Shown here one piece after another: positions 1 to 64,000 of a DNA stretch of 64,000 nt (position 1 is its first letter; the number at the start of each line of letters is the position of its first letter). The notes beneath the pieces are model-generated. The model had not been told where the DNA came from. It saw nothing but the letters and a program-made list of their open reading frames with translations, and made no database searches. Made by a program: the position numbers and the translations under genes. Source of the DNA: Salipiger sp. H15 (GTDB taxonomy: Bacteria; Pseudomonadota; Alphaproteobacteria; Rhodobacterales; Rhodobacteraceae); assembly GCF_040409955.1 (NCBI RefSeq), contig NZ_CP123385.1:727501-791500 (forward strand), given 5' to 3'.

Positions 1-129
1 TAGAAGTGGAAGGCGCGGACATGGCGGCCAAGCGCCGGTGATCCGCTCGGAGGGCGGCCAACTCTCCCGGCTGCGACGAGCGCTTCCATTCGGAGGGCGG
101 CCCTCCAAGGAACTGGACGCCGAAAATGC

Positions 130-220
130 GAAGGGCGCCCAGTGGGCGCCCTTCGTGTAGATCGCGGGAAAAACTCAGGTGTCTCTTACACCCTCTGTAG
201 AACTACTTTGAGTTTTTCCC
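130..220. repeat. Composite repeat, copy 1: CCCAGTGGG palindrome plus inverted-repeat block
   Basis: Positions 130-154 form a perfect palindrome: 12-base arms (GAAGGGCGCCCA and its complement) around one central base. It is followed by a second inverted repeat, GGGAAAAACTCA at 166-177 against its complement at 209-220, which encloses a small hairpin GGTGT-CTCTT-ACACC at 178-192. Bases 169-195 recur exactly at 10447-10473 in the same orientation, and a similar palindrome precedes that copy too. No gene is supported in bases 1-387. A short stretch just upstream of the palindrome could be read as KELDAENAK, reminiscent of an IS3 OrfA, but it is too short to call. The block may be a remnant or end of a mobile element; the family is not recognised. 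Confidence 0.6.
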
Positions 221-452
221 AAGTCGAGAAATCTGCCAGAAAATCCACGCAATATCAAAAGCCTGAAAGTTTTCCTGAAAAGCGGCAAGCTGAGATTTTC
301 CCGTGTGAAGGCTAAGTTCTTCCCGAAAATGCGCGTTTCCAGGGTCTGCACATGAAAAAAGGGCCCGCGAAGCGGACCCTTGATGACTGACCTGCTCCCC
401 TGAAAAGTCCGCGGTTTGAGGTTAGCCTGTTCTCGAAACGAGGAGACAGACG

Positions 453-763
453 ATGCGGAAAAGCCGTTTCAGAAAAGAGCAGATCATTGGCATCCTGAAG
501 GAGCACCAAGCCGGGATAGGCGCCAAGGAGCTCTGCCGGAAGCACGGCGTCAGCGATGGCACGTTCTACAAGTGGCGCTCGAAGTATGGGGGCATGGAAG
601 TGTCGGAGGCCAAACGGCTGAAGGCGCTTGAGGCCGAGAACGCGAAGCTGAAGAGTTGGAGGGATCAGCAAAGGCCCCAGTGGGGCGTTTGCCCCGAACA
701 ACGCTCGCGGAGCAGATGCTCGATGTCGCCACGCTCAAGGAGATGCTGGGAAAAAACTTCTGA
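453..763 (+). pseudogene. IS3 transposase OrfA, frame-disrupted
   Basis: The start ATG at 453 follows GAGGAG with good spacing. The first 66 codons encode a typical IS3 OrfA helix-turn-helix protein (MRKSRFRKEQIIGILKEHQ at the start, ending in the leucine-zipper-like AENAKLK). The expected remaining coding sequence ([17 protein letters not shown], stop at 761-763) is present but in another frame, because 48 bases (655-702) stand where about 4 are expected, a net gain of about 44. The frame therefore runs on into unrelated residues up to 1022. The slippery A6C at 751-757 is intact but sits behind the disruption, so an OrfAB fusion should not form. Confidence 0.8.
655..702. repeat. 48-base palindrome-bearing insertion in orfA
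   Basis: This segment interrupts orfA exactly where related OrfA proteins continue from AKLK into a second leucine-rich half. Its ends are complementary (GTTG at 655-658, CAAC at 699-702) and its middle holds the perfect palindrome GCCCCA-G-TGGGGC (674-686). The core CCCAGTGGG is the same as in the palindromes at 130-154 and 10389-10409. It may be a tiny mobile palindromic element or the product of a template-switch error. Confidence 0.5.
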
Positions 764-786
764 AGCCCGGTGCAAGGCGGCGAGCT

Positions 787-1641
787 GTGGACTGGGCCAT
801 GCAAGAGAAGAACTACAACCAGCGGCGGGCTTGTGCATTGGCCGGGATCGACCCGCGTGTCTATCGGCGTGGATCAACCAGGCCTGCAGACATCAAGTTG
901 CGAGAGAGGTTGAAGGAGCTGTCCGGCGAACGGCGTCGCTTCGGCTATCGAAGGCTGCACCTGCTTCTTGGCCGCGAAGGCTGGCAGGTGAACTGGAAGA
1001 AGCTCTATCGGATCTACCGTGAAGAAGGCCTGACAGTGCGCAAGCGCGGCGGTCGCAAGCGCGCGATCGGAACGAGGGCGCCGATGGCGATCCCGCAGGG
1101 GCCGAACCAGCGATGGTCCCTGGACTTCGTCTCGGACAGCCTGTCGGATGGGCGCCGGTTCCGTGTGCTGTGCGTCATCGACGACTACAGCCGGGAATGC
1201 CTGGCAACGGTCGTGGACACCTCGCTGTCTGGGCTGCGCGTTGGCCGTGAGCTCGACAGCATCGCTCGGGTGCGCGGCTATCCATGCATGGTGGTCAGCG
1301 AGCGAGCCTTGTCCGCCATTGGTCCGAGGACAATGGCGAGCGGCACGGAGCTGACCTCGAACGCCATCCTCAAATGGCGGGAGGAGCGCCGGGTCGAATG
1401 GCACTACAACGCTCCGGGAAAACCGATGCAGAACGGCTTCGTCGAGAGCTTCAATGGACGGCTGGGTGACGAATGCCTCAATGAGCACCTGTTCGCCAAT
1501 CTGCGCCACGCCCGCGACCCGATCGACGCGTGGCGCGACGACCACAACCATCACCGCCCCCACACGAGCCTCGACGCGCTCACTCCGTGGGAGTATCACC
1601 AACGGTCAGTAGAGGACCAAACCCTGAACAGAGCGAACTAA
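787..1641 (+). pseudogene. IS3 transposase OrfB, catalytic core altered
   Basis: The 284-residue frame is a recognisable IS3 OrfB with an rve integrase core. It contains RWSLDFVSD (first catalytic Asp), and near the end [12 protein letters not shown] (catalytic Glu) and RPHTSL. The second catalytic motif, normally VSDNGTELTS, is split. After VS there are about 14 residues in place of DN before GTELTS resumes, an in-frame gain of about 36 bases around 1301-1338. The DNA for DNG survives there in another frame. The frame stays open but the second Asp of the DDE triad is lost, so the protein is very likely inactive. Confidence 0.85.
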
Positions 1642-1828
1642 AGAACGCGGACTCTATGGGGAGCAGGTCATATGCAAAGCGCGCAAACCATGGCGCCCTC
1701 AAGGTGCCTGACGGATACAGGTACGAGAGCTTTCGACCTGCCACGAAGACACATCGATGTTGCCGAAGGAGCGCCCCCACCGCATAGGGGCTCTCAGCGG
1801 AAAGCGGCTTTTTCAGCCGACTATTAAC

Positions 1829-1844
1829 ATGCAGAAAAATGCAA
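1829..1844. promoter_or_regulatory. Candidate operator ahead of the ABC operon
   Basis: ATGCAGAAAAATGCAA lies 95 bases before the first transporter gene and matches TTGCGGAAATCTGCAA (7040-7055, before the LysR gene) at 12 of 16 positions, sharing TGC-N-GAAA and TGCAA. The two copies sit in front of the two transcription units expected to work together. They could be binding sites of the LysR protein encoded at 7072-7989. Found by eye; no matrix was run. Confidence 0.4.
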
Positions 1845-1938
1845 CTAATCTTCCTCTCTTTGCCATTTATCGCACGATCAATTTGCGGAGGAGTGGGCGC
1901 AATAAGCCACTAGGCAAAACCAACCGGGAGTTCTGGAC

Positions 1939-3027
1939 GTGACCTACGCATTGACGAGACGCAGCCTTCTGAAGACCAGCGCCGGGGCCGCCGCAGCCCT
2001 AGCCGCGCCTTCGATCCTGTCGGCCGGAGATATGAAATTTGCGGGCAAGGAAGTGCGGCTGCTCACCTGGTCCGACAATACCGGCCTCGCGGTGCTTGAA
2101 AACATCGCCAAACCGTTCGAGGAGTTGACCGGGGCGAAGGTGATCGCAGATCGAACCGGCTCCACCTCCGAGATGGTCGCGAAGCTGCGCGCCGCGGGCG
2201 ACAAACCGCAATATGACATCATCACCCTTGCTGGTGTCGGTGCGGTTGAACTGGCCGGCGACGGGCTCTTGTCGCAGCCCGATCTGGATCAACTGCCGAA
2301 CCTTGCCGATGTCGATCCGCGCTTCCGCACCGGGGCGGATGGCCACGGCATCGGGTATCTCTTGTGGACCGGCGGGCTGATCTACAACACCAAGACCTTC
2401 AAGGAGCCGCCGAAGTCCTACGCAGAGATGTGGGAGGCCGCGCATTCCGGCCGCCTGTTCCTGCCGCCGGCGACATGGACGGACGCGCTGGACACCATCT
2501 TTGCGACTGGCAAGCTGCTTGGCGGTGACGGCTCCAATGCTGAGGCTGCCTTTGCCAAGCTCGCGGATTTGCGCCAGAACCTGCTGACCTTTGGCGAGAA
2601 CCCGGCGCAACTCTCCGAACTGTTCCGCTCTGATGCACTGGACATCGGTGGTGTCTACGCTCCGGCCTTCTTCGCCGACGAGCTGGCCAATCCGGAGAAA
2701 TCCAACATGGGCGCGACCTATGATGTGGAGGAAGGCTTCTTTGCCGATCTGATGTACACGATCATGCCGAAGGCCAAGCCCGGTGCGGATGATGTGGTCC
2801 ATGCCTTCATGAACTTCACGCTCGACCCCAAAGTGCAGGGCGTGATGGCGGAGGCCGTGCTGAACGGGCCGATCAACCAAAAAGCCGAAATGAGCGAGGC
2901 CGCCAAGGCGAGCCCCTTCATCGTGAAGCCCGAACAGCTCAACGAAAAGGCGATCGTGCACGACAAGACCTTCATCGCGGACGTGCGAGAGCAGTGGATC
3001 ACCCAATATCAGCAAACGCTGTCCTGA
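1939..3027 (+). CDS. ABC transporter substrate-binding protein, polyamine/PotD-like, Tat-exported
   Basis: This 362-residue periplasmic binding protein captures the substrate of the transporter encoded just downstream. The start is GTG at 1939, preceded by GGGAG at a good distance. A twin-arginine signal (TRRSLLK, residues 6-12) is followed by an alanine-rich segment, so export in folded form is likely. The mature part has the extracellular solute-binding protein type 1/6 look of PotD-like proteins (VRLLTWSDNTG, then YDIITLAGVGAVELA). Three genes follow on the same strand (two permeases and an ATPase). The substrate is unknown. The guanidino-hydrolase-family gene convergent with the operon suggests a polyamine or guanidino compound. 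Confidence 0.85.
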   Translation: MTYALTRRSLLKTSAGAAAALAAPSILSAGDMKFAGKEVRLLTWSDNTGLAVLENIAKPFEELTGAKVIADRTGSTSEMVAKLRAAGDKPQYDIITLAGVGAVELAGDGLLSQPDLDQLPNLADVDPRFRTGADGHGIGYLLWTGGLIYNTKTFKEPPKSYAEMWEAAHSGRLFLPPATWTDALDTIFATGKLLGGDGSNAEAAFAKLADLRQNLLTFGENPAQLSELFRSDALDIGGVYAPAFFADELANPEKSNMGATYDVEEGFFADLMYTIMPKAKPGADDVVHAFMNFTLDPKVQGVMAEAVLNGPINQKAEMSEAAKASPFIVKPEQLNEKAIVHDKTFIADVREQWITQYQQTLS

Positions 3028-3048
3028 TCCCGAAGGCAGAGACCTGAC

Positions 3049-3903
3049 GTGTCCTCCACAACACTAACCCAAAAGCAGGCGCTGGCATTCGCGGTGCCTG
3101 CTTTTATCGCCTTGCTGCCCTTCCTGGTGGCTTGCCTCTACATCTTGCGCTTTTCGCTTTCTGCCGAGAAAGGTGTCATCGAGGGCTTCTCGTTGCAGGC
3201 GTACGGCGACCTGATGACGCCATTTTTTGGTCGCTCCGTCTGGCTCACGCTCAGGCTCGCCCTGGTCGCCAGCGTCGTCGTGATGATCCTCGCCGTGCCG
3301 CTGGCCTTTCTCTTGACCAGCCTTCGCAGCACCGTTGCGCGGCGGGTTCTGACGGTGACCATACTGCTGCCGATGATCCTGAACCTTCTGGTGCAGGCCT
3401 ATGGCTGGATCTTGCTGTTGGGCCCATCCGGCGCGCTCAATACGGTACTGAAGTCGCTGGGGCTGATCGACCGACCGCTGTTTCTGCTGTTCAACGAAAC
3501 TGGGGTACTGCTGGGCCTGATCCAGACCTCGCTGCCCTTGGCCGTGTTCCCGATTGTCGGCGCGGTGCGCGCCGTGTCGCCCGAATACCTGGAGGCAGCC
3601 AGCTCGCTCGGGGCCAACCATTGGCGCATCCTGCGCGATGTGACGCTGCCGCTGCTGCGACCTGCGCTGGTTGGGGCTGCCTCCATAGTCTTTGCCTTCA
3701 ATGCCAGCGCCTTTGCCATTCCGCTGCTCCTGGGCGGGCGACGGGTGCAGATGATGGGGGTGGCGATCCGCGACATGATCTCGCCGCTGTTCAACTGGTC
3801 CGGAGCCGCGGCGGCCGGAACCATCCTGATCTTGCTTACCGTTCTGGTGCTGCTCGTTTCGGCCTGGCTGGTGCGGATCACCTCACAGAAAGCCAGAGGC
3901 TAG
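3049..3903 (+). CDS. ABC transporter permease, PotB-like
   Basis: An inner-membrane permease subunit of 284 residues with about six hydrophobic segments. It carries the cytoplasmic EAA loop, seen here as EYLEAASSLGANHWRILRD at about residues 180-198, which contacts the ATPase. The start is GTG at 3049, 21 bases after the binding-protein stop. The next permease begins 3 bases after this gene ends, so the genes form one operon. Length and order are those of PotB in spermidine/putrescine-type importers. Confidence 0.88.
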   Translation: MSSTTLTQKQALAFAVPAFIALLPFLVACLYILRFSLSAEKGVIEGFSLQAYGDLMTPFFGRSVWLTLRLALVASVVVMILAVPLAFLLTSLRSTVARRVLTVTILLPMILNLLVQAYGWILLLGPSGALNTVLKSLGLIDRPLFLLFNETGVLLGLIQTSLPLAVFPIVGAVRAVSPEYLEAASSLGANHWRILRDVTLPLLRPALVGAASIVFAFNASAFAIPLLLGGRRVQMMGVAIRDMISPLFNWSGAAAAGTILILLTVLVLLVSAWLVRITSQKARG

Positions 3904-3906
3904 ACC

Positions 3907-4749
3907 ATGCGTGTCGCTCTTTTGCCCACCGAAGCCGGGGGCAGCTACCGTTTGACCATCCTCGCCCTTGCGACCATCGGCCTGCTGGTCTCTGCCCTGC
4001 CGGTGCTGGTGGTGGCGACCATGTCCTTTTCCGCCTCCGACACCTCGGGTTTTCCGCCGGAGAGCTATTCCCTGCGTTGGTACGGGGACGTGGTGCGCAT
4101 GTTCCTCGAAGAGGACACTTCCAGCGCTCAGTCAGTCGTGGATTCGACCCTGACCAGCCTGCTCATCGCGCTGATCGTGATGGTGATCTCCACCGTCGTG
4201 AGCGTTCCCCTCGCCTATGCCTTGGCTCGGGGCGAACGCCGTGTGCGCGCTGGCATGGAACTGCTGTTCACCCTGCCTCTGGTCTTTCCCCTGGTGATGC
4301 TCGGCATTGCCTTTCTGCTGATTGCCGAGAGCCTCTCGCTCGATCTTGGCCTCTGGCGCATCGCCATCCCGCATGTCGTGCTGGTCTTGCCCTTTGTGCT
4401 ACGCAACTGCCTCAGCGCGATGAATGGCATCAGCGTCGAGATTGAAGAGGCCGCCATTTCGCTTGGCGCCCCGCCGCTGCGGGCGATCTGGGATGTGGTG
4501 GTGCCGTTGATGCGGGCAGGCATCCTCGCCGGGCTGATCTTCGCACTCATCATCAGCTTCAACGAATTCACAATCACCTTCTTCATGTACACGATCGACG
4601 TCAGCACGCTGCCGATCTGGATGTACAGCCGCACCGTGTCTTCGCTGGATCCTTCCACCCTGGCCCTGTCGGTCTTCATCATTGTCGCCGATGTGCTGCT
4701 GATCGTGCTTGTGGACAAGCTGATCGCGGGCAAAGGCAATCTCTTCTGA
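3907..4749 (+). CDS. ABC transporter permease, PotC-like
   Basis: The second inner-membrane permease of the importer, 280 residues, starting with ATG right after the previous stop. It shows several hydrophobic helices and an EAA-type loop (EIEEAAISLGAPPLRAIWD near residues 178-196). PotB/PotC-type permeases pair as a heterodimer around the translocation path. The ATPase gene begins 12 bases downstream behind a GGAG ribosome site. Confidence 0.88.
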   Translation: MRVALLPTEAGGSYRLTILALATIGLLVSALPVLVVATMSFSASDTSGFPPESYSLRWYGDVVRMFLEEDTSSAQSVVDSTLTSLLIALIVMVISTVVSVPLAYALARGERRVRAGMELLFTLPLVFPLVMLGIAFLLIAESLSLDLGLWRIAIPHVVLVLPFVLRNCLSAMNGISVEIEEAAISLGAPPLRAIWDVVVPLMRAGILAGLIFALIISFNEFTITFFMYTIDVSTLPIWMYSRTVSSLDPSTLALSVFIIVADVLLIVLVDKLIAGKGNLF

Positions 4750-4761
4750 AGGAGCGTCGTC

Positions 4762-5802
4762 ATGAGCGATACCCACCTCCACATCGAAAGCGTCTCCAAG
4801 TCCTTCGGCACGGTCGAGGCGCTGAAAGACGTGCACCTGAAGGTGCAGCGCGGCGCCTTTGTCTGCCTTCTGGGGCCTTCGGGCTGCGGCAAGACCACGC
4901 TCCTGCGCATCATCGCCGGGTTTGAACGGCCCAGCAGTGGCCGCCTGCTGCTGGACGGCAGCGACATCACCCAACTGGCCCCGCATCGGCGCGGGTTCGG
5001 CATGGTGTTCCAGTCGCTTGCACTCTTCCCGCAAATGTCCGTCGCCGAGAACATCGCCTACGGTCTCAAGCTGCGCAAAGCCTCGCGCAGCGAGCAAAAG
5101 GACCGGGTCGAAGAGCTGCTGAACGTGATCGAACTGCCGCATATCGCCGACCGTCCGGTCTCGGCCCTTTCCGGTGGGCAGCGCCAGCGGGTGGCGATTG
5201 CTCGGGCGCTGGCGATCCGGCCGAAACTGTTCCTGCTCGACGAACCCCTGTCGGCGCTGGATGCGAAACTGCGCGACAACATGCAGATCGAGCTTCGCCG
5301 CCTCCAACAGCGCTTTGGCGTGACCACCGTGCTGGTGACCCACGACCAGACCGAAGCGATGATGCTCGCCGACGAGCTCGTGGTGCTGAGCCACGGCGTC
5401 GTGCAACAAGCTGCCAGCCCCTCCGAGGTGTACCGCCACCCCGCAACGCCGTTTGTTGCGGATTTCATCGGGTCCGCCAACCTGCTTCCCGCGACCGTCA
5501 CCCAGAGCCACACGCTGGCCTTGCTGGGTATTGATACCGGCCTCTCGATGTCGAACCGGTCCGGCGGTGCATTGCGCGCCGCCGTGCGATCCGAGGCAAT
5601 CTCGCTCACGCGGGTATCTGGCGATGCCGGCACCGGCACCGTGACCTTTGCCCGCGATCTCGGCCCTGTGACCGAATGGCTCGTTCAGGCGCAAGGCCAT
5701 GAAATCCGGGTGCGCGGAACCTCGCATGCGGCGGCACCGCAAACCGGCGACCAGGTGGCGCTGCAGTTTGATCCCGAACGGATTTCGGTCTTCGCAGAGT
5801 GA
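4762..5802 (+). CDS. ABC transporter ATP-binding protein, PotA-like
   Basis: A 346-residue ATPase that powers the importer. Visible motifs are Walker A GPSGCGKT (residues 38-45), signature LSGGQRQR (136-143), Walker B LFLLDEP (156-162) and the switch histidine in LVTHD (191-195). The C-terminal hundred residues fit a TOBE-type regulatory domain, as in PotA/FbpC/MalK proteins. It is the last gene of the four-gene operon, and a palindromic terminator follows at 5816-5843. Confidence 0.9.
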   Translation: MSDTHLHIESVSKSFGTVEALKDVHLKVQRGAFVCLLGPSGCGKTTLLRIIAGFERPSSGRLLLDGSDITQLAPHRRGFGMVFQSLALFPQMSVAENIAYGLKLRKASRSEQKDRVEELLNVIELPHIADRPVSALSGGQRQRVAIARALAIRPKLFLLDEPLSALDAKLRDNMQIELRRLQQRFGVTTVLVTHDQTEAMMLADELVVLSHGVVQQAASPSEVYRHPATPFVADFIGSANLLPATVTQSHTLALLGIDTGLSMSNRSGGALRAAVRSEAISLTRVSGDAGTGTVTFARDLGPVTEWLVQAQGHEIRVRGTSHAAAPQTGDQVALQFDPERISVFAE

Positions 5803-5815
5803 TCCCTGGCAGATA

Positions 5816-5843
5816 TGTCGGGCCGCCTCCCGGCAGCCCGACA
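5816..5843. terminator. Probable bidirectional terminator between convergent genes
   Basis: TGTCGGGC (5816-5823) and GCCCGACA (5836-5843) form an 8-bp stem with a 12-base loop. It sits between the end of the ABC operon and the convergent hydrolase gene. No long T-run follows on either side. Confidence 0.5.
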
Positions 5844-5888
5844 TTGCGCGCGCGGTACGGATCCCTCCGTCCGCGCGCCTATTTCGCC

Positions 5889-6962
5889 TCAGGCCTGCTC
5901 AAGCGCTGTCACGTCGCATCCTACCGATGGCAGGGCGGGCGAGAATTGCATAAGGCTCAGGATCTCGAAGAGCATCTGGGCGCCATTCTGCGCCGTGTTG
6001 GTCGTCGGATCATAGGCCGGGGCAACTTCTACCACATCCCCCCCGATGAAGTTCACGCCTTTGAAGCCCCGGATCAGCTTCATCGCCTCGCGGGTGCTGA
6101 GCCCGCCAACCTCCGGCGTGCCGGTGCCGGGGGCGAAGGCCGGATCAAGGCTGTCGATGTCGAAGGACAGATAGGTCGGGCCCGTCCCTACGATGTCGCG
6201 GGCGGTGGCGATGATCTCGGGCAGGCGCTCCTCAGTGATGTCTCGCGCTTCGATCACTGTCATCCCCGACAAGGTCGAGAATTCCCAGATGTACCCAGCC
6301 GCGCCGCGGATGCCGATCTGGATGCACCGGTCGGGGTCCAGCACCCCATCCAGAACCGCGTTGCGAAACGGACCGCCATGGTGGAACTTCTCGCCCTCGT
6401 ATGCGCCGCCCGTGTCACAATGGGCGTCGATATGGATCATGCCGACTGGCCGATCCCGCCCGAGAACCCGCAGGATGGGATGAGTGATCGAATGGTCACC
6501 CCCCACCGCCAGCGGAATCACGTTCTGGGTCACGATCTGTGTCACGAAGGCTTCGATGTCCGCATGGCTCTGGCTCAGGTCAAATCGACTGCGAAAGGGC
6601 ACATCGCCGATATCGGCCACGGCCATCTGATGGAGCGGTGCGGTCTCCAGCGCGTCGTTATACGGGCCAACGCGTTCGATGGACCGCAAGGCCCGCGGGC
6701 CAAAGCGCGATCCGTTGCGATTGGTGACGCCGAGATCCATCGGCACGCCAAACAGAGCCACCTGCGTGTCGGCCAGATCGTAGGCCTGTCGCTGCGGCGC
6801 ATCCAGCAGGGTCGGAACGCCGGAATAGGGCGCCGGACGCCGCCCGCCTTCTGAGAAGATCAGATCCGCAATCCGTTGATATTTCTCGGTAAAAATCGTT
6901 CCGCCATCCGCCGCACCAAATTGCGCGCGCAGGCGCTCCAGTTTTTCTACTCGGTTTGTCAC
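5889..6962 (-). CDS. Arginase/agmatinase-family ureohydrolase (guanidinobutyrase-like)
   Basis: A 357-residue binuclear-Mn hydrolase expected to cleave urea from a guanidino compound. The metal-binding set is complete: GGDHS (His157), IDAHCD (Asp179, His181, Asp183) and SFDIDSLDP (Asp268, Asp270). FHHGGPFR around residues 193-200 resembles guanidinobutyrase or guanidinopropionase relatives rather than classic arginases. The start is GTG at 6962, seven bases after AAGGAG. The gene is divergent from the LysR gene and convergent with the Pot-type operon. Agmatine, 4-guanidinobutyrate or guanidine are all possible; sequence alone does not decide. Confidence 0.85.
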   Translation of the reverse strand: MTNRVEKLERLRAQFGAADGGTIFTEKYQRIADLIFSEGGRRPAPYSGVPTLLDAPQRQAYDLADTQVALFGVPMDLGVTNRNGSRFGPRALRSIERVGPYNDALETAPLHQMAVADIGDVPFRSRFDLSQSHADIEAFVTQIVTQNVIPLAVGGDHSITHPILRVLGRDRPVGMIHIDAHCDTGGAYEGEKFHHGGPFRNAVLDGVLDPDRCIQIGIRGAAGYIWEFSTLSGMTVIEARDITEERLPEIIATARDIVGTGPTYLSFDIDSLDPAFAPGTGTPEVGGLSTREAMKLIRGFKGVNFIGGDVVEVAPAYDPTTNTAQNGAQMLFEILSLMQFSPALPSVGCDVTALEQA

Positions 6963-7022
6963 AGCTGCACTCCTTGCCTAAAACACAACTTTTCCGCGCC
7001 GTCGTTTGTTCGTAAAAGGAGA

Positions 7023-7055
7023 TAAGTAAACAACTTAACTTGCGGAAATCTGCAA
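7023..7055. promoter_or_regulatory. Divergent LysR-type operator candidates
   Basis: The 109-base gap between the hydrolase and LysR genes holds two inverted repeats. TAAGT-AAACA-ACTTA (7023-7037) fits the T-N11-A form of LysR boxes. CTTGC-GGAAATCT-GCAAG (7039-7056) contains the 16-mer also seen before the ABC operon at 1829. This position would let the LysR protein control both itself and the hydrolase gene. Confidence 0.5.
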
Positions 7056-7071
7056 GGAACGGGAGCATCTC

Positions 7072-7989
7072 ATGGCTCGCAGGAAGAGCGTCTTTTCCGG
7101 CAATGTGACCGAAGCCGATCTTAAACTGATGCGGGTGTTCAAGACGGTGATCGCCTGTTCCGGCCTTTCGGCGGCGCAAGCGGAGTTGGGGGTCGGCGCG
7201 TCCACGGTTTCCCGGCAGATCTCCGACCTCGAAACCCGCTTGGGCGTACGCCTGTGCCACCGGGGCCGTGGTGGTTTCTCCCTGACCCAACAGGGCCGCA
7301 TTGCCGAGGCGCATATCGATCGCCTGCTGTCGGCCGCAGAGGAGTTCGCCACCAATATCGCTGAGCTCAACAAGAGCCTGACCGGTCAAATCAACATCGG
7401 CATGATCGACTATACCGTGATCGACCCGCGCAACCCGCTTGTCGCGGCGATCCGCGACTTTCGCCAGATCGCCCCCGCCGTCAATGTCAGCTTGATGACC
7501 GGGACCCCGGCCGAGGTCGAGCGCGGCGTTATCGACGGCAGCCTGCACATCGGCATCGTGCCGGACTATCAACGCCACCCGAGCCTGACCTACGAAAACC
7601 TCTATAGCGAAGAGGTCGGTCTATATTGTGGCGGTAATCACCCCATATCCCTGCGCTTGCGGAACGGCGACGGTGTGTCCCGCGCGGATGTGGTGAAACA
7701 CTCTCTCGTACACCGAGGCTATTTCGAGAGTGATCGATTGCGGCAACTGAAGAAGCCCTTCCCGGTGGGCACGATTGCCTATCAAACCGAAGCGGTGATG
7801 GCGCTGGTGGGTTTCGGGCTCTATCTCGGGTTCTTCCCCTCCCATTGCACCCAGACCACACAGTTCGAGTTCCAAGAGGTGCTGCCGGAGGAGTTCGGCT
7901 TCTCGACGCCCATCATGGCAATCTGGCGATCCGACAGGCACCAATCCCAGATCCTGCAGGAGTTCCTTGACCTCATCGTATCGGGCTAG
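7072..7989 (+). CDS. LysR-family transcriptional regulator
   Basis: A 305-residue regulator with an N-terminal winged helix-turn-helix. Residues 17-70 include LKLMRVFKTVIACSGLSAAQ and STVSRQISDLETRLGVRLC. A LysR-type effector-binding domain of ordinary length follows. ATG at 7072 has GGGAG six bases upstream. It is divergent from the ureohydrolase gene, the classic layout of a regulator next to its target. Shared sequence before the ABC operon suggests it also controls uptake. The likely inducer is the transported amine or guanidino compound. Confidence 0.9.
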   Translation: MARRKSVFSGNVTEADLKLMRVFKTVIACSGLSAAQAELGVGASTVSRQISDLETRLGVRLCHRGRGGFSLTQQGRIAEAHIDRLLSAAEEFATNIAELNKSLTGQINIGMIDYTVIDPRNPLVAAIRDFRQIAPAVNVSLMTGTPAEVERGVIDGSLHIGIVPDYQRHPSLTYENLYSEEVGLYCGGNHPISLRLRNGDGVSRADVVKHSLVHRGYFESDRLRQLKKPFPVGTIAYQTEAVMALVGFGLYLGFFPSHCTQTTQFEFQEVLPEEFGFSTPIMAIWRSDRHQSQILQEFLDLIVSG

Positions 7990-8869
7990 GGTCTAGACGC
8001 CACTTCTGCGCGCTTGCGGTAGGGAAAACAGAGGCCCAATCAAGCGCAACCACGCTCTCGAGCAGGTGCCGGAAGAGATCGATGTCAAAGGACCCACCTC
8101 CGATCACTTGTGGGAAGCTGCAAGCAGGGTCGGACGCATAGCTTTTCCCCGTCACGTGAGGTCTCTGACAAGCCGGTCGCTGATCCAAGCTGAGAATAAT
8201 CCGGTAGAGGTCCACCGCCGGATCGGGAACGGCCGTGGTGTTTCTTGTTCCTAATGCTTCGAACAACCGAAATATCCGCAGCGCTGACCTCCGCCCCCGC
8301 CGAGGCTCGCAACCGCAGCGAACGGCAGCTTCGAATGGCAGCGCTGCAGCATGCTGAGATGGTGCCGAAGGTCGGGTCAGGGCCGGAAGTGCCGGACATG
8401 CTAGTAGTGACGCCCCCAGGCGGAACGACAACTACCTGCGGATAATTTTGAAAAGGTTTCTGGTCGGGCGAGACCAAGCATATCAGCAGAACAACCTCCT
8501 GCGAAGCCCCTCCTGAGCAAATGTGGTTTGCCAAGGGGCGGTCTGCGGGAACAATATTCCAAGATTTCGAGCCACTTTTTGGTTCGCAGAGTTTTTCAAC
8601 ACAATCTGCGCAAAGGTTTCATTCTAGGAATACTTCTTTAGGGTCGAACAAGGCTCTGGTCAGTGGGGTGTCGGCCTCGAGCAACTGGCAGTCTTGAACT
8701 CAGTGCCGTCGCGCATCGCCGCGGCGATAGCGCTGGATGCCCGGCAAGCCTTAAAGCCGCGGACAGTCGATCCTAGCCAGGAGCGCTCGAAATGGCAGCT
8801 CTCCGCACGCAGATCGAATACTCAGGCATGACTAGGAGCTGCTGTCGACCACGTCATGACCCGCGGGGG
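7990..8869. other. 880-bp stretch with no supported gene
   Basis: No frame here has both a ribosome site and a convincing protein. Weak open frames exist on both strands. The minus frame ending at 7973 reads partly like real protein (LYRIILSLDQ, FDIDLFRHLLESVVALDW) and the plus frame from 8254 contains PDMLVVTPPGG, but neither is recognised and they overlap each other. The stretch lies inside the repeat-bracketed block and may be decayed coding DNA. Confidence 0.4.
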
Positions 8870-10306
8870 TTACCCTTCCCGCAGACGCTCCCAGAAGGCC
8901 GATTTCCTCGCATGGGCTTTGCGCAGCGCTTCAAGATAGTCCGCGTGCGACAGATGCATGCCATAATCGAGGATCTCGGCATCCGCGGCAGCACAGTCCA
9001 TCAAGTGCCGGGCGGCGTGGCCGTAGCGTCCGGAGCGGGCTTTACCCAGCGCGAAGTCGATCATCGCGCCCCACAGCAGCACGGCGGCGAGCGGATGAGT
9101 CTGGGCGAGGGCGTCGGCGAGCGGGGTGAGAGTCTCATACACGTCGCCGTCGATCTCCTCGCTGTGGGCCTCGATCAATTCAGCCGCTAGCGGCAGGTCG
9201 GGGGCCTGCAGGCAGTAGGCCAGCGCCTTCTCGACGGGTTTGTAGGCGAGGACGATCCGGCGCGCCGCGTCCTCGGCCTCGATGTCCTCGAAGTCGGGCA
9301 GCAGCTTGAGGTGGCGGCGCAGCGCCTCGGGGCAGAGGCGGCGCTCGAAGCGGTGCCAGAGCGCGGCCCGCAGGTCGTCCTTGCGGTCGAGCGCCTCGAG
9401 GCAGGCGAAATGCGCCTCGTCCAGTTCGGGCGTGTCGAACCACGGATCACCGCTTTCTCCGCGCAGGGCGGCCTCGATCAGGCGCAGCGCGTCCTCGGGG
9501 CGGCCCGCCGCCAGCAGCCGGGTCGCGGCGGAGGGGGCGATCGTCGAGTAGGTCAGCTGCTCGGCGGTGTATTGCGCGAGCCAGCTGTCAACGTCGCCCT
9601 CGGCATCGGCCACGTCCTGCAAGATCATCTCCGCCGTACGGTTGCGACCGGCGAGGGCGCGCTCGGTGCAGGCATCGCGGTCGGAAATGAAGTCGTAGCG
9701 GGCGAGGTCGGCGCCCGTCAGCGGCGCTTCGCAGGCCGCTTCGGCCAGCGCCTTGAGGCGGGACAGGCCGGTGCCACCGAGCGCCTCGGCCAGTGCAGGT
9801 ACGGCGTGGTCGAAGGCTCCATAGCCTTCGCCCGAGATCGCCTCGAACACGGTATCGGCAAGCGCCACAGGATCCTTGTCCAGCCTCGGCGCAAGCCGTG
9901 CGATCGCCGCCATCACCTCGCGCATGACATCGCCGATGGTGCCCCAGCTGTCGTCGGTACGCTCGTGGATGCCGGCGGCGAGCTGCAGTTGCGCCCAGAG
10001 AAGGTCGAAGGCCGCGTCTGGGGCATCTGGCGCAATGTGGGTCTCGATTTGCGTCGTCAGCTCCGCCAGTTCCTGCGCCATCTTCTTCTGCGCCTTGCGG
10101 GAAATGTAGCTGCGACCGCGGCGGATCGAGGCGAAGCGTTTGCGCACGTCGGCGGTGATCGCTTCTGGCCCCAGATCGGCGGAAAGCGCCATGCGCACCC
10201 GCCGCTGGCGTGCCGCGTCACCCTTCACCGCCTCGAGCAGCAGGTCGGCCAGCGTATCGGCGCCCAGTTCAAGGAGGTTCTTCTTGTTCAGCGCCTTGCC
10301 TGCCAT
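8870..10306 (-). CDS. DUF6880-like protein of unknown function
   Basis: A 478-residue cytoplasmic protein with no signal or membrane segment. I place the start at ATG 10306 (MAGKALNKKN) because GAGGAGG lies seven bases before it; a longer frame reaches 10327. The N-terminus (LNKKNLLELGADTLADLLLE) and the alanine- and leucine-rich helical-repeat body with a central SWLAQYTAEQ match what I remember of DUF6880 proteins. Such proteins are often seen as lone genes in proteobacteria and have no known role. It lies alone between the empty stretch and the second composite repeat. Confidence 0.7.
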   Translation of the reverse strand: MAGKALNKKNLLELGADTLADLLLEAVKGDAARQRRVRMALSADLGPEAITADVRKRFASIRRGRSYISRKAQKKMAQELAELTTQIETHIAPDAPDAAFDLLWAQLQLAAGIHERTDDSWGTIGDVMREVMAAIARLAPRLDKDPVALADTVFEAISGEGYGAFDHAVPALAEALGGTGLSRLKALAEAACEAPLTGADLARYDFISDRDACTERALAGRNRTAEMILQDVADAEGDVDSWLAQYTAEQLTYSTIAPSAATRLLAAGRPEDALRLIEAALRGESGDPWFDTPELDEAHFACLEALDRKDDLRAALWHRFERRLCPEALRRHLKLLPDFEDIEAEDAARRIVLAYKPVEKALAYCLQAPDLPLAAELIEAHSEEIDGDVYETLTPLADALAQTHPLAAVLLWGAMIDFALGKARSGRYGHAARHLMDCAAADAEILDYGMHLSHADYLEALRKAHARKSAFWERLREG

Positions 10307-10388
10307 CGGGAACCTCCTCGTATGCAATAGCCTTGCGCCGGATCATGCGCCCAGCCACGCGCTTTGCAAGCATGCGCTAGATATGGAA

Positions 10389-10473
10389 AGGGCGCCCAGT
10401 GGGCGCCCTACATGTAGTTCCCGGGAAAAACTTAGCCTTCCATGGAAAAAACTCAGGTGTCTCTTACACCCTC
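10389..10473. repeat. Composite repeat, copy 2
   Basis: A perfect palindrome, AGGGCGCCCA-G-TGGGCGCCCT (10389-10409), is followed after a short spacer by a block whose last 27 bases (10447-10473) are identical to 169-195, in the same direction. Compared with copy 1, this copy has about 24 extra bases (CGGGAAAAACTTAGCC and neighbours). The complement of that stretch resembles 308-322. The block runs into the stop codon of the complex I gene. Confidence 0.6.
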
Positions 10474-10783
10474 AGTGGGTCCACGCCCCGCGCCGGTCCA
10501 CTGCGAAGTTTTCGGCGTAGCCGCGGGCGCGCAGGTTGGGCTTGCGCTTGTTGGGCTCGTTCACCTGCGCCTCGATGCCGTTCTCGGCGGCATAGGCCAG
10601 CGCGGCCTCCTTGCTGTCGAAGGTCAGGCGCACCTGGCTCTGCGTGTCCGACGACGAGGTCCAGCCCATCAGCGGGTCAACCTCGCGCGGCGAGGCGAGG
10701 AAGAACTCGAGGATCCAGTTCCTCGTTTTCGCTTGTCCCGAAGACATGGCCGTCTTGGCCGGCTGGTAAATCCGTGCGCGCAT
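10472..10783 (-). CDS. ETC complex I subunit (NDUFS4/18-kDa-like)
   Basis: A 103-residue protein of the ETC complex I subunit family, the bacterial counterpart of mitochondrial NDUFS4, an accessory subunit of NADH:ubiquinone oxidoreductase. The sequence begins [20 protein letters not shown] and contains NWILEF and [11 protein letters not shown], the family's hallmark regions. ATG at 10783 follows AGGAGGG. A longer frame to 10837 adds 18 residues without family support. It is a lone gene away from any nuo operon, as is usual in alphaproteobacteria. Confidence 0.9.
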
Positions 10784-10899
10784 GGAATCCCTCCTGACGT
10801 TCTCTGGCGTTATCTTGAATTTATGATGGCGGGGCAAGAGATCGCGGTGCGGCAGTGTGGCAAATCTTCGCGAACCCTTGCGTCTTGCTCATAGAAGAG

Positions 10900-10914
10900 G
10901 AACATTCCGTGAAA
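10900..10914. promoter_or_regulatory. Possible LexA (SOS) box ahead of uvrB
   Basis: GAAC-ATTCCGT-GAAA lies about 100 bases before the uvrB start and differs by one base from the alphaproteobacterial SOS box GAAC-N7-GAAC. uvrB is a DNA-repair gene, which makes SOS control plausible. One 15-base near-match is weak evidence. Confidence 0.3.
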
Positions 10915-11015
10915 ATGCCACGCCTCCCGACCCGAGTCCCGATCCGCCCGGCACCCGGATCCCCTTGAAAACGCCCTGCCGCGCGACACGTCTTCCAGGC
11001 GCCCGGAGATCACCC

Positions 11016-13214
11016 ATGCCCTATGCCCATTCCGACAAATCGACCCCGATGATGCACGCCCCTGCCCCGGATGTCCGGACGCGGGAAAAGCTCGAGGGCG
11101 GCATCAGCTTCCGCATGCAGACCGAGTTCTCGCCCGCGGGCGACCAGCCGACGGCGATTGCCGAGCTGGCGCAGGGGGTGCGGGACGGCGAGCGCAGCCA
11201 GGTGCTGCTGGGCGCCACCGGCACCGGCAAGACCTTCACCATGGCCAAGATCATCGAGGAGACGCAGCGCCCGGCGATCATCCTCGCGCCCAACAAGACG
11301 CTGGCGGCGCAGCTCTACGGCGAGTTCAAGGGCTTCTTCCCGGACAACGCGGTCGAGTATTTCGTGTCCTACTACGACTATTACCAGCCCGAGGCCTACG
11401 TGCCGCGCTCGGACACCTATATCGAGAAGGAATCCCAGATCAACGAGCAGATCGACCGGATGCGCCACTCGGCCACCCGCGCGCTGCTCGAGCGCGACGA
11501 CGTGATCATCGTCGCCTCGGTCTCCTGCATCTACGGCATCGGCTCGGTCGAGACCTACGGCGCGATGACCCAGGATCTGCATGTCGGCAGCGAGTACGAC
11601 CAGCGCAAGATCATTGCCGACCTCGTGGCGCAGCAGTACCGGCGCAACGATGCTGGCTTCTCGCGCGGGGCGTTCCGGGTGCGGGGGGACAGTCTCGAGG
11701 TCTGGCCCGCGCACCTCGAGGACCGGGCGTGGAAGCTGTCGTTCTTCGGCGAGGAACTGGAGAGCATCACCGAGTTCGACCCGCTCACCGGCGAGAAGAC
11801 CGGCAGCTTCGAGCGGATCCGCGTCTATGCCAACTCGCACTACGTGACGCCCAAGCCGACGATGCAGCAGGCGGTCATCCAGATAAAGAAGGAGCTGCGC
11901 CAGCGGCTCGACCAGCTCGTCGCCGAGGGCAAGCTGCTGGAGGCGCAGCGGCTCGAGCAGCGCACCAATTTCGACATCGAGATGCTGGAGGCCACCGGGG
12001 TCTGCAACGGCATCGAGAACTACTCGCGCTACCTCACGGGGCGCGCACCGGGCGAGCCGCCGCCCACGCTGTTCGAGTTCATCCCCGACCACGCCATCGT
12101 CTTCGCCGACGAGAGCCACGTCTCGGTCCCGCAGATCGGCGCCATGTACAAGGGCGACTACCGGCGCAAGTTCACCCTCGCCGAGCACGGCTTCCGCCTG
12201 CCCTCCTGCATGGACAACCGCCCGCTCAAGTTCGAGGAATGGGACGCGATGCGCCCGCAGTCGGTCTTCGTCTCCGCGACCCCGGCGAACTGGGAGCTGG
12301 AGCAGGCGGGCGGCGTCTTTGCCGAGCAGGTGATCCGCCCGACCGGCCTGCTGGACCCGATGGTCGAGATCCGCCCGGTGAAGACGCAGGTGGACGATCT
12401 TCTCGACGAGATCCGCAAGGTCGCCGCGAACGGCTACCGCACGCTCTGCACCGTGCTGACCAAGCGCATGGCAGAGGACCTGACCGAGTACCTGCACGAG
12501 CAGGGCATCAAGGTGCGCTACATGCACTCAGACATCGATACCATCGAACGGATCGAGATCCTGCGCGACCTGCGGCTCGGCGCCTTCGACGTGCTGGTGG
12601 GCATCAACCTGCTGCGCGAGGGGCTCGACATTCCCGAATGCGGGCTGGTGGCCATCCTCGACGCTGACAAGGAAGGCTTCCTGCGCTCCGAGACCTCGCT
12701 GATCCAGACCATCGGCCGCGCCGCGCGCAACGCCGACGGGCGGGTGATCATGTATGCCGACCGGGTCACCGGCTCGATGGAGCGGGCGCTGGCCGAGACC
12801 GAGCGGCGGCGCGAGAAGCAGATGGCCTACAACGTTGAGCACGGCATCACCCCGGCGACGGTGAAGAAGAACGTCGACGACATCCTTGCCGGGCTCTACC
12901 AGGGCGACGTGGACATGAACCGCGTGACCGCCACGATCGACCCCAAGCACCAGGGCTCGAACCTCGCGGCGGTGCTGGACGGGCTGCGCACCGACATGCG
13001 CAAGGCGGCCGAGAACCTCGAGTTCGAGGAGGCGGCCCGACTGCGCGACGAGATCAAGCGGCTCGAGGCGGTCGACCTCGCGATCCACGACGACCCGCTG
13101 GCGCGGCAGTCGGCGGTCGAGGCGGCGTCTGAGGCGGCGGTCAAGACCCGCGGCCGCTCCACCGCGGGACGCCCCGGCCAGCACGGCGGCAACGTGAAGC
13201 GGCGCAAGCGCTGA
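11016..13214 (+). CDS. uvrB: Excinuclease ABC subunit B
   Basis: A 732-residue helicase-like damage-verification subunit of UvrABC nucleotide excision repair. Walker A is GATGTGKT (residues 66-73). The beta-hairpin region [12 protein letters not shown], the helicase motifs ([28 protein letters not shown]) and a C-terminal UVR coiled coil ([20 protein letters not shown]) are all present. A basic tail after the UVR motif ends in KRRKR. I take ATG at 11016, with GGAG upstream; the open frame extends back to 10857 without family support. A strong terminator follows. Confidence 0.97.
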
Positions 13215-13235
13215 GCCCAAACCTCCGGACATGAA

Positions 13236-13270
13236 AAAGCCCCTCTCCACGGCCGGTGGAGAGGGGCTTT
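13236..13270. terminator. Strong bidirectional terminator
   Basis: A 15-bp perfect stem (AAAGCCCCTCTCCAC and its complement) around the loop GGCCG. It lies between uvrB and the convergent small gene. The stem's A-rich left end and T-rich right end make it usable from both strands. Confidence 0.85.
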
Positions 13271-13289
13271 CCGTTTGGGGCGTCAGCGA

Positions 13290-13583
13290 TCAGCTGTCGT
13301 TCTTCTCGTCCGGCGGGGTCACCTTGATGTCGGGCAGGGTGACCTCGGCCTCCTTGGTGTCGACCTCGACGTCGACGTCGGGAACGGTCACGCTTTCGGT
13401 CTTGGTGCCGACCTCGACCGAGCCGACCTCGGCATCGACCTCGGGCAGTTCGCCCCCGTCGACCGAGACGTCCACGTCGGGCAGGCGGCCCTCCTTGGTG
13501 ACGTCGAAATCGATCATGTAGGCCCCGACGCCGATCACGACGGCAGCGGCGGCGACGAGGGCAACGATGGATCCGGTACGCAT
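13290..13583 (-). CDS. Small N-anchored acidic repeat protein, unknown
   Basis: A 97-residue protein with one N-terminal hydrophobic segment (residues 5-23), so either membrane-anchored or exported. The rest is acidic and built from loose repeats of about 12-15 residues: LPDVDVSV, LPEVDAEV, VPDVDVEV, LPDIKVTP. The alternating valine/acid pattern suggests extended beta structure. No family is recognised. It is convergent with uvrB behind a shared terminator and upstream of a protease-inhibitor-like lipoprotein gene. Confidence 0.7.
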   Translation of the reverse strand: MRTGSIVALVAAAAVVIGVGAYMIDFDVTKEGRLPDVDVSVDGGELPEVDAEVGSVEVGTKTESVTVPDVDVEVDTKEAEVTLPDIKVTPPDEKNDS

Positions 13584-13660
13584 GTTCAGTTCCCTTCCGT
13601 TCTTGTTTCGGCGCGGGTGCGCCGTGATGTTCGGTAAAGGAACCGTGAGACCGGCTTGAT

Positions 13661-13685
13661 GGTTCCGGAAATATTCTCCGGAACC
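13661..13685 (-). terminator. Hairpin after the I78 inhibitor gene
   Basis: GGTTCCGGA (13661-13669) pairs with TCCGGAACC (13677-13685) over a 7-base AT-rich loop. It lies just downstream, on the minus strand, of the gene ending at 13724. Confidence 0.5.
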
Positions 13686-13723
13686 AGCGTGTTAGATTGC
13701 GCGTTCAGGCCCCGCGCCAGCGG

Positions 13724-13990
13724 TCATCCGCAGAACACCCGGAGGATCTGCCCGGCGCTGTCGGTCTCGATGTTCATCCGGTCGGGGCGGAAGTCCATGG
13801 TCATCGGCTGGTTCGGCCCGAGGATGCGCAGCTTCTCCCCGGCGGTCAGGCCGAGCTCTCCGACCGGCTGGCCGATGCGGGTCTGGTAGGCGGCGGCGCC
13901 GCAGGTGTCGTCCTCGACCTTGGTCTCGGCCTCGCTGCACGCGGCCAGCCCGGCGCAGAGGCCGAGGATCATCGCGATCCGTTGCATCAT
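13724..13990 (-). CDS. I78-family peptidase inhibitor lipoprotein
   Basis: An 88-residue lipoprotein: a hydrophobic signal ends in the lipobox LAAC at about residue 17, followed by a small domain. CGAAAYQTRIGQP, then MDFRPDRMNIETD and a final VFCG, fit the Inhibitor_I78 family, whose members resemble serine-protease inhibitors; the two conserved cysteines are present. I choose ATG 13990, with GGAG upstream; the open frame extends to 14032. It probably sits in the outer membrane facing the periplasm. Confidence 0.75.
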   Translation of the reverse strand: MMQRIAMILGLCAGLAACSEAETKVEDDTCGAAAYQTRIGQPVGELGLTAGEKLRILGPNQPMTMDFRPDRMNIETDSAGQILRVFCG

Positions 13991-14109
13991 CGTCCCGTCT
14001 CCTTCGCTCGTTGTGTCAGACAGATAGGTCACGCTAACGTGCGTTCCAATGTCCGGCCGCGCCGAATCTCGTGCTCGACCGGTGACTTGTTCGGAGGTAG
14101 CCTTTCCCC

Positions 14110-14520
14110 ATGCGCCGTCTGCTCCTCATCTCCCTTCTTGGCCTCGCGGCCTGCGGAACGCCCTACGAGCGTTGCAACAGGGATGCGGCCAATCTCTACA
14201 GCAAGGCGATGCAGGAACGGACCGAGATCGCCAAGGATCTGGCGCGCGGCTTCACCTACAGCACCGACTGGGAAACCCGGATGCGCTGGGACGTCTGCGG
14301 CTCGCACCACGGCTACCTGCACTATTGCTGGCGCCGCGACACCGAGCCCGTCACTCGTCGCGTTCCGGTCAACCCCGAGGAACTTCACCGCCGCGACGCC
14401 GAGCTCGAGGCGCAGCTGCCGCAGTTGCGCCGCGACGCCGCCGCGGGACAGGCCGAGTGCCGCCGCCGCTATCCCGCCGAGGTCGAGGCGGCGGTGCCGC
14501 CGCCCGCCTCCGCGGGCTGA
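14110..14520 (+). CDS. Small lipoprotein, unknown
   Basis: A 136-residue protein with a classic lipoprotein signal (MRRLLLISLLGLAAC, Cys15). The mature part is cysteine-containing, rich in arginine and charged residues in its second half (EELHRRDAELEAQLPQLRRD, likely helical) and ends in a proline/alanine tail. No family is recognised. It is divergent from the inhibitor gene and convergent with the HdeD-like gene. Confidence 0.65.
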   Translation: MRRLLLISLLGLAACGTPYERCNRDAANLYSKAMQERTEIAKDLARGFTYSTDWETRMRWDVCGSHHGYLHYCWRRDTEPVTRRVPVNPEELHRRDAELEAQLPQLRRDAAAGQAECRRRYPAEVEAAVPPPASAG

Positions 14521-14522
14521 GC

Positions 14523-14543
14523 GGGACCCCCGGGCGGGGTCCC
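14523..14543. terminator. Hairpin between convergent genes
   Basis: GGGACCCC and GGGGTCCC form an 8-bp stem around CGGGC. It stands between a plus-strand lipoprotein gene and the minus-strand HdeD-like gene, so it may serve both. Confidence 0.55.
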
Positions 14544-14554
14544 TGCCCTGTCCC

Positions 14555-15091
14555 TCAGGTGTTCACCTTGCGCAGCTCGGGATGCTGCTTCAGCACCAGT
14601 CCGAAGGCGACCATCGCCGCGCCGGTCGACAGCAGCTCGACCGCGAGCAGGACCCCCAGCACCACCGCCGCCGAGGACGGGAAGTTGGTGAAGATCATGA
14701 TCGCCAGGATCACCGAGATCGCGCCGCTGATGAGCATCAGGAGCTTGTAGCGGCTGTCGGCCACCGAGAAGGCGTAGATCACCTTGGCGACGCCGCTGAC
14801 CAGGAACATGATCGCCGCGACCATGGTCAGCGAGACCAGGCCCTCGAGCGGATTGGCAAGGAAGCTGATGCCGAGCCAGAGGTAGATGATGGTCATCAGG
14901 ATCGCGAGCAGCCGCTCCTTCATGCTGGTCACGCGGAAGATGCTGATCGCCTGGATGACGCCGATGATCAGGAAGAACCAGGCGACGATGGTCTGCGCGG
15001 CGATCGAGGCGGCGAAGGGGTTGAAGAGCGCGATCACCCCGCCAAGGATGCTCGCGATACCGAGGATAATCCACAAGAGCCAATGCTGCAT
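14555..15091 (-). CDS. HdeD-family (DUF308) membrane protein
   Basis: A 178-residue inner-membrane protein with about six hydrophobic helices in two similar halves, matching the HdeD/DUF308 family linked to acid resistance in enterobacteria. Typical stretches are WFFLIIGVIQAISIFRV and LMLISGAISVILAIMIF. The ATG at 15091 has AGGGA eight bases before it; an in-frame TTG at 15097 is less well placed. A role in acid resistance here is not shown by the sequence. Confidence 0.8.
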   Translation of the reverse strand: MQHWLLWIILGIASILGGVIALFNPFAASIAAQTIVAWFFLIIGVIQAISIFRVTSMKERLLAILMTIIYLWLGISFLANPLEGLVSLTMVAAIMFLVSGVAKVIYAFSVADSRYKLLMLISGAISVILAIMIFTNFPSSAAVVLGVLLAVELLSTGAAMVAFGLVLKQHPELRKVNT

Positions 15092-15179
15092 TTCCAAATT
15101 CCCTGAATGTCATCCGACATAGTGTGCCGGTGCCCTGACGGTGCGCCCGGCCCCTCGTTCTGTCAACTATTGGTTAACG

Positions 15180-16277
15180 CTAGGGAAGTTTGCGCGGCAG
15201 CGCCGCGGCCGGGGCGGGCCGCCCCGGCGCGTCGACCCGCTCGGCCAGCAGCAGCGCCAGCCAGCGGGTCTTGTCGAAGCTCGCCAGCACGATCGCGAGG
15301 ATCGAGGTCAGCGGCACCGCGAGGATCGCGCCCGGGATCCCCCAGAGCGTCGTCCAGAGCGCGAGGGCCAGCAGCACGACGAAGGGGCTGAGGTTGAGCT
15401 GCCGCCCGATCAGCCGCGGCTCGATGATGTTGCCGAGCGCGATCTGCACCACGGTCAGCGCCGCGCCGAGCCCGAGCGTCATGCCGATCGAGGCGAACTG
15501 CGCCAGCGACAGCGCGACCGGAAAGGCCACCGCCAGCAGCGAGCCGACGTAGGGAATGTAGTTCAGCACCCCGATGACCACCGCCCAGAACAGCGCGAAA
15601 TCGACGCCGAAGGCCCAGAGGATGCCGTAGGAAATCGTGCCGAGCACCACGTTGATCAGCGTCTTGAAGGCAAGGTAGCGGCTGATCTTCTCGTTGATCG
15701 CGCCGACCACCGCCAGCACCCGGGCGCTCTGCTCGGGCGAGCGCAGCCCGGCGGTGAGACGGCGCTGGAAGGAGCGGCGCTCGGCGGTGATGAAGGCGGC
15801 GTAGATGATCACCATCAGCACCACCGAGCCGAGGTTGGTGAACCCGCCCAGCACCGCCAGCGAAAAGCGCCTCAGGTTGATCTGGCCGACCGTCTCGTCC
15901 GAGATCCGGTCCCAGAGCGCGTCATTCTCGAAGTGGAAGTAGCCCGCGATGCCCTCGACCATGCCGCGCAGGTTTTCCTCGTAGGTGGGGGCCACCGCCA
16001 TGATCTCGCGCACCGTCGAGGAGACGACCGCGGCCAGAACGAAGACCACCGCCGCGGCGAAGACCAGCAGCAGCAGGCGCAGGACGCCGAGCGGCAGGTG
16101 GCCGAGCACCGGCAGGCGGCGCAGCGCGCCCGCCACCGATTCAAGCAGGTAGACGAGGATCGTCGCGGTGACGATGGGAAGCAGGATCGAGCGCCCGAGC
16201 ACCAGCAGCGTGCCGAAGGCCAGCACGAAGACCGTCGACAGCACCAGCGTCTGGAACGGCGTATCCCTCATCTGCAC
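15180..16277 (-). CDS. AI-2E family transporter (PerM-like)
   Basis: A 365-residue polytopic membrane protein of the AI-2E/PerM family. The conserved NYIPYVGSLLAVAFP and the late NIIEPRLIGRQLNLSP followed by LWGIPGAILAVPLT are clear. A GTG start at 16277 has GGAGGAG seven bases upstream. Family members have been linked to autoinducer export or Na+/H+ exchange, so the cargo is uncertain. The gene stands alone. Confidence 0.85.
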   Translation of the reverse strand: MQMRDTPFQTLVLSTVFVLAFGTLLVLGRSILLPIVTATILVYLLESVAGALRRLPVLGHLPLGVLRLLLLVFAAAVVFVLAAVVSSTVREIMAVAPTYEENLRGMVEGIAGYFHFENDALWDRISDETVGQINLRRFSLAVLGGFTNLGSVVLMVIIYAAFITAERRSFQRRLTAGLRSPEQSARVLAVVGAINEKISRYLAFKTLINVVLGTISYGILWAFGVDFALFWAVVIGVLNYIPYVGSLLAVAFPVALSLAQFASIGMTLGLGAALTVVQIALGNIIEPRLIGRQLNLSPFVVLLALALWTTLWGIPGAILAVPLTSILAIVLASFDKTRWLALLLAERVDAPGRPAPAAALPRKLP

Positions 16278-16346
16278 CTTGTCTCTCCTCCGGCCGGGTC
16301 CTGCCGGAGTGGGGACGATGCGGCCGGGGATGTCAACGCGGCAGGC

Positions 16347-17873
16347 TCAGAGCTGCCCCCCGATCGGCAGGAGCCCGGTCAGCCATGCCGTCGTCGCACG
16401 CATGGTGGACAGGATCGGCTCCGAGCGGAACAGCCGCCAGCGGTCGCCGGTGTCGTGCTCGAGCCATTGCATCCTTCCGTCCTCGCCCAGCCGCAGGTGG
16501 AAGGCCGCGTCCGGCAGCAGCCCCTTGATCGTGTCGGCCGCGGCCTTGGCGAGTTCCGGGGATTCCACGAGGATGCCCATCTCGGAATTGATCCGCACCG
16601 AGCGCGGATCCCAGTTGAACGAGCCGATGAAGAGCAGCTTCTCGTCGAGCACGAAGGCCTTGGCATGCAGCGCCGAGCGCGAGAGGCCAAGCCCCGAGAG
16701 CGTCCGGTCGGGGCGCTCCTTCTCGGCCCGCAGCTCCCACAGGTCGACCCCCGCCTCGAGCAGGTCGCGCCGGGAATGGGCGTAATGGGCATAGACCGCC
16801 GGCACGTCCGTGGCATCGAGCGAATTGGTCAGAACCGTCACGTTGACGCCCCGCTCCTCGAGCGATTTCAGCAGCGCGGTGCCGGTGTCGCGCGGCACGA
16901 AATAGGCCGAGATCACCAGGAACTCGTGCTGCAGGCTGGTCACGTAGGGCAGCATCGAGGCGGCGAAGGTCTCGGAGGCGGGCAGATCGCCCGCCGCCTT
17001 TTCCGGCGGGTCGGCCAGCAGCGTGGCGCGGGCGGCGGTCAGCGGCGGACGCTCCCGCTTGAGCTTGGCGACATGCGCGGCAAGCGCTGCGCCATAGGGT
17101 GTGGCGAGCGTCTCTTCCCGCAGCTCGGCAAGCCGCGCACGCACGGCGGCAAGGTCCGGTCCATCCTCCTTGGGCGTGATCACCGACGAGGCGGGGATGG
17201 CGTAGCGGCTGTTCCAGTAGCGGTCGAAGGTGCTGCTCACCTCGTGCACCACCGGCCCCGCGGCGAGCAGGTCGAGATCGTCGTAATTCGAATCCTCGCG
17301 GGCCGAGAAATACTCGTCGCCGATGTTGCGCCCGCCGACGATGGTCACCCGCCCGTCGAAGGTCATCGACTTGTTGTGCATGCGCCGGTTGATGCGCCGG
17401 AACTCCAGCAGCGCCGAGAGCGCCTTGCCATGCGCGCGCGAGAAGGGGTTGAACAGCCGCACCTCGATGTTGGGGTGCGTCTCGAGCGCGTGGGTCGCCT
17501 CGTCGTAGCCGCGGGTGTCCATGTCGTCGAGCAGCAGCCGCACCCGCACGCCGCGATCCGCCGCGCGCAGCAGCGCGTCGGCAAAGAGCTGGCCCGAGAC
17601 GTCGTTGTGCAGAAGGTAGTACTGCGCGTCGATGCTGGTCACGGCCACATCCGCGAGCGCCAGCCGCAGCCCGAGCGCATCGATGCCATTGCCGATGATG
17701 TAGACCCCGGAGCGCCCGTCGGGGCGCTGCTCCCACTCGCGGGTGCCGCGCGTGAGCGGCGCGGACTCCCCGGCGTTCATCGCCGCCGTGACGGTCCAGG
17801 GTCCCTGTGGCGGGGCGCTGGCGCAACCGGCCATCGCGGCAATGGCGAGAAGGGCGCAAAGGAACCGGAACAT
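16347..17873 (-). CDS. Phospholipase D-family lipoprotein, cardiolipin synthase C-like
   Basis: A 508-residue protein with a lipoprotein signal (Cys17) and two HKD motifs: H166-x-K168-x4-D173 (HNKSMTFD) and H403-x-K405-x4-D410 (HAKAFVLD), each followed by an IG[GS]-[RF]N turn. This is the layout of ClsC-type cardiolipin synthases or transphosphatidylases, acting on phospholipids at the membrane surface. Both catalytic copies are complete. It is a lone gene with only a weak GAGG ribosome site. Confidence 0.85.
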   Translation of the reverse strand: MFRFLCALLAIAAMAGCASAPPQGPWTVTAAMNAGESAPLTRGTREWEQRPDGRSGVYIIGNGIDALGLRLALADVAVTSIDAQYYLLHNDVSGQLFADALLRAADRGVRVRLLLDDMDTRGYDEATHALETHPNIEVRLFNPFSRAHGKALSALLEFRRINRRMHNKSMTFDGRVTIVGGRNIGDEYFSAREDSNYDDLDLLAAGPVVHEVSSTFDRYWNSRYAIPASSVITPKEDGPDLAAVRARLAELREETLATPYGAALAAHVAKLKRERPPLTAARATLLADPPEKAAGDLPASETFAASMLPYVTSLQHEFLVISAYFVPRDTGTALLKSLEERGVNVTVLTNSLDATDVPAVYAHYAHSRRDLLEAGVDLWELRAEKERPDRTLSGLGLSRSALHAKAFVLDEKLLFIGSFNWDPRSVRINSEMGILVESPELAKAAADTIKGLLPDAAFHLRLGEDGRMQWLEHDTGDRWRLFRSEPILSTMRATTAWLTGLLPIGGQL

Positions 17874-18280
17874 GGCGGCCTCGCATCATGGGCTCGGGGG
17901 TTCAGGCTCGCCGAGGCGGGCCTCGCGAGCAAGCGCCGCGTGACACGAGGGTGTCCGAACGCGGCATTTGCGCCGCAGCCTCGGCGTCGCCACTCCCCGT
18001 CCGCGACGTCAGGAAAGCCGCGGGCGCCCCGGGTCCGCGGGCCCTGCGGCAAGCGCGAAGCCGGGCGCCGGTGCAGGCGCGCATGCCGGCCAAGCTCCAC
18101 AGGTCACAGCAAAAATGCCCCCTGCCCGCTTGCCGTGCGCGCGCGCCCTCAAGCGCAAGTCCCGCGCGATCGGCAGCACGACCAGCGGCTCCCGCGCCCA
18201 CTGGAGACGGTTCGGCGGACAGTCGGCATTCTGCAAATTGACATCGCTGCCGCGATCGTGAAATACACCCCCAGAAGTAC
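17874..18280. other. 407-bp stretch without a supported gene
   Basis: Very GC-rich DNA between the phospholipase gene and the tRNA. Overlapping open frames on both strands are arginine- and alanine-rich artefacts of composition, and none has a ribosome site. The promoters of both neighbours are presumably here, but none is clear by eye. Confidence 0.5.
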
Positions 18281-18358
18281 GGGCCGTTAGCTCAGCTGGA
18301 TTAGAGCAGGGAACTTCTAATTCTCAGGTCGGGGGTTCGAGTCCTCCACGGCTCGCCA
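18281..18358 (+). tRNA. tRNA-Arg (anticodon UCU)
   Basis: A 78-base cloverleaf can be folded by hand. The acceptor stem is GGGCCGT with ACGGCTC, the D arm GCTC/GAGC, the anticodon stem GGGAA/TTCTC with loop CTTCTAA (anticodon TCT), and the T arm GGGGG-TTCGAGT-CCTCC. The CCA end is encoded at 18356-18358. It reads AGA codons, and AGG by wobble, which are rare in this GC-rich genome. No integrase or att duplication was seen beside it. Confidence 0.95.
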
Positions 18359-18437
18359 TACTTCCCCGCTCGCGCCAAACTCCACGGACAAGACGCAAGT
18401 TGCGCCCCGTCCCCGCAGCAGGCGCTTTCCAGATCCA

Positions 18438-19178
18438 TCAGATCAGGATGCGCCGCCGCCCCTCATCCATCTCGTCCGCCGCATGGGCGCGGATCAGCTC
18501 CGAGGCCACGCGGATGTCCTCGGCGATGGCATGGGCAGCGGCCGCGCCGTCACGCGCCCGGAGAGCCTCGCAAAGGATCCGGTGATGCTCGCGCGAGTGG
18601 TGGGTGCGCGAGCGGAGGGTCTCCTCCTCGGCGGGCACCCCGGCCTTTACCCCGATGTCGTAGTTGATGATCGGCCCGGCCTTCAGCCAGAGCATGGTGA
18701 TCACGTCCATCAGCGCCTGCGATCCCGAGGCGCGGTAGACCGCGAAATGCAGGTCCTTGTTCGCCGCCACCGCTTCGGCGCTGCCGTAGGCGCTGTCGAG
18801 CACCCGTTCGAAGCGCTCGGCGAGCACCTGCACCCCGACGATCTCGTCGCGGGTGGCGCGCTCTGCCGCGAGCCGCGCGGCCTCGCCCTCGTTCAGCATG
18901 CGCACGGCGGTGAGATCGGCGAATTCGGCCGAGGTCATCAGCGGCACCTGCACCGCGCGCTTGGGCGAGACATGCAGCGCGCCGCTGGCCGCGAGGCGAC
19001 TCACCGCCTCGCGCACCGGCATCATCGAGACGTCGAGCCGCTCGGCCAGCTCGCGCAGCGAGAGCCTGTCGCGGGGCTTCAGAGCCCCCGAGAGCAGAAG
19101 CTCGCAAAGCGTCTCATGTACCCGGTCCGAAAGGGTTTCTCGCCGCACCGGCCGCATTCGATCAAGGCTCTCGCTCAT
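18438..19178 (-). CDS. GntR-family transcriptional regulator (FadR subfamily)
   Basis: A 246-residue regulator. It has an N-terminal winged helix (LCELLLSGALKPRDRLSLRE, then VSMMPVREAVSRLAASGAL, residues about 25-68) and a C-terminal all-helical FCD-type ligand domain. The FCD metal-site pattern is suggested by the spaced HFAVYRA and HHSREHHRI histidines. It is divergent from the branched-chain-type ABC operon, so it most likely controls uptake and breakdown of that substrate, probably as a repressor. Confidence 0.88.
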   Translation of the reverse strand: MSESLDRMRPVRRETLSDRVHETLCELLLSGALKPRDRLSLRELAERLDVSMMPVREAVSRLAASGALHVSPKRAVQVPLMTSAEFADLTAVRMLNEGEAARLAAERATRDEIVGVQVLAERFERVLDSAYGSAEAVAANKDLHFAVYRASGSQALMDVITMLWLKAGPIINYDIGVKAGVPAEEETLRSRTHHSREHHRILCEALRARDGAAAAHAIAEDIRVASELIRAHAADEMDEGRRRILI

Positions 19179-19222
19179 ACCTTGGGTTAACTCCTGTTGA
19201 CAGGCAGAAGCCCCGTCTGCAA

Positions 19223-19241
19223 CTGTGATCTAAGATCACAG
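19223..19241. promoter_or_regulatory. GntR operator candidate
   Basis: CTGTGATC-TAA-GATCACAG is a perfect 8-bp inverted repeat in the divergent promoter region between the GntR gene and the ABC operon. CTGTGATC recurs at 19323-19330 as part of TGAT-CCT-ATCA (19326-19336), close to the first transporter gene. Two related sites of this kind fit FadR-type repression of both directions. Confidence 0.65.
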
Positions 19242-19359
19242 ATTTCGGGGCATGTCCGCAACCATTGTTCCTACGGCTCGGGAGGAAAGTCAGCCGTGAA
19301 GGAGCGCCGGCGCCGGCCACCGCTGTGATCCTATCAAACTGGTCTCAGGGAGGAGTACC

Positions 19360-20604
19360 ATGACGAAGAGTCTGACGACCCGCAGAGGATTTCTGCGGAC
19401 GGGAGCGGCTGGCCTGACGCTGGGCCTTGCGTCTCCCGCCTATCTGCGCGCCCAGGGTGCACCGCTGAAGATCGGCCACCTCACCCCCACCACCGGCTTC
19501 CTCGGCCCGCTCGGCGAATATGCCCAGATGGGCATCAAGCTGGCGGTCGAGCACATCAACGCGAACGGCGGCGCCGGCGGGCGACAGGTCGAGCTCATCA
19601 TGGAGGACAGCGTCAACCCGCAGACCGCCTCGACCAAGGCCGAGCGCATGTTCGAGCGCGACGGCGTCGACATGATCATCGGCGAGATCTCCTCGGCCTC
19701 CTGCCTGACGATCAGCCAGGTCGCCGCGCGCTACAAGAAGTGCTTCGTCAACACCGGCGGCAACTCCGACAGCCTGCGCGGCCAGGACTGCAACCGCTAC
19801 ATGTTCCACGTCGAGACGCAGAACTCGATGTACGTGAACGCCGAGGGCCAGTACTTCGCCGGCGAGGGCATGGTCGACGGCAAGAACTGGTACACGCTGA
19901 GCGCCGACTACGCCTTCGGCCACGACCTGCTGGCGGCGGCCAAGGCCTTCCTCGGGGCAAATGGCGGCAACCTCGTCGGCGATGATCTGGTGCCGACCGA
20001 CGCCACCGACTTCTCGTCCTACCTGCTGAAGATCCGCCAGGCCGAGCCTGATGTCGTCGCGCTCAACCTCGCGGGCACGCAGATCACCAACTTCTTCAAG
20101 CAGTACGGCGAGTTCGGGCTCGACTTCACGCTCGGCGGCTTCGGCTTCGACACCGTGTCGGCCTGGGCGACCGGGGCGCAGAACTTCCGCGGCACCTGGC
20201 CCAACGTCTGGAACCACCTCGTGCAGAACGACGCGAGCCTCGCCTTCGTCGAGGCCTTCACCGCGGCCTACGGCAAGCCGCCCGAGAACCAGGCCTGGGG
20301 CGACTACAACGCCGGGCTCATCATGGCCAAAGCGGTGGCAGAGGCGGGCGACGCCTCGGGCGACGCGCTGGTCGGCTACCTCGAAAGCGGGGAGGCCAAG
20401 TTCGACCTGATGAAGAGCCGCCCCGGCTACTTCCGCCCCTCGGATCACCAGCTGATCCAGGAGATCTACGCGATCACCGCGCTGCCGGCCTCGGAAGCCA
20501 AGAACGAGTGGGACATCTTCACCACCTCGGACCCCGTCCCGGGCCCGGACGAGCCGCTCGAGTCGCTGGCCGCCGCCGTCACCGGCGGCACCTGCTCGAT
20601 GTGA
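19360..20604 (+). CDS. Branched-chain-type ABC substrate-binding protein, Tat-exported
   Basis: A 414-residue periplasmic binding protein of the LivJ/Peripla_BP_6 type. A twin-arginine signal (TTRRGFLRTG, residues 6-15) precedes an Ala-rich region. The mature start, LKIGHLTPTTGFLGPLGEYA, is typical of the family, and VELIMEDSVNPQTA follows. GGGAGGAG precedes the ATG. It heads the operon continuing with livH-like and livMGF-fusion genes. Such proteins bind amino acids, urea, aromatic or short organic acids. The downstream enzymes point to a hydroxy or keto acid rather than a branched-chain amino acid. Confidence 0.87.
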   Translation: MTKSLTTRRGFLRTGAAGLTLGLASPAYLRAQGAPLKIGHLTPTTGFLGPLGEYAQMGIKLAVEHINANGGAGGRQVELIMEDSVNPQTASTKAERMFERDGVDMIIGEISSASCLTISQVAARYKKCFVNTGGNSDSLRGQDCNRYMFHVETQNSMYVNAEGQYFAGEGMVDGKNWYTLSADYAFGHDLLAAAKAFLGANGGNLVGDDLVPTDATDFSSYLLKIRQAEPDVVALNLAGTQITNFFKQYGEFGLDFTLGGFGFDTVSAWATGAQNFRGTWPNVWNHLVQNDASLAFVEAFTAAYGKPPENQAWGDYNAGLIMAKAVAEAGDASGDALVGYLESGEAKFDLMKSRPGYFRPSDHQLIQEIYAITALPASEAKNEWDIFTTSDPVPGPDEPLESLAAAVTGGTCSM

Positions 20605-20675
20605 CCCGCGAGGGGCAGAGGCCAGGCGGCCCCTGCCCCGCCACCCCCCGATACCCAAGGAAGGAGAGCGCCGCG

Positions 20676-21551
20676 ATGCTGGGGCTATTCATCGCGCAGG
20701 TGCTGAACGGCCTGCTGGACGGCACCTATTACCTGCTCATCGCGCTGGGGCTGTCGCTGATCTTCTCGCTTGGCGGGATCATCAACCTTGCCCACGGTGC
20801 CTTCTTCGCCATCGGCGCCTATCTCGCGATCCTGATCACCCCCTACGTGGGCTATTTCGGCGCGCTGATCCTCGTGCCGCTGATCGTGGCGGGGCTGGGC
20901 ATGGCGACCGAGCGCACGCTCTTCACCCGCTTCTACCGGGCCGATCCGCTTTATTCGCTGCTGCTGACCTTCGGGCTTGCCATGGTGATCGAGCAGGGGC
21001 TGCGCTGGATTTTCGGCGCCTCGCCGCAGAACTACAACATGCCCGAACTGCTGCGCGGGCAGGTGTTCCTCGGCGATTTCATCTACTCGCGCTACCGGAT
21101 CTTCCTGATCGCCGTCGCAGTGGTCGCCGTGGGCGGGCTCTGGCTGCTGCTCAACAGGACCGCCTTCGGCCGCATCGTCCGCGCCGGAGTGCAGAACCCC
21201 GAGATCGTCGGCGCGCTCGGCATCTCGCTGCGGCCCTACCTGTCGGTCGTCGCGGGCATCGGCATCGGCCTCGCGGGGCTCGCCGGCGTGCTGCTCTCGC
21301 CGATCTACACCATCCACCCGGCGATGGGCGCCGAGATCATCACGCTGGCCTTCGTGGTCGTGGTGATCGGCGGGCTCGGCTCGTTCTGGGGGGTGATCAT
21401 CGCGGCCATCCTCGTCGGCCTGACCAAGGGCGTGCTGGTCGCCGTCGGCCTCTCGTCCTGGTCCACCGCCGCCATCTACCTGCTGATGTTCCTCGTGCTT
21501 CTGGTGCGCCCGCGCGGCCTGCTGGGCGAGCGCATCCTCCGCTTCGAATGA
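20676..21551 (+). CDS. Branched-chain-type ABC permease, LivH-like
   Basis: A 291-residue inner-membrane permease. IINLAHGAFFAIGAYLA near residues 35-51 and GALGISLRPYLSVVAGIGIGLAGLAG-like helices are LivH hallmarks. I take ATG 20676, eight bases after AAGGAGAG; the frame is open further upstream but only as a shadow of the preceding gene. The stop overlaps the next start by four bases (ATGA), indicating translational coupling. Confidence 0.9.
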   Translation: MLGLFIAQVLNGLLDGTYYLLIALGLSLIFSLGGIINLAHGAFFAIGAYLAILITPYVGYFGALILVPLIVAGLGMATERTLFTRFYRADPLYSLLLTFGLAMVIEQGLRWIFGASPQNYNMPELLRGQVFLGDFIYSRYRIFLIAVAVVAVGGLWLLLNRTAFGRIVRAGVQNPEIVGALGISLRPYLSVVAGIGIGLAGLAGVLLSPIYTIHPAMGAEIITLAFVVVVIGGLGSFWGVIIAAILVGLTKGVLVAVGLSSWSTAAIYLLMFLVLLVRPRGLLGERILRFE

Positions 21552-24082
21552 GTAGACCCCCGAGCATGACCCGCATCCACCCGCTTCTCGTCGCGGCAGC
21601 CGCGCTGATCGTGCTGCCCTTCGTCATCCTCGCCGCCGGGCTGACCTACACCTCGGCGACCGAGGTGGTGATCTTCGCCCTTGCCTGCATGGGGCTCAAC
21701 ATCCTTGCCGGGCGCACCGGGCTGATCAGCTTCGGCCACGGCGCCTGGTTCGGGCTCGGCGCCTACCTCGCCGGGCTTTCCGCCCGGGCCATGGGCGCGG
21801 AGGGGCATTTCTTCCTGCCGCTGCTGCTGGCCGTGATCTGCACCGCGCTCATCGCGCTGGTCTTCGGCGCGCTGATCCTGCGTCGGCGCGGCGTCTACTT
21901 CTCGCTGATGACGCTGGCGCTCTCGGCGCTCGGCTTCACCATCGCCTTCCGCTGGACCGAGGTGACCGGCGGCGAGAACGGCCTTGGCGGGATCGCGCGG
22001 CCCGAGTTCTTCGGCCTCAGCTTCGAGATGTCCGAACCCTATTACTGGCTGGTCGCGGTGATCGCCTTCGCGGTGCTCTGCCTGCTCTGGCGCGTCTACA
22101 ACTCGCCGCTCGGCACGGTGCTGCTGGCGATCCGCGAGAACGAGCAGCGCGCGCGCTTCCTCGGCTACAAGGTCGACCGCTACAAGCTTGCCGCCTTCGT
22201 GCTCTCGGCGTCGATCACCGCGCTTGCGGGGGTGCTGCTGCTCTACAAGAACCGCATGACCTCGGCCGAGCCGATGTCGGTGGTGTTCTCGGGCGAGCTT
22301 CTGGCCATGGTGGTGATCGGCGGCATGCGCTCGTTCATGGGCCCGGCGATCGGCGCGCTCTTCTACATCCTCTTCCGCGAGTACCTGTCGATCTATTCCG
22401 AGAACTGGCTCTTCTGGTTCGGCCTGGTGTTCATGGGCTTCGTGCTCTTCGCCCGCGACGGGCTGATCGGCATCCCCGGCCAGATCCGCCGCCACCTGAA
22501 CCCGCCGCCCGAGACCGGCGCGGCCATGGCCGGGCGCAAGGCCGAGGTGCACCCCCTGCCCGGGTTCCTGCGGCCCGAAGGCCACGTCGACGGCGCGCTC
22601 CTTCAAGCGCGCGGCATCTCCAAGCATTTCGGCGGGCTGAAGGCGGTGGACGAGGTCGACATCGCGGTGCGCGACCGCACGCTGCACGCCCTGATCGGGC
22701 CCAACGGCGCGGGCAAGACCACGGCCTTCAACCTGCTCTCGGGGCTCTACCGGCCCGACAGCGGCGAGGTCACCCTGACCGGAGTGCCGCTCTCGGGGCG
22801 CAGGCCCGAGGAGATCTCGGAGGCCGGGATCGGGCGCAGCTTCCAGATCACCAACCTCTTCCCCTCGCTCACCGTGCAGGAAAACATCCGCCTCGCGGTG
22901 CAGGCGGGCGACCCGAGGCGCATGAACCCGGTGATCCGCGCCCGCGACCTCGCGCAGGTCAACGAGCGCACCGCCGAGATCATGCGCTACGCCGGGCTGA
23001 ACGGCATGGAAGAGGCCGAGGCAGGCTCGCTCTCCTACGGCGGGCAGCGGCTGCTCGACCTCGGGCTGGCGCTTGGCAACCACCCCCGAATCCTGCTGGC
23101 CGACGAGCCGCTGGCGGGCCTCTCGGTCGCCGAGCGCCAGCGCATCGGCCTGCTGCTGAAAGCGCTCTCGCGCGACATCCCGGTGCTGCTGGTCGAGCAC
23201 GACATCGACCGGGTGTTCGAGCTGGCGGACCATGTCACCGTGATGAACGAGGGGCAGGTGCTGCTCGACGGTACAGTCGATGAGGCGCGCAACGATGCGC
23301 GGGTGCAGGAGGTCTACATCGGCTCGGGCACCTCGGCGGTGGCGGCCAAGCCGCGCACGAGCGCCGTGCAGGACAGCACCATCCTGTCGCTCGACAAGGT
23401 CAATGTCAGTTACGGCAAGAGCCACATCCTCAACGACGTCAGTTTCGACCTGCGGCAGGGCGAGATCCTCGCGCTGCTGGGGCGGAACGGCGCGGGCAAG
23501 TCGACGCTGCTGAAATCGCTGATCGGCATCGCCCCGGTGGGCAGCGGCGAGATCACCCTCGAGGGCAAGACGATCTCGGGCCTGCCCTCGGCCGCCATGG
23601 CGCGCGCCGGCATCTCCTACGTGCCGCAGGGGCGCGGGCTCTTCGCCGGCATGTCGGTGAAGGACAACCTCGAGCTCGGCCGCATCCAGCGCCAGACCGG
23701 GCATGGCGTGCACTGGGACGAGGAGCGCATCTTCTCCTACTTCCCGCGCCTCAAGGAGCGCATCGACACGCCCGCCGACTACCTCTCGGGCGGCGAGCAG
23801 CAGATGGCGGCAGTGGCGCGCGCGCTTTCGGGCGACACCCGCGTGCTGCTGCTCGACGAGCCCTTCGAGGGGCTCTCCCCCGCCGTGGTCGAGCAGCTTT
23901 TCGAGACCTTCGACCGGCTGCGGCAGGAGGTGTCGATCATCCTCGTCGACCACAACCTCGACCTTGCCCTGACGCTCTCGGACCGCACCGTCGCGCTCGA
24001 GCGGGGCAGCATCATCCACAACGGGCCCTCCGCCGCGCTGGCGCATGACATCGACCTGCGCCGCAAGGTGCTCTGGCTCTGA
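21548..24082 (+). CDS. LivM-LivG-LivF triple fusion (permease plus two ATPases)
   Basis: One 844-residue protein carries three transporter subunits. Residues 1 to about 320 are a LivM permease (GRTGLISFGHGAWFGLGAYL). About 350-590 form a LivG ATPase with Walker A GPNGAGKTT, signature LSYGGQRLLDLG and Walker B ILLADEPLAGL. About 610-844 form a LivF ATPase with GRNGAGKST, LSGGEQQMAAVAR and VLLLDEPFEGLSP. The frame is continuous with a linker near PPPETGAAMAG and no internal stop. LivM-LivG fusions are known; having LivF in the same chain is less usual. All catalytic motifs look intact. Confidence 0.9.
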   Translation: MSRPPSMTRIHPLLVAAAALIVLPFVILAAGLTYTSATEVVIFALACMGLNILAGRTGLISFGHGAWFGLGAYLAGLSARAMGAEGHFFLPLLLAVICTALIALVFGALILRRRGVYFSLMTLALSALGFTIAFRWTEVTGGENGLGGIARPEFFGLSFEMSEPYYWLVAVIAFAVLCLLWRVYNSPLGTVLLAIRENEQRARFLGYKVDRYKLAAFVLSASITALAGVLLLYKNRMTSAEPMSVVFSGELLAMVVIGGMRSFMGPAIGALFYILFREYLSIYSENWLFWFGLVFMGFVLFARDGLIGIPGQIRRHLNPPPETGAAMAGRKAEVHPLPGFLRPEGHVDGALLQARGISKHFGGLKAVDEVDIAVRDRTLHALIGPNGAGKTTAFNLLSGLYRPDSGEVTLTGVPLSGRRPEEISEAGIGRSFQITNLFPSLTVQENIRLAVQAGDPRRMNPVIRARDLAQVNERTAEIMRYAGLNGMEEAEAGSLSYGGQRLLDLGLALGNHPRILLADEPLAGLSVAERQRIGLLLKALSRDIPVLLVEHDIDRVFELADHVTVMNEGQVLLDGTVDEARNDARVQEVYIGSGTSAVAAKPRTSAVQDSTILSLDKVNVSYGKSHILNDVSFDLRQGEILALLGRNGAGKSTLLKSLIGIAPVGSGEITLEGKTISGLPSAAMARAGISYVPQGRGLFAGMSVKDNLELGRIQRQTGHGVHWDEERIFSYFPRLKERIDTPADYLSGGEQQMAAVARALSGDTRVLLLDEPFEGLSPAVVEQLFETFDRLRQEVSIILVDHNLDLALTLSDRTVALERGSIIHNGPSAALAHDIDLRRKVLWL

Positions 24083-24095
24083 GAAAGGACCATCC

Positions 24096-25028
24096 ATGAC
24101 CGAAAAGGTTGCCATCATCGGAGCCGGGTTGATCGGCCGCTCGTGGAGCGCGCTCTTTGCCCGCGCCGGTTACGAGGTGCAGGTCTGGGACGCCGATCCC
24201 GGCGTGCTGGCGCGCTTCCCGGCCGACATCGCCGCGCTCTGCGACACGCTGGTCACCGAGCGGCTGCTGGACGACAAGCCCGGAACGCTGGCCCGCATCC
24301 GCACCTGCCCGACGCTGGAAGAGGCGGTGGCGGGCGTTTCCTTCGTGCAGGAGAACGGCCCCGAGAAGATCGAGGTGAAGACCGAGCTCTTCGCCCGGCT
24401 CGACGCCGCCACGCCGCCGCAGGCGGTGATCGCCTCGTCGACCTCGGCGATCGTCGCCTCGCGCTTCACCGAGGGTCTCGCGCACCGCGAACGCTGCCTC
24501 GTCGGCCACCCGGTGAACCCGCCGCACCTCGTGCCGGTGGTCGAGCTCTGCCCCGCGCCCTGGACCAATGCCGCCGCGATGGACCGGGCCGAGGCGATTT
24601 ACGCCGCCATCGGCCAGGTGCCGGTGAAGATGACCCGCGAGCGTGACGGCTTCGTGCTCAACCGCCTGCAGGGCGCGCTGCTGGGCGAGGCGCTGCGGCT
24701 TCTCGGCGAGGGCACGGTCTCGGTCGAGGGGCTCGACGCCACGATCAAGCACGGGCTCGGCCTGCGCTGGACGCTGATCGGCCCGATCGAGACGATCGAC
24801 CTCAACGCGCCGGGCGGCATCACCGATTACGCCGCGCGCTACGGCGGCTTCTACGCGCGGCTCGCGGCCGAGCCCGCCGGGCCCGAGGTCTTCTCGGTCG
24901 AGCAGGCCGAGAAGATCGCCGCCAGCTGGCCGCAGGACCGCAGCCCCGAGAAAATCCGCGAACGGCAGGACCGCCGCGACAGGCGCCTTGCGGCGCTGCG
25001 CCGCCACCTCGCCGCCGAGCAGTTCTGA
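24096..25028 (+). CDS. 3-hydroxyacid dehydrogenase, CRYL1/L-gulonate dehydrogenase-like
   Basis: A 310-residue NAD-dependent dehydrogenase of the 3-hydroxyacyl-CoA dehydrogenase fold. The Rossmann motif is IGAGLIGRSW (residues 7-16). SSTSAIVASRF, GHPVNPPHLVPVVEL and DGFVLNRLQGALLGEALRL match lambda-crystallin (CRYL1) and carnitine dehydrogenase relatives, which act on free 3-hydroxy acids rather than CoA esters. It follows the transporter by 13 bases and precedes a BKACE gene. The inferred job is to oxidise an imported 3-hydroxy acid to the 3-keto acid. Carnitine is one possible substrate, but the fused Liv-type importer is not the usual carnitine system. Confidence 0.85.
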   Translation: MTEKVAIIGAGLIGRSWSALFARAGYEVQVWDADPGVLARFPADIAALCDTLVTERLLDDKPGTLARIRTCPTLEEAVAGVSFVQENGPEKIEVKTELFARLDAATPPQAVIASSTSAIVASRFTEGLAHRERCLVGHPVNPPHLVPVVELCPAPWTNAAAMDRAEAIYAAIGQVPVKMTRERDGFVLNRLQGALLGEALRLLGEGTVSVEGLDATIKHGLGLRWTLIGPIETIDLNAPGGITDYAARYGGFYARLAAEPAGPEVFSVEQAEKIAASWPQDRSPEKIRERQDRRDRRLAALRRHLAAEQF

Positions 25029-25043
25029 ACAGAGGAAACCCCA

Positions 25044-25973
25044 ATGGCCAAGACCCGCAAGGTGATCATCACCTGCGCCGTGACCGGCGCGATCCACACA
25101 CCCTCGATGTCGCAGTACCTGCCGGTGAGCGCCTCCGAGATCGCCGAGGCCGCCATCGGTGCCGCCGAGGCCGGGGCCGCCGTCGTGCACCTGCACGCCC
25201 GCGATCCGAAGGACGGCCGCCCGGACCAGACGCCCGAGGCCTTCGCCCCCTTCCTCGGCGTGATCAAGCAAGCCTCGGACGTGGTGGTCAACATCACCAC
25301 CGGCGGCGCGCCGACCATGACCATCGAGGAGCGCATCCGCCCGGCGCAGACGCACCGGCCCGAGATCGCCTCGCTCAACATGGGCTCGATGAACTTCGGC
25401 CTCTTCCCGATGCTGCAGCGCTTCCCGAACCTCGAGCACCAGTGGGAGCGCGACTACGTCGGCAACAAGAACATCATCTTCAACAACAGCTTCGGCCAGA
25501 TCGAGCACATCGTGACCACGCTCGGCGCGCTCGGCACGCGCTTCGAGTTCGAGTGCTACGACACGGCGCATCTCTACAACCTGAAGTATTTCCTCGATCA
25601 GGGCCTCGTGAAGGGTCCGCTGTTCATCCAGACCGTGTTCGGCCTGATGGGCGGGATCGGCGCGCATCCCGATGATGTCATGCACATGAAGCGCACCGCC
25701 GACCGGCTCTTCGGCGACCAGTACCGCTGGTCGGTGCTCGGCGCGGGCAGGAACCAGCTGCCGATCGCCGCCATGGCCGCCGCGATGGGCGGGCACGTGC
25801 GGGTCGGTCTCGAGGACTCGCTCTGGGCCGGGCCCGGCCAGCTGGCGCGCAGCAATGCCGAGCAGGTCGGCAAGGCGCGGCAGATCATCGAGGGGCTGGG
25901 GCTGGAGCTCGCCACCCCCGACGAGGCCCGCGAGATCCTCGACACCAAGGGCGCGGACGCGGTCGGCTTCTAG
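25044..25973 (+). CDS. BKACE-family beta-keto acid cleavage enzyme
   Basis: A 309-residue member of the beta-keto acid cleavage family (DUF849, Kce-like). It condenses a beta-keto acid with acetyl-CoA and splits it to a CoA ester plus acetoacetate or a related product. Zinc-site histidines sit in VVHLHARDP (His49, His51). NITTGG and a late GLEDSLW, with the family's acidic pair, are present. It is the last gene of the operon. Together with the preceding dehydrogenase it forms a two-step route, hydroxy acid to keto acid to cleavage. The specific acid cannot be read from the sequence. Confidence 0.88.
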   Translation: MAKTRKVIITCAVTGAIHTPSMSQYLPVSASEIAEAAIGAAEAGAAVVHLHARDPKDGRPDQTPEAFAPFLGVIKQASDVVVNITTGGAPTMTIEERIRPAQTHRPEIASLNMGSMNFGLFPMLQRFPNLEHQWERDYVGNKNIIFNNSFGQIEHIVTTLGALGTRFEFECYDTAHLYNLKYFLDQGLVKGPLFIQTVFGLMGGIGAHPDDVMHMKRTADRLFGDQYRWSVLGAGRNQLPIAAMAAAMGGHVRVGLEDSLWAGPGQLARSNAEQVGKARQIIEGLGLELATPDEAREILDTKGADAVGF

Positions 25974-25998
25974 GCCCCGCCTGACGACCTGGCCACGT

Positions 25999-27393
25999 TC
26001 ACGCGATCCCCCAGAGGCTGAGCAGCACCCCTGCAAGCGCCGCGCCGCCAAGCACCGACGCGACGCCCAGCTTCAGCCGGAAGACCGCAAGGACGGCGGC
26101 CGCGGAGAGCAGCGCGGCGGCCCAGTTGATCTCGACAAGGCGCGGCAGCTGCATCCTGAGCGGGCCCGCCTCCAGCAGGAAGACATCGGTCCAGATCAGG
26201 TGGATGGCGAACCATATCGCAAGGTTCAGGATCACGCCCACCACCGCCGCGGTGACCGCCGTCAGGGCCGAGGCGAGGCCCTGGTTTCGGCGCAGCCGCT
26301 CCATCCACGGCGCGCCGAGCAGGATCCACGCAAAGCAGGGCGCGAAGGTGACCCAGGTCGCCAGCAGGCCACCGAGGGTTGCCGCCCAGATCCCGCCCGC
26401 CTCGCGGTAGGCGCCGAGGAAACCGACGAACTGCAGCACCATGATGAGCGGGCCGGGCGTCGTCTCGGCCATGCCGAGCCCGTCGAGCATCTCGCCCGCC
26501 GAGAGCCAGCCATAGGTGCCGACCGCCTCCTGCGCGACATAGGCCAGAACGGCATAGGCGCCGCCGAAGGTCACCACGGCCATCTTCGAGAAGAAGAGCG
26601 CGATGCCCGAAAAGACGTTGCCGGGGCCGAGCAGCAGCACCAGCGCCGCCACCGGCAGCAGCCAGAGCGCGAGCGCGGCAAGCCCTGCGATCAGGGCGCT
26701 GCGCCGCGCCGCGGCGGGCATCTCGAGGCTCTCGTCCCCGAGCAGCGTCTCGGCATCCGCGACCTGCGGTCCCGCGTGGCTGCCGTGCCCGCCTCCGGGC
26801 GCGAAGGCCGGAAGCCCTGCACGCGCGCCGAGGAAGCCGATCAGCGCCGCACCGGCGACGATCAGCGGGAAGGGCACGGCAAAGGCGAAGATCGCGATGA
26901 AGGACAGGGCGGCGATGGCGCGCATCGCGCCGTTCTTCAGCGCCCGCTGCCCGATGCGCAGGAGCGCCTGCAGCACGATGGCGAAGATCGCCGCCTTCAG
27001 CCCGAAGAAGAGCCCCGAGACGAGCGCGCTCTCGCCCCAGAGGACGTAGATCCAGCTCAGCGCCATGATCGACAGCAGGCCGGGCAGGATGAAGAGGCCT
27101 CCGGCGATCAGCGCGCCGCGCGTGCCGTGCATGAGCCAGCCGATGTAGGTGGCGAGCTGCTGCGCCTCGGGGCCGGGCAGCAGCATGCAGAAGTTGAGCG
27201 CATGCAGGAACCGCGCATCGCCGAGCCAGCGCTCCTCCTCGACGGTGATCCGGTGCATGACGGCGATCTGCCCGGCGGGGCCGCCGAAGGACAGCGCCGC
27301 GACCCGCGCCCAGACCGCGGTCGCCTTGGCAAGGTTCGGCCAGGCGTACACCTGCCGCTCGGGTTCGACGGGCCGGAATGCCGCATCGGTCAT
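25999..27393 (-). CDS. chrA: Chromate efflux transporter ChrA
   Basis: A 464-residue long-form (two-domain) ChrA membrane protein. Both halves carry the chromate-transporter signature: FGGPAGQIAVMH early, and FGGAYAVLAYV with GLGMAETTPGPLIMV later. PGPEAQQLATYIGW is also typical. It exports chromate from the cytoplasm. I take ATG 27393, which overlaps the chrB stop by four bases (ATGA); the frame extends to 27453 without support. The chrBA order is the usual resistance operon. Confidence 0.93.
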   Translation of the reverse strand: MTDAAFRPVEPERQVYAWPNLAKATAVWARVAALSFGGPAGQIAVMHRITVEEERWLGDARFLHALNFCMLLPGPEAQQLATYIGWLMHGTRGALIAGGLFILPGLLSIMALSWIYVLWGESALVSGLFFGLKAAIFAIVLQALLRIGQRALKNGAMRAIAALSFIAIFAFAVPFPLIVAGAALIGFLGARAGLPAFAPGGGHGSHAGPQVADAETLLGDESLEMPAAARRSALIAGLAALALWLLPVAALVLLLGPGNVFSGIALFFSKMAVVTFGGAYAVLAYVAQEAVGTYGWLSAGEMLDGLGMAETTPGPLIMVLQFVGFLGAYREAGGIWAATLGGLLATWVTFAPCFAWILLGAPWMERLRRNQGLASALTAVTAAVVGVILNLAIWFAIHLIWTDVFLLEAGPLRMQLPRLVEINWAAALLSAAAVLAVFRLKLGVASVLGGAALAGVLLSLWGIA

Positions 27394-28226
27394 CGCGCCC
27401 CTCCCGGCCGGTTGGTCGGCCAGTTGTGGGTTTCCTCGGTCGCATCCCGGCACCAGCGGTAGAAGGCATCGTAGAGCGCCATCCCGGCCTCGAGCTGCTC
27501 GAGGTCATCCGAGTACATCCGCGACAGGCCCAGCGAGGCGGCCAGCAGCCCCGGCGCCTCGGGCGCAAGGTCGGGCCGCGCGGTATCGGCGTCGCGCACG
27601 ATGCGCGCGAGCCGGGCAAGCGCGGGGGTCGAGAGGCCGAATTCCTCGAGCATCGTGTCGAAGCTGCAAAGCTCGCCGCGGTGGCTCCAGAACACGTCCT
27701 CGATGTCGAAGGGCATGGCGCCGAAGGTCTTGGCAACCGAGGCCACCTCGGCGGGCGCGACATAGAGGAAGACCGCGCGCGGATCGACGAAGCGCCGGAT
27801 CAGCCAAGGGCAGGCGATGCGGTCGATCTTGGGCCGCGAGCGGGTGACCCAGAGGCTGCGGCCCGCGGCGTCGCGGCGGGTGATGGCATGGGCGTTGACC
27901 AGCGGCAGCCCCGCCGCGCGCCAGCCATCGTGGCCCTGTTCGAGATATTCCGCCGCGATGCCGCGGCTGCGCAGCAGCGCCGCCAGCCCCTGGCTGCGGC
28001 CATGGCCCTCGGCGCAGGTGACCACGATCGGCCCGGAGAGCTCGCCGATGAGGGCATCAAGCGTTTCGGGCGCCATGTCGGCATCGGTCAACGCCCGCGC
28101 GCCCGGAACGAGGCGCGGGTCCTCGGCGCGGATCGGGTCGCGCCGGACGTCGAGAATTGTGGGGCACTTCGGTGTGCCGATCAGCTTCGAAAGCTTGTCA
28201 TTGGTAATCGCATCAGGCGCAGGCAT
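27390..28226 (-). CDS. chrB: Chromate resistance protein ChrB, with rhodanese domain
   Basis: A 278-residue protein. The first about 110 residues are rhodanese-like, with an active-site loop VTCAEGHGRSQ containing the expected cysteine. The rest is the ChrB C-terminal domain (SRPKIDRIACPWLIRRFVDP and later FDIEDVFWSHRGELC). ChrB-type proteins sense chromate or support resistance alongside ChrA. I place the start at ATG 28226, seven bases after GGAGGA; a longer frame reaches 28418. It is coupled to chrA by an ATGA overlap. Confidence 0.88.
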   Translation of the reverse strand: MPAPDAITNDKLSKLIGTPKCPTILDVRRDPIRAEDPRLVPGARALTDADMAPETLDALIGELSGPIVVTCAEGHGRSQGLAALLRSRGIAAEYLEQGHDGWRAAGLPLVNAHAITRRDAAGRSLWVTRSRPKIDRIACPWLIRRFVDPRAVFLYVAPAEVASVAKTFGAMPFDIEDVFWSHRGELCSFDTMLEEFGLSTPALARLARIVRDADTARPDLAPEAPGLLAASLGLSRMYSDDLEQLEAGMALYDAFYRWCRDATEETHNWPTNRPGGAR

Positions 28227-28429
28227 GAGCGTTCCTCCAGAGGTCCGGATGTGAATGGAACGCGAGCTTCGGCTGTCGCCTCGTGGGGAGATCGCAAGTC
28301 CCCATTCGGAGATCGTCCGCCAAAGCGTGCGACTTGTCAATTCGCGGCGCAAGTCCCTCCCCTTGAAGGTCTTCCCACCGATCGCCACCTGCTTCGCGAC
28401 AGGCCGGGTTGCCGGCATTGGAGTTGAAC

Positions 28430-29404
28430 ATGGTCGAGACTTGGCTTCCGCTCGTCGCGGGGCTCGTGCTGCTGGTTGCCGGCGGCGAATTCCTGGTGCG
28501 CGGGGCGGTCCAGGTGGCGGAACGGCTCGGCGTCTCGCCGCTCGTCATCGGGCTGACGCTGGTCGGTTTCGGGACCTCGATGCCCGAGCTGGTGACCTCC
28601 GTGCAGGCCGGACTCTCGGGCTCGCCCGGCATCGCCTATGGCAACGTGGTGGGCTCGAACATCGCAAACATCCTGCTGATCGGCGGGATTTCCGCGCTGA
28701 TCTGCCCGGTGATCGTCGCCGAGTCGGCGCTGCGGCGCGACGCGGCGCTGATGCTCGCGGTGGCGGCGCTCTTCGCGGCGCTGGCCTTCGTGCTGCCGAT
28801 GGACCGGCTTCTGGGCGCGCTTTTCGTCGCCGCGCTGGTCACCTACATCGGAATCGTCATCCGGCAGGAGCGCACCACGGGCGAACACGGCGCGGTGCAT
28901 GACAAGAGCGCCGCCCTGCTGCAGGCGGACCCCGGCCTCGGCCGACCCTCGCGCCGGCGCGGCATGATCGTCCCGCTGGGGCTCGCCCTTGCCGGGCTGG
29001 CCCTCGTGGTCTTCGGCGGGGCGCTGCTGGTGCAGGGCGCGGTCGCCCTCGCCCGAACTTACGGCATCGAAGAAACGGTGATCGGCCTGACCATCGTCGC
29101 GGTCGGCACCTCGATGCCGGAGCTTGTGACCTCGGTGATCGCCGCGCTGAAGCGGCAGGGCGACGTCGCCTTCGGCAACATCGTGGGGTCGAACATCTAC
29201 AACATCCTCGGCATCGGCGGCACCACGGCGCTCATCGCCCCGAGCGCGGTGCCCGGCGAGATCGTGCGCTTCGACGCGCCGCTGATGGTCGGCGTCTCCG
29301 CCCTGCTGGTGCTCTTCGCCGCCACCGGGCGCCGCATCGACCGGCGCGAGGGGATGGCGCTGCTCGCGGGCTACGCCGGCTATGTCTACATGCTCTGGCC
29401 CTGA
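28430..29404 (+). CDS. Calcium/sodium antiporter, CaxA/YrbG family
   Basis: A 324-residue inner-membrane exchanger built from two inverted homologous halves. Each has GFGTSMPELVTSV or VGTSMPELVTSV, then GNVVGSNIANILLIGG or GNIVGSNIYNILGIGG, the alpha-1 and alpha-2 repeats of Na+/Ca2+ exchangers. I choose ATG 28430, six bases after GGAG; a TTG at 28409 is in frame but lacks a ribosome site. It is divergent from chrBA. Confidence 0.9.
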   Translation: MVETWLPLVAGLVLLVAGGEFLVRGAVQVAERLGVSPLVIGLTLVGFGTSMPELVTSVQAGLSGSPGIAYGNVVGSNIANILLIGGISALICPVIVAESALRRDAALMLAVAALFAALAFVLPMDRLLGALFVAALVTYIGIVIRQERTTGEHGAVHDKSAALLQADPGLGRPSRRRGMIVPLGLALAGLALVVFGGALLVQGAVALARTYGIEETVIGLTIVAVGTSMPELVTSVIAALKRQGDVAFGNIVGSNIYNILGIGGTTALIAPSAVPGEIVRFDAPLMVGVSALLVLFAATGRRIDRREGMALLAGYAGYVYMLWP

Positions 29405-29412
29405 TCCCGCCG

Positions 29413-31191
29413 CTAGGGTTGCAGCGGCCAGAACACCGGCGCCAGCAGCACCGTCACCACGCCGGCGAGGATGTTCATCGGCAGGCCGAGGCGCAGGAAG
29501 TCGGTGAAGCGGTAGCCGCCGGCGTTGTAGACCATCGTGTTGGTCTGGTAGCCGATCGGCGTCGCGAAGCTGGCGCTGGCGCCGAACATCACGACCACGA
29601 CGAAGGCGCGCGGATCCAGCCCCAGCGCGGTGGCGACCCCGACGGCTATGGGTGTCATGATGACCGCGACCGCGTTGTTGGTGACCACCTCGGTCAGCAC
29701 CGAGGTCACCGCGTAGATGAGCGCCAGCGCGAGGATCGGGCTGAGCTTGGCCAGCGGCACCGAGAGCCCGTCGACGATCAGCGCCATGGCCCCGCTGCGC
29801 TCCATCGCGGTGCCCAGCACCAGCATGCTGACGATCAGCAGCAGCAGGCGACCGTCGATCGCGCCGATCCCCTCGTCGGGCTCGACGCAGCGCGCCAGCA
29901 GCACGATGGCCGCCCCGATGATCGCCAGCGGCAGGATCGGCGCGAGCTCGAGCGCCGCGCCCAGCACCACCATGGCCAGCACGCCGATCGCGATCGGCGC
30001 CTTGTCGCGCCGGTAGGCGCGGGCCTGGAGCGGGGCAAGCAGGATGAGGTCCTCGTCCCGCGCCAGCCGTGCGATGTCCTCGGCCGGACCGTCGAGAAGC
30101 ACAGTGTCCCCCGGGCGCAGGTGCAGCTTCTCGTCCAGCATGTCGAGCGCGCTGCCGTGCCGGTGCACGGCGATCGGGTAGACGCCATGGCTGCGCCGCC
30201 ATCCGAGCTCGGCGAAGACGCCCTTGCGGTCCTTCACCAGCGCCTCGATCACCTGGTGGCGCCGGGCGTTGGCGGGTTCGAGACCGGGGATGGCAAGCCC
30301 GCGCGAGCTTTCGCCCCTGTAGCCCGCCACCTCGGCATCCGAGGCATGCAGCACGACCCGGTCGCCCGGCTGCAGGACTTCCCGCGACAGGCTGCGCCGC
30401 AGCGAGACGTCGTCGCGGATCAGGTCCACGAGCCGCGTGGCGCTGCGCCTGAAATCGGGCACGTCGCCGACGCTGCGGCCGACCAGCGGCGAGGTCGCGG
30501 GCACGAAGAGCTCGACCCGCCACGACCGTCCGCTGCGCGGCGCCTGCACCTCGGCCAGCGCCATGCGCTCGGGCAGCAGGCGCGGCGCGGCGACCGCGAG
30601 GAAGAGGCTGCCGATCACCGCCAGCGCGACACCGAGCGGGGCGATCTCGAAGAGCGAGAAGGCCGGCATGCCGAGGTCGCGGGCGACACCGTCCACGAGG
30701 ATGTTGGTCGATGTGCCGATGAGCGTGCAGGTGCCGCCCATGATCACCACGAAGCTGAGCGGCATGAGGAAGCGCGAGGCGCCGGTCCCGAGCTGGCGGG
30801 CAAGTCCGAAGACCACCGGGATCAGGATCATCACCACCGGCGTGTTGTTCATGAAGGCCGAGGCGACCCCGGCCATCGCGAAGAAGAGCAGGATCGTCAG
30901 CTTCGGGCGCAGCGCCATGCCACGGCCGAGCGCCTCGGCCACCGCCTCGAGTACGCCGGTGCGCACCAGCGCGGCGCTCAGCACGAACATCGCGCCGATC
31001 GTGGCGGGGGCGGAGTTGCTGAGCGCCTTGAGGACGTCGTCGGTGCTGACGAGCCCCAGCGCAAGCGCGACCGCCACGCCGCCAAGCGCCGTGACCTCGG
31101 CGGCGAAACGCTCGCTCAGGAAGATGGCGAAGACGGCGGCAACCAGAAGAAGGGCGCCCTGGGGCGCGTAGGAGCCGAGATCGAGAAGCAT
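29413..31191 (-). CDS. SLC13/DASS-type anion transporter with two TrkA-C domains
   Basis: A 592-residue membrane protein. The N-terminal membrane half has FMNNTPVVMILIPVVF and GGTCTLIGTSTNILVDG. Two cytoplasmic RCK/TrkA-C-like domains lie around residues 215-385 (RLVDLIRDDVSLRRSL, then LRPGDTVLLDGPAEDI). The C-terminal membrane half has LTEVVTNNAVAVIM and FATPIGYQTNTMVYN. This is the layout of SLC13-type sulfate or dicarboxylate permeases of bacteria. ATG 31191 has no clear ribosome site. It faces caxA end to end with an 8-base gap. Confidence 0.85.
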   Translation of the reverse strand: MLLDLGSYAPQGALLLVAAVFAIFLSERFAAEVTALGGVAVALALGLVSTDDVLKALSNSAPATIGAMFVLSAALVRTGVLEAVAEALGRGMALRPKLTILLFFAMAGVASAFMNNTPVVMILIPVVFGLARQLGTGASRFLMPLSFVVIMGGTCTLIGTSTNILVDGVARDLGMPAFSLFEIAPLGVALAVIGSLFLAVAAPRLLPERMALAEVQAPRSGRSWRVELFVPATSPLVGRSVGDVPDFRRSATRLVDLIRDDVSLRRSLSREVLQPGDRVVLHASDAEVAGYRGESSRGLAIPGLEPANARRHQVIEALVKDRKGVFAELGWRRSHGVYPIAVHRHGSALDMLDEKLHLRPGDTVLLDGPAEDIARLARDEDLILLAPLQARAYRRDKAPIAIGVLAMVVLGAALELAPILPLAIIGAAIVLLARCVEPDEGIGAIDGRLLLLIVSMLVLGTAMERSGAMALIVDGLSVPLAKLSPILALALIYAVTSVLTEVVTNNAVAVIMTPIAVGVATALGLDPRAFVVVVMFGASASFATPIGYQTNTMVYNAGGYRFTDFLRLGLPMNILAGVVTVLLAPVFWPLQP

Positions 31192-31385
31192 GTGGGAGGC
31201 ACCCGGAACAACGCCGCGCTGGATCCGCGCCGACGGCAAGGCGCTGGCCGCGCGCGGGCGATGCCACCCGCCGCAACCTTTCATTAACTATTTACCATGC
31301 CACCGATCGGGCGGGGGGAGAATAGGCTGCTGACACTGCGCGGTCTCCCGCTTGTCGGCCCATCTCGATACGCTCCGCAGGCGGG

Positions 31386-32306
31386 TCAGTGCTTGTCCTG
31401 CCGCAGGTAGCTGAGCCCCAGCGCCGCCGGCGCGCCGCTGCGCGCACCGCGGCGCATCGAGGCCAGCGCCAGCACGCCCAGCGTCAGCACGTAGGGCAGC
31501 ATCGCCCCGAGATAGACCGGGAAATCGACGCCGAGCGCCTGCAATCGCGGCATGACCGCCTCGGTCCCGCCGAAGAGGATCGCGGCGCCAAGGCAGCGCA
31601 GCGGGCGCCAGCGCGCGAAGATGACCAGCGCGATCACCACCCAGCCGCGGCCCGCCACCATGCCCTCGACCCAGACATGCGCCGAGGCGACCGACAGGAA
31701 GGCCCCCGCGAGCCCGCCGAAGGCGCCGCTCGCCAGCACCGCGCCCAGCTGCACCAGCTGCACGTCGACCCCGGCGACATCCGCCGCCGCCGGATCCTCG
31801 CCCACCGCCCGCAGGCGCAGCCCCGCCGCGCTGCGCGACAGGAACCACGCGACCGCCGCCAGATGCAGCAGCGCCAGCGGCACCAGCAGCGTCTGCTGAC
31901 CCAGCAGCCGCGGCAGGTCCGCCCCCCACGCGGTCTCGGACAGGCGCGGCAGGCCCGGGAAGGGCTTCTGCACCGAGGCGCGGCCGACGACGCCGGTGAT
32001 GCCGAGCCCGAGCGCCACGGTGGCCAGTCCGGCCAATGTCTGCTCGACGCGGAACACCACCACGGCAAGGCCGAAGACGGCCGAAAGGCCGATCCCCGCC
32101 GCCGTGCCGCCGAGGATGCCGAGCCACGGCCCCTGCCCCGCGAGGCAGAGCAGCGCCCCGGTCATCGCGCCCACCGCCATGAAGCCCTCGGGGCAGAGGT
32201 TCAGCACCCCGGCCCGCTCCGACAGCACCACGCCGAGGCTGGCCAGCAGCAGCGGCACCACGTAGCCCGGCAGCACGGTAAGCCATGCAAGGAGGAAATC
32301 GCTCAT
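31386..32306 (-). CDS. BMP-type ABC permease (NupQ-like)
   Basis: A 306-residue inner-membrane permease of the nucleoside/BMP type (SERAGVLNLCPEGFMAVGAM and VAGVDVQLVQLGAVLASGAFGG are characteristic). ATG 32306 follows GGAGGA and overlaps the stop of the upstream permease by four bases. It is the last gene of a four-gene importer operon encoded leftwards from 36004. Confidence 0.9.
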   Translation of the reverse strand: MSDFLLAWLTVLPGYVVPLLLASLGVVLSERAGVLNLCPEGFMAVGAMTGALLCLAGQGPWLGILGGTAAGIGLSAVFGLAVVVFRVEQTLAGLATVALGLGITGVVGRASVQKPFPGLPRLSETAWGADLPRLLGQQTLLVPLALLHLAAVAWFLSRSAAGLRLRAVGEDPAAADVAGVDVQLVQLGAVLASGAFGGLAGAFLSVASAHVWVEGMVAGRGWVVIALVIFARWRPLRCLGAAILFGGTEAVMPRLQALGVDFPVYLGAMLPYVLTLGVLALASMRRGARSGAPAALGLSYLRQDKH

Positions 32307-33364
32307 GCCGGCCTCCGTGCGACGACGCGGTACTCGGCGAAAAGCTGCGCCGCCAGAACCGAGAGCAGCACCACCCCCTGCACCAGCAGCACCATCGCCT
32401 CGGATATGCCGTAGAACACCTTCAGCACGCCGCCCGCGGTGGTGAGCCCGCCCAGCAGGAAGCCGACCACCAGCACCGCCAGCGGGTTCGACCGCGCGAG
32501 ATAGGCGATGACGATGCCGCTGAAGAGGTAGCCCGCGCCGATCGACTGGCTGAGACGGAACTCGGTGCCGGTGACGATCACCGCGCCCGCGAGCCCGCAG
32601 AGCGCGCCAGAGCCCAGCACGAAGACCGCGACGGTCAGCAGTACCGGCAGCCCCGCCGCCCGAGCCGCGCGCCGGTTGGCACCGACCGCGCGGGCGTAAA
32701 ACCCGAGCCGGGTCACCCCGATCACCAGTGCGGCAAGCGCCACGGCGGCAAGCGCCAGCCAGAGCCCCGCGTGCACCTGCCCCCAGCCGAGCAGCGGCAG
32801 CCGCTCGGCGGCGTCCAGCGTCGGTGAGGTGGGAAAGCCCGTGGTGCCGTCGCGCCAGGCGCCGAAGAGCTGGTGCTGCACCCAGAAGAAGGCGATCGAG
32901 CCGAGGAGCAGCGTCGAGATCACCTCGCTCACGCCCCACATCAGCTTCAGCGCCAGCGGCATCGCGATCCAGAGCGCGCCCGCCAGCATCGACAGCGCCA
33001 GCATGAGCGGCAGGCGGAGCGGCTCGGGCCCGGCATCGTGGATCGACACCCAGGTCGCCGCCATCGCGCCGAGCCAGAGCTGGCCCTCGATGCCGATGTT
33101 CCAGAACTGCACCCGCAGCGCCAGCGCCGTTCCGAGGCCGACCAGCACCAGCGGGATCATCGCGGTGACCGTCTGGCCGAGGCCCTGCGAGGTGAGGAAG
33201 GTCTGCACGACGAACTCCTGCCAGAGCGCGGAGGCGGGCACGCCCAGCTGCACGAGGAGCAGCGCCGCCAGCGCCAGCCCGAAGACGAGGCCGCCGAGGT
33301 AGCTCGCCGCGCTCAGCCGCAGCGGCACCCTCTGGCGGCGGATCAGCAGCGCGCCGTCAAGCAT
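32303..33364 (-). CDS. BMP-type ABC permease (NupP-like)
   Basis: A 353-residue permease of the same importer. FWNIGIEGQLWLGAMAATW and the long middle loop with WGVSEVISTLLLGSIA are family hallmarks, followed by GAGYLFSGIVIAYLARSNP. I take ATG 33364, which overlaps the ATPase gene's stop by eight bases; the frame extends to 33424. Together with the next permease it should form the membrane channel. Confidence 0.9.
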   Translation of the reverse strand: MLDGALLIRRQRVPLRLSAASYLGGLVFGLALAALLLVQLGVPASALWQEFVVQTFLTSQGLGQTVTAMIPLVLVGLGTALALRVQFWNIGIEGQLWLGAMAATWVSIHDAGPEPLRLPLMLALSMLAGALWIAMPLALKLMWGVSEVISTLLLGSIAFFWVQHQLFGAWRDGTTGFPTSPTLDAAERLPLLGWGQVHAGLWLALAAVALAALVIGVTRLGFYARAVGANRRAARAAGLPVLLTVAVFVLGSGALCGLAGAVIVTGTEFRLSQSIGAGYLFSGIVIAYLARSNPLAVLVVGFLLGGLTTAGGVLKVFYGISEAMVLLVQGVVLLSVLAAQLFAEYRVVARRPA

Positions 33365-34916
33365 GGCCCACCAGGAGCTTGCCGAGCCGGTCCGAGGTGA
33401 CCTCGCCCGCCGGCATTGGAGCACTGAGCCGGCCGTTGTTGATGACGCAAACGCGGGTGGAGAGGGACATGATCTCTTCGAGGTCCTCGCTGATCAGCAG
33501 GCAGGCCATTCCGCGCGCGACACCCTCGGCGATGGCGCCATGCCCCGCCCGGGTCGCGCGCAGGTCGAGCCCGCGCGAAGGGGAATGGGCCACCAGCAGC
33601 CGCGCGCCATCCGAGACCTCACGCGCCAGCAGCAGCTTCTGGGCATTGCCGCCCGAGAGCAGCGAGGCAGGGGTGGCGGGACCGCCGCCACGCACCTCAT
33701 GTTCCGCGATCAGCCGCTCCGCCTCGCGGCGCATCTTGCGGCGGTCGACCAGCCAGCGCCCGCCGAAGCGGTCGGAGCCGACGCCGGTCAGGGCAAGGTT
33801 CTCGGCAAGCGTGAGCCCGGGCGCCATGGCGCTGTCGAAACGGTCGGCGGGCACCACGCGAAGCCCCGCGGCGCGGCGCGCGGCGGGCGAGGCGGCAAGC
33901 AGGTCGGTCCCGCCAAGGCCGATCGTCCCGGCCTCGGGACGGCGCAGGCCCGACAGCAGGTCGACGAGTTCCGACTGGCCGTTGCCGCCGACCCCGGCGA
34001 TGCCAAGCACCTCGCCCTCGGCAAGCTCGAGCGACAGCGCGTCGAGCGCGCGGCTGCCGTCGCCGCGGCGCGCCGTCAGCCCCGCGACCGAAAGCAGCGG
34101 CGCGCCCGGCCTCGCGGCGGCGCGCGGCGGGACGGCAGGCATCTCGCCCACGGCGAGCCGCGCCACCTCGTCCATCGCCAGCCCCTCCGCCGGGGCGGCG
34201 TCGAGCACCGTGCGGCCCTGCCGCATCACGGTGATCCGGTCGGAATAGGCGGCGACCTCGCGCAGCTTGTGGGTGATCAGCACGACCGCCCTGCCCTCGC
34301 CTGCAAGGCGGCGGACCAGCGTCAGCAGCGCCTGCGCCTCGTCGGCGGTGAGCACGGCGGTGGGCTCGTCGAGGATCAGGATCCCCGCTCCCAGCAGCAG
34401 CACCTTCAGGATCTCGGCCCGCTGGCGCTCGGCGATCGACAGCTCATCCACCCGCGCGGCGGGATCGAGCCGGAATCCAAGCTCGGCGGCGCGCGCCGCC
34501 AGCAGCCGCGCGGCCTCGGCGACGCTCACCTTCTGCCCCGCCCCGCGCAGCGACAGCGCGACGTTCTCGGCCACGGTGAAGCTGCCGACCAGCCGGAAAT
34601 GCTGGTGCACCATGCCGAGCCCCGCGGCCATCGCGTCGGCGGGACCGCGCAGCGGCACGTCGCGGCCATCGACGATCACCTCGCCCGCATCGGCGGCATA
34701 GACCGCCGTCGCCACGTTCATGATCGTCGACTTGCCGGCGCCGTTCTCACCCACCAGCGCGTGCACCTCGCCCCATTCGAGGCGGAAGCCCGCCCCGTCG
34801 AGCGCGCGGTGCCCGTCGAAGGACTTGTCGATCCCGCGCAGCAAGAGCGCGGGCGCGCGCCCCGGACCGTCATGCGGCCCGGGATGCGCGATGGGCATGT
34901 CTTCCGAAGGCGTCAT
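33357..34916 (-). CDS. BMP-type ABC ATPase, two nucleotide-binding domains
   Basis: A 519-residue tandem ATPase. The first domain has Walker A GENGAGKST (residues 56-64), signature LSIAERQRAEILK and Walker B ILILDEPTAVLT. The second has the degenerate Walker A region GVGGNGQSEL and signature LLSGGNAQKLLLARE, the usual asymmetry of NupO/RbsA-like proteins. The start overlaps the binding-protein stop (ATGA). It drives uptake of the substrate captured by the BMP protein. Confidence 0.92.
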   Translation of the reverse strand: MTPSEDMPIAHPGPHDGPGRAPALLLRGIDKSFDGHRALDGAGFRLEWGEVHALVGENGAGKSTIMNVATAVYAADAGEVIVDGRDVPLRGPADAMAAGLGMVHQHFRLVGSFTVAENVALSLRGAGQKVSVAEAARLLAARAAELGFRLDPAARVDELSIAERQRAEILKVLLLGAGILILDEPTAVLTADEAQALLTLVRRLAGEGRAVVLITHKLREVAAYSDRITVMRQGRTVLDAAPAEGLAMDEVARLAVGEMPAVPPRAAARPGAPLLSVAGLTARRGDGSRALDALSLELAEGEVLGIAGVGGNGQSELVDLLSGLRRPEAGTIGLGGTDLLAASPAARRAAGLRVVPADRFDSAMAPGLTLAENLALTGVGSDRFGGRWLVDRRKMRREAERLIAEHEVRGGGPATPASLLSGGNAQKLLLAREVSDGARLLVAHSPSRGLDLRATRAGHGAIAEGVARGMACLLISEDLEEIMSLSTRVCVINNGRLSAPMPAGEVTSDRLGKLLVGHA

Positions 34917-36004
34917 TCGCTGGCCGGCATGGTCCCGGTGATGCCTTGGACGAAGAAGTCCATGGTCCAGAGCGCGTCGTCGGGCAGCACCTCGCCCGCG
35001 GCCACCACCTCGCCGCCGTCGCGCGACATCAGCGGTCCGGCAAAGGGCTGAAGCTCGCCCGAAATGATCTGCGCCTTGGCCTCGGCAACCTTCGCCTTGG
35101 TTTCCTCGCTGACCGAAGGCCCGAAGGGCGCAAGGTCGACAACGCCCGACTCGAGCCCCTCGAACCAGCCCCATTCCTCGGGATCCCAGCTGCCGTCGAT
35201 CACCGCCTTGATGCGCGGGGTGAGATAGGCGTCCCAGTTGAACACCACCGAGGTCAGGATGTGCTCGGGCGCCGCCGCCGTCATGTCGATCTGGTAGCCG
35301 ATCGCCCCCGCGCCGCGCTCTTCGGCCGCGTTGAGGGCCGAGGCAGCGGAGAGGTCGGTGGCGATGACATCGGCGCCCTGGTCGAGGATCGCCTCCGAGA
35401 CCTGGCCTTCCTTCACCGGATCCCACCAGCTGTTGGTGTAGACGACCGTGGTGTCGATCCCCGGCTTCACCGACTGCGCGCCGCGGGCGAAGCCGTTGAC
35501 GTCCCAGTTGACCACGCCCACCGGGAAGCCCGCCAGCATGCCGATCTTGCCGCTTTCCGAAGCCTCGGCCGCGGCGATCCCGGCGAGGTACCAGGCCTCG
35601 TAGGTGCGGGCGTAGAAACTTTCCATGTTCTCGCCGTTGTGCACGCCCGAGGCGTTGAAGAAGGCGACGTCGGGATAGGCCTGCGCCGCCTCGTACATCG
35701 CCTCGCTGTAGCCGTAGGTGGTGCCGACGATGATGTTGTAGCCGCGCTGCACGTAGAGGTCGATCGCCGCGCGCAGGCGGGTGGCCTCCTCGGGGATGTT
35801 CTCGGCCACGGCGATGTCGAGGCCCAGCTCCTCGGCGACCGCGGCGCGGCCCTTGTCGATCGCCTCGTTCCAGCCGCCGTCCTGTACGGTCGAGGCATAG
35901 ATGAAGGCAACCTTCGGCTCGGATTTGAGCTCGAAGGCGGCGGCTGCCATGGGCAGCGAGACGGTCAGAAGGCCGGTCGCGAGCGCGCTGCGCAGTTTGG
36001 TCAT
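34913..36004 (-). CDS. BMP-family basic membrane lipoprotein-like substrate-binding protein
   Basis: A 363-residue periplasmic binding protein with a standard signal ending near AAAAFE (residues about 18-24). PKVAFIYASTVQDGGWNEAID and later WYLAGIAAAEASESGKIGMLAG are typical of BMP/PnrA proteins, which mostly bind purine nucleosides. It lacks the lipobox of Gram-positive and spirochaete relatives. ATG 36004 has AAAGGA upstream. It heads the operon and is divergent from a LysR-plus-oxygenase pair. Confidence 0.88.
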   Translation of the reverse strand: MTKLRSALATGLLTVSLPMAAAAFELKSEPKVAFIYASTVQDGGWNEAIDKGRAAVAEELGLDIAVAENIPEEATRLRAAIDLYVQRGYNIIVGTTYGYSEAMYEAAQAYPDVAFFNASGVHNGENMESFYARTYEAWYLAGIAAAEASESGKIGMLAGFPVGVVNWDVNGFARGAQSVKPGIDTTVVYTNSWWDPVKEGQVSEAILDQGADVIATDLSAASALNAAEERGAGAIGYQIDMTAAAPEHILTSVVFNWDAYLTPRIKAVIDGSWDPEEWGWFEGLESGVVDLAPFGPSVSEETKAKVAEAKAQIISGELQPFAGPLMSRDGGEVVAAGEVLPDDALWTMDFFVQGITGTMPASE

Positions 36005-36194
36005 GAGACGATCCTTTCCCTGTTGGCGCCCGGCGGCCGGGCTGTACGCTTTTTGTGCGTTTTCCTCGGACCACCCGTGATTCCGGCAAGTCCCGACGCG
36101 CATTTGCTTGCCCGATCTCAAGCCATATGTTCAGAAAAATGGACAGCAAATCCGGTTTCTCCGGGTTCGAATCCAAGAATATGGACGATTACTG

Positions 36195-37154
36195 ATGAAT
36201 TTTCAGGCGCTGAGCACCTTCATCAAGGTCGCCGAGACCGGCTCGGTCTCGGTTGCGGCGCGCCTGCACGGGTTGCCGAAATCCTCGGTCAGCCTCAAGC
36301 TGAAGCAGCTCGAGGAGGAGGTCGGGGCCGAGCTCTTCGCCCGCCGCGGCCGCGCGCTCGAGCTGACCGACGCCGGGCGGGTGCTGCTGGAGCGCGGCCA
36401 GCACATCCTGTCGCTCTGCGACGACACCGCCGCCGCCGTGGCCTCGATGCAGGACGACGCGGCGGGCGTGCTGCGGGTCGGCGCCTCGGGCGAGTTCGGC
36501 ACGGCGCTCAACGCGCAGATGCTGCAGGCCTTCCGCGCCGCGCATCCGAAGATCCAGCTCGACCTCGTGTTCTTCGCGCCCTCGGTCTTCCTCGACCTGA
36601 GCCGGCAGAAGGTCTTCGACGCGGTGCTCGCCTTCGACGACACCTCCGGCCCCGGCGCCGAGGTGCTGGCGACGCTGCGCTACGGGCTCTACGCCAGCCC
36701 CCGCTACCTTGCCGGGCACGGCACGCCCGGGTCGGTCGCCGACCTCGCCCGCCACAAGGGCGTCATCTACCGCGACGCCGAGGGGGTGCAGCCGTGGCGG
36801 CTGAGCGACGGACGCGACAGCGCCGAGATCCTGCCCCCCGCCGACATCGTCACCAACGACTATTGGACGACGAAATACTTTGCCGTCGCCGGCGCGGGCC
36901 TTGCCCTCCTGCCCGCCTTCTTCACCGAGCTCGAGGTCCGCGAGGGCCATCTCGCGCCGGTGCTGCCCGAGTGGCAGACCGAGGAGCGCCGCATCACCCT
37001 GCGCGTGCCCGACCCGCGCTACGTGGCCCCCAAGACCCGCGCCTTCCTTGCCTTCTGCAAGGACTATTTCCAGCCCGGCTTCGACTTCGCCGGGCCCCGC
37101 TACTTCGTGGAGGCGCTGTGCTTCCCCGACACGTCCAAAGGAGAGACCGAATGA
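36195..37154 (+). CDS. LysR-family transcriptional regulator
   Basis: A 319-residue regulator. The winged helix (FQALSTFIKVAETGSVSVAA then KSSVSLKLKQLEEEVGAELF) is followed by a LysR substrate domain in the CrgA/DmlR style. It is divergent from the BMP importer and overlaps the oxygenase start by four bases, so it should control both. The 190-base intergenic region holds TGT-N12-ACA-like sequence (about 36128-36145) but no strong palindrome. Confidence 0.88.
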   Translation: MNFQALSTFIKVAETGSVSVAARLHGLPKSSVSLKLKQLEEEVGAELFARRGRALELTDAGRVLLERGQHILSLCDDTAAAVASMQDDAAGVLRVGASGEFGTALNAQMLQAFRAAHPKIQLDLVFFAPSVFLDLSRQKVFDAVLAFDDTSGPGAEVLATLRYGLYASPRYLAGHGTPGSVADLARHKGVIYRDAEGVQPWRLSDGRDSAEILPPADIVTNDYWTTKYFAVAGAGLALLPAFFTELEVREGHLAPVLPEWQTEERRITLRVPDPRYVAPKTRAFLAFCKDYFQPGFDFAGPRYFVEALCFPDTSKGETE

Positions 37155-38203
37155 CCTCACTCACCACCGGCAACGGCCCGCGCCTGCTCAAGGACACCGG
37201 CCTCGACGCCGAGCGCGTGCCCTTCGAAGAACTGCCCGTGATCGACCTTGCGCCGATCTTCACCGAGGACGAGGACGCCAAGCGCGAACTGGCGCTGGCG
37301 CTGCGCCGCGCCTGCTCGGAGATCGGCTTCTTCTACGTGAAGAACCACGGCGTGCCGCAGGCGGTGATCGACGGCGCCTTCGCCACCGCGCGGCGCTACT
37401 TCGCCCTGCCCGACGCCGAGAAGCTGAAGATCCACGTCGCCAAGTCGCGCAACAACCGCGGCTACGCGGCGCTGCTGGAGGAAAACACCGACCCCACCGC
37501 GCGCGGCGACCTGCATGAAAGCTGGGACATGGCGCTGGAGGTCCCGGCGGACGATCCCGACGTGCTGGCCGGCAAGGTGCTCTACGGCCCGAACCAGTGG
37601 CCCGAGGGCGACGCCGCCTTCCGCGCCGATGTGACCGCCTATTACGACGAGATGCTGCGCCTGTCGCACGCGCTGCTGCACGCCTTCGCCCTGTCGCTGG
37701 AACTCGAGGAGGCGCATTTCGACGCGCTGGTCGAGCGGCCCCTCGCGACGCTGCGCCTGCTGCATTACCCGCCGCAGGAGGGCGAGGTGGACGAGCGCCA
37801 GATCGGCATCGGCGCGCATTCCGACTACGAGTGCTTCACCATCCTCGCGCAGGACGACCCCCGCATCCGCGCGCTGCAGGTGCTTAACTCCGACGGCGAC
37901 TGGATCAGCGCGCCGCCGCTGCCGGGCCATTTCGTGGTGAACATCGGCGACCAGATGGCGCGCTGGACCAATGACCTCTTCGCCTCGACCGTGCACCGGG
38001 CGATCAACCGCTCGGGCGTCGAGCGCTACTCGATCCCGTTCTTCTTCGGCCCGAGCTACGACTCGGTGATCCAGCCGCTCGACAGCTGCGTCGACGCGGG
38101 CCACCCGGCGAAATACGAGCCGATCACCTCGGGCGCCTACATCAACGGCCGCTTCGCCGAGACGCTGGCGCATTACGACCCGAACAAGGAACTGGCGGAC
38201 TGA
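37151..38203 (+). CDS. 2-oxoglutarate/Fe(II) oxygenase, isopenicillin N synthase family
   Basis: A 350-residue oxygenase. The DIOX_N-type start (LPVIDLAPIF, GFFYVKNHGVP) is followed by the double-stranded beta-helix core. The iron ligands His223 and Asp225 (GAHSDYE) and His282 (STVHRAI) are present, as is the 2-oxoglutarate anchor Arg292-x-Ser294 (RYS). It should hydroxylate or desaturate a small molecule. Coupling to a LysR opposite a nucleoside-type importer suggests the substrate is the imported compound, for example a nucleobase or nucleoside-like molecule; this is inference. Confidence 0.88.
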   Translation: MTSLTTGNGPRLLKDTGLDAERVPFEELPVIDLAPIFTEDEDAKRELALALRRACSEIGFFYVKNHGVPQAVIDGAFATARRYFALPDAEKLKIHVAKSRNNRGYAALLEENTDPTARGDLHESWDMALEVPADDPDVLAGKVLYGPNQWPEGDAAFRADVTAYYDEMLRLSHALLHAFALSLELEEAHFDALVERPLATLRLLHYPPQEGEVDERQIGIGAHSDYECFTILAQDDPRIRALQVLNSDGDWISAPPLPGHFVVNIGDQMARWTNDLFASTVHRAINRSGVERYSIPFFFGPSYDSVIQPLDSCVDAGHPAKYEPITSGAYINGRFAETLAHYDPNKELAD

Positions 38204-38212
38204 GACCACCCC

Positions 38213-38236
38213 GGGGCGGCGGACCAGCGCCGCCCC
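38213..38236 (+). terminator. Hairpin after the oxygenase gene
   Basis: GGGGCGGCG (38213-38221) pairs with CGCCGCCCC (38228-38236) over a 6-base loop, ten bases after the stop. No T-run follows, so it may act as a GC-rich intrinsic stop or mRNA 3' stabiliser. Confidence 0.55.
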
Positions 38237-38422
38237 GATCCCCTGCCGCGCTCGGGACGGCACCCGGAGGGGACGATAAGGCGCGGAATTAAACCCGCCG
38301 GTTTAGTTTCGCGATCGGGTATCGCCGAATGGCCACAGCCGACCTGCCGCAATTAAAGAACCGGCTTGCGAACTACGCCGCGCGCCGTGTAGCTGACAAG
38401 AGTGTCACGGGAGGAGCCACTC

Positions 38423-39184
38423 TTGCAGAATTTGCACGTGCAAGTCATTAATCTCGATCGAAGCAAAGACCGGCTGAATCGTATTACCAAAGATTTGAGC
38501 GACCAGAATATTGTATTCACCCGGCTTGTTGCGACGGACGGCCGCGCTCTCACGAAATCCGACCTGAATTATTACGCCTCGCTCCGCTGCCTTCTGTTTT
38601 ACGGACGCCATCTTTCAAATGGAGAGATCGGCTGTTTCCGCTCTCATCAGCGCGCCGCGAAGCTCTTCCTGCAATCGGGGCAAGAGATGGGGCTTGTGCT
38701 GGAGGATGATGCCGAGATTCCCGCCGATCTTTGGAGAACGTTGGGGCAGCTTATCGGGCAGATCCGCAAAAGCGCCGATCCGCGCTGGGAGCTGGTGAAT
38801 CTCGGGAATGCGCCGAAGAATGCGAAACATTGCGTGCCGCTTTCCGAGGTGACACCGGGCTGCGCGCTTGTCAGGGCCAAGGTTTTCCCCAAGCGGACGA
38901 CGTCATTGCTCTGGTCGCGGCGCGGCGCGCGGCGGTTTCTCGAGGAAACGCGCCATATCTGCGCCCCGGTCGACCAGCATCTGCACTCGGTGCTGAGCCT
39001 GCGCGAATCCGGGCTGGCGACCATTCCGCCGCTCATTCCCCACGCCTCGCTGCCGAGCGAGATCAACAACGAGCCGGACGCCGCGATTGTGCGCCAGGTC
39101 GCCAATCCCTCGGCCTGGTACCGCTTCCGCCGGATGATGCGAAAGCGGGCCGCGCGCCGCGACAGATCACCTGTAGGGTCCTGA
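38423..39184 (+). CDS. Glycosyltransferase family 25 protein
   Basis: A 253-residue GT25-type glycosyltransferase of LPS or surface-glycan assembly (VQVINLDRSKDRL at the start, GEIGCFRSHQRAAK, then LEDDAEIP, the likely metal/nucleotide-sugar site). I choose TTG 38423 because GGGAGGAG ends six bases before it; a GTG at 38402 would place that ribosome site inside the gene. The DNA is less GC-rich than its neighbours (many AAT, ATT, GAT codons). The next gene overlaps the stop by one base. Confidence 0.85.
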   Translation: MQNLHVQVINLDRSKDRLNRITKDLSDQNIVFTRLVATDGRALTKSDLNYYASLRCLLFYGRHLSNGEIGCFRSHQRAAKLFLQSGQEMGLVLEDDAEIPADLWRTLGQLIGQIRKSADPRWELVNLGNAPKNAKHCVPLSEVTPGCALVRAKVFPKRTTSLLWSRRGARRFLEETRHICAPVDQHLHSVLSLRESGLATIPPLIPHASLPSEINNEPDAAIVRQVANPSAWYRFRRMMRKRAARRDRSPVGS

Positions 39185-39987
39185 TGTTCTTCAAGTCCAA
39201 TCCGTCCATCCCGCCGCACTGGGCCTCCCTCTACAAGGCGCTGGCGGATGACATTCGCGCGCGAGCGAGGGGCCGGAAAATTCTCCTCGTCTCCCACAAG
39301 GGGAATTGGGGCGACGCGCTGATCGTCCAGGGCGCGCGAAACTTCCTGCGCTGGCACGGGTTCGGCTTCATCGAGCTTCGCGGCAGCCGCGCGATTGGCC
39401 GGGACATGGCGAAGACCCGCGCCCAATATCCCCCGGACCAATTCTACCCGGTTTTCACCGCGGGCGGGTCCATTTCCCCGCTCTATGGACATTCCGCCAA
39501 ATTGGCACAGGCGTCGCAGGCATATGAGGGAGGCACCATTCTTCCCGCGACCTGCGGCCTTCCGGCCCAGTCCATCGGGCTGCACCCGGAGTGCACGCTC
39601 TGGGTCCGCGAGCGCGGCGAGAGCGCGGCAAATCACCCCTCCGGCCGTTTCTGTCACGATATGGCCTTCTTCAGCCCGGCATATCGCTTTCCGAAACTCC
39701 GCGGCGAGGGGATATTCATGCGCCGCGACAGGGAGCGCCCCGCGGGCGCGCGCGACGAGGGAATCGACCTTTCCGAGTTCGGCAGTGACCGAAGCCCGGT
39801 CTGGCCCTTCTTCGCGATTGTCGGATCGCACCGGAAAATCCGGACGAACCGCCTCCACGTGGCGATCGCGTCGGCCATCTGCGGCGTGTCCTGCGAGCTT
39901 TCGCAGGGCGCAACCAGCAAGATCTCCGACGTCCATGCCGCCTCGCTGGCGGAGTACGGCCAGACCGTCACGCTGATGCGGGACTAG
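39184..39987 (+). CDS. Polysaccharide pyruvyl transferase-family protein
   Basis: A 267-residue protein. KILLVSHKGNWGDALIVQGA near residues 32-51 is the N-terminal signature of polysaccharide pyruvyl transferases. LWVRERGES and TNRLHVAIASAICGV in the C-terminal half match the family's R-H core. It would add pyruvate ketals to a surface sugar. The ATG shares its first base with the stop of the GT25 gene, so the two are translationally linked. Confidence 0.8.
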   Translation: MFFKSNPSIPPHWASLYKALADDIRARARGRKILLVSHKGNWGDALIVQGARNFLRWHGFGFIELRGSRAIGRDMAKTRAQYPPDQFYPVFTAGGSISPLYGHSAKLAQASQAYEGGTILPATCGLPAQSIGLHPECTLWVRERGESAANHPSGRFCHDMAFFSPAYRFPKLRGEGIFMRRDRERPAGARDEGIDLSEFGSDRSPVWPFFAIVGSHRKIRTNRLHVAIASAICGVSCELSQGATSKISDVHAASLAEYGQTVTLMRD

Positions 39988-39996
39988 CGCCGCGGC

Positions 39997-40797
39997 TCAG
40001 TCGCAGCGCACCGACATGCCGCCGTCGACGACGATCTCGGTGCCGGTGACGAAGCGCGCCTCGTCCGAGGCGAGGAAGAGCGCGGCGTTCGCCGTGTCGC
40101 GCCCGTCGCCCATCCAGCCCATCGGGATGCGCGCGAGCCGCTGCGCCAGCAGGGCATCGACGTCGCCGCCGGCGCGCTGGCCCGCGAGCCGCGCCTCGAC
40201 CATCGGCGTGTGCAGCTGCCCCGGCACCACGGTGTTCACCCGAACGCCCTTCGGCGCATATTCCACCGCCGTCACCTTGCCGAACTGGATCACCGCCGCC
40301 TTCGACGCGGCATAGGCCACCTGTGCCGCGCCGGTCCAGCGCATCCCCGAGGTCGAGGAGGTGTTGACGATGGCGCCCGCGCCCTGCGCCTCCATCTGCG
40401 GCAACACCGAGCGGCAGGTGAGGTAGACGGACTTGAGGTTGAAGTCCATCTGCCGGTCCCAATCCTCTTCGGAAAGCTGCGCCGCCCCGCCCTTGGCCGA
40501 GCCGCCGACGTTGTTGACGAGGATGTCGACCCGGCCGAAGCGCGCGATGCAGGCTTGCGTCATGGCCTCGACGCTGGTGAGATCGGTGACGTCGCAGAGG
40601 TGCGGCTCGACCTCGCCGCCCGCGTCGCGGGTGCGGCTCAGCGTCTCGTCCATCGTCTCGGCGCGCAGGTCGACCGCAAAGATCTTCGCGCCCTCCTCTG
40701 CGAAGCGCACGCAGGCGGCGCGACCGTTGCCCCAGCCGGGGCCGACGCAGCCCGCGCCGGTGATGATGGCGACCTTGCCTTGCAGCCGTCCGGTCAT
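39997..40797 (-). CDS. SDR-family oxidoreductase
   Basis: A 266-residue short-chain dehydrogenase. NNVGG is at residues 95-99, the catalytic Ser is around 147-149 (NTSSTS), and Tyr162-x3-Lys166 is in YAASK. The cofactor loop reads TGAGCVGPGWGNG, longer than the common TGxxxGIG. It is the last gene of the TRAP operon and overlaps the amidohydrolase stop by four bases. It probably oxidises an alcohol intermediate of the imported acid. Confidence 0.9.
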   Translation of the reverse strand: MTGRLQGKVAIITGAGCVGPGWGNGRAACVRFAEEGAKIFAVDLRAETMDETLSRTRDAGGEVEPHLCDVTDLTSVEAMTQACIARFGRVDILVNNVGGSAKGGAAQLSEEDWDRQMDFNLKSVYLTCRSVLPQMEAQGAGAIVNTSSTSGMRWTGAAQVAYAASKAAVIQFGKVTAVEYAPKGVRVNTVVPGQLHTPMVEARLAGQRAGGDVDALLAQRLARIPMGWMGDGRDTANAALFLASDEARFVTGTEIVVDGGMSVRCD

Positions 40798-41672
40798 GTC
40801 CTGTCTCCGAAATCGTAAAGCCGCGCGGGATTGTCCACGAGCAGCCGGTGCAGCGCCGCCTCGGTGGGGGCGATCACCTTCAGCGTGTCGACCAGCACGC
40901 CGTCATCCGGCGGCGCGGCGCGGAAATTGGGGTGTGGCCAGTCGGTGCCCCAGATCGTCCGCTCGGGGTAGAGCTCCACCAGCTTCGCGGCGAAGGGCGT
41001 CGCGTCGGCATAGGGAGGCGCCTCGACCGAGCAGCGCTCGGAGCCCGAGACCTTGAGCCAGACGTGATCCTTCTCGCCCAGCCGGATCAGTTCCTCGAAG
41101 GGCGCCTGATCCATGCCGAGGCTGGCGTCTATCCGGCCCATGTGGTCGATCACCACCGGGCAGGGCAGCGCGGCCAGCACCGGCGCCAGATCGGCAATGA
41201 GTTTCGCCTCCATGTGGATCAGCAGCTGCCATCCGTGCTCGGCCAGCCGGGGGGCAAGCGCGCGCAGCTGGTCGTGGGTGGCGCCGGGGGCGAGGTGGGA
41301 CATGTAGTTGAAGCGCACGCCCCGAAAGCCCTGCGCGTGCAGCTTCTTGATCTGCGGGTCGGTGATATCCGGCGAGGCCAGCGCGATACCGAGGTAGCGG
41401 CCCGGCCGCGCCGCCATGGCGTCGGCGACCACCGAATTGTCGAAGCCGTGGCAGCCGGACTGGACGATCACGCAGCGCTCGATGCCCAGCATGTCATGCA
41501 GCGCGAAGAGCTCTTCCTTGGGCGCGTCGCCGGGCTTGAAGCCGCTCTCGGGCGCGTAGGGGAAGCGCGAGACCGGGCCGAAGACATGCACGTGGCAGTC
41601 GGTCGCGCCCTTGGGCAGCGCCAGCGTCGGGGCGCTGCGGTCCGGGTTCCAGGTGATGGGGGCGTCGTTCAT
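40794..41672 (-). CDS. Amidohydrolase, 2-pyrone-4,6-dicarboxylate hydrolase-like
   Basis: A 292-residue TIM-barrel hydrolase of the Amidohydro_2 family. The metal motif DCHVHVFGP (His27, His29), IHMEAKL, VIDHMGRIDAS and GTDWPHPN match LigI-type PDC lactonases. LigI opens a pyrone lactone in lignin-aromatic catabolism, and related enzymes act on other lactones. It is coupled on both sides by ATGA overlaps within the TRAP operon. Confidence 0.85.
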   Translation of the reverse strand: MNDAPITWNPDRSAPTLALPKGATDCHVHVFGPVSRFPYAPESGFKPGDAPKEELFALHDMLGIERCVIVQSGCHGFDNSVVADAMAARPGRYLGIALASPDITDPQIKKLHAQGFRGVRFNYMSHLAPGATHDQLRALAPRLAEHGWQLLIHMEAKLIADLAPVLAALPCPVVIDHMGRIDASLGMDQAPFEELIRLGEKDHVWLKVSGSERCSVEAPPYADATPFAAKLVELYPERTIWGTDWPHPNFRAAPPDDGVLVDTLKVIAPTEAALHRLLVDNPARLYDFGDRT

Positions 41673-42232
41673 GTCAGCTCCTTGGGCGCGCCGTCGGGCG
41701 GCGAGATGCGGAACACGTTGAGCGTGGCGGAGATCAGCGTGTAGTAGCCGATGACCCCGACCAGATCGACGAGCCGCTGGGTGCCGAGCAGCTCCACCGC
41801 CTCGGCGTAGAGCGCGTCGGGCACGGCGTTGGTGGTCAGCACCGAGACGGCGACGCGGTGGGTCACCCGCTCCTCGTCATCGGCATAAGGCGGCTCGGTG
41901 CCGGTGCGCAGCGCCTCGACCAGCTCGGGCGAGAGCCCGGCCTTCAGCGCCGGGGGCTTGTGCGCGAACCATTCGTATTCGGCGCTCCAGTGCCGGGCCA
42001 TGGTGAGGATGGCAAGCTCGCTCAGCCGCGGCTCGAGCGCTGTGTCGTAGCGGCAGTAGCGGCCGAGTTCCTGCGCCTTCGCGGCCAGCTCGGGGCGGTG
42101 CAGCCAGACCGCGAGCGGGCCGCGCACCCCGCCGCGCGGACCCGAGGCGATGGCCTCGTGGATCTCGCGCTGGCGCTCGCTGTAGGTCTCGGGATCGGGC
42201 GCGGCGAGGCGTTGTTCGGGCCAGTCGGTCAT
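41669..42232 (-). CDS. Carboxymuconolactone decarboxylase-family protein
   Basis: A 187-residue all-helical CMD/AhpD-fold protein (LGRYCRYDTALEPRLSELAI, ILTMARHWSAEYEWFAH). The CxxC of the AhpD peroxidase branch is absent: the helix reads EYEWFAHKPPAL. This favours a decarboxylase or lactone-type role over peroxidase. ATGA overlaps with the GST gene before it and the amidohydrolase after it imply coordinated translation. Confidence 0.85.
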   Translation of the reverse strand: MTDWPEQRLAAPDPETYSERQREIHEAIASGPRGGVRGPLAVWLHRPELAAKAQELGRYCRYDTALEPRLSELAILTMARHWSAEYEWFAHKPPALKAGLSPELVEALRTGTEPPYADDEERVTHRVAVSVLTTNAVPDALYAEAVELLGTQRLVDLVGVIGYYTLISATLNVFRISPPDGAPKELT

Positions 42233-42885
42233 CGCGGCGCCTCCGTGGCGTTGAAGGCGGGCTCGGCGGCGGCGAAGCGGTGCAGCCAGTCCACCAGCTC
42301 GGGCCAGCGGTCGCGCCAGCTGACCGGCGCGCGCCAGTCGAGGTAGCCGAGCGCGCAGGCGAGCGAGACCCCTGCCGCATCGGTGCGGGTGGGATCCGGC
42401 GGCAGGGCGGCGAGCGCCGAAAGCCCCCGCTCGACCTTGCCGCGCTGGTGCGCCAGCCATTCGTCCGAGATCTTCTCGGCGCCGCGGAAGCGCCCCTCGT
42501 AGACCATCAGCAGCGCGGCGTCGGTCACCCCGTCGGCAAGGCAGGCGCGGGTCAGGCAGTGGAATCTCTCGCGCCCCTCGCGCGGGAAGAGGCCACGCCC
42601 CTCGGCCAGCGTGTCGAGGAACTCGAGGATCACCCGGCTGTCGTAGAGCGTCTCGCCGTCGGTCATCAGGCAGGGCATCTTGCCGAGCGGGTTCTGCAGG
42701 CGCAGGTCGTCCGAAGGATCGCGGGTGTCGGCGGGGACCATCTCGATCCGGTCCCAGAGCCCCAGCACCTGCGCCGCCATGCGGACCTTGCGCCCGTAGG
42801 GCGAGGTGAGGGTGGTCCGCAGGACGGCCCGGCCGCCCTGCCCCGCGCCGCAAAGCGCGAGGGGTCTGTCGAGGGTCATGCTCAT
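42229..42885 (-). CDS. Glutathione S-transferase-family protein
   Basis: A 218-residue GST. The N-terminal thioredoxin-like half contains TSPYGRKVRMAA (possible catalytic Ser/Tyr) and NPLGKMPCLMTDGETLYDS, the glutathione-binding cis-Pro loop. A helical C-terminal half follows. Being embedded in a catabolic TRAP operon suggests a catabolic job such as glutathione-dependent isomerisation or ether cleavage rather than general detoxification. Overlaps dctM by four bases. Confidence 0.85.
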   Translation of the reverse strand: MSMTLDRPLALCGAGQGGRAVLRTTLTSPYGRKVRMAAQVLGLWDRIEMVPADTRDPSDDLRLQNPLGKMPCLMTDGETLYDSRVILEFLDTLAEGRGLFPREGRERFHCLTRACLADGVTDAALLMVYEGRFRGAEKISDEWLAHQRGKVERGLSALAALPPDPTRTDAAGVSLACALGYLDWRAPVSWRDRWPELVDWLHRFAAAEPAFNATEAPR

Positions 42886-44192
42886 AGCATCGTCTCCGGC
42901 AGGAAGAGGGCGATCTGCGGGATCAGGCAGAGCAGGATCAGCATGGCGAAGCCCGCCAGCACGAAGGGCAGCAGCCCCTTGAACACCTGCTCGAGCGTGA
43001 CCCGCCCGTTCGAGGCCGACTGCACGACGAAGCAGTTGATCCCCACCGGCGGCGTCACCGCGCCGATCTCGACCAGCAGCACCACGTAGATGCCGAACCA
43101 GATCGGATCGAAGCCGAGCTTCATCATCACCGGGTGGGTGATCGGCAGGGTGATCGCCAGCAGCGCCGGCGCGTCCATCATCATCCCGAGCGCGAGGTAG
43201 ATCAGCGAGACCAGCAGCACGATCACCCAGCGGTTCACGTCGAGCCCGGTCAGGTAGCCGCCGACCGCGTTGGCCACGCCCGAGAGCGCCAGGAACTTCG
43301 AGAAGACCAGCGCGCAGATCAGGATGCCGAAGATCATCGCCGTGGTCTGGATGGTCTCGAGCAGGGTCTTCTTCAGCTCGACGCCGCCAAGGCCGCGGTG
43401 CCGCAGGATCGCCAGCAGCAGCGTCGCGAAGGCGCCGATCCCGCCCGCCTCGGTCGGGGTGAAGATGCCGAGGTAGAGCCCCACGACGATCAGCAGGATG
43501 ATCAGCACCAGCGGCCCGGCCAGACGCAGCGAGGCGATCTTCTCGCGCAGGGTGAAGCTGTAGCTCTCCTGCGGCGCCAGCGAGGGATTGCGCAGCACGG
43601 TCAGCCAGATGGCGAGGCAGAGTACGAGGGCAAAGACGATGCCGGGGATGAAGCCGGCGATCAGCAGCGCGCCGATCGAGCTGTCGGTGAGGATGCCGTA
43701 GACCACCACCAGCGCCGAGGGCGGGATCATCACCGCCAATGTGCCGGCGATGGCGATCGAGGCCGAGGCGAGGCTTTTGTCATAGCCCCGGTCGAGCATC
43801 TGCGGCAGCGCCAGCTTGGTGAAGACCGTCGCCGTGCCCACCGACGAGCCCGAGGCCGCGCCGAAGGCCGCCGCGCCCAGCGTCGTCGAGATGGCGAGCC
43901 CGCCGCGCAGGTTGCCGAGCCACTTGGTGGTCGCCTCGAAAAGGTCCTCGCCGAGCCCGGCGCGCATGGCGAAGAAGCCCATGAGCAGGAAGAGCGGGAT
44001 GACCGAGAAGTGGAAGCTGTGGGTGGTGTCGAAGAACACCGTGCCGAGGATCGCCGTTGCGGCCTTGAAGCCGACCAGCGAGGCAAGGCCGAAGGCGCCC
44101 ACGAGGCCCAGCACCACCATCACGTTGATGCCGATCAGGATGCCGCCGAACAGCGCCGCGACGCCGATTGCGCCAATCAGGAGCGAACTCAT
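42882..44192 (-). CDS. TRAP transporter large permease, DctM-like
   Basis: A 436-residue membrane protein with about twelve hydrophobic segments (FFAMRAGLGEDLFEATTKWL, GAASGSSVGTATVFTKLALP, PALLAITLPITHP are typical DctM stretches). It provides the Na+-coupled translocation path of a TRAP importer. The start overlaps the dctQ stop and the stop overlaps the GST start, both as ATGA. Confidence 0.93.
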   Translation of the reverse strand: MSSLLIGAIGVAALFGGILIGINVMVVLGLVGAFGLASLVGFKAATAILGTVFFDTTHSFHFSVIPLFLLMGFFAMRAGLGEDLFEATTKWLGNLRGGLAISTTLGAAAFGAASGSSVGTATVFTKLALPQMLDRGYDKSLASASIAIAGTLAVMIPPSALVVVYGILTDSSIGALLIAGFIPGIVFALVLCLAIWLTVLRNPSLAPQESYSFTLREKIASLRLAGPLVLIILLIVVGLYLGIFTPTEAGGIGAFATLLLAILRHRGLGGVELKKTLLETIQTTAMIFGILICALVFSKFLALSGVANAVGGYLTGLDVNRWVIVLLVSLIYLALGMMMDAPALLAITLPITHPVMMKLGFDPIWFGIYVVLLVEIGAVTPPVGINCFVVQSASNGRVTLEQVFKGLLPFVLAGFAMLILLCLIPQIALFLPETML

Positions 44193-44710
44193 TCCATCAC
44201 CTCCTCGGTTTCGTCGAGCGTGCCGCCGAGCGCGACCCAGAGCCCGTCGAGCAGGTACTGCACCGCCAGCAGCGCGAGGCCGAAGAAGATCGCGAACTTG
44301 ATCGGCCAGATCGGGAAGCGGACCGCACCGCGCTCGAGCTCGCCGATGGCAAGGCTCTTGGCCGCCATCAGCCAGCCCGCGTAGGCCGCCCAGGCGAAAA
44401 GCAGGCAGCCCGCCAGCATCGCCAGCACCCGTGCCGCGCGGGCGAGGCCCTCGGGCAGGCGCTGGGTCAGCAGCACCACCTTGATGTGCCCGCCGTGCAG
44501 CTGGGTGAGTGCCAGCGACAGGAAGATGATCAGCGGCAGCGCACTCTCGGTCAGCTCGAGCGTGCCGGCGACCGGCTGGTTGAAGACGTAGCGCATGACC
44601 ACGTTGGCCACGACCAGCAGCATCACCGCGAAGATCAGCACGCCGGCGGCCATGCCGCACAGCGACAGGAATGCGCCGTAGTGCCGGCGCAGGGTTTCAA
44701 GCGTTTGCAT
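44189..44710 (-). CDS. TRAP transporter small permease, DctQ-like
   Basis: A 173-residue protein with four hydrophobic helices (VANVVMRYVFNQPVAGTLEL is the family signature). It partners DctM in the membrane. It follows the binding-protein gene after a strong intergenic hairpin, which may explain a lower permease yield relative to the binding protein. Confidence 0.9.
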   Translation of the reverse strand: MQTLETLRRHYGAFLSLCGMAAGVLIFAVMLLVVANVVMRYVFNQPVAGTLELTESALPLIIFLSLALTQLHGGHIKVVLLTQRLPEGLARAARVLAMLAGCLLFAWAAYAGWLMAAKSLAIGELERGAVRFPIWPIKFAIFFGLALLAVQYLLDGLWVALGGTLDETEEVME

Positions 44711-44733
44711 CAGAGGGACTCTCGCGAGGGGAA

Positions 44734-44768
44734 GGTCCCGCGCCGGGGTCAGGCCCGGGCGCGGGACC
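44734..44768 (-). terminator. Intergenic hairpin between dctP and dctQ
   Basis: GGTCCCGCGCC (44734-44744) pairs perfectly with 44758-44768 (11 bp, 13-base loop). Hairpins at this place commonly stabilise the binding-protein message or cut readthrough into the permeases. Confidence 0.6.
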
Positions 44769-44780
44769 GGTCACGTCCGG

Positions 44781-45812
44781 TCAGGACGGGGTGTCGAACT
44801 CGAAGTGCTTGACGATCTCGTCCGCCGGCACGCCAAGCGCGGTGGCCTTGTCGATCCACTCCTGCCGGACGTCCTTGACGCCGGCATCGTCCAGCGCTCC
44901 GAGCAGTTCCTCCTGCGGGAAGGGGATCACCTCGACGGCCAGATCGCCCTTCCAGAGCTCGCGCACGCGGGCGGCGTCCTCGTCCACCACGCGGGCGTAT
45001 TCCACGAGGTAGTCCTTGCCGAGCTGGTCCACCACGGCGCGGGTCTCGTCATCCATGCCGTTGTAACTGTCGAGGTTCATCGCCAGCAGGTGCCCGAACG
45101 AGGCGCCAAGCGGCACCTCGATGTAGTACTTGGCGACCTCGTCGTATTTCCAGCCGCGCGCCAGCGCCGGTCCGATCGGCGTGCAGTCGATGATCGAGCG
45201 CTGCAGCGCCTCGTAGGCCTCCGCCGTGGCGATCGACACCGGCGAGGCACCAAGCGCCTCGATCAGCTTCGGGTAGGCAAAGCCGTAGGAGCGGATGCGC
45301 AGGCCCTTCATGTCGGCGGCGCTCTTCACCGGCTTGGTGCAGAGCAGGCCGTAGTCCTCGAGCGGGCGGAAGCCGAAGGCGTGGATGTTCTGGCTTTCCA
45401 GCTCCTCGCGGAACTGCGGGTAAGTGGCGTGCATCTCCTCCATGAACTGCCCGACCTCGAGCGTGTTCATCGGCTGCGGGATGAAGAAGCCGACCGCGTT
45501 GTTGAGCGGCATCTGGTCGGGGAAGTAGGGGGTGATGATGTCGCCGAAATCGCCCACGCCGGCGGCCAGCGCCTCGGGGATCTCGCCGGTCTTGGCGACT
45601 GAGCCGCCCCAGAACACCTCGATGCTGTGCTTGCCGCCGGTGCGCTTGGCGAACTCGTCCACGAGCCACTGCGTGGTGATCGCCTGCGCGTCCCCGGCGC
45701 CCTGCGGCTTGAAGGTGATCCACTTGTAGGTGTCCGCCTGCGCCGATGCGGCAAGGCCGGTGGCAGCCGCGAGCGCAAGCGCCGACGACCGCAGAATTGC
45801 GTTCAGAGACAT
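44781..45812 (-). CDS. TRAP substrate-binding protein, DctP-like
   Basis: A 343-residue periplasmic binding protein. The signal is MSLNAILRSSALALAAATG... cleaved near AQA. GLRIRSYGFAYPKLIEALGA contains the conserved Arg that holds the substrate carboxylate, and EAYEALQRSIIDCT follows. ATG 45812 has GGGAGG upstream; the frame extends to 45923 without support. The ligand is most likely an organic acid. The coupled enzymes suggest an aromatic- or lactone-derived one. Confidence 0.9.
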   Translation of the reverse strand: MSLNAILRSSALALAAATGLAASAQADTYKWITFKPQGAGDAQAITTQWLVDEFAKRTGGKHSIEVFWGGSVAKTGEIPEALAAGVGDFGDIITPYFPDQMPLNNAVGFFIPQPMNTLEVGQFMEEMHATYPQFREELESQNIHAFGFRPLEDYGLLCTKPVKSAADMKGLRIRSYGFAYPKLIEALGASPVSIATAEAYEALQRSIIDCTPIGPALARGWKYDEVAKYYIEVPLGASFGHLLAMNLDSYNGMDDETRAVVDQLGKDYLVEYARVVDEDAARVRELWKGDLAVEVIPFPQEELLGALDDAGVKDVRQEWIDKATALGVPADEIVKHFEFDTPS

Positions 45813-45875
45813 GGTTCCTCCCAAGGTTGCGGGCCTCCTCCGGACCCGTCCGAGGCGATCCTCGGCGATTGCCAG

Positions 45876-45903
45876 CGATGATTCAAATACTGTTAAATCA
45901 TCG
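45876..45903. promoter_or_regulatory. Operator candidate ahead of the TRAP operon
   Basis: CGATGATT (45876-45883) and AATCATCG (45896-45903) are perfect 8-bp inverted arms with a 12-base AT-rich spacer, inside the 114-base gap between the LysR gene and dctP. It is a good candidate for the binding site of the LysR protein encoded just upstream. Confidence 0.6.
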
Positions 45904-45926
45904 TTGCGATACCTTTGCGGCATGGC

Positions 45927-46868
45927 TCAACGCCAGATGCCCGCCTCCACGAGCCCGCCGACGATGTCGCGCACCAGCGCCTCGACCACCTGGATCGCCT
46001 TCTTGCGGCGCTGGTCGGCCTTGGTGGCGGTGCAGAGCGTCCAGGCGATCTGCGGCTTCACGATCGGGCGCGCCTCGAGCGTGCCGTTCTGCACCTCCGA
46101 CAGCACGCCGCCATAGGTCAGGATGGTGAAGCCGTGGCCGTGGCGGACCAAGGATTTCAGGTGCCACACGCCGTCGACCCGCTGCACGATGTTGAGCTCG
46201 GCACCGATCTCGTCGGCGTGCTTGTCGACGAGGATGCGCAGGAAGTTCGGCCGGCTCGGCATGATCAGCGGCATCGCCGCCGCCTCGGCCAGCGTGTAGC
46301 TCTCCTTGTCGAACGCCCCGCAGGGGCCGATGACGTTGAGATGCTCGACCAGCAGCTCGGTCGCGACGATGTCCTCCCGCACCGGCGCGTCATGCATCAC
46401 CGCAAGGCCGATCTCGCCCTGCGAGAGCTTGTGCTCGAGCGCGTTCGAGAAGCCCTCGACGAAGCGCAGTTCGATCTCGGGGTATTCGGCCTTGACCCGC
46501 GAGAGCAGCGGCGGAGTGATGAACTCTCCCGGCGTCGGCGGCATGCCGACCACCACCACGCCCTGCGGCCGCTCGGCATGGGCGGTGACGTCGTGATGCG
46601 CCTGCGCGATCTGCGCCATGATCGCATAGGCCCGGCGCTGCAGGATCTCGCCCGCCTCGGTCAGCTCCATGCCGCGCGCGGTGCGGTTGAAGACCTTGAG
46701 CCCGAGGTCGCTCTCGAGCCGGGCGATCTGCCGGCTGAGCGCGGGCTGCGCGATGCGCAGCCGCTCCGAGGCGCGGGTCATGTTCTTTTCCTCCGCCACG
46801 CAGAGGAAGTAGCGCAAGGTGCGCAGCTCGGGCTGCCAGTCGCGCAGCGTGGTTCCGGTGTCGACCAA
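45927..46868 (-). CDS. LysR-family transcriptional regulator of the TRAP operon
   Basis: About 313 residues. The HTH (LRTLRYFLCVAEEKNMTRASE then AQPALSRQIARLESDLGL) is followed by a LysR effector domain. The start is uncertain: there is no ATG or GTG near the expected N-terminus, and I choose TTG 46868 next to GGGAGGGGGAGAG. It lies directly upstream of, and on the same strand as, dctP. Confidence 0.85.
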   Translation of the reverse strand: MVDTGTTLRDWQPELRTLRYFLCVAEEKNMTRASERLRIAQPALSRQIARLESDLGLKVFNRTARGMELTEAGEILQRRAYAIMAQIAQAHHDVTAHAERPQGVVVVGMPPTPGEFITPPLLSRVKAEYPEIELRFVEGFSNALEHKLSQGEIGLAVMHDAPVREDIVATELLVEHLNVIGPCGAFDKESYTLAEAAAMPLIMPSRPNFLRILVDKHADEIGAELNIVQRVDGVWHLKSLVRHGHGFTILTYGGVLSEVQNGTLEARPIVKPQIAWTLCTATKADQRRKKAIQVVEALVRDIVGGLVEAGIWR

Positions 46869-46885
46869 CTCTCCCCCTCCCCGGC

Positions 46886-47131
46886 TCAGTCGCCGGGCCG
46901 GGCCGGCTCGGTCACCGAAAGCGTGACGCACTCCAGCGTGGCGGGGCTCTCGGCCAAGAAAGGCGCGTCCGTCTCGATGCTGGTGCCAAGCGTGAGCCCG
47001 GCCTTATGGAACGCGTCCCCCACCGAATGCCTGAGCCCGTCCGAGGTAAGGCAGATCATGTGCGGGCTGTTGCCGATCGCGTTGAACGGGTCGAAGCGCA
47101 GGATCTCCGGGCGCGTGTCGCCGTAATGCAT
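46886..47131 (-). pseudogene. Internally deleted flavin-reductase-like remnant
   Basis: An 81-residue frame with a good ribosome site (GAGGAGGG) before ATG 47131. It reads like a DIM6/NTAB-type flavin reductase (FMN-binding split barrel) with the middle missing. The start MHYGDTRPEILRFDPFNAI joins the family's N-terminal DPFKAI region straight to its later FNAI...SSDGRKDS region (here SPHMICLTSDGLRHSV). A jump to the late ESPATLECV segment follows. A working enzyme is about 200 residues. It could still be expressed as a small protein. Confidence 0.55.
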
Positions 47132-47210
47132 GGTCCCTCCTCGGAATTGTCTCTGCCTTTCTAGGGGGAAGCGCGCCGGGATGGCCACCGGTTTCGGGCG
47201 GTCCTCGCCC

Positions 47211-48482
47211 TCAGCGGTCCAGCCGGTCGCGCAGGCGGTAGAAGCGGATCGCCGCGCCGCCGTAGACCCGGTGCAGCCCGTGCAGCGGCAGCGTGCGGAT
47301 CCGTGGCTCCGGCGGGATCGGCAGGGGAACGCCGCGGGCGAGGTACTCGGCCATCGCCTTGCCCAGCGCCACCGACAGCGCCACGCCCCGGCCGTTGAAC
47401 CCGGTGGCGGCCAGCATCCCCGGCGCGGGCTCGCCAAGCCGGATGCGGTGGTCGGGCGTCATCCCGACGCGGCCGAACCAGCGGTGCGCGATCCTGAAGC
47501 CGGTGCCGAAGAGCGCCGTGAACTCGGCCTCGAGCCCGGCGAAATCCGCCGCCGCGCGGGGCTCGCGGAAGCTGCCCCGCCCGCCGATCATCAGCCGGTT
47601 CTGCGGGCCGAGGCGGAAATAGGTCCCGACCCGGCGGATTTCCGAAACGCAGACGCCGCCCGGCAGGACACGCGCCAGCGCCTCCTCCGAAAGTGGCTCG
47701 GTGGCGATCTGGAAGCTGTGCGCCGGCACCACGGCGCGCGAGAGGTCGCGGTCGAGCGCCCCCGGCGTGTAGGCATTGGTGGCAAGGATCACCCGCTCGG
47801 CCCGGACCTCGATCCCGCCCGCCAGCCGGGCGCGCCAGCCGGTGCCGTCGCGCTCCAGCGCCGCGACCGGCGAGCGGGAATGCAGCCGCGCCCCGGCCTG
47901 CTGCGCCGCGCGGGCGAGCCCGTGGGCCAGCTTCAGCGGGTGCAGCTTTCCCGCCCGCCGGTCGCGCCAGCCGCCGTGAAAGCCCCGCGCCCCGGTCGCG
48001 TGCGCGATCTCGCCCGCGTCGAGCCAGTCCACGTCCGCCCCCCGCGCCTGCCACTGCGCCATGCGCGCCCGCAACCCCGCAAGGTGCACCGTCTTGTTGC
48101 CCGCCTGGATCCAGCCGCCGCGCTCCGCCTCGCAGTCGATGCCGAGCCGGTCCACCAACGCAAAGAGCGTGTCCGCCGTCGCGCCGGCGAAGGCCGTGGC
48201 CTCCGGCCCCCAGAGCGCGTCGAGCACGTCGGGATCATCCTTCAGCCCCGGGATCACCTGCCCGCCGTTGCGCCCCGAGGCACCGAAGCCCGGCTCCTCT
48301 GCCTCGAGCAGCAGCGTATCGACCCCGGCCTCGGCAAGGTGCAGCGCGCCCGAGAGGCCCTGGAACCCGCCACCGATCACCAGCACGTCCGCCCGGCATG
48401 ACTCGCCGAGCGGCAGCAGATCCGGCGCGGGCCCCGTGGTGGCGGCCCAGATCGAGTGGAGCGGGATCGGTGGGGTCGTCAT
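47211..48482 (-). CDS. FAD-dependent oxidoreductase, gamma-glutamylputrescine oxidase (PuuB/OrdL)-like
   Basis: A 423-residue DAO-family amine oxidase. The FAD motif VLVIGGGFQGLSGALHLAEAG lies at about residues 31-51, and ASGRNGGQVIPGL follows, typical of OrdL/PuuB. A late GFNGRGVALSVALGKAMAEY contacts FAD. It likely oxidises a secondary or gamma-glutamylated amine to the aldehyde. I take ATG 48482, six bases after GGAG, over the in-frame GTG at 48497. No glutamate-putrescine ligase gene is adjacent. Confidence 0.82.
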   Translation of the reverse strand: MTTPPIPLHSIWAATTGPAPDLLPLGESCRADVLVIGGGFQGLSGALHLAEAGVDTLLLEAEEPGFGASGRNGGQVIPGLKDDPDVLDALWGPEATAFAGATADTLFALVDRLGIDCEAERGGWIQAGNKTVHLAGLRARMAQWQARGADVDWLDAGEIAHATGARGFHGGWRDRRAGKLHPLKLAHGLARAAQQAGARLHSRSPVAALERDGTGWRARLAGGIEVRAERVILATNAYTPGALDRDLSRAVVPAHSFQIATEPLSEEALARVLPGGVCVSEIRRVGTYFRLGPQNRLMIGGRGSFREPRAAADFAGLEAEFTALFGTGFRIAHRWFGRVGMTPDHRIRLGEPAPGMLAATGFNGRGVALSVALGKAMAEYLARGVPLPIPPEPRIRTLPLHGLHRVYGGAAIRFYRLRDRLDR

Positions 48483-48738
48483 CTTGAACTCCGTCACAAG
48501 CGGGACATCACGCCCGGGGCGCGGATTTGCGCTTGGTCAACAGAAGCTTGCCGGGCCTTCGCCGGTCAAGGGGGTGCTGCGGCGCGGGCCTGCCCGCACG
48601 CTGCCGCGCCGCGCCGACGGGCGCATGGCTTAGGCTAAAACTACCTCATGCTGTTGAAGGAGTTTCTTTTCACTTACCAAACTCTGCGTCACCTTCCTGC
48701 ACAGAGACGCCCCCTGACCCGCATGGAAGGACGCAACG

Positions 48739-50007
48739 ATGCCCGTAGAAAGAACCGAGGCGCTGGTGATCGGCGCCGGCCAGGCCGGGATCGCGGCAAG
48801 CGAGCACCTGAGCGCGAACGGCATTCCACATATCGTTCTCGAGCGCAGCCGCATCGCCGAGCGTTGGCGCTCCGAGCGCTGGGACTCGCTGGTCGCCAAT
48901 GGCCCCGCCTGGCATGACCGTTTCCCCGGGCTCGAGTTTCCCGGCGACCCCGACGGCTTCGTGCCGAAGGAGCAGGTCGCCGACTATTTCGAGGCCTATG
49001 CGAGGCAGATCAATGCCCCCGTCCGCTGCGGTGTCACGGTCACCCGGGTGACCCGGCTTCGGGGCCGCCCGGGCTTCCTCGTCGAGACCTCCCAAGGCGC
49101 GATCGAGGCGCGGCAGGTGATCTCGGCCACCGGCGCCTTCCAGCATCCCGCGATCCCGCCGCTCGTGCCGCAGACCGCCGGGATCGCCCAGATGCATTCG
49201 AGCCAGTACCGCAACCCCGCCCAGCTGGCCGAGGGCGCGGTGCTGGTGGTCGGCGCGGGCTCCTCGGGCGTGCAGATCGCGGACGAGCTGCTGGCGGCCG
49301 GGCGCAAGGTCTACCTGTCGGTCGGCCCGCACGACCGCCCGCCGCGCGCCTACCGTGGCCGCGACTTCGTCTGGTGGCTGGGCGTCCTGAACAAGTGGGA
49401 CGCCGAGGCGACCCCCTCTTCCGAGCACACCACCATCGCGGTCAGTGGCGCCCATGGCGGGCACACGGTCGACTTCCGCAAGCTCGCCGCCCGCGGTATG
49501 GTGCTGCTCGGCCGGACCGAGAGCTTCGCCGGGGGCCGCTTCAGCTTCGCGCCGGATCTGGCGCGCAACATCGAGGCGGGGGATGCCAATTACCTGTCGC
49601 TGCTCGACGAGGCCGACGCCTATGTCGCGGCCAACGGGCTGGACCTGCCCGAGGAGCCCGAGGCGCGCCGGATCGGCCCCGCCCCCGCCTGCATGACCGA
49701 TCCGATCCTGTCGCTGGACCTCGCCGGGGCCGGGATCACCACGATCCTCTGGGCGACGGGTTTCACCAGCGATTACGGCTGGCTGCAGGTGGATGCGCTC
49801 GACGCGGCGGGCAAGCCCCGTCACCAGCGCGGCGTCTCGCCGGTGCCCGGGCTCTATTACCTCGGCCTGCCCTGGCAGACCCGGCGCGGCTCGTCCTTCA
49901 TCTGGGGGGTCTGGCACGACGCGAAATACGTCGCCGACCACATCGCCAAGCAGCGCGGCTATCTCGCCTATACGCCGGCGGTCCAGCCCGAGCCCGAGAT
50001 GGCCTGA
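48739..50007 (+). CDS. Flavin-containing monooxygenase-like NAD(P)/FAD oxidoreductase
   Basis: A 422-residue flavoprotein of the CzcO/YUCCA-like FMO group. The FAD motif is VIGAGQAGI (residues 10-18). An FMO-like signature is GAFQHPAIPPLVPQ, and the NADPH motif VVGAGSSGVQIADELL lies at about 168-183. ATGFTSDYGWL near the C-terminus is also typical. It may oxygenate an amine or carbonyl intermediate. It opens a rightward cluster with an aldehyde dehydrogenase and an amine dehydrogenase. AAGGA precedes the ATG. Confidence 0.85.
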   Translation: MPVERTEALVIGAGQAGIAASEHLSANGIPHIVLERSRIAERWRSERWDSLVANGPAWHDRFPGLEFPGDPDGFVPKEQVADYFEAYARQINAPVRCGVTVTRVTRLRGRPGFLVETSQGAIEARQVISATGAFQHPAIPPLVPQTAGIAQMHSSQYRNPAQLAEGAVLVVGAGSSGVQIADELLAAGRKVYLSVGPHDRPPRAYRGRDFVWWLGVLNKWDAEATPSSEHTTIAVSGAHGGHTVDFRKLAARGMVLLGRTESFAGGRFSFAPDLARNIEAGDANYLSLLDEADAYVAANGLDLPEEPEARRIGPAPACMTDPILSLDLAGAGITTILWATGFTSDYGWLQVDALDAAGKPRHQRGVSPVPGLYYLGLPWQTRRGSSFIWGVWHDAKYVADHIAKQRGYLAYTPAVQPEPEMA

Positions 50008-50029
50008 CCCCACCCCACCGACACGGCCC

Positions 50030-50058
50030 GCGCCCGGAAGCTTCCGCCTTCCGGGCGC
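50030..50058 (+). terminator. Hairpin between the FMO-like and aldehyde dehydrogenase genes
   Basis: An 11-bp perfect stem, GCGCCCGGAAG with its complement, around a 7-base loop. It is 23 bases after the FMO-like stop. The aldehyde dehydrogenase gene may therefore have its own promoter or be attenuated here. Confidence 0.5.
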
Positions 50059-50114
50059 AGCGCCGTCTGACAGACCCCGCGCCACGCGGCGCGCAAGACC
50101 GACCCGGAGCCCTC

Positions 50115-51596
50115 ATGCAGACCCTCTCTCACTACACCTCCCGCGCCGCCGCGCTGACCTTCCGCACCCAGGCTTGGATCGACGGGCGTTATGTGCCCTC
50201 CGCCTCGGGCGCGCGGTTCGAGACCGTGAACCCCGCCACCGCCGAGGTGCTGACCGACGTCGCGCGCGGCGGCGCGGAGGACATCGACCGCGCCGTAGCC
50301 GCCGCCCGCCGCGCCTTCGACGACCGCCGCTGGGCCGGCAAGACGCCGGGCGAGCGCAAGGAAGTGCTGCTGCGGCTCGCGGCCCTCCTGCGCGAGAACC
50401 TCGAGGAATTCGCCCTTTTGGACACGCTCGACATGGGCAAGCCGATCTGGGAGACGGTCAACGTCGACGCCCCCGGCTCGGCGCATTTCTTCCAGTGGCA
50501 CGCCGAGGCGATCGACAAGCTCTACGACGAGGTCGCCCCGACCGGCGGGCGCGATCTCGCGCTGATCCGCCGCGTGCCGCTTGGCGTCGTCGGCGCGGTG
50601 GTGCCGTGGAACTTCCCCCTCGACATGGCGACGTGGAAGCTGGCCCCGGCCCTGGCGGCGGGCAATTCGGTGGTGCTGAAACCCGCCGAGCAGTCGCCGC
50701 TCTCGGCGCTGCGCCTTGCGGAACTGGCCGCCGAGGCGGGGCTGCCCGATGGCGTGCTCAACGTGGTGCCGGGCTTCGGCGAGGATGCCGGGCAGGCGCT
50801 TGGCCGTCATCCGGACGTCGACTGCCTCGTCTTCACCGGCTCGACCGAGGTCGGCAAGATGTTCCAGCGCTACGCGGGCGAGAGCAACATGAAGCAGGTC
50901 TGGCTGGAGACCGGCGGCAAGAGCCCGAACCTCATCTTCGCCGATGCCGATCTCGACGCCGCCGCCGACAAGGCCGCCTTCGGCATCTTCTTCAACCAGG
51001 GCGAGGTCTGCTCGGCCAACTCGCGGATGCTGGTGCACGAGAGCATCGCGGCCGAGATGATCGACCGCATGAAGACCCGCGCCGAGGCCATCGTGCCGGG
51101 CAACCCGCTCGACCCCGAGACGAAGATGGGCGCCATGGTCGATGCCCGCCACGCCGCGCGGGTCGCGGAGTACCTCGCCTCGGGCAAGCAGCAGTGCCGC
51201 CTGATCGCGGGCGGCGCGCGGCTGACCCTCTGCGGCTCGGACGCCTTCATCCAGCCGACGGTCTTTGCCGACGTGCCGCGCGACGCGCGCATCGCCCGGG
51301 AAGAGATCTTCGGCCCGGTGCTGGCGATCCAGACCTTCCGCGACGAGGCCGAGGCCATCGCCATGGCCAATGACAGCATCTACGGCCTTGCCGCCTCGGT
51401 CTGGACGAAGGACCTGGGCCGCGCCATGGCGGTCTCGGACGCGCTGGTCGCGGGCACGGTCTCGGTCAACACGGTGGACGCGCTCTCGGCGATGACGCCC
51501 TTCGGCGGGATGAAGCAGTCGGGCTTCGGGCGGGACCTGTCGCTTCATTCCTTCGACAAGTACTCGGCGCTCAAGACCGTCTGGATCAGCTACTGA
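50115..51596 (+). CDS. Aldehyde dehydrogenase, PuuC-like
   Basis: A 493-residue NAD(P)-dependent aldehyde dehydrogenase. The catalytic set is complete: Asn166 in PWNFP, Glu265 in LETGG, Cys299 in NQGEVCSANSR. Overall it resembles gamma-glutamyl-gamma-aminobutyraldehyde or betaine-type aldehyde dehydrogenases. It would oxidise aldehydes released by the neighbouring amine oxidase or dehydrogenase. ATG 50115 is preceded by CCGGAG. Confidence 0.9.
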   Translation: MQTLSHYTSRAAALTFRTQAWIDGRYVPSASGARFETVNPATAEVLTDVARGGAEDIDRAVAAARRAFDDRRWAGKTPGERKEVLLRLAALLRENLEEFALLDTLDMGKPIWETVNVDAPGSAHFFQWHAEAIDKLYDEVAPTGGRDLALIRRVPLGVVGAVVPWNFPLDMATWKLAPALAAGNSVVLKPAEQSPLSALRLAELAAEAGLPDGVLNVVPGFGEDAGQALGRHPDVDCLVFTGSTEVGKMFQRYAGESNMKQVWLETGGKSPNLIFADADLDAAADKAAFGIFFNQGEVCSANSRMLVHESIAAEMIDRMKTRAEAIVPGNPLDPETKMGAMVDARHAARVAEYLASGKQQCRLIAGGARLTLCGSDAFIQPTVFADVPRDARIAREEIFGPVLAIQTFRDEAEAIAMANDSIYGLAASVWTKDLGRAMAVSDALVAGTVSVNTVDALSAMTPFGGMKQSGFGRDLSLHSFDKYSALKTVWISY

Positions 51597-51624
51597 GAAA
51601 ACTGGCGCAGCGGCTCCGCGTGTA

Positions 51625-51639
51625 TTAGGGACACCCTAA
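51625..51639. promoter_or_regulatory. TTAGG-N5-CCTAA operator, copy 1 (LysR promoter)
   Basis: TTAGG-GACAC-CCTAA lies 24 bases before the LysR start, inside a longer perfect TTAGGG-ACA-CCCTAA. The same 5+5+5 architecture recurs at 52669-52683 before the amine dehydrogenase gene. Its place fits autoregulation. Confidence 0.65.
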
Positions 51640-51662
51640 CACGCCCGGAGCCGGAGGAAGAC

Positions 51663-52604
51663 GTGCCCTTACGTTTCACGCTGCGCCAGATGGAGTATTT
51701 CGTCGCCGTGGGCGAGTGCGGCTCGATCGCGCTCGCCGCCGAGAAGGTGAACGTCTCCTCGCCCTCGATCTCCGCCGCGATCTCCCAGCTCGAGGCCGAG
51801 TTCGGCCTGCAGCTCTTCATCCGCCGCCACGCGCACGGGCTGGCGCTGACGCAGGGCGGCGCGCGCTTCATGACCGTGGCGAAGGAGCTCCTGGACAAGG
51901 CCGCCTCGCTCGGCGATCTGGCCAACGACATCTCGGGGCAGGTGCGCGGCCCGCTCAACGTCGGCTGCCTGCTGACCTTCGCGCAGATCGTCCTGCCGCA
52001 GCTGCGCCGCAGCTTCGTCGACACATGGCCCGAGGTCGAGTTCCGCCAGTTCGAGCGCGACCAGCAGGAGCTTTTCGACGGGCTGCGCTCGGCCCGCATC
52101 GACGTGGCGCTGACTTACGACCTGAACGTGCCCGCCGACCTCGAGTTCATCCCGCTGATCGAGCTGCCGCCCTTCGCGATCGTGCACGAGACCCACCCCC
52201 TTGCCGCGCTCGAGAGCGTCACCCCGGCCGAGCTGTCGGACTACCCGATGGTGCTGCTCGACCTGCCGATGAGCGGCGACTATTTCCTGTCCTTCTTCAC
52301 CAAGCTCGGGATCACCCCGATGATCGCCGAGCGCACCCGCGACATCGCGGTGATGCGCTCGCTGGTGGCCAACGGCTTCGGCTACGGCATGGGCAACACC
52401 CACCCGGTCACCGAGCTTGCCCCGGACGGACGCCGCCTGCGCTTCATCCCGATGACCGGCCCGGCGCGCAGCCTGAACCTCGGCCTCATGATGAGCGAGG
52501 GCGCCCGCGGCTCGCGCACCGTCCGCGCCTTCATCGAGCACGCGCAGTCCGAGATTACCGAGACCCGCGCGCCCGGCCTGCAGGTCCGGCCAAGGGGCGC
52601 ATGA
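51663..52604 (+). CDS. LysR-family transcriptional regulator of the amine cluster
   Basis: A 313-residue regulator. The HTH region (FTLRQMEYFVAVGECGSIA, then SPSISAAISQLEAEFGLQLF) is followed by a LysR effector domain. The GTG start at 51663 follows GGAGGAAGAC. It stands between the aldehyde dehydrogenase and the amine dehydrogenase genes, and both its own leader and that of the dehydrogenase carry TTAGG-N5-CCTAA. It is the obvious candidate regulator of amine catabolism and uptake here. Confidence 0.9.
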   Translation: MPLRFTLRQMEYFVAVGECGSIALAAEKVNVSSPSISAAISQLEAEFGLQLFIRRHAHGLALTQGGARFMTVAKELLDKAASLGDLANDISGQVRGPLNVGCLLTFAQIVLPQLRRSFVDTWPEVEFRQFERDQQELFDGLRSARIDVALTYDLNVPADLEFIPLIELPPFAIVHETHPLAALESVTPAELSDYPMVLLDLPMSGDYFLSFFTKLGITPMIAERTRDIAVMRSLVANGFGYGMGNTHPVTELAPDGRRLRFIPMTGPARSLNLGLMMSEGARGSRTVRAFIEHAQSEITETRAPGLQVRPRGA

Positions 52605-52667
52605 CGCACCCGGGCGGCCATTTTGCAAATCGCGCATTGTCGCGGCATAAAGCCACTTTAATTAGCG

Positions 52668-52684
52668 ATTAGGATTGGCCTAAT
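52668..52684. promoter_or_regulatory. TTAGG-N5-CCTAA operator, copy 2 (amine dehydrogenase promoter)
   Basis: ATTAGG-ATTGG-CCTAAT is a perfect 6-bp inverted repeat with a 5-base spacer, about 93 bases upstream of the dehydrogenase start, in an AT-rich stretch. It matches copy 1 in both arms and spacing. Confidence 0.65.
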
Positions 52685-52776
52685 TCAGGCTTCCAGAAGG
52701 TGTAATTTACTCGAAGACCGCTCCGACCGATCAACTCTCCCAGCCCGGCAACCAAATAAGCCGCAAGGAGAAGACG

Positions 52777-54840
52777 GTGCGAAACCCCAGCTACGATATT
52801 CTGTTCGAACCCGCCAAGATCGGTCCGCTCACCGCGAAGAACCGGTTCTACCAGGTGCCGCATTGCAATGGCGGCGGCTATCGCGATCCGTCGGCCGTGG
52901 CGGCGATGCGCGGCATCAAGGCCGAGGGCGGCTGGGGCGTGATCTTCACCGAGCAGACCGAGATGCACCACACCTCGGAGATCACCCCGTTCATCGAGCT
53001 GCGGCTCTGGGACGACGCCGACATCCCCGCCCTGCGCCGCATGTCCGACGCGATGAAGACCCGGGGCGCGCTCGCGGGCATCCAGCTCGCCTACTCGGGT
53101 ATCAACGGGCCGAACCTCTACACCAAGGAAGTGCCCCTCGCCCCGTCCGCGCTGCCGATCCGCACCTTCACCAACGACCCGGTGCAGGCCCGCGCGATGG
53201 ACAAGACCGACATCCGCAACCTGCGGCGCTGGTTCGTCAACGCAGCCAAGCGCTCGAAGCTGGCGGGGTTCGACCTGATCTGCCTCTACGGCGCGCATGG
53301 TTTCGGCATCTTCCAGCACTTCCTGTCGCGCGCCACCAACCAGCGCAGCGATGAATACGGCGGCTCGCTGGAGAACCGCGCGCGCTTCGTCAACGAGGTG
53401 ATCGCCGACATGCGCGACGCCGTGGGTGACACCATGGGCCTGACGCTGCGGGTCAGCCTCGACGAGACCATCGGCAAGCTCGGCTTCTCCAACGCCGAGC
53501 TGCGCGAGTTCATCGAGATGAACGCCGACCTGCCCGACCTCTGGGATCTGGCGCAGGGCACCTGGGAGGATTGCTCGGGCCCGTCGCGCTTCAAGGAAGA
53601 GGCGGCACAGGAGGTGCTGGTGAGCGGCATCCGCGCGCTGACCTCGAAGCCGGTGGTCGGCGTCGGCCGCTTCACCTCGCCCGACGTGATGGCGCGCCTC
53701 GTCAAGCAGGGCGTGCTCGACTTCATCGGCTGCGCCCGCCCGTCGATCGCTGATCCCTTCCTGCCCAAGAAGATCGAGGAAGGCCGGATCGAGGACATCC
53801 GCGAATGCATCGGCTGCAACATCTGCATCACCGGCGACATGACCATGTCAATCAGCCGCTGCACGCAGAACCCCACCTTCATGGAAGAGTGGCGCAAGGG
53901 CTGGCACCCCGAGAAGATGAATACCAAGGGCGAGAGCTCGAACGTGCTCATCGTCGGCGCCGGTCCCGCCGGGCTCGAGGCAGCGCGCGCGCTCAGCCTG
54001 CGCGGCTATGACGTGGCGCTGGCCGAGGCGGGCACCGAGCTTGGCGGCCGCGTCGCCCGCGAGCGGCTGCTGCCGGGCCTGTCCGCCTGGGGCCGGGTGG
54101 TGGACTACCGCACCTACCAGCTCTCGCAGCGCCCGAACGCCGAGACCTATTTCGACAGCCGCCTCTCGGCGCAGGAGATCCTAGAGTTCGGCTTCGAGAA
54201 CGTCTGCATCGCCACCGGCGCCCGCTGGCGTGCCGATGGCGTCTCGCGCCAGCACGTGGTGCCGATGCCCGCCGATCCCGCGATGCCGGTCTTCACCCCC
54301 GATGACATCATGGCGGGCAAGCTGCCGAAGGGCGAGGTCGTGCTCTTCGACGACGATCACTACTACATGGGCGGCGTCATCGCCGAGCTGCTGGCCAAGG
54401 CGGGCTGCACCGTGACCTTCGTCACCCCCTCGGCCTATGTCTCGGACTGGACGCTCAACACGCTCGAGCAGGCGGCGATCCACCGCCGGCTGGTCGAGGC
54501 CGGCGTGAAGATCGTGCTCAACACCGGCATCGCCGCGCTGAAGGCCGGCGAGGTGGTGACCGAATGCACCTACACCGGCCAGACCTCGGCACTTGGCTGC
54601 GACGCGGTGGTGATGGTCGCCTCGCGGATCTCGGACGATGCGCTCTACCACGAGCTGATGTCGCGCGAGGCCGAGTGGGCCGACGCGGGGATCAGGTCGG
54701 TCAAGCTGATCGGCGACGCCGCCGCGCCGGGCCCCATCGCCTGGGCGACCTACGCCGGCCACCGCTACGCCCGCGAGCTCGACATGCCCGACATCGGCGA
54801 TGCGCTGCCGTTCCGACGCGAGGTCGCGCAGCTCGCCTAA
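52777..54840 (+). CDS. Amine dehydrogenase of the trimethylamine/histamine dehydrogenase family
   Basis: A 687-residue FMN, 4Fe-4S and nucleotide-fold flavoprotein. NRFYQVPHC puts Cys30 exactly where TMADH carries its 6-S-cysteinyl FMN. The cluster cysteines are 344, 347, 350 and 362. Catalytic-site Tyr171 and His174 (YGAHG) are kept. The substrate-bowl positions read Gln60, Trp256 and Asp354, where TMADH has Tyr60, Trp264 and Trp355. From memory, Gln/Trp/Asp is the histamine dehydrogenase pattern, favouring a primary amine or diamine. The product would be an aldehyde plus ammonia, with electrons passing to an ETF or similar carrier. GTG start after AAGGAG. A Pot-type importer follows. Confidence 0.85.
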   Translation: MRNPSYDILFEPAKIGPLTAKNRFYQVPHCNGGGYRDPSAVAAMRGIKAEGGWGVIFTEQTEMHHTSEITPFIELRLWDDADIPALRRMSDAMKTRGALAGIQLAYSGINGPNLYTKEVPLAPSALPIRTFTNDPVQARAMDKTDIRNLRRWFVNAAKRSKLAGFDLICLYGAHGFGIFQHFLSRATNQRSDEYGGSLENRARFVNEVIADMRDAVGDTMGLTLRVSLDETIGKLGFSNAELREFIEMNADLPDLWDLAQGTWEDCSGPSRFKEEAAQEVLVSGIRALTSKPVVGVGRFTSPDVMARLVKQGVLDFIGCARPSIADPFLPKKIEEGRIEDIRECIGCNICITGDMTMSISRCTQNPTFMEEWRKGWHPEKMNTKGESSNVLIVGAGPAGLEAARALSLRGYDVALAEAGTELGGRVARERLLPGLSAWGRVVDYRTYQLSQRPNAETYFDSRLSAQEILEFGFENVCIATGARWRADGVSRQHVVPMPADPAMPVFTPDDIMAGKLPKGEVVLFDDDHYYMGGVIAELLAKAGCTVTFVTPSAYVSDWTLNTLEQAAIHRRLVEAGVKIVLNTGIAALKAGEVVTECTYTGQTSALGCDAVVMVASRISDDALYHELMSREAEWADAGIRSVKLIGDAAAPGPIAWATYAGHRYARELDMPDIGDALPFRREVAQLA

Positions 54841-54845
54841 CCCCC

Positions 54846-54877
54846 GCCCGGCGCCGGAGGGGAGGCCGGTGCCGGGC
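54846..54877 (+). terminator. Hairpin between the dehydrogenase and the importer
   Basis: GCCCGGCGCCGG (54846-54857) pairs with 54866-54877 with one G-T pair. It lies directly after the dehydrogenase stop and before the PotA-like gene, and probably tunes expression within one transcript. Confidence 0.5.
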
Positions 54878-54899
54878 CCCAGACACAGGGAACCCTCAC

Positions 54900-55973
54900 A
54901 TGACACGCGGAAAGGCCGTAGAAGTCTTCAACGTCTCGAAACGCTTCGGCGACTACCAGGCGCTCGACCACGTCGATTTCACCATTCACGAGAACGAGTT
55001 CTTCACGCTGCTCGGGCCCTCGGGCTGCGGCAAGACCACCTTGCTGCGGATGATCGCCGGCTTCGAGACCCCGACCGAGGGCGCCATCGTGCTCTTCGGG
55101 CAGGAGATCGACCGCCTGCCCGCGCACAAGCGCCACGTGAACACCGTGTTCCAGAGCTACGCGCTCTTTCCGCACATGTCGCTCGAACAGAACATCGCCT
55201 TCGGCCTCGAGAACCTTGGCTGGGACAAGGCGCGGCGGCAGGCCCGCGTCGCCGAGATGCTCGAGCTGGTGCACATGACAGCCTTCGCCAGCCGCCGCCC
55301 CGACCAGCTCTCGGGCGGCCAGCGCCAGCGCATCGCGCTCGCCCGCGCGCTTGCCCCCGAGCCCAAGGTGCTGCTGCTCGACGAGCCGCTCTCGGCGCTC
55401 GACCTGAAGCTGCGGCAGGCGATGCGCGACGAGCTGCGCGCGCTGCAACGCAAGACCGGCATCACCTTCATCTTCGTCACCCACGACCAGGAAGAGGCGC
55501 TCGACATGTCCGACCGCATCTGCGTGCTGGGACAGGGCCGGGTGCAGCAGATCGGCACCCCCGCCGAGATCTACGAGGAGCCCGAGAACCGCTTCGTCGC
55601 CGACTTCATCGGCGAGACCAACTTCCTCGACGCCGAGGTGATCTCGCTCGACGGTGCCCGCGCCCGCATCCGCACGCCGCTGGGGCTGGAGTTCGACGCG
55701 GCGCAGAAGGGGCTCACCGGCACCGGGCCCGCCACCCTGTCGCTGCGCCCCGAGAAGATCGGGCTGCAGGACCAGGCCGTCGGCAACGTGATGACCGGCA
55801 CCATCCGGGCGCGAAACTACATGGGCGGCTACACGCATTTCGTCGTCGAGACCGGCGGCGCGAGCCTGCGCGTCTCACGCCGCAACGCGGTCAGCCAGGC
55901 GGAGACGCTCGCCGTCGGCAGCGAGGTCCGGCTCGGCTTCCGCGACGAGGCGGTGCGGGTGCTGGCGCGATGA
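54900..55973 (+). CDS. Spermidine/putrescine-type ABC ATPase, PotA-like
   Basis: A 357-residue ATPase: Walker A GPSGCGKT (residues 39-46), signature LSGGQRQR (137-144), Walker B VLLLDEPLSALD, His switch FVTHD, then a TOBE domain. It energises the importer formed with the next three genes. The stop overlaps the permease start (ATGA). The gene order A-B-C-D is the same as in enterobacterial potABCD, but the ligand is not proven to be a polyamine. Confidence 0.93.
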   Translation: MTRGKAVEVFNVSKRFGDYQALDHVDFTIHENEFFTLLGPSGCGKTTLLRMIAGFETPTEGAIVLFGQEIDRLPAHKRHVNTVFQSYALFPHMSLEQNIAFGLENLGWDKARRQARVAEMLELVHMTAFASRRPDQLSGGQRQRIALARALAPEPKVLLLDEPLSALDLKLRQAMRDELRALQRKTGITFIFVTHDQEEALDMSDRICVLGQGRVQQIGTPAEIYEEPENRFVADFIGETNFLDAEVISLDGARARIRTPLGLEFDAAQKGLTGTGPATLSLRPEKIGLQDQAVGNVMTGTIRARNYMGGYTHFVVETGGASLRVSRRNAVSQAETLAVGSEVRLGFRDEAVRVLAR

Positions 55974-56833
55974 GCGGCTTCCGCGTCTGGGGGCTCGTCC
56001 CCGCCTGGGTGCTGATGCTGGCGACGCTGATGGTGCCGCTGCTGATCGTCGCCGCCGTCTCGGTGGCCGAGCGCGGCGCCTACGGCGGCTTTGCCTGGGA
56101 CTTCAACCCGCTCTCCTACCGCGAGATCCTGTTCAGCGAGGACTGGGACGGCAACCTTGCCTTCGATGCCAAGTACCTCGCGATCATCGGACGCACGCTG
56201 CTGCTCGCCGGCGCCACGACGCTGATCTGCATGGCGCTGTCGCTGCCGGTGGCCTACGTGATCGCCACCCGCCCGCCGAAGACCAAGGCGCTGCTGATCT
56301 ACCTCGTCACCCTGCCCTTCTGGGTGTCGATGATCGTGCGCGTCTACGCCTGGCTGATCATCCTCGGCAACGAGGGCTTCGTCGGCCGCTTCTGGCAGTG
56401 GATCGGCGGCGAGGGCACGCTGCTCTTCACCCCCGGCGCGATGCTGGTGGGCATGGTCTACAGCTACATCCCGCTGATGGTGCTGCCGGTCTTCGCCGCG
56501 ATCGAGAAGCTCGACCCGGCGCTGCTGGAAGCGGGCGCCGACCTCTACGCCAGCCGCTGGACCACGGCGCGCCGGGTGATCCTGCCGCTGACCTGGCCCG
56601 GCCTCGCAGCCGGGGCGGTGCTGGTCTTCGTGCCGGCGCTCGGCACGGTGCTCGAGCCGATGCTGCTCGGCGGCGGCAAGCAGATGACCATGGGCACGCT
56701 GATCCAGACCCAGTTCGGCGGCGCGCGCAACTGGCCCTTCGGGGCGGCGGTGGCGCTGGTGCTCATGGCGATGGTGGTGCTCGTGCTGATGGTCAACGCC
56801 CGCCGCGCGATGCGCCGGGAGGCCCGGACATGA
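55970..56833 (+). CDS. Spermidine/putrescine-type ABC permease, PotB-like
   Basis: A 287-residue inner-membrane permease with six hydrophobic helices (LPFWVSMIVRVYAWLIILG is a PotB/PotH hallmark) and the EAA loop LLEAGADLYASRWTTARRV. ATGA overlaps tie it to the ATPase before and the PotC-like permease after. Confidence 0.92.
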   Translation: MSGFRVWGLVPAWVLMLATLMVPLLIVAAVSVAERGAYGGFAWDFNPLSYREILFSEDWDGNLAFDAKYLAIIGRTLLLAGATTLICMALSLPVAYVIATRPPKTKALLIYLVTLPFWVSMIVRVYAWLIILGNEGFVGRFWQWIGGEGTLLFTPGAMLVGMVYSYIPLMVLPVFAAIEKLDPALLEAGADLYASRWTTARRVILPLTWPGLAAGAVLVFVPALGTVLEPMLLGGGKQMTMGTLIQTQFGGARNWPFGAAVALVLMAMVVLVLMVNARRAMRREART

Positions 56834-57630
56834 GCGCGCCGCACAACGTCCGCCACTACCCCGGCGCGGGGCTGGTCACCTGGGTGTTCTTCCTCTGGCT
56901 CTACGCCCCGATCGTGGTGGTGGTCTGGTTCTCGTTCAACGAGAACCGCCTCGTCTCGGTCTGGACCGGCTTCTCGACCCGCTGGTACGAGGCCGCGCTC
57001 AGCAACAAGGCCCTGCTCGAGGCGCTGCGTGTCTCTCTGGTCGTGGCGGTCACCGCCACGCTGGTTGCGACGCTGGTGGCGCTCTCCGCCGCCATGGTGC
57101 TCAGCCGCAACGAGACCATGCGCTTCCGCCGCCTGTCCGAGACGGTGGTGAACCTGCCGCTGCTGCTGCCCGAGATCGTCGTCGCCGTGGCCTCGCTGAT
57201 CCTCTTCTCGCAGCTCGGGTTCTCGAACGGCATGGCGCGGCTCATCGTGGCGCATTCCGCCTTCTGCACGCCCTTCGCCTTCCTGCCGATCCGCGCCCGC
57301 CTGCAGGGCATGAGCCGCGATTACGAGGAGGCCGCCAAGGACCTCTACGCCGCGCCCTTCACCGCCTTCCGGCGGGTGACGCTGCCGCTGATCCTGCCCG
57401 GCGTCTTCGCCGGGGCGATGCTGGCCTTCGTCATCTCGATGGACGATTTCATCACCTCGAACCTGCTCGCCACCGGCGGCACCACGACGCTGCCGGTCTA
57501 CATCTTCGGCCTGATCAAGCAGGGCACCACGCCCGAGCTCAACGCGATCTCGACCCTGCTGATCCTCGCCTCGCTCATCATCGCGACCTTTGCGCTGGTC
57601 CTCTCGGCCCGGTCGATGCGGCGCGGCTGA
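56830..57630 (+). CDS. Spermidine/putrescine-type ABC permease, PotC-like
   Basis: A 266-residue permease (YAPIVVVVWFSFNENRLVSVW near the start, EEAAKDLYAAPFTAFRRV EAA loop, FVISMDDFITSNL near the end, all typical of PotC/PotI). It pairs with the PotB-like subunit. The binding-protein gene follows after 28 bases with its own AGGAGAG site. Confidence 0.92.
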   Translation: MSAPHNVRHYPGAGLVTWVFFLWLYAPIVVVVWFSFNENRLVSVWTGFSTRWYEAALSNKALLEALRVSLVVAVTATLVATLVALSAAMVLSRNETMRFRRLSETVVNLPLLLPEIVVAVASLILFSQLGFSNGMARLIVAHSAFCTPFAFLPIRARLQGMSRDYEEAAKDLYAAPFTAFRRVTLPLILPGVFAGAMLAFVISMDDFITSNLLATGGTTTLPVYIFGLIKQGTTPELNAISTLLILASLIIATFALVLSARSMRRG

Positions 57631-57658
57631 TCCCAAGAAAACCAACAGGAGAGACCAC

Positions 57659-58678
57659 ATGAAACCCAAGACCCTCCTCGGCGCGGCCACCGCCGTCGCC
57701 CTTGCCCTGCCCGCCTACGCGGACGGCACGCTCAACCTCTACACCTGGTCGGATTCCATCTCGCCCGAGCTGATCGAGAAGTTCGAGGCGCAGACCGGCA
57801 TCACCGTCAACACCGACGGCTTCAACTCGAACGAGGACGCGCTGACCAAGCTGCAGGCGGGTTCGTCGGGCTATGACATCGTCACCCCCTCGCAGCACTT
57901 CGTGAAGATCATGATCGACGAGGGCCTGCTCGAGGACATCGGCGCCAAGGATCTCGCCGCCTACGCGCAGGTGGACGACAAGTGGAAGGGCCAGTGGTGG
58001 GACCCCGAGAACGCCTACTCGATCCCCCTCGCCTACGGCACCGCCGGTTTCGCGGTGAACCGCGACGTCTACGAGGGCCCCGTCGACAGCTGGGCGGTCT
58101 ACTTCACCCCGCCCGCCGACCTGAAGGGCAAGGTCGCCTCGCTCTCCTACCCGGACGAGGTGGTGGGCGCGGCGCAGCTCTTCCTCGGCGTGCCCTTCTG
58201 CTCGGAGGACAAGGCCGAGATGAAGAAGGTCTATGACCTGCTGATGGCGCAGAAGCCCGACGTCGCCGCCTACAGCTCGGACAATATCGAGAACCGCCTC
58301 GGCACCGCCGAGGTCGGCGCGCATTTCTGGTGGGACGGCAACGTGCTGAAGACCCGCAACGACGGCGCGAACATCGTCTACGCCGAGCCCAAGGAAGGCC
58401 TCGTCGGCTGGCTCGACAGCTTCGTCGTGCCGAAGGGCGCGGCCAACGTCGAGGGGGCCAAGCAGTTCATCGACTTCATGTCCGAGGAAGAGAACGCGAC
58501 GATCCAGTACAACTACTACGCCCATTCCTCGCCGGTGAAGCTCGACCTGACCAAGGCGAAGTACACGCCCGAGAACGCGCCCGAGCTCTTCCCGACGGTG
58601 CCGGTCGAATTCTCCAAGGCCTGCTCGCCCGCCGCGCAGGACCTCGTGACCAAGGTCTGGACCGACCTGCTGAAGTAA
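57659..58678 (+). CDS. Spermidine/putrescine-type substrate-binding protein, PotD-like
   Basis: A 339-residue periplasmic protein with a Sec signal (cleavage near AYADG, about residue 21). LNLYTWSDSISPELIEKFEA and YDIVTPSQHFVKIMIDEGLL match PotD/PotF proteins, and SYPDEVVGAAQLFLG and FWWDGN supply binding-cleft acid and aromatic residues. It is the last subunit of a full importer. Placement beside an amine dehydrogenase suggests a mono- or diamine ligand. Confidence 0.92.
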   Translation: MKPKTLLGAATAVALALPAYADGTLNLYTWSDSISPELIEKFEAQTGITVNTDGFNSNEDALTKLQAGSSGYDIVTPSQHFVKIMIDEGLLEDIGAKDLAAYAQVDDKWKGQWWDPENAYSIPLAYGTAGFAVNRDVYEGPVDSWAVYFTPPADLKGKVASLSYPDEVVGAAQLFLGVPFCSEDKAEMKKVYDLLMAQKPDVAAYSSDNIENRLGTAEVGAHFWWDGNVLKTRNDGANIVYAEPKEGLVGWLDSFVVPKGAANVEGAKQFIDFMSEEENATIQYNYYAHSSPVKLDLTKAKYTPENAPELFPTVPVEFSKACSPAAQDLVTKVWTDLLK

Positions 58679-58687
58679 GCGCATCCC

Positions 58688-58714
58688 GCCCGGCCGGAGC
58701 CGTTCCGGCCGGGC
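58688..58714 (+). terminator. Hairpin after the PotD-like gene
   Basis: GCCCGGCCGGA (58688-58698) pairs perfectly with 58704-58714 over a 5-base loop, followed by CTCCTCCCTTT. It may be a partial terminator protecting the upstream message before the amidohydrolase gene. Confidence 0.6.
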
Positions 58715-58744
58715 CTCCTCCCTTTCACGGAAAGACCCGACGAG

Positions 58745-60391
58745 ATGCCCCAGATCATCGAGATCCACGACGCCCGCGACATCCACAGCGCCGAGCCGGT
58801 CTCGCTGCGCCTCGAGGATGGCCGCATCGCATGGATCGGCACGCCCGGCACCCTGCCCGAGGGCCCGGCCCCCGACCGGCGCATCGAGGCGGACGGGCTC
58901 TGGGTCTCGCCCGGCTTCTGCGACAGCCACCTGCACCTCTTCCAGGGCGGCGTGACGCTGGGCCAGCTCAACCTCTTCGGCATCTCGACCCGCGACGACT
59001 TCGCCGCCGCGCTGGCCAGCTACCGCGTCGGCCGCGAGGCGTCGCCGCTGCTCTGCGCCATCTCGGCCAATTACGAGATCCTCGGCCCCGGCACCCGCCC
59101 CGACCGCCACGCGCTCGACGCGCTGCTGCCGGACCAGCCGCTGATGGTCTACGCCGTAGACCTGCACACCGCCTGGGCCAACACCGCCGCGCTGACCGCC
59201 GCCGGGCTGATGGACAGGGTGCCCGAGGTGAAGAACGCCGAGATCGTGCTCGGGGCAGACGGCAAGCCCAGCGGCGAGCTGCGCGAGGGCAATGCCATGC
59301 GCCTCGTCGGCCGGCTCTCGGCCCATGGCGGGCGCGACAATGCCGCCATGGCGGGCGACGAGCCCGGAGAGGTGACCGAAGCCGACCGCGCCGCCGACAA
59401 GGCCGCCATCGCCGCCGCCCTCGCCGCCTGCGCCGGCCACGGCATCACCACCGCGGTCAACATGGACGGCAACCTCTACCAGGCCGAGCTGCTGTCGGAG
59501 ATGGAGCGCGACGGCGCGCTGCCGATCCGCGTTTCGCTGGCGATGCGCCTCTCGCCCGCGCATGACGAGGCGCGCATCGCCGAACTGATCGAGGCGGCGA
59601 CGCGCGAGGGCAGCGACAAGCTCTCCTTCGGGCGGATCAAGATGTTCCTCGACGGCGTCTTCGACACCTGGACCGCCTACCGCACCGACGACTACCCGGA
59701 CCGGCAGGGCTTCCGCAGCGAGCCGCTCTTCGCGCCGGAACGCTTCACCGCGCTCTGCGAGACGGCGGACGCGAAGGGGCTGCAGATCCAGGTGCATTGC
59801 GTCGGCGACGCCGCCGTGCGCACCGCGCTCGACGGCTACGAGGCCGCGCGCAGGGCCAACGGCCTCCGCGACTCGCGCCACCGCGTCGAGCATATCGACA
59901 TGCTTCACCCGGACGACCTCGCCCGCTTCGCGGCGCTCGACGTTGTCGCCTCGATGCAGCCGGTGCACCCGCCGGGCTCCAGCGGCCTGCCGCTCGAACC
60001 CACCGTCTCGATCATGGGCCGGGGCCGCTGGCAGGACACCTTCCCGTGGAAGACCCTTCAGGACGCCGGGGCCACGCTCGCCTTCGGCACCGACTGGCCG
60101 ACCGCGCCGCTCTCGCCCTTCAACGCCATCCACTCGGCCCTCGCGCGCCAGCCCTGGGCCGAGGACCTGCCCGACCAGCGCCTGCCCTTCGAGGCGGTGA
60201 TCGACGCCTACACCAAGGGCGGCGCCCACGCGCTCTTTGCCGAAGGGACGCGCGGCGCGCTGCAGCCGGGCATGGCGGCGGACATTGTCCTGCTCGAGGG
60301 CGATCCGCGCGCGCTGCTCGGCCGCACGGACGCCTGCCGCGCCCGCCTCACCATCTGCGACGGCGCCATCGTGCACGAGGCGGCCGCGTGA
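58745..60391 (+). CDS. Amidohydrolase, YtcJ-like (Amidohydro_3)
   Basis: A 548-residue metal-dependent hydrolase. GFCDSHLHLF gives His62 and His64 of the metal site, HRVEHIDML and GTDWPTAPLSP provide later ligands, and GMAADIVLLEGDP closes the small beta domain. Family members hydrolyse amide or ester bonds of small molecules. Located between an amine importer and an ArgE-like deacylase, it may release an amine from an acylated or carbamoylated precursor; this is inference. Its stop shares one base with the next start. Confidence 0.82.
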   Translation: MPQIIEIHDARDIHSAEPVSLRLEDGRIAWIGTPGTLPEGPAPDRRIEADGLWVSPGFCDSHLHLFQGGVTLGQLNLFGISTRDDFAAALASYRVGREASPLLCAISANYEILGPGTRPDRHALDALLPDQPLMVYAVDLHTAWANTAALTAAGLMDRVPEVKNAEIVLGADGKPSGELREGNAMRLVGRLSAHGGRDNAAMAGDEPGEVTEADRAADKAAIAAALAACAGHGITTAVNMDGNLYQAELLSEMERDGALPIRVSLAMRLSPAHDEARIAELIEAATREGSDKLSFGRIKMFLDGVFDTWTAYRTDDYPDRQGFRSEPLFAPERFTALCETADAKGLQIQVHCVGDAAVRTALDGYEAARRANGLRDSRHRVEHIDMLHPDDLARFAALDVVASMQPVHPPGSSGLPLEPTVSIMGRGRWQDTFPWKTLQDAGATLAFGTDWPTAPLSPFNAIHSALARQPWAEDLPDQRLPFEAVIDAYTKGGAHALFAEGTRGALQPGMAADIVLLEGDPRALLGRTDACRARLTICDGAIVHEAAA

Positions 60392-61494
60392 TGCTGGCGC
60401 GCATCGAGGAACTGCTGGCAACGCTCGTGGCCTTCCCGACCGTCTCGGCGGAGTCGAACCTCGCGCTGATCGACTGGGCCGAGGCGCATCTTTCGGACGC
60501 GGGCTTCGCCGTCACCCGCATCGCGGCGCAAGACGCGCCCAAGGCCGGGCTGCTGGCGAAATTCGGTGACGGCGACGGCGGCACGCTGCTTTCGGCCCAT
60601 ACCGATGTCGTGCCCGTCGCCGGGCAGCACTGGAGCCTCGATCCCTTCACCCTGACCCGGCGCGGCGAGCGCCTGCACGGGCGCGGCACCACCGACATGA
60701 AGGGCTTCGTCGCCTGCATCCTCGCGCTCGCCGAGACGCTGCGCGCCGCGCCCCCCGCCCGCCCGGTGAGCATCGCGCTCAGCTGGGACGAGGAGGTCGG
60801 CTGCCGCGGCATCCAGCAGATGATCGACCAGGTGCTCCCGGTGCTGGGCCGGCCAGACCTCTGCGTGGTCGGCGAGCCGACGCTGATGCGCCTCGGCACC
60901 GGCCACAAGGGCAAGGCGAGCTACCTTGCCACCTGCCGCGGCGAGCCCGGCCATTCCGCCATGGCGCCGCGCTTCACCAACGCGCTGCACCTCGCCGCCG
61001 ACCTGATCGCCGCGCTGCGCACCGAACAGTCCCGGCTCGCGGCCGAGGGCGCGCAGGACGAAGGCTACGACATTCCCTGCTCGACGGTCCATGCCGGCAA
61101 GATGCAGGGCGGCGTCGCGCTCAACATCGTGCCCGACCATGCCGAGGTCGCCTTCGAGATCCGCCACCTCGCGGCGGAGCGGACCGGGGATATCCTGGGA
61201 AACATCCGCTCTGGCCTGCCGGGCGGCATCGAGATCATTGAGACCGGCGCCTATCCCGGGCTCGACGCCGATCCGGCGCTGCCCGCGCTCCGTCGCCTCG
61301 CGGCGCTGCTGCCCGCCCCCGAACCGGTCAAGGTCTCCTACGGCACCGAGGCGGGGTTCTTCGCGGCACTCGGCATTCCCACCGTGGTCTGCGGCCCGGG
61401 CACCATGGACGACGGGCACCAGCCGGACGAATCCGTGGCGCGGGACCAGCTCGCGCTCTGCGCGGATGTGCTGCGCGGCCTGATCGACGGCTGA
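60391..61494 (+). CDS. M20-family deacylase, ArgE-like
   Basis: A 367-residue zinc peptidase/deacylase. Metal ligands are visible: His70 and Asp72 in SAHTDVVPV, Asp102 in GTTDMKG, and the catalytic acidic pair around Glu134-Glu135 (SWDEEVGCRG). The overall sequence is close to N-acetylornithine deacetylase, but the context is an amine-catabolism cluster rather than arginine synthesis. It may therefore deacylate an N-acylated amine or amino acid. It overlaps the amidohydrolase stop. Confidence 0.85.
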   Translation: MLARIEELLATLVAFPTVSAESNLALIDWAEAHLSDAGFAVTRIAAQDAPKAGLLAKFGDGDGGTLLSAHTDVVPVAGQHWSLDPFTLTRRGERLHGRGTTDMKGFVACILALAETLRAAPPARPVSIALSWDEEVGCRGIQQMIDQVLPVLGRPDLCVVGEPTLMRLGTGHKGKASYLATCRGEPGHSAMAPRFTNALHLAADLIAALRTEQSRLAAEGAQDEGYDIPCSTVHAGKMQGGVALNIVPDHAEVAFEIRHLAAERTGDILGNIRSGLPGGIEIIETGAYPGLDADPALPALRRLAALLPAPEPVKVSYGTEAGFFAALGIPTVVCGPGTMDDGHQPDESVARDQLALCADVLRGLIDG

Positions 61495-61535
61495 CCGCCG
61501 CGCTTTCTAGGCAAGGATCTCGCCGCGAGCCGGGC

Positions 61536-61550
61536 GGGGGCTATGCCCCC
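61536..61550. terminator. Short GC hairpin between convergent genes
   Basis: GGGGGC-TAT-GCCCCC between the ArgE-like gene and the convergent GST gene. It is a short stem with no T-run. Confidence 0.35.
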
Positions 61551-61557
61551 TGCCCCC

Positions 61558-62223
61558 TCAGAAGTCGAGGTCGGCGTAATGCGCCGGCTGCGGGAATCCG
61601 GGGATCTGGTCGGCGAGGATCGAGCGGAAGGCCGGGCGCGACTTGATCTTGGCGTACCAGTCCTTGACCACCGCCGAGCGGTTCCAGTCCACGTCCGAGA
61701 TGTAGTCGAGCGACGACAGGTGCGCCGCCGCGGCGAAATCCGCCAGCGTCATCACGTCGCCCGCCAGCCAGCGCCGGTGGTCGAGCAGCCAGGCCATGTA
61801 GTCGAGGTGATACTTGATCGCCTTGGCGCCGGCCTTGACGTTGCTCGAGTCGGGAAAGCCCGCCTTCATGATCTTCTTGTTCACCCGCTCGTAGAGCAGC
61901 TTCGAAGTGACCTCGTGGTGGAACTTGTCGTCGAACCACGACACCAGACGGCGCACCTCGTAGCGCGAGTCGGCCGAACGCGGCATCAGCGACGGCTCGG
62001 GGTATTTCTCCTCGAGCCATTCGCAGATCGCGGCGCTTTCCGACATGGTCTTGTTGTCGATCTTCAGCACCGGGACCTTGCCCGCGGGGTTGCGGCGCAG
62101 GAAGTCGGCATCCTGCTCCCAGTAGCGCTCCTCGACCAACTCGCATTCGATCTTCTTCTCGGCGAGGCTCAGGCGAACCTTGCGGCAAAAGGGCGAGAGC
62201 GGCACGTGGTAAAGCTTTGCCAT
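61558..62223 (-). CDS. Glutathione S-transferase-family protein
   Basis: A 221-residue GST. LSPFCRKVRLSLAEKK carries the likely catalytic Ser or Cys, and NPAGKVPVLKIDNKTMSES is the glutathione loop. The C-terminal helical half ends FPQPAHYADLDF. I choose ATG 62223 for family length, although no clear ribosome site precedes it; the frame extends to 62292. It stands alone with no operon partner. Confidence 0.85.
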   Translation of the reverse strand: MAKLYHVPLSPFCRKVRLSLAEKKIECELVEERYWEQDADFLRRNPAGKVPVLKIDNKTMSESAAICEWLEEKYPEPSLMPRSADSRYEVRRLVSWFDDKFHHEVTSKLLYERVNKKIMKAGFPDSSNVKAGAKAIKYHLDYMAWLLDHRRWLAGDVMTLADFAAAAHLSSLDYISDVDWNRSAVVKDWYAKIKSRPAFRSILADQIPGFPQPAHYADLDF

Positions 62224-62422
62224 TCGGGGAGGCGGCTCCGGGTCTTGAGGGAATTGTCCTGCCTGTTTGCCGTGAAAATCGCGCCGATTCAACAGGGCAT
62301 GCGGACACGGGCGGGTGATGGCCGGGACGGCGCGGAAAGAGGGGGGCTCCGCCCCCGCGGCGCCGCTGCGCGGCGCGCTCCCCCGGCGTAATTCGAAAGA
62401 GAAGAAGGGCGCGCCGCCGCGG

Positions 62423-63487
62423 TCAGAGGCCGAGGAAGCGGAAGGGCTCGGTCTCGGAGAAGCTGTCGTTGGCGAGGCCCGAGTAGGTGTGGCTCTGCTG
62501 CGGGCCGAGGTCGAGGCGCAGCACCTTGCCGGTGCCGGGCGCGAGGTCGAACCGCGCGAGGTCGACCCAGAAGGTGTTCGGGGTCAGCGCGGATTCGAAG
62601 AAGTAGCGCAGCCGCTTGTGGTCGGCGACGGTGCGCCAGCGCGTCGAGGAGATGTTGGGCTCGTCCGGCGTGGTGATGCCGTAGGGCACCGAGGCGTTGC
62701 GGATCACCCCGAAGACGCTGGCGAGGGTCTCGACCGGGTCTTCGGTCTTGGGGATGGCGTTCACGTAGAAGGAGGCGCGCGCGAAGCGGTCCGAGGCGCG
62801 GTTGGTGCCGGGCAGCATCACCGTGCCGCCGATCTGCCGCCAGTAGCTTTCCAGCGCCAGCTGCTGCTCGAAGATCGGCGAGTTGGTCATCACCTGGTAG
62901 TCGCGGCTGTGGTGGATCACCTGCCGGCCGCCGATATACTCGATGATGGCGCTGTCGCCGCTGCTGTCCGAGATCGACAGGTGCAGCGTCGCCAGCCGGT
63001 CCTCGCCGGGCACGGTGTCGGTGACGAGGGTGAAGGGCTCGGTCTCGAGCACGGCCACCGCCTCGGCGACGGTGGCGAAATTGTCGAGCACGTATTGCGT
63101 CCAGGCGGCGATGCTGAGCCCGGTCTGGCTGCCGTCGAAGGCGGGATACTCGGATTCCACCAGCCAGAGCAGGTTCGCCACCAGCCCCGCCTCGTTCATC
63201 CCGTCGGTGGTGGCGATGTCATAGGCCGAGGCGATGACGCTGCCGTATTTCGAGGTCCAGGTGATCGCGTTCGGCCCGGCCTCGCCGTTGCGCTCCATGC
63301 CGCGCGGGAAGACCCAGAGATTGGTGCCGATGTCGCTGCGCCAGTCCATCGAGCGGGCGGTGACGATCTGATCGGCGGCGCCGTGGTAGACCAGCCGGGT
63401 GCAGGCGTCGGCGATGCCGGCAAGGCCGAGACCGGCGGCCAGCGTGGCGGCGACGAGCGGTTTGAGAGGGGGGAGCATGCGGGGCAT
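62423..63487 (-). CDS. Exported Ntn hydrolase, choloylglycine hydrolase/penicillin V acylase family
   Basis: A 354-residue precursor. A signal peptide ends ...GIADA, leaving Cys29 as the N-terminal nucleophile of the mature enzyme (ACTRLVYHG). VTARSMDWRSD and NEAGLVANLLWL supply the conserved Asp and Asn. The linear amide C-N hydrolase family includes bile-salt hydrolases, penicillin V acylases and acyl-homoserine-lactone acylases. A periplasmic enzyme in a marine-type alphaproteobacterium could act on acylated signals or lipids; this is not decided here. ATG 63487 has only a weak AAGAGA site. Confidence 0.85.
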   Translation of the reverse strand: MPRMLPPLKPLVAATLAAGLGLAGIADACTRLVYHGAADQIVTARSMDWRSDIGTNLWVFPRGMERNGEAGPNAITWTSKYGSVIASAYDIATTDGMNEAGLVANLLWLVESEYPAFDGSQTGLSIAAWTQYVLDNFATVAEAVAVLETEPFTLVTDTVPGEDRLATLHLSISDSSGDSAIIEYIGGRQVIHHSRDYQVMTNSPIFEQQLALESYWRQIGGTVMLPGTNRASDRFARASFYVNAIPKTEDPVETLASVFGVIRNASVPYGITTPDEPNISSTRWRTVADHKRLRYFFESALTPNTFWVDLARFDLAPGTGKVLRLDLGPQQSHTYSGLANDSFSETEPFRFLGL

Positions 63488-63623
63488 ATCAATCTCTTCT
63501 TCTGTCAAATGCAGGGGGCACCGGCGCGCGGGCCGGCGGAACGTCTTCAACCAATGCGGGAAGTATGGCGGCGCCGCCGCGGGATGACAACCGCGGCGCG
63601 CCAACGCCAGGCGGCGCCGGGCG

Positions 63624-64000
63624 CTACTCGAAGCAGCGCGCGCGGCCGTCGCGGGCGATGGTGGCGGCGCCGTCGCGGATCTGCCCGGCGCGGCGCTGCA
63701 CGAAATTCGACGGCTTCGAGGCCGAGCGGCTCTTGGGATCGGGCAGGATGGCGGCGAGCCGCGCCGCCTGCGTCGAGCTGAGCTCCGAGGGCGCGACGCC
63801 GAAGTAATGCTCCGAGGCCGCCTTGATGCCGAAGACGCCCTCGTCGAACTCGGCGATGTTCATATAGACCTCGAGGATGCGCCGCTTCGGCCAGAGCGCC
63901 TCCATCAGCGGGGTCAGCGCCGCCTCGAGCGCCTTGCGCGGCCAGCTGCGCCCCTGCCAGAGGAAGGCGTTCTTCACCACCTGCTGGCTGATCGTCGAGG
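63624..64000 (-). CDS. mtgA: Monofunctional biosynthetic peptidoglycan transglycosylase, partial
   Basis: The C-terminal 125 or so residues of a GT51 transglycosylase; the gene continues past the right edge. STISQQVVKNAFLWQGRSW, KRRILEVYMNIAEF and GIKAASEHYFG are standard motifs of penicillin-binding-protein glycosyltransferase domains. It polymerises lipid II into glycan strands. The short tail after the domain (no transpeptidase) fits MtgA. Confidence 0.92.
   Translation of the reverse strand, partial: STISQQVVKNAFLWQGRSWPRKALEAALTPLMEALWPKRRILEVYMNIAEFDEGVFGIKAASEHYFGVAPSELSSTQAARLAAILPDPKSRSASKPSNFVQRRAGQIRDGAATIARDGRARCFE

Follow-up and report, generated by a model that had tools for sequence, protein, structure and literature searches.

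Gene content of the locus

The window, i.e. the whole stretch of 64,000 nucleotides of Salipiger sp. H15 DNA that was analysed, carries a dehydrogenase gene among genes for a monooxygenase, an aldehyde dehydrogenase, a LysR regulator, an ABC importer and two hydrolases, together with copies of a short palindrome:

48630..48644, no strand: one-mismatch variant of the TTAG-N7-CTAA site, 109 bp upstream of the monooxygenase start
48739..50007, + strand: flavin monooxygenase, proposed imidazoleacetate monooxygenase (HinF role; NCBIfam, Pfam, neighbourhood)
50115..51596, + strand: aldehyde dehydrogenase, proposed imidazole acetaldehyde dehydrogenase (HinD role; PF00171)
51625..51639, no strand: TTAG-N7-CTAA palindrome without mismatch, upstream of the LysR gene
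51663..52604, + strand: LysR regulator, HinK-like, proposed imidazoleacetate sensor (PDB matches)
52669..52683, no strand: TTAG-N7-CTAA palindrome without mismatch, 108 bp upstream of the dehydrogenase start
52777..54840, + strand: probable histamine dehydrogenase, with 6-S-cysteinyl-FMN and 4Fe-4S by homology (ORF, structure match, aligned residues)
54900..55973, + strand: PotA-type ATPase (TIGR01187 over cut-off; start deduced from the reading frame)
55970..56833, + strand: PotB-type permease (ORF and position; start deduced)
56830..57630, + strand: PotC-type permease (ORF and position)
57659..58678, + strand: PotD/PotF-like substrate-binding protein (PDB matches)
58745..60391, + strand: Amidohydro_3 metal-dependent hydrolase (PF07969)
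60391..61494, + strand: M20 ArgE-like deacylase, proposed formylaspartate deformylase (HinG role; start deduced)

The monooxygenase has FMO-like and Pyr_redox domains, its best NCBIfam model being TIGR04046 at a score under the cut-off, and its gene is separated by 107 bp from that of the aldehyde dehydrogenase, for which PuuC and then BADH score best in NCBIfam, both under cut-off. The LysR protein finds its best PDB matches in 6m5f (HinK) and 3fzv (199 bits), the next match reaching 94 bits. HinK is described in the available passages of PMC8231116 as the regulator that responds to imidazole-4-acetate in Pseudomonas histamine catabolism. The Pot-type importer which a preliminary description of this DNA had placed beside the dehydrogenase was recovered, PotA and PotD by family or structure matches, PotB and PotC by position; the PotD-like protein matches PDB entry 4gl0 at 1.4e-43, followed by putrescine- and spermidine-binding proteins. 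As for the M20 protein, it scores over the cut-offs of both TIGR01892 and NF005710.

No RidA or DUF1028 gene lies at the window cluster itself, both being found elsewhere in the same genome. Family searches detected no HinC-type aminotransferase among the scanned cluster genes, and the cluster holds PotABCD instead of an APC-type permease of the HinA kind. The Amidohydro_3 gene (58745-60391) overlaps the M20 gene and is found nearby in 15 of the best 80 of 590 loci of relatives. On the other strand, the region 42882-48497 encodes a TRAP transporter, a LysR protein and a DAO-type oxidase; this region is probably a separate unit, since no more than 3 of the best 80 of 590 loci have the DAO gene nearby. 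Beyond the cluster, glutathione transferase-like and choloylglycine hydrolase-like genes occupy 61558-63604 on the minus strand.

The dehydrogenase and its substrate pocket

The ORF at 52777-54840 encodes 687 amino acids from a GTG start preceded by AAGGAG; according to Pfam, an Oxidored_FMN domain precedes the Rossmann-type domains. Its nearest PDB structure is 6DE6, to which residues 1 to 686 align at 1322 bits and E = 0, which excludes chance; the Nocardioides simplex enzyme (3K30) follows with 844 bits and trimethylamine dehydrogenase with 531 bits, so that the protein is nearer to the characterised histamine dehydrogenases than to the latter. The structure 6DE6 is that of a Rhizobium sp. 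histamine dehydrogenase (Rsp HDH), whose active-site residues are given in the available text of PMC10180351. By these matches, the product is very probably a histamine dehydrogenase; this enzyme as such is already known, and what is new is the proposed regulon variant in which it appears here.

At the cofactor sites, the protein has Cys30, which we take to carry the cysteinyl-FMN, and C344, C347, C350 and C362, aligned with the Fe-S cysteines of trimethylamine dehydrogenase and presumably ligands of the 4Fe-4S cluster. With Tyr171 and His174 also present, the preliminary description was right on the conserved Cys30, Fe-S cysteines and catalytic Tyr/His. The aromatic bowl of trimethylamine dehydrogenase is made of Tyr60, Trp264 and Trp355, which are not matched by the Gln60, Trp263 and Asp354 of the window protein. 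Of the bowl residues named beforehand, Gln60 and Asp354 were thereby borne out, but Trp256 was mistaken: it exists as another residue, and the bowl tryptophan is Trp263, as in Rsp HDH (available text of PMC10180351).

All pocket positions in the list available from PMC10180351 are identical in the alignment, in keeping with the earlier assignment to the histamine dehydrogenase set: besides those already mentioned, Ile69, Phe72, Glu74, Asn110, Phe131, Ala173, Gly175, Phe176, Arg225, Thr262, Asp265 and Met355 are shared, and Leu567 of Rsp HDH corresponds to Leu563 of the window protein, offset by a four-residue gap. Among 81 aligned sequences (the window protein and those of the best 80 of 590 loci), C30, Q60, E74, N110, F131, Y171, H174, F176, R225, W263, D354 and M355 are invariant, while I69 (80/81), F72 (79/81), D265 (74/81) and T262 (64/81) vary. 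A Sinorhizobium meliloti relative with 54% identity has E60, A72, H110 and L131, yet keeps W263 and D354; two of the three residues put forward in the preliminary description are therefore non-diagnostic, and Gln60, Phe72, Asn110 and Phe131 appear to carry the weight as markers of a histamine-type pocket.

Compared with known enzymes, the window protein shares with that of Rhizobium sp. 4-9 (6DE6) the full-length match, the start, the pocket and the catalytic triad including Asp265. With the Nocardioides simplex enzyme (3K30) it has in common the family, the cofactor residues and the bowl Gln and Asp, but the triad Asp of the latter lies one position later (W-E-G-D vs. W-E-D). The likeness to trimethylamine dehydrogenase (1DJN, 2TMD) comprises the family, Cys30, the aligned Fe-S cysteines and the triad Tyr and His.

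An identity as trimethylamine or dimethylamine dehydrogenase was rejected on the bowl residues and the scores (1322 vs. 531 bits). A biogenic amine rather than trimethylamine had been suggested as substrate, and this is supported by the closest PDB entry as well as by the residues of the pocket and the surrounding genes.

Conservation of the neighbourhood among relatives

One genome per species was scanned, and the best 80 of 590 confirmed stretches were analysed, a sample which favours close relatives; flanks are shortened in 13 of the 80 loci. Within these best 80 of 590, the dehydrogenase gene has near it a monooxygenase in 68 loci, a LysR gene in 68, RidA in 63, DUF1028 in 63, an M20 gene in 54 and an aldehyde dehydrogenase of at least 60% identity in 45, and all four Pot genes are nearby in 19. 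Monooxygenase, RidA and DUF1028 genes occur together within 10 kb in 61/80. In 49 of these 61 loci, they lie on one strand in the order monooxygenase-RidA-DUF1028, which is the published hinF-L-H order, and in the other 12 they are not on one strand; the gaps in this order are below 300 bp in 34 loci, and RidA and DUF1028 stand between the monooxygenase and the aldehyde dehydrogenase in 29.

Several plasmids carry variants of this arrangement. The order monooxygenase-RidA-DUF1028-ArgE was found on Ideonella and Burkholderia plasmids, the former with a 62.6% identical dehydrogenase about 9 kb from the set. On a Leisingera plasmid, the order is monooxygenase-RidA-DUF1028-ALDH-LysR-dehydrogenase-dodecin-ArgE with four ABC importer genes behind it, and on that of Rhizobium gallicum, which encodes an 81% relative, it is monooxygenase-LysR-ALDH-dehydrogenase-RidA-DUF1028-M20-PotABCD-Amidohydro_3. 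The dodecin gene, directly 3' of the dehydrogenase in Leisingera methylohalidivorans, is at L118:11082-11288.

Within 8 kb flanks of the 54% S. meliloti relative, no monooxygenase, RidA, DUF1028, HinK-like LysR or M20 gene was detected at 1e-15, and weak PotA (31%), aldehyde dehydrogenase (37.5%) and TRAP matches were present. The other superfamily members of the Salipiger genome (L001, L003, L004) have no hin-type genes within their loci, which at about 4 kb each make a weak control.

RidA and DUF1028 genes at other loci

In the Salipiger genome, a monooxygenase-RidA-DUF1028 set lies about 180 kb downstream of the window cluster (C2:964402-966809), the RidA/DUF1028 pair at G000:C2:965703-966809 standing beside a second monooxygenase. 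Contig 4 carries a RidA-DUF1028-LysR set with a third monooxygenase some 7.5 kb off. This region (L092, G000:C4:284000-303000) also holds a Pot-type transporter and, named by eye, glutathione transferase-like and quinone oxidoreductase-like genes; it gave no histamine dehydrogenase match, and its set perhaps serves another imidazole compound.

Among relatives, DUF1028 is not nearby in 17 of the best 80 of 590 loci, and all 17 genomes have a match: 14 a full-length copy outside the flanks (50-94% identity) and three a fragment at a contig end, at least one of these fragments (L039) being on the dehydrogenase's own contig. As for the monooxygenase, which is not nearby in 12 of the same 80 loci, seven genomes have a full copy, two have fragments at contig ends and three have no close copy anywhere in the genome. 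Three near relatives (L103, L104, L105) keep the separate monooxygenase-RidA-DUF1028 set with 85-98% protein identity, and in a further locus (L106) RidA and DUF1028 are conserved, the monooxygenase being a 67% relative about 6 kb away.

A candidate operator of the HinK-like regulator

A dyad count covered the upstream regions of the dehydrogenase (180 bp) and the monooxygenase (220 bp). TTAG-N7-CTAA is the top dyad for the dehydrogenase and joint top for the monooxygenase; once similar regions had been thinned out, it ranks first among palindromic dyads for both (29/60 with the next at 14, and 24/57 with the next at 10, respectively). Among the best 80 of 590 loci, the 180 bp preceding the gene contain the exact form in 43/80 cases for the dehydrogenase, 30/69 for the monooxygenase and 27/49 for PotA, and in 9/68 for LysR, 1/44 for the aldehyde dehydrogenase and 1/33 for M20. 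If up to one mismatch is allowed over the same distance and loci, these values become 62/80, 52/69, 27/49, 14/68, 1/44 and 1/33. Random pieces gave 73/5000 for the exact form and 112/5000 with at most one mismatch.

In the Salipiger genome as a whole, the exact palindrome occurs seven times vs. 14 for a reversed control pattern, i.e. less often than the control, and two of the seven sites (51625 and 52669) are in the window cluster; the genome has no copy of the extended form TTAGNNNNNNNCTAAG. A site with one mismatch precedes the distant monooxygenase-RidA-DUF1028 set. Seven stretches from relatives carry a separately located monooxygenase, and all seven have a site of no more than one mismatch, exact in two, within about 165 bp before this gene; the Leisingera and Rhizobium gallicum plasmid stretches contain the exact form twice each. 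Even with one mismatch allowed, no site was found in the 250 bp before the Acetobacter, Ideonella, Thioclava and Burkholderia plasmid clusters, nor in the 300 bp before the contig-4 genes. HinK recognises a T-N11-A form according to the available part of PMC10912698; TTAG-N7-CTAA contains T-N11-A, which is a general LysR form. The palindrome is put forward as a candidate operator that the HinK-like LysR protein may bind.

Co-occurrence across genomes

With presence defined as E 1e-270 or better, 43 of the 246 family genomes have the dehydrogenase (58-100% identity, one being cut by a contig end). A DUF1028 relative is present in 41/43 genomes with the dehydrogenase vs. 37/203 without it (Fisher 1.6e-22, shared ancestry ignored), and the monooxygenase in 42/43 vs. 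32/203 (Fisher 7e-26, shared ancestry likewise ignored). At the class level, 27 of 241 genomes match the dehydrogenase at E 1e-200; eight of these have one of at least 59% identity, the remaining matches showing 49-56%.

Comparison with the hin pathway and proposed route

The gene order in Pseudomonas putida is hinFLHG (PMC8231116, available passages), and the accessible text of PMC6467879 gives HinF as an FAD monooxygenase, HinL as an enamine deaminase, HinH as an amidase and HinG as EC 3.5.1.8, their respective accessions being AWA45229, AWA45230, AWA45227 and AWA45228. The present system resembles the Pseudomonas pathway (hinABCD, hinFLHG, hinK) in its HinK-like regulator and aldehyde dehydrogenase, and, on the Ideonella and Burkholderia plasmids, in the order monooxygenase-RidA-DUF1028-ArgE. 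For HinF, HinL and HinG, the flavin monooxygenase, the Rid family protein (in trans) and the M20 ArgE-like protein correspond by class only, and the proposed likeness to all four Hin proteins is one of class and order. The system differs in that a cysteinyl-FMN dehydrogenase stands in place of the aminotransferase HinC and a Pot ABC importer in place of the permease HinA; in the Salipiger genome, moreover, RidA and DUF1028 are at other loci. A protein search with the monooxygenase returned no name tying it to HinF among 120 listed of 7998 matches. DUF1028 is proposed as the HinH-type amidase from its position in the gene order; an Ntn-type hydrolase was considered, Thr2 being invariant in 63/63 DUF1028 proteins, and no fold is claimed, the predicted model (pLDDT 52.7) being too poor for fold comparison.

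On this basis, we propose, with a probability of about 0.82, that the cluster belongs to a HinK-type histamine-to-aspartate regulon in which the cysteinyl-FMN dehydrogenase replaces HinC and the Pot importer replaces HinA. The reactions are deduced from enzyme classes. The PotABCD-type system would import histamine, a substrate suggested by its place in the cluster, and the dehydrogenase would convert it to imidazole acetaldehyde and ammonia, electrons passing from the cysteinyl-FMN to the 4Fe-4S cluster and on to an acceptor. The aldehyde dehydrogenase would then yield imidazole-4-acetate, whose ring the flavin monooxygenase would oxidise; the RidA and DUF1028 proteins, acting in trans from G000:C2:965703-966809, may open and process the ring, and the ArgE-like hydrolase may release aspartate and formate. 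The HinK-like LysR protein would sense imidazoleacetate and bind the TTAG-N7-CTAA sites.

Extended to relatives, it is somewhat probable that histamine catabolism based on this dehydrogenase, under a TTAG-N7-CTAA-binding HinK-like regulator, is common in Rhodobacteraceae (43/246) and present in some Rhizobiales, being divided between two loci in the Salipiger/Alloyangia group, and that DUF1028 acts in imidazoleacetate degradation as its ring-opening or deimination amidase.

Kits for measuring histamine in food make use of histamine dehydrogenase (PMC8372101, available passages), which is treated as an isolated enzyme in the literature passages found. No title or abstract beginning describing this cluster, and no paper naming DUF1028, came out of the literature searched, which lacks most subscription journals. 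The cluster provides the enzyme with a likely natural pathway, importer, regulator and candidate operator, each of them testable, and DUF1028 with a proposed function; such a reading would replace generic annotations, e.g. 'flavoprotein involved in K+ transport'.

Alternative substrates

A main role in polyamine catabolism, with diamines or agmatine as the chief substrates of the enzyme and histamine a good one in the laboratory, is unlikely. PotABCD is present, with a PotD relative resembling polyamine-binding proteins, and Rsp HDH acts on agmatine and 1,3-diaminopropane at 10% and 13% of its histamine rate (available text of PMC10180351); the aldehyde dehydrogenase scores best against PuuC, but below cut-off, and of the scanned cluster genes only the transporter ATPase exceeds the cut-off of a polyamine-specific family. 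Taken alone, the importer leaves diamines open, whereas the HinK-like regulator and the hinFLHG-like genes, with the proposed imidazole-ring genes near the dehydrogenase in 61 of the best 80 of 590 loci, point to histamine.

Another imidazole amine, such as N-methylhistamine, could enter the imidazoleacetate route as the natural substrate, since an imidazole acetaldehyde as product is all that the neighbourhood suggests. Furthermore, the lower pathway may be fed from several sources, as the monooxygenase occurs in 32, and the DUF1028 relative in 37, of the 203 family genomes lacking the dehydrogenase. The pocket, however, is identical to that of an enzyme characterised on histamine, and we regard such a substrate as very unlikely. 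Scarcely any credence is given to a dehydrogenase of trimethylamine, dimethylamine, N-methylproline or a nicotine-derived amine: the fold family and cofactor residues are common with trimethylamine dehydrogenase, and an Agrobacterium relative (46% to the Rhizobium enzyme) acts on 6-hydroxypseudooxynicotine (PMC5500553, in the part available), but Gln60 replaces the bowl Tyr and Asp354 a bowl Trp, the scores are 1322 vs. 531 bits, and the ten scanned cluster genes include no known methylamine or nicotine gene.

Finally, an Acetobacter oryzoeni plasmid (L099) carries the order DUF1028-monooxygenase-ALDH-RidA-cytosine permease-GMC oxidoreductase-ArgE-LysR, which seems to be a version starting from an alcohol instead of an amine.
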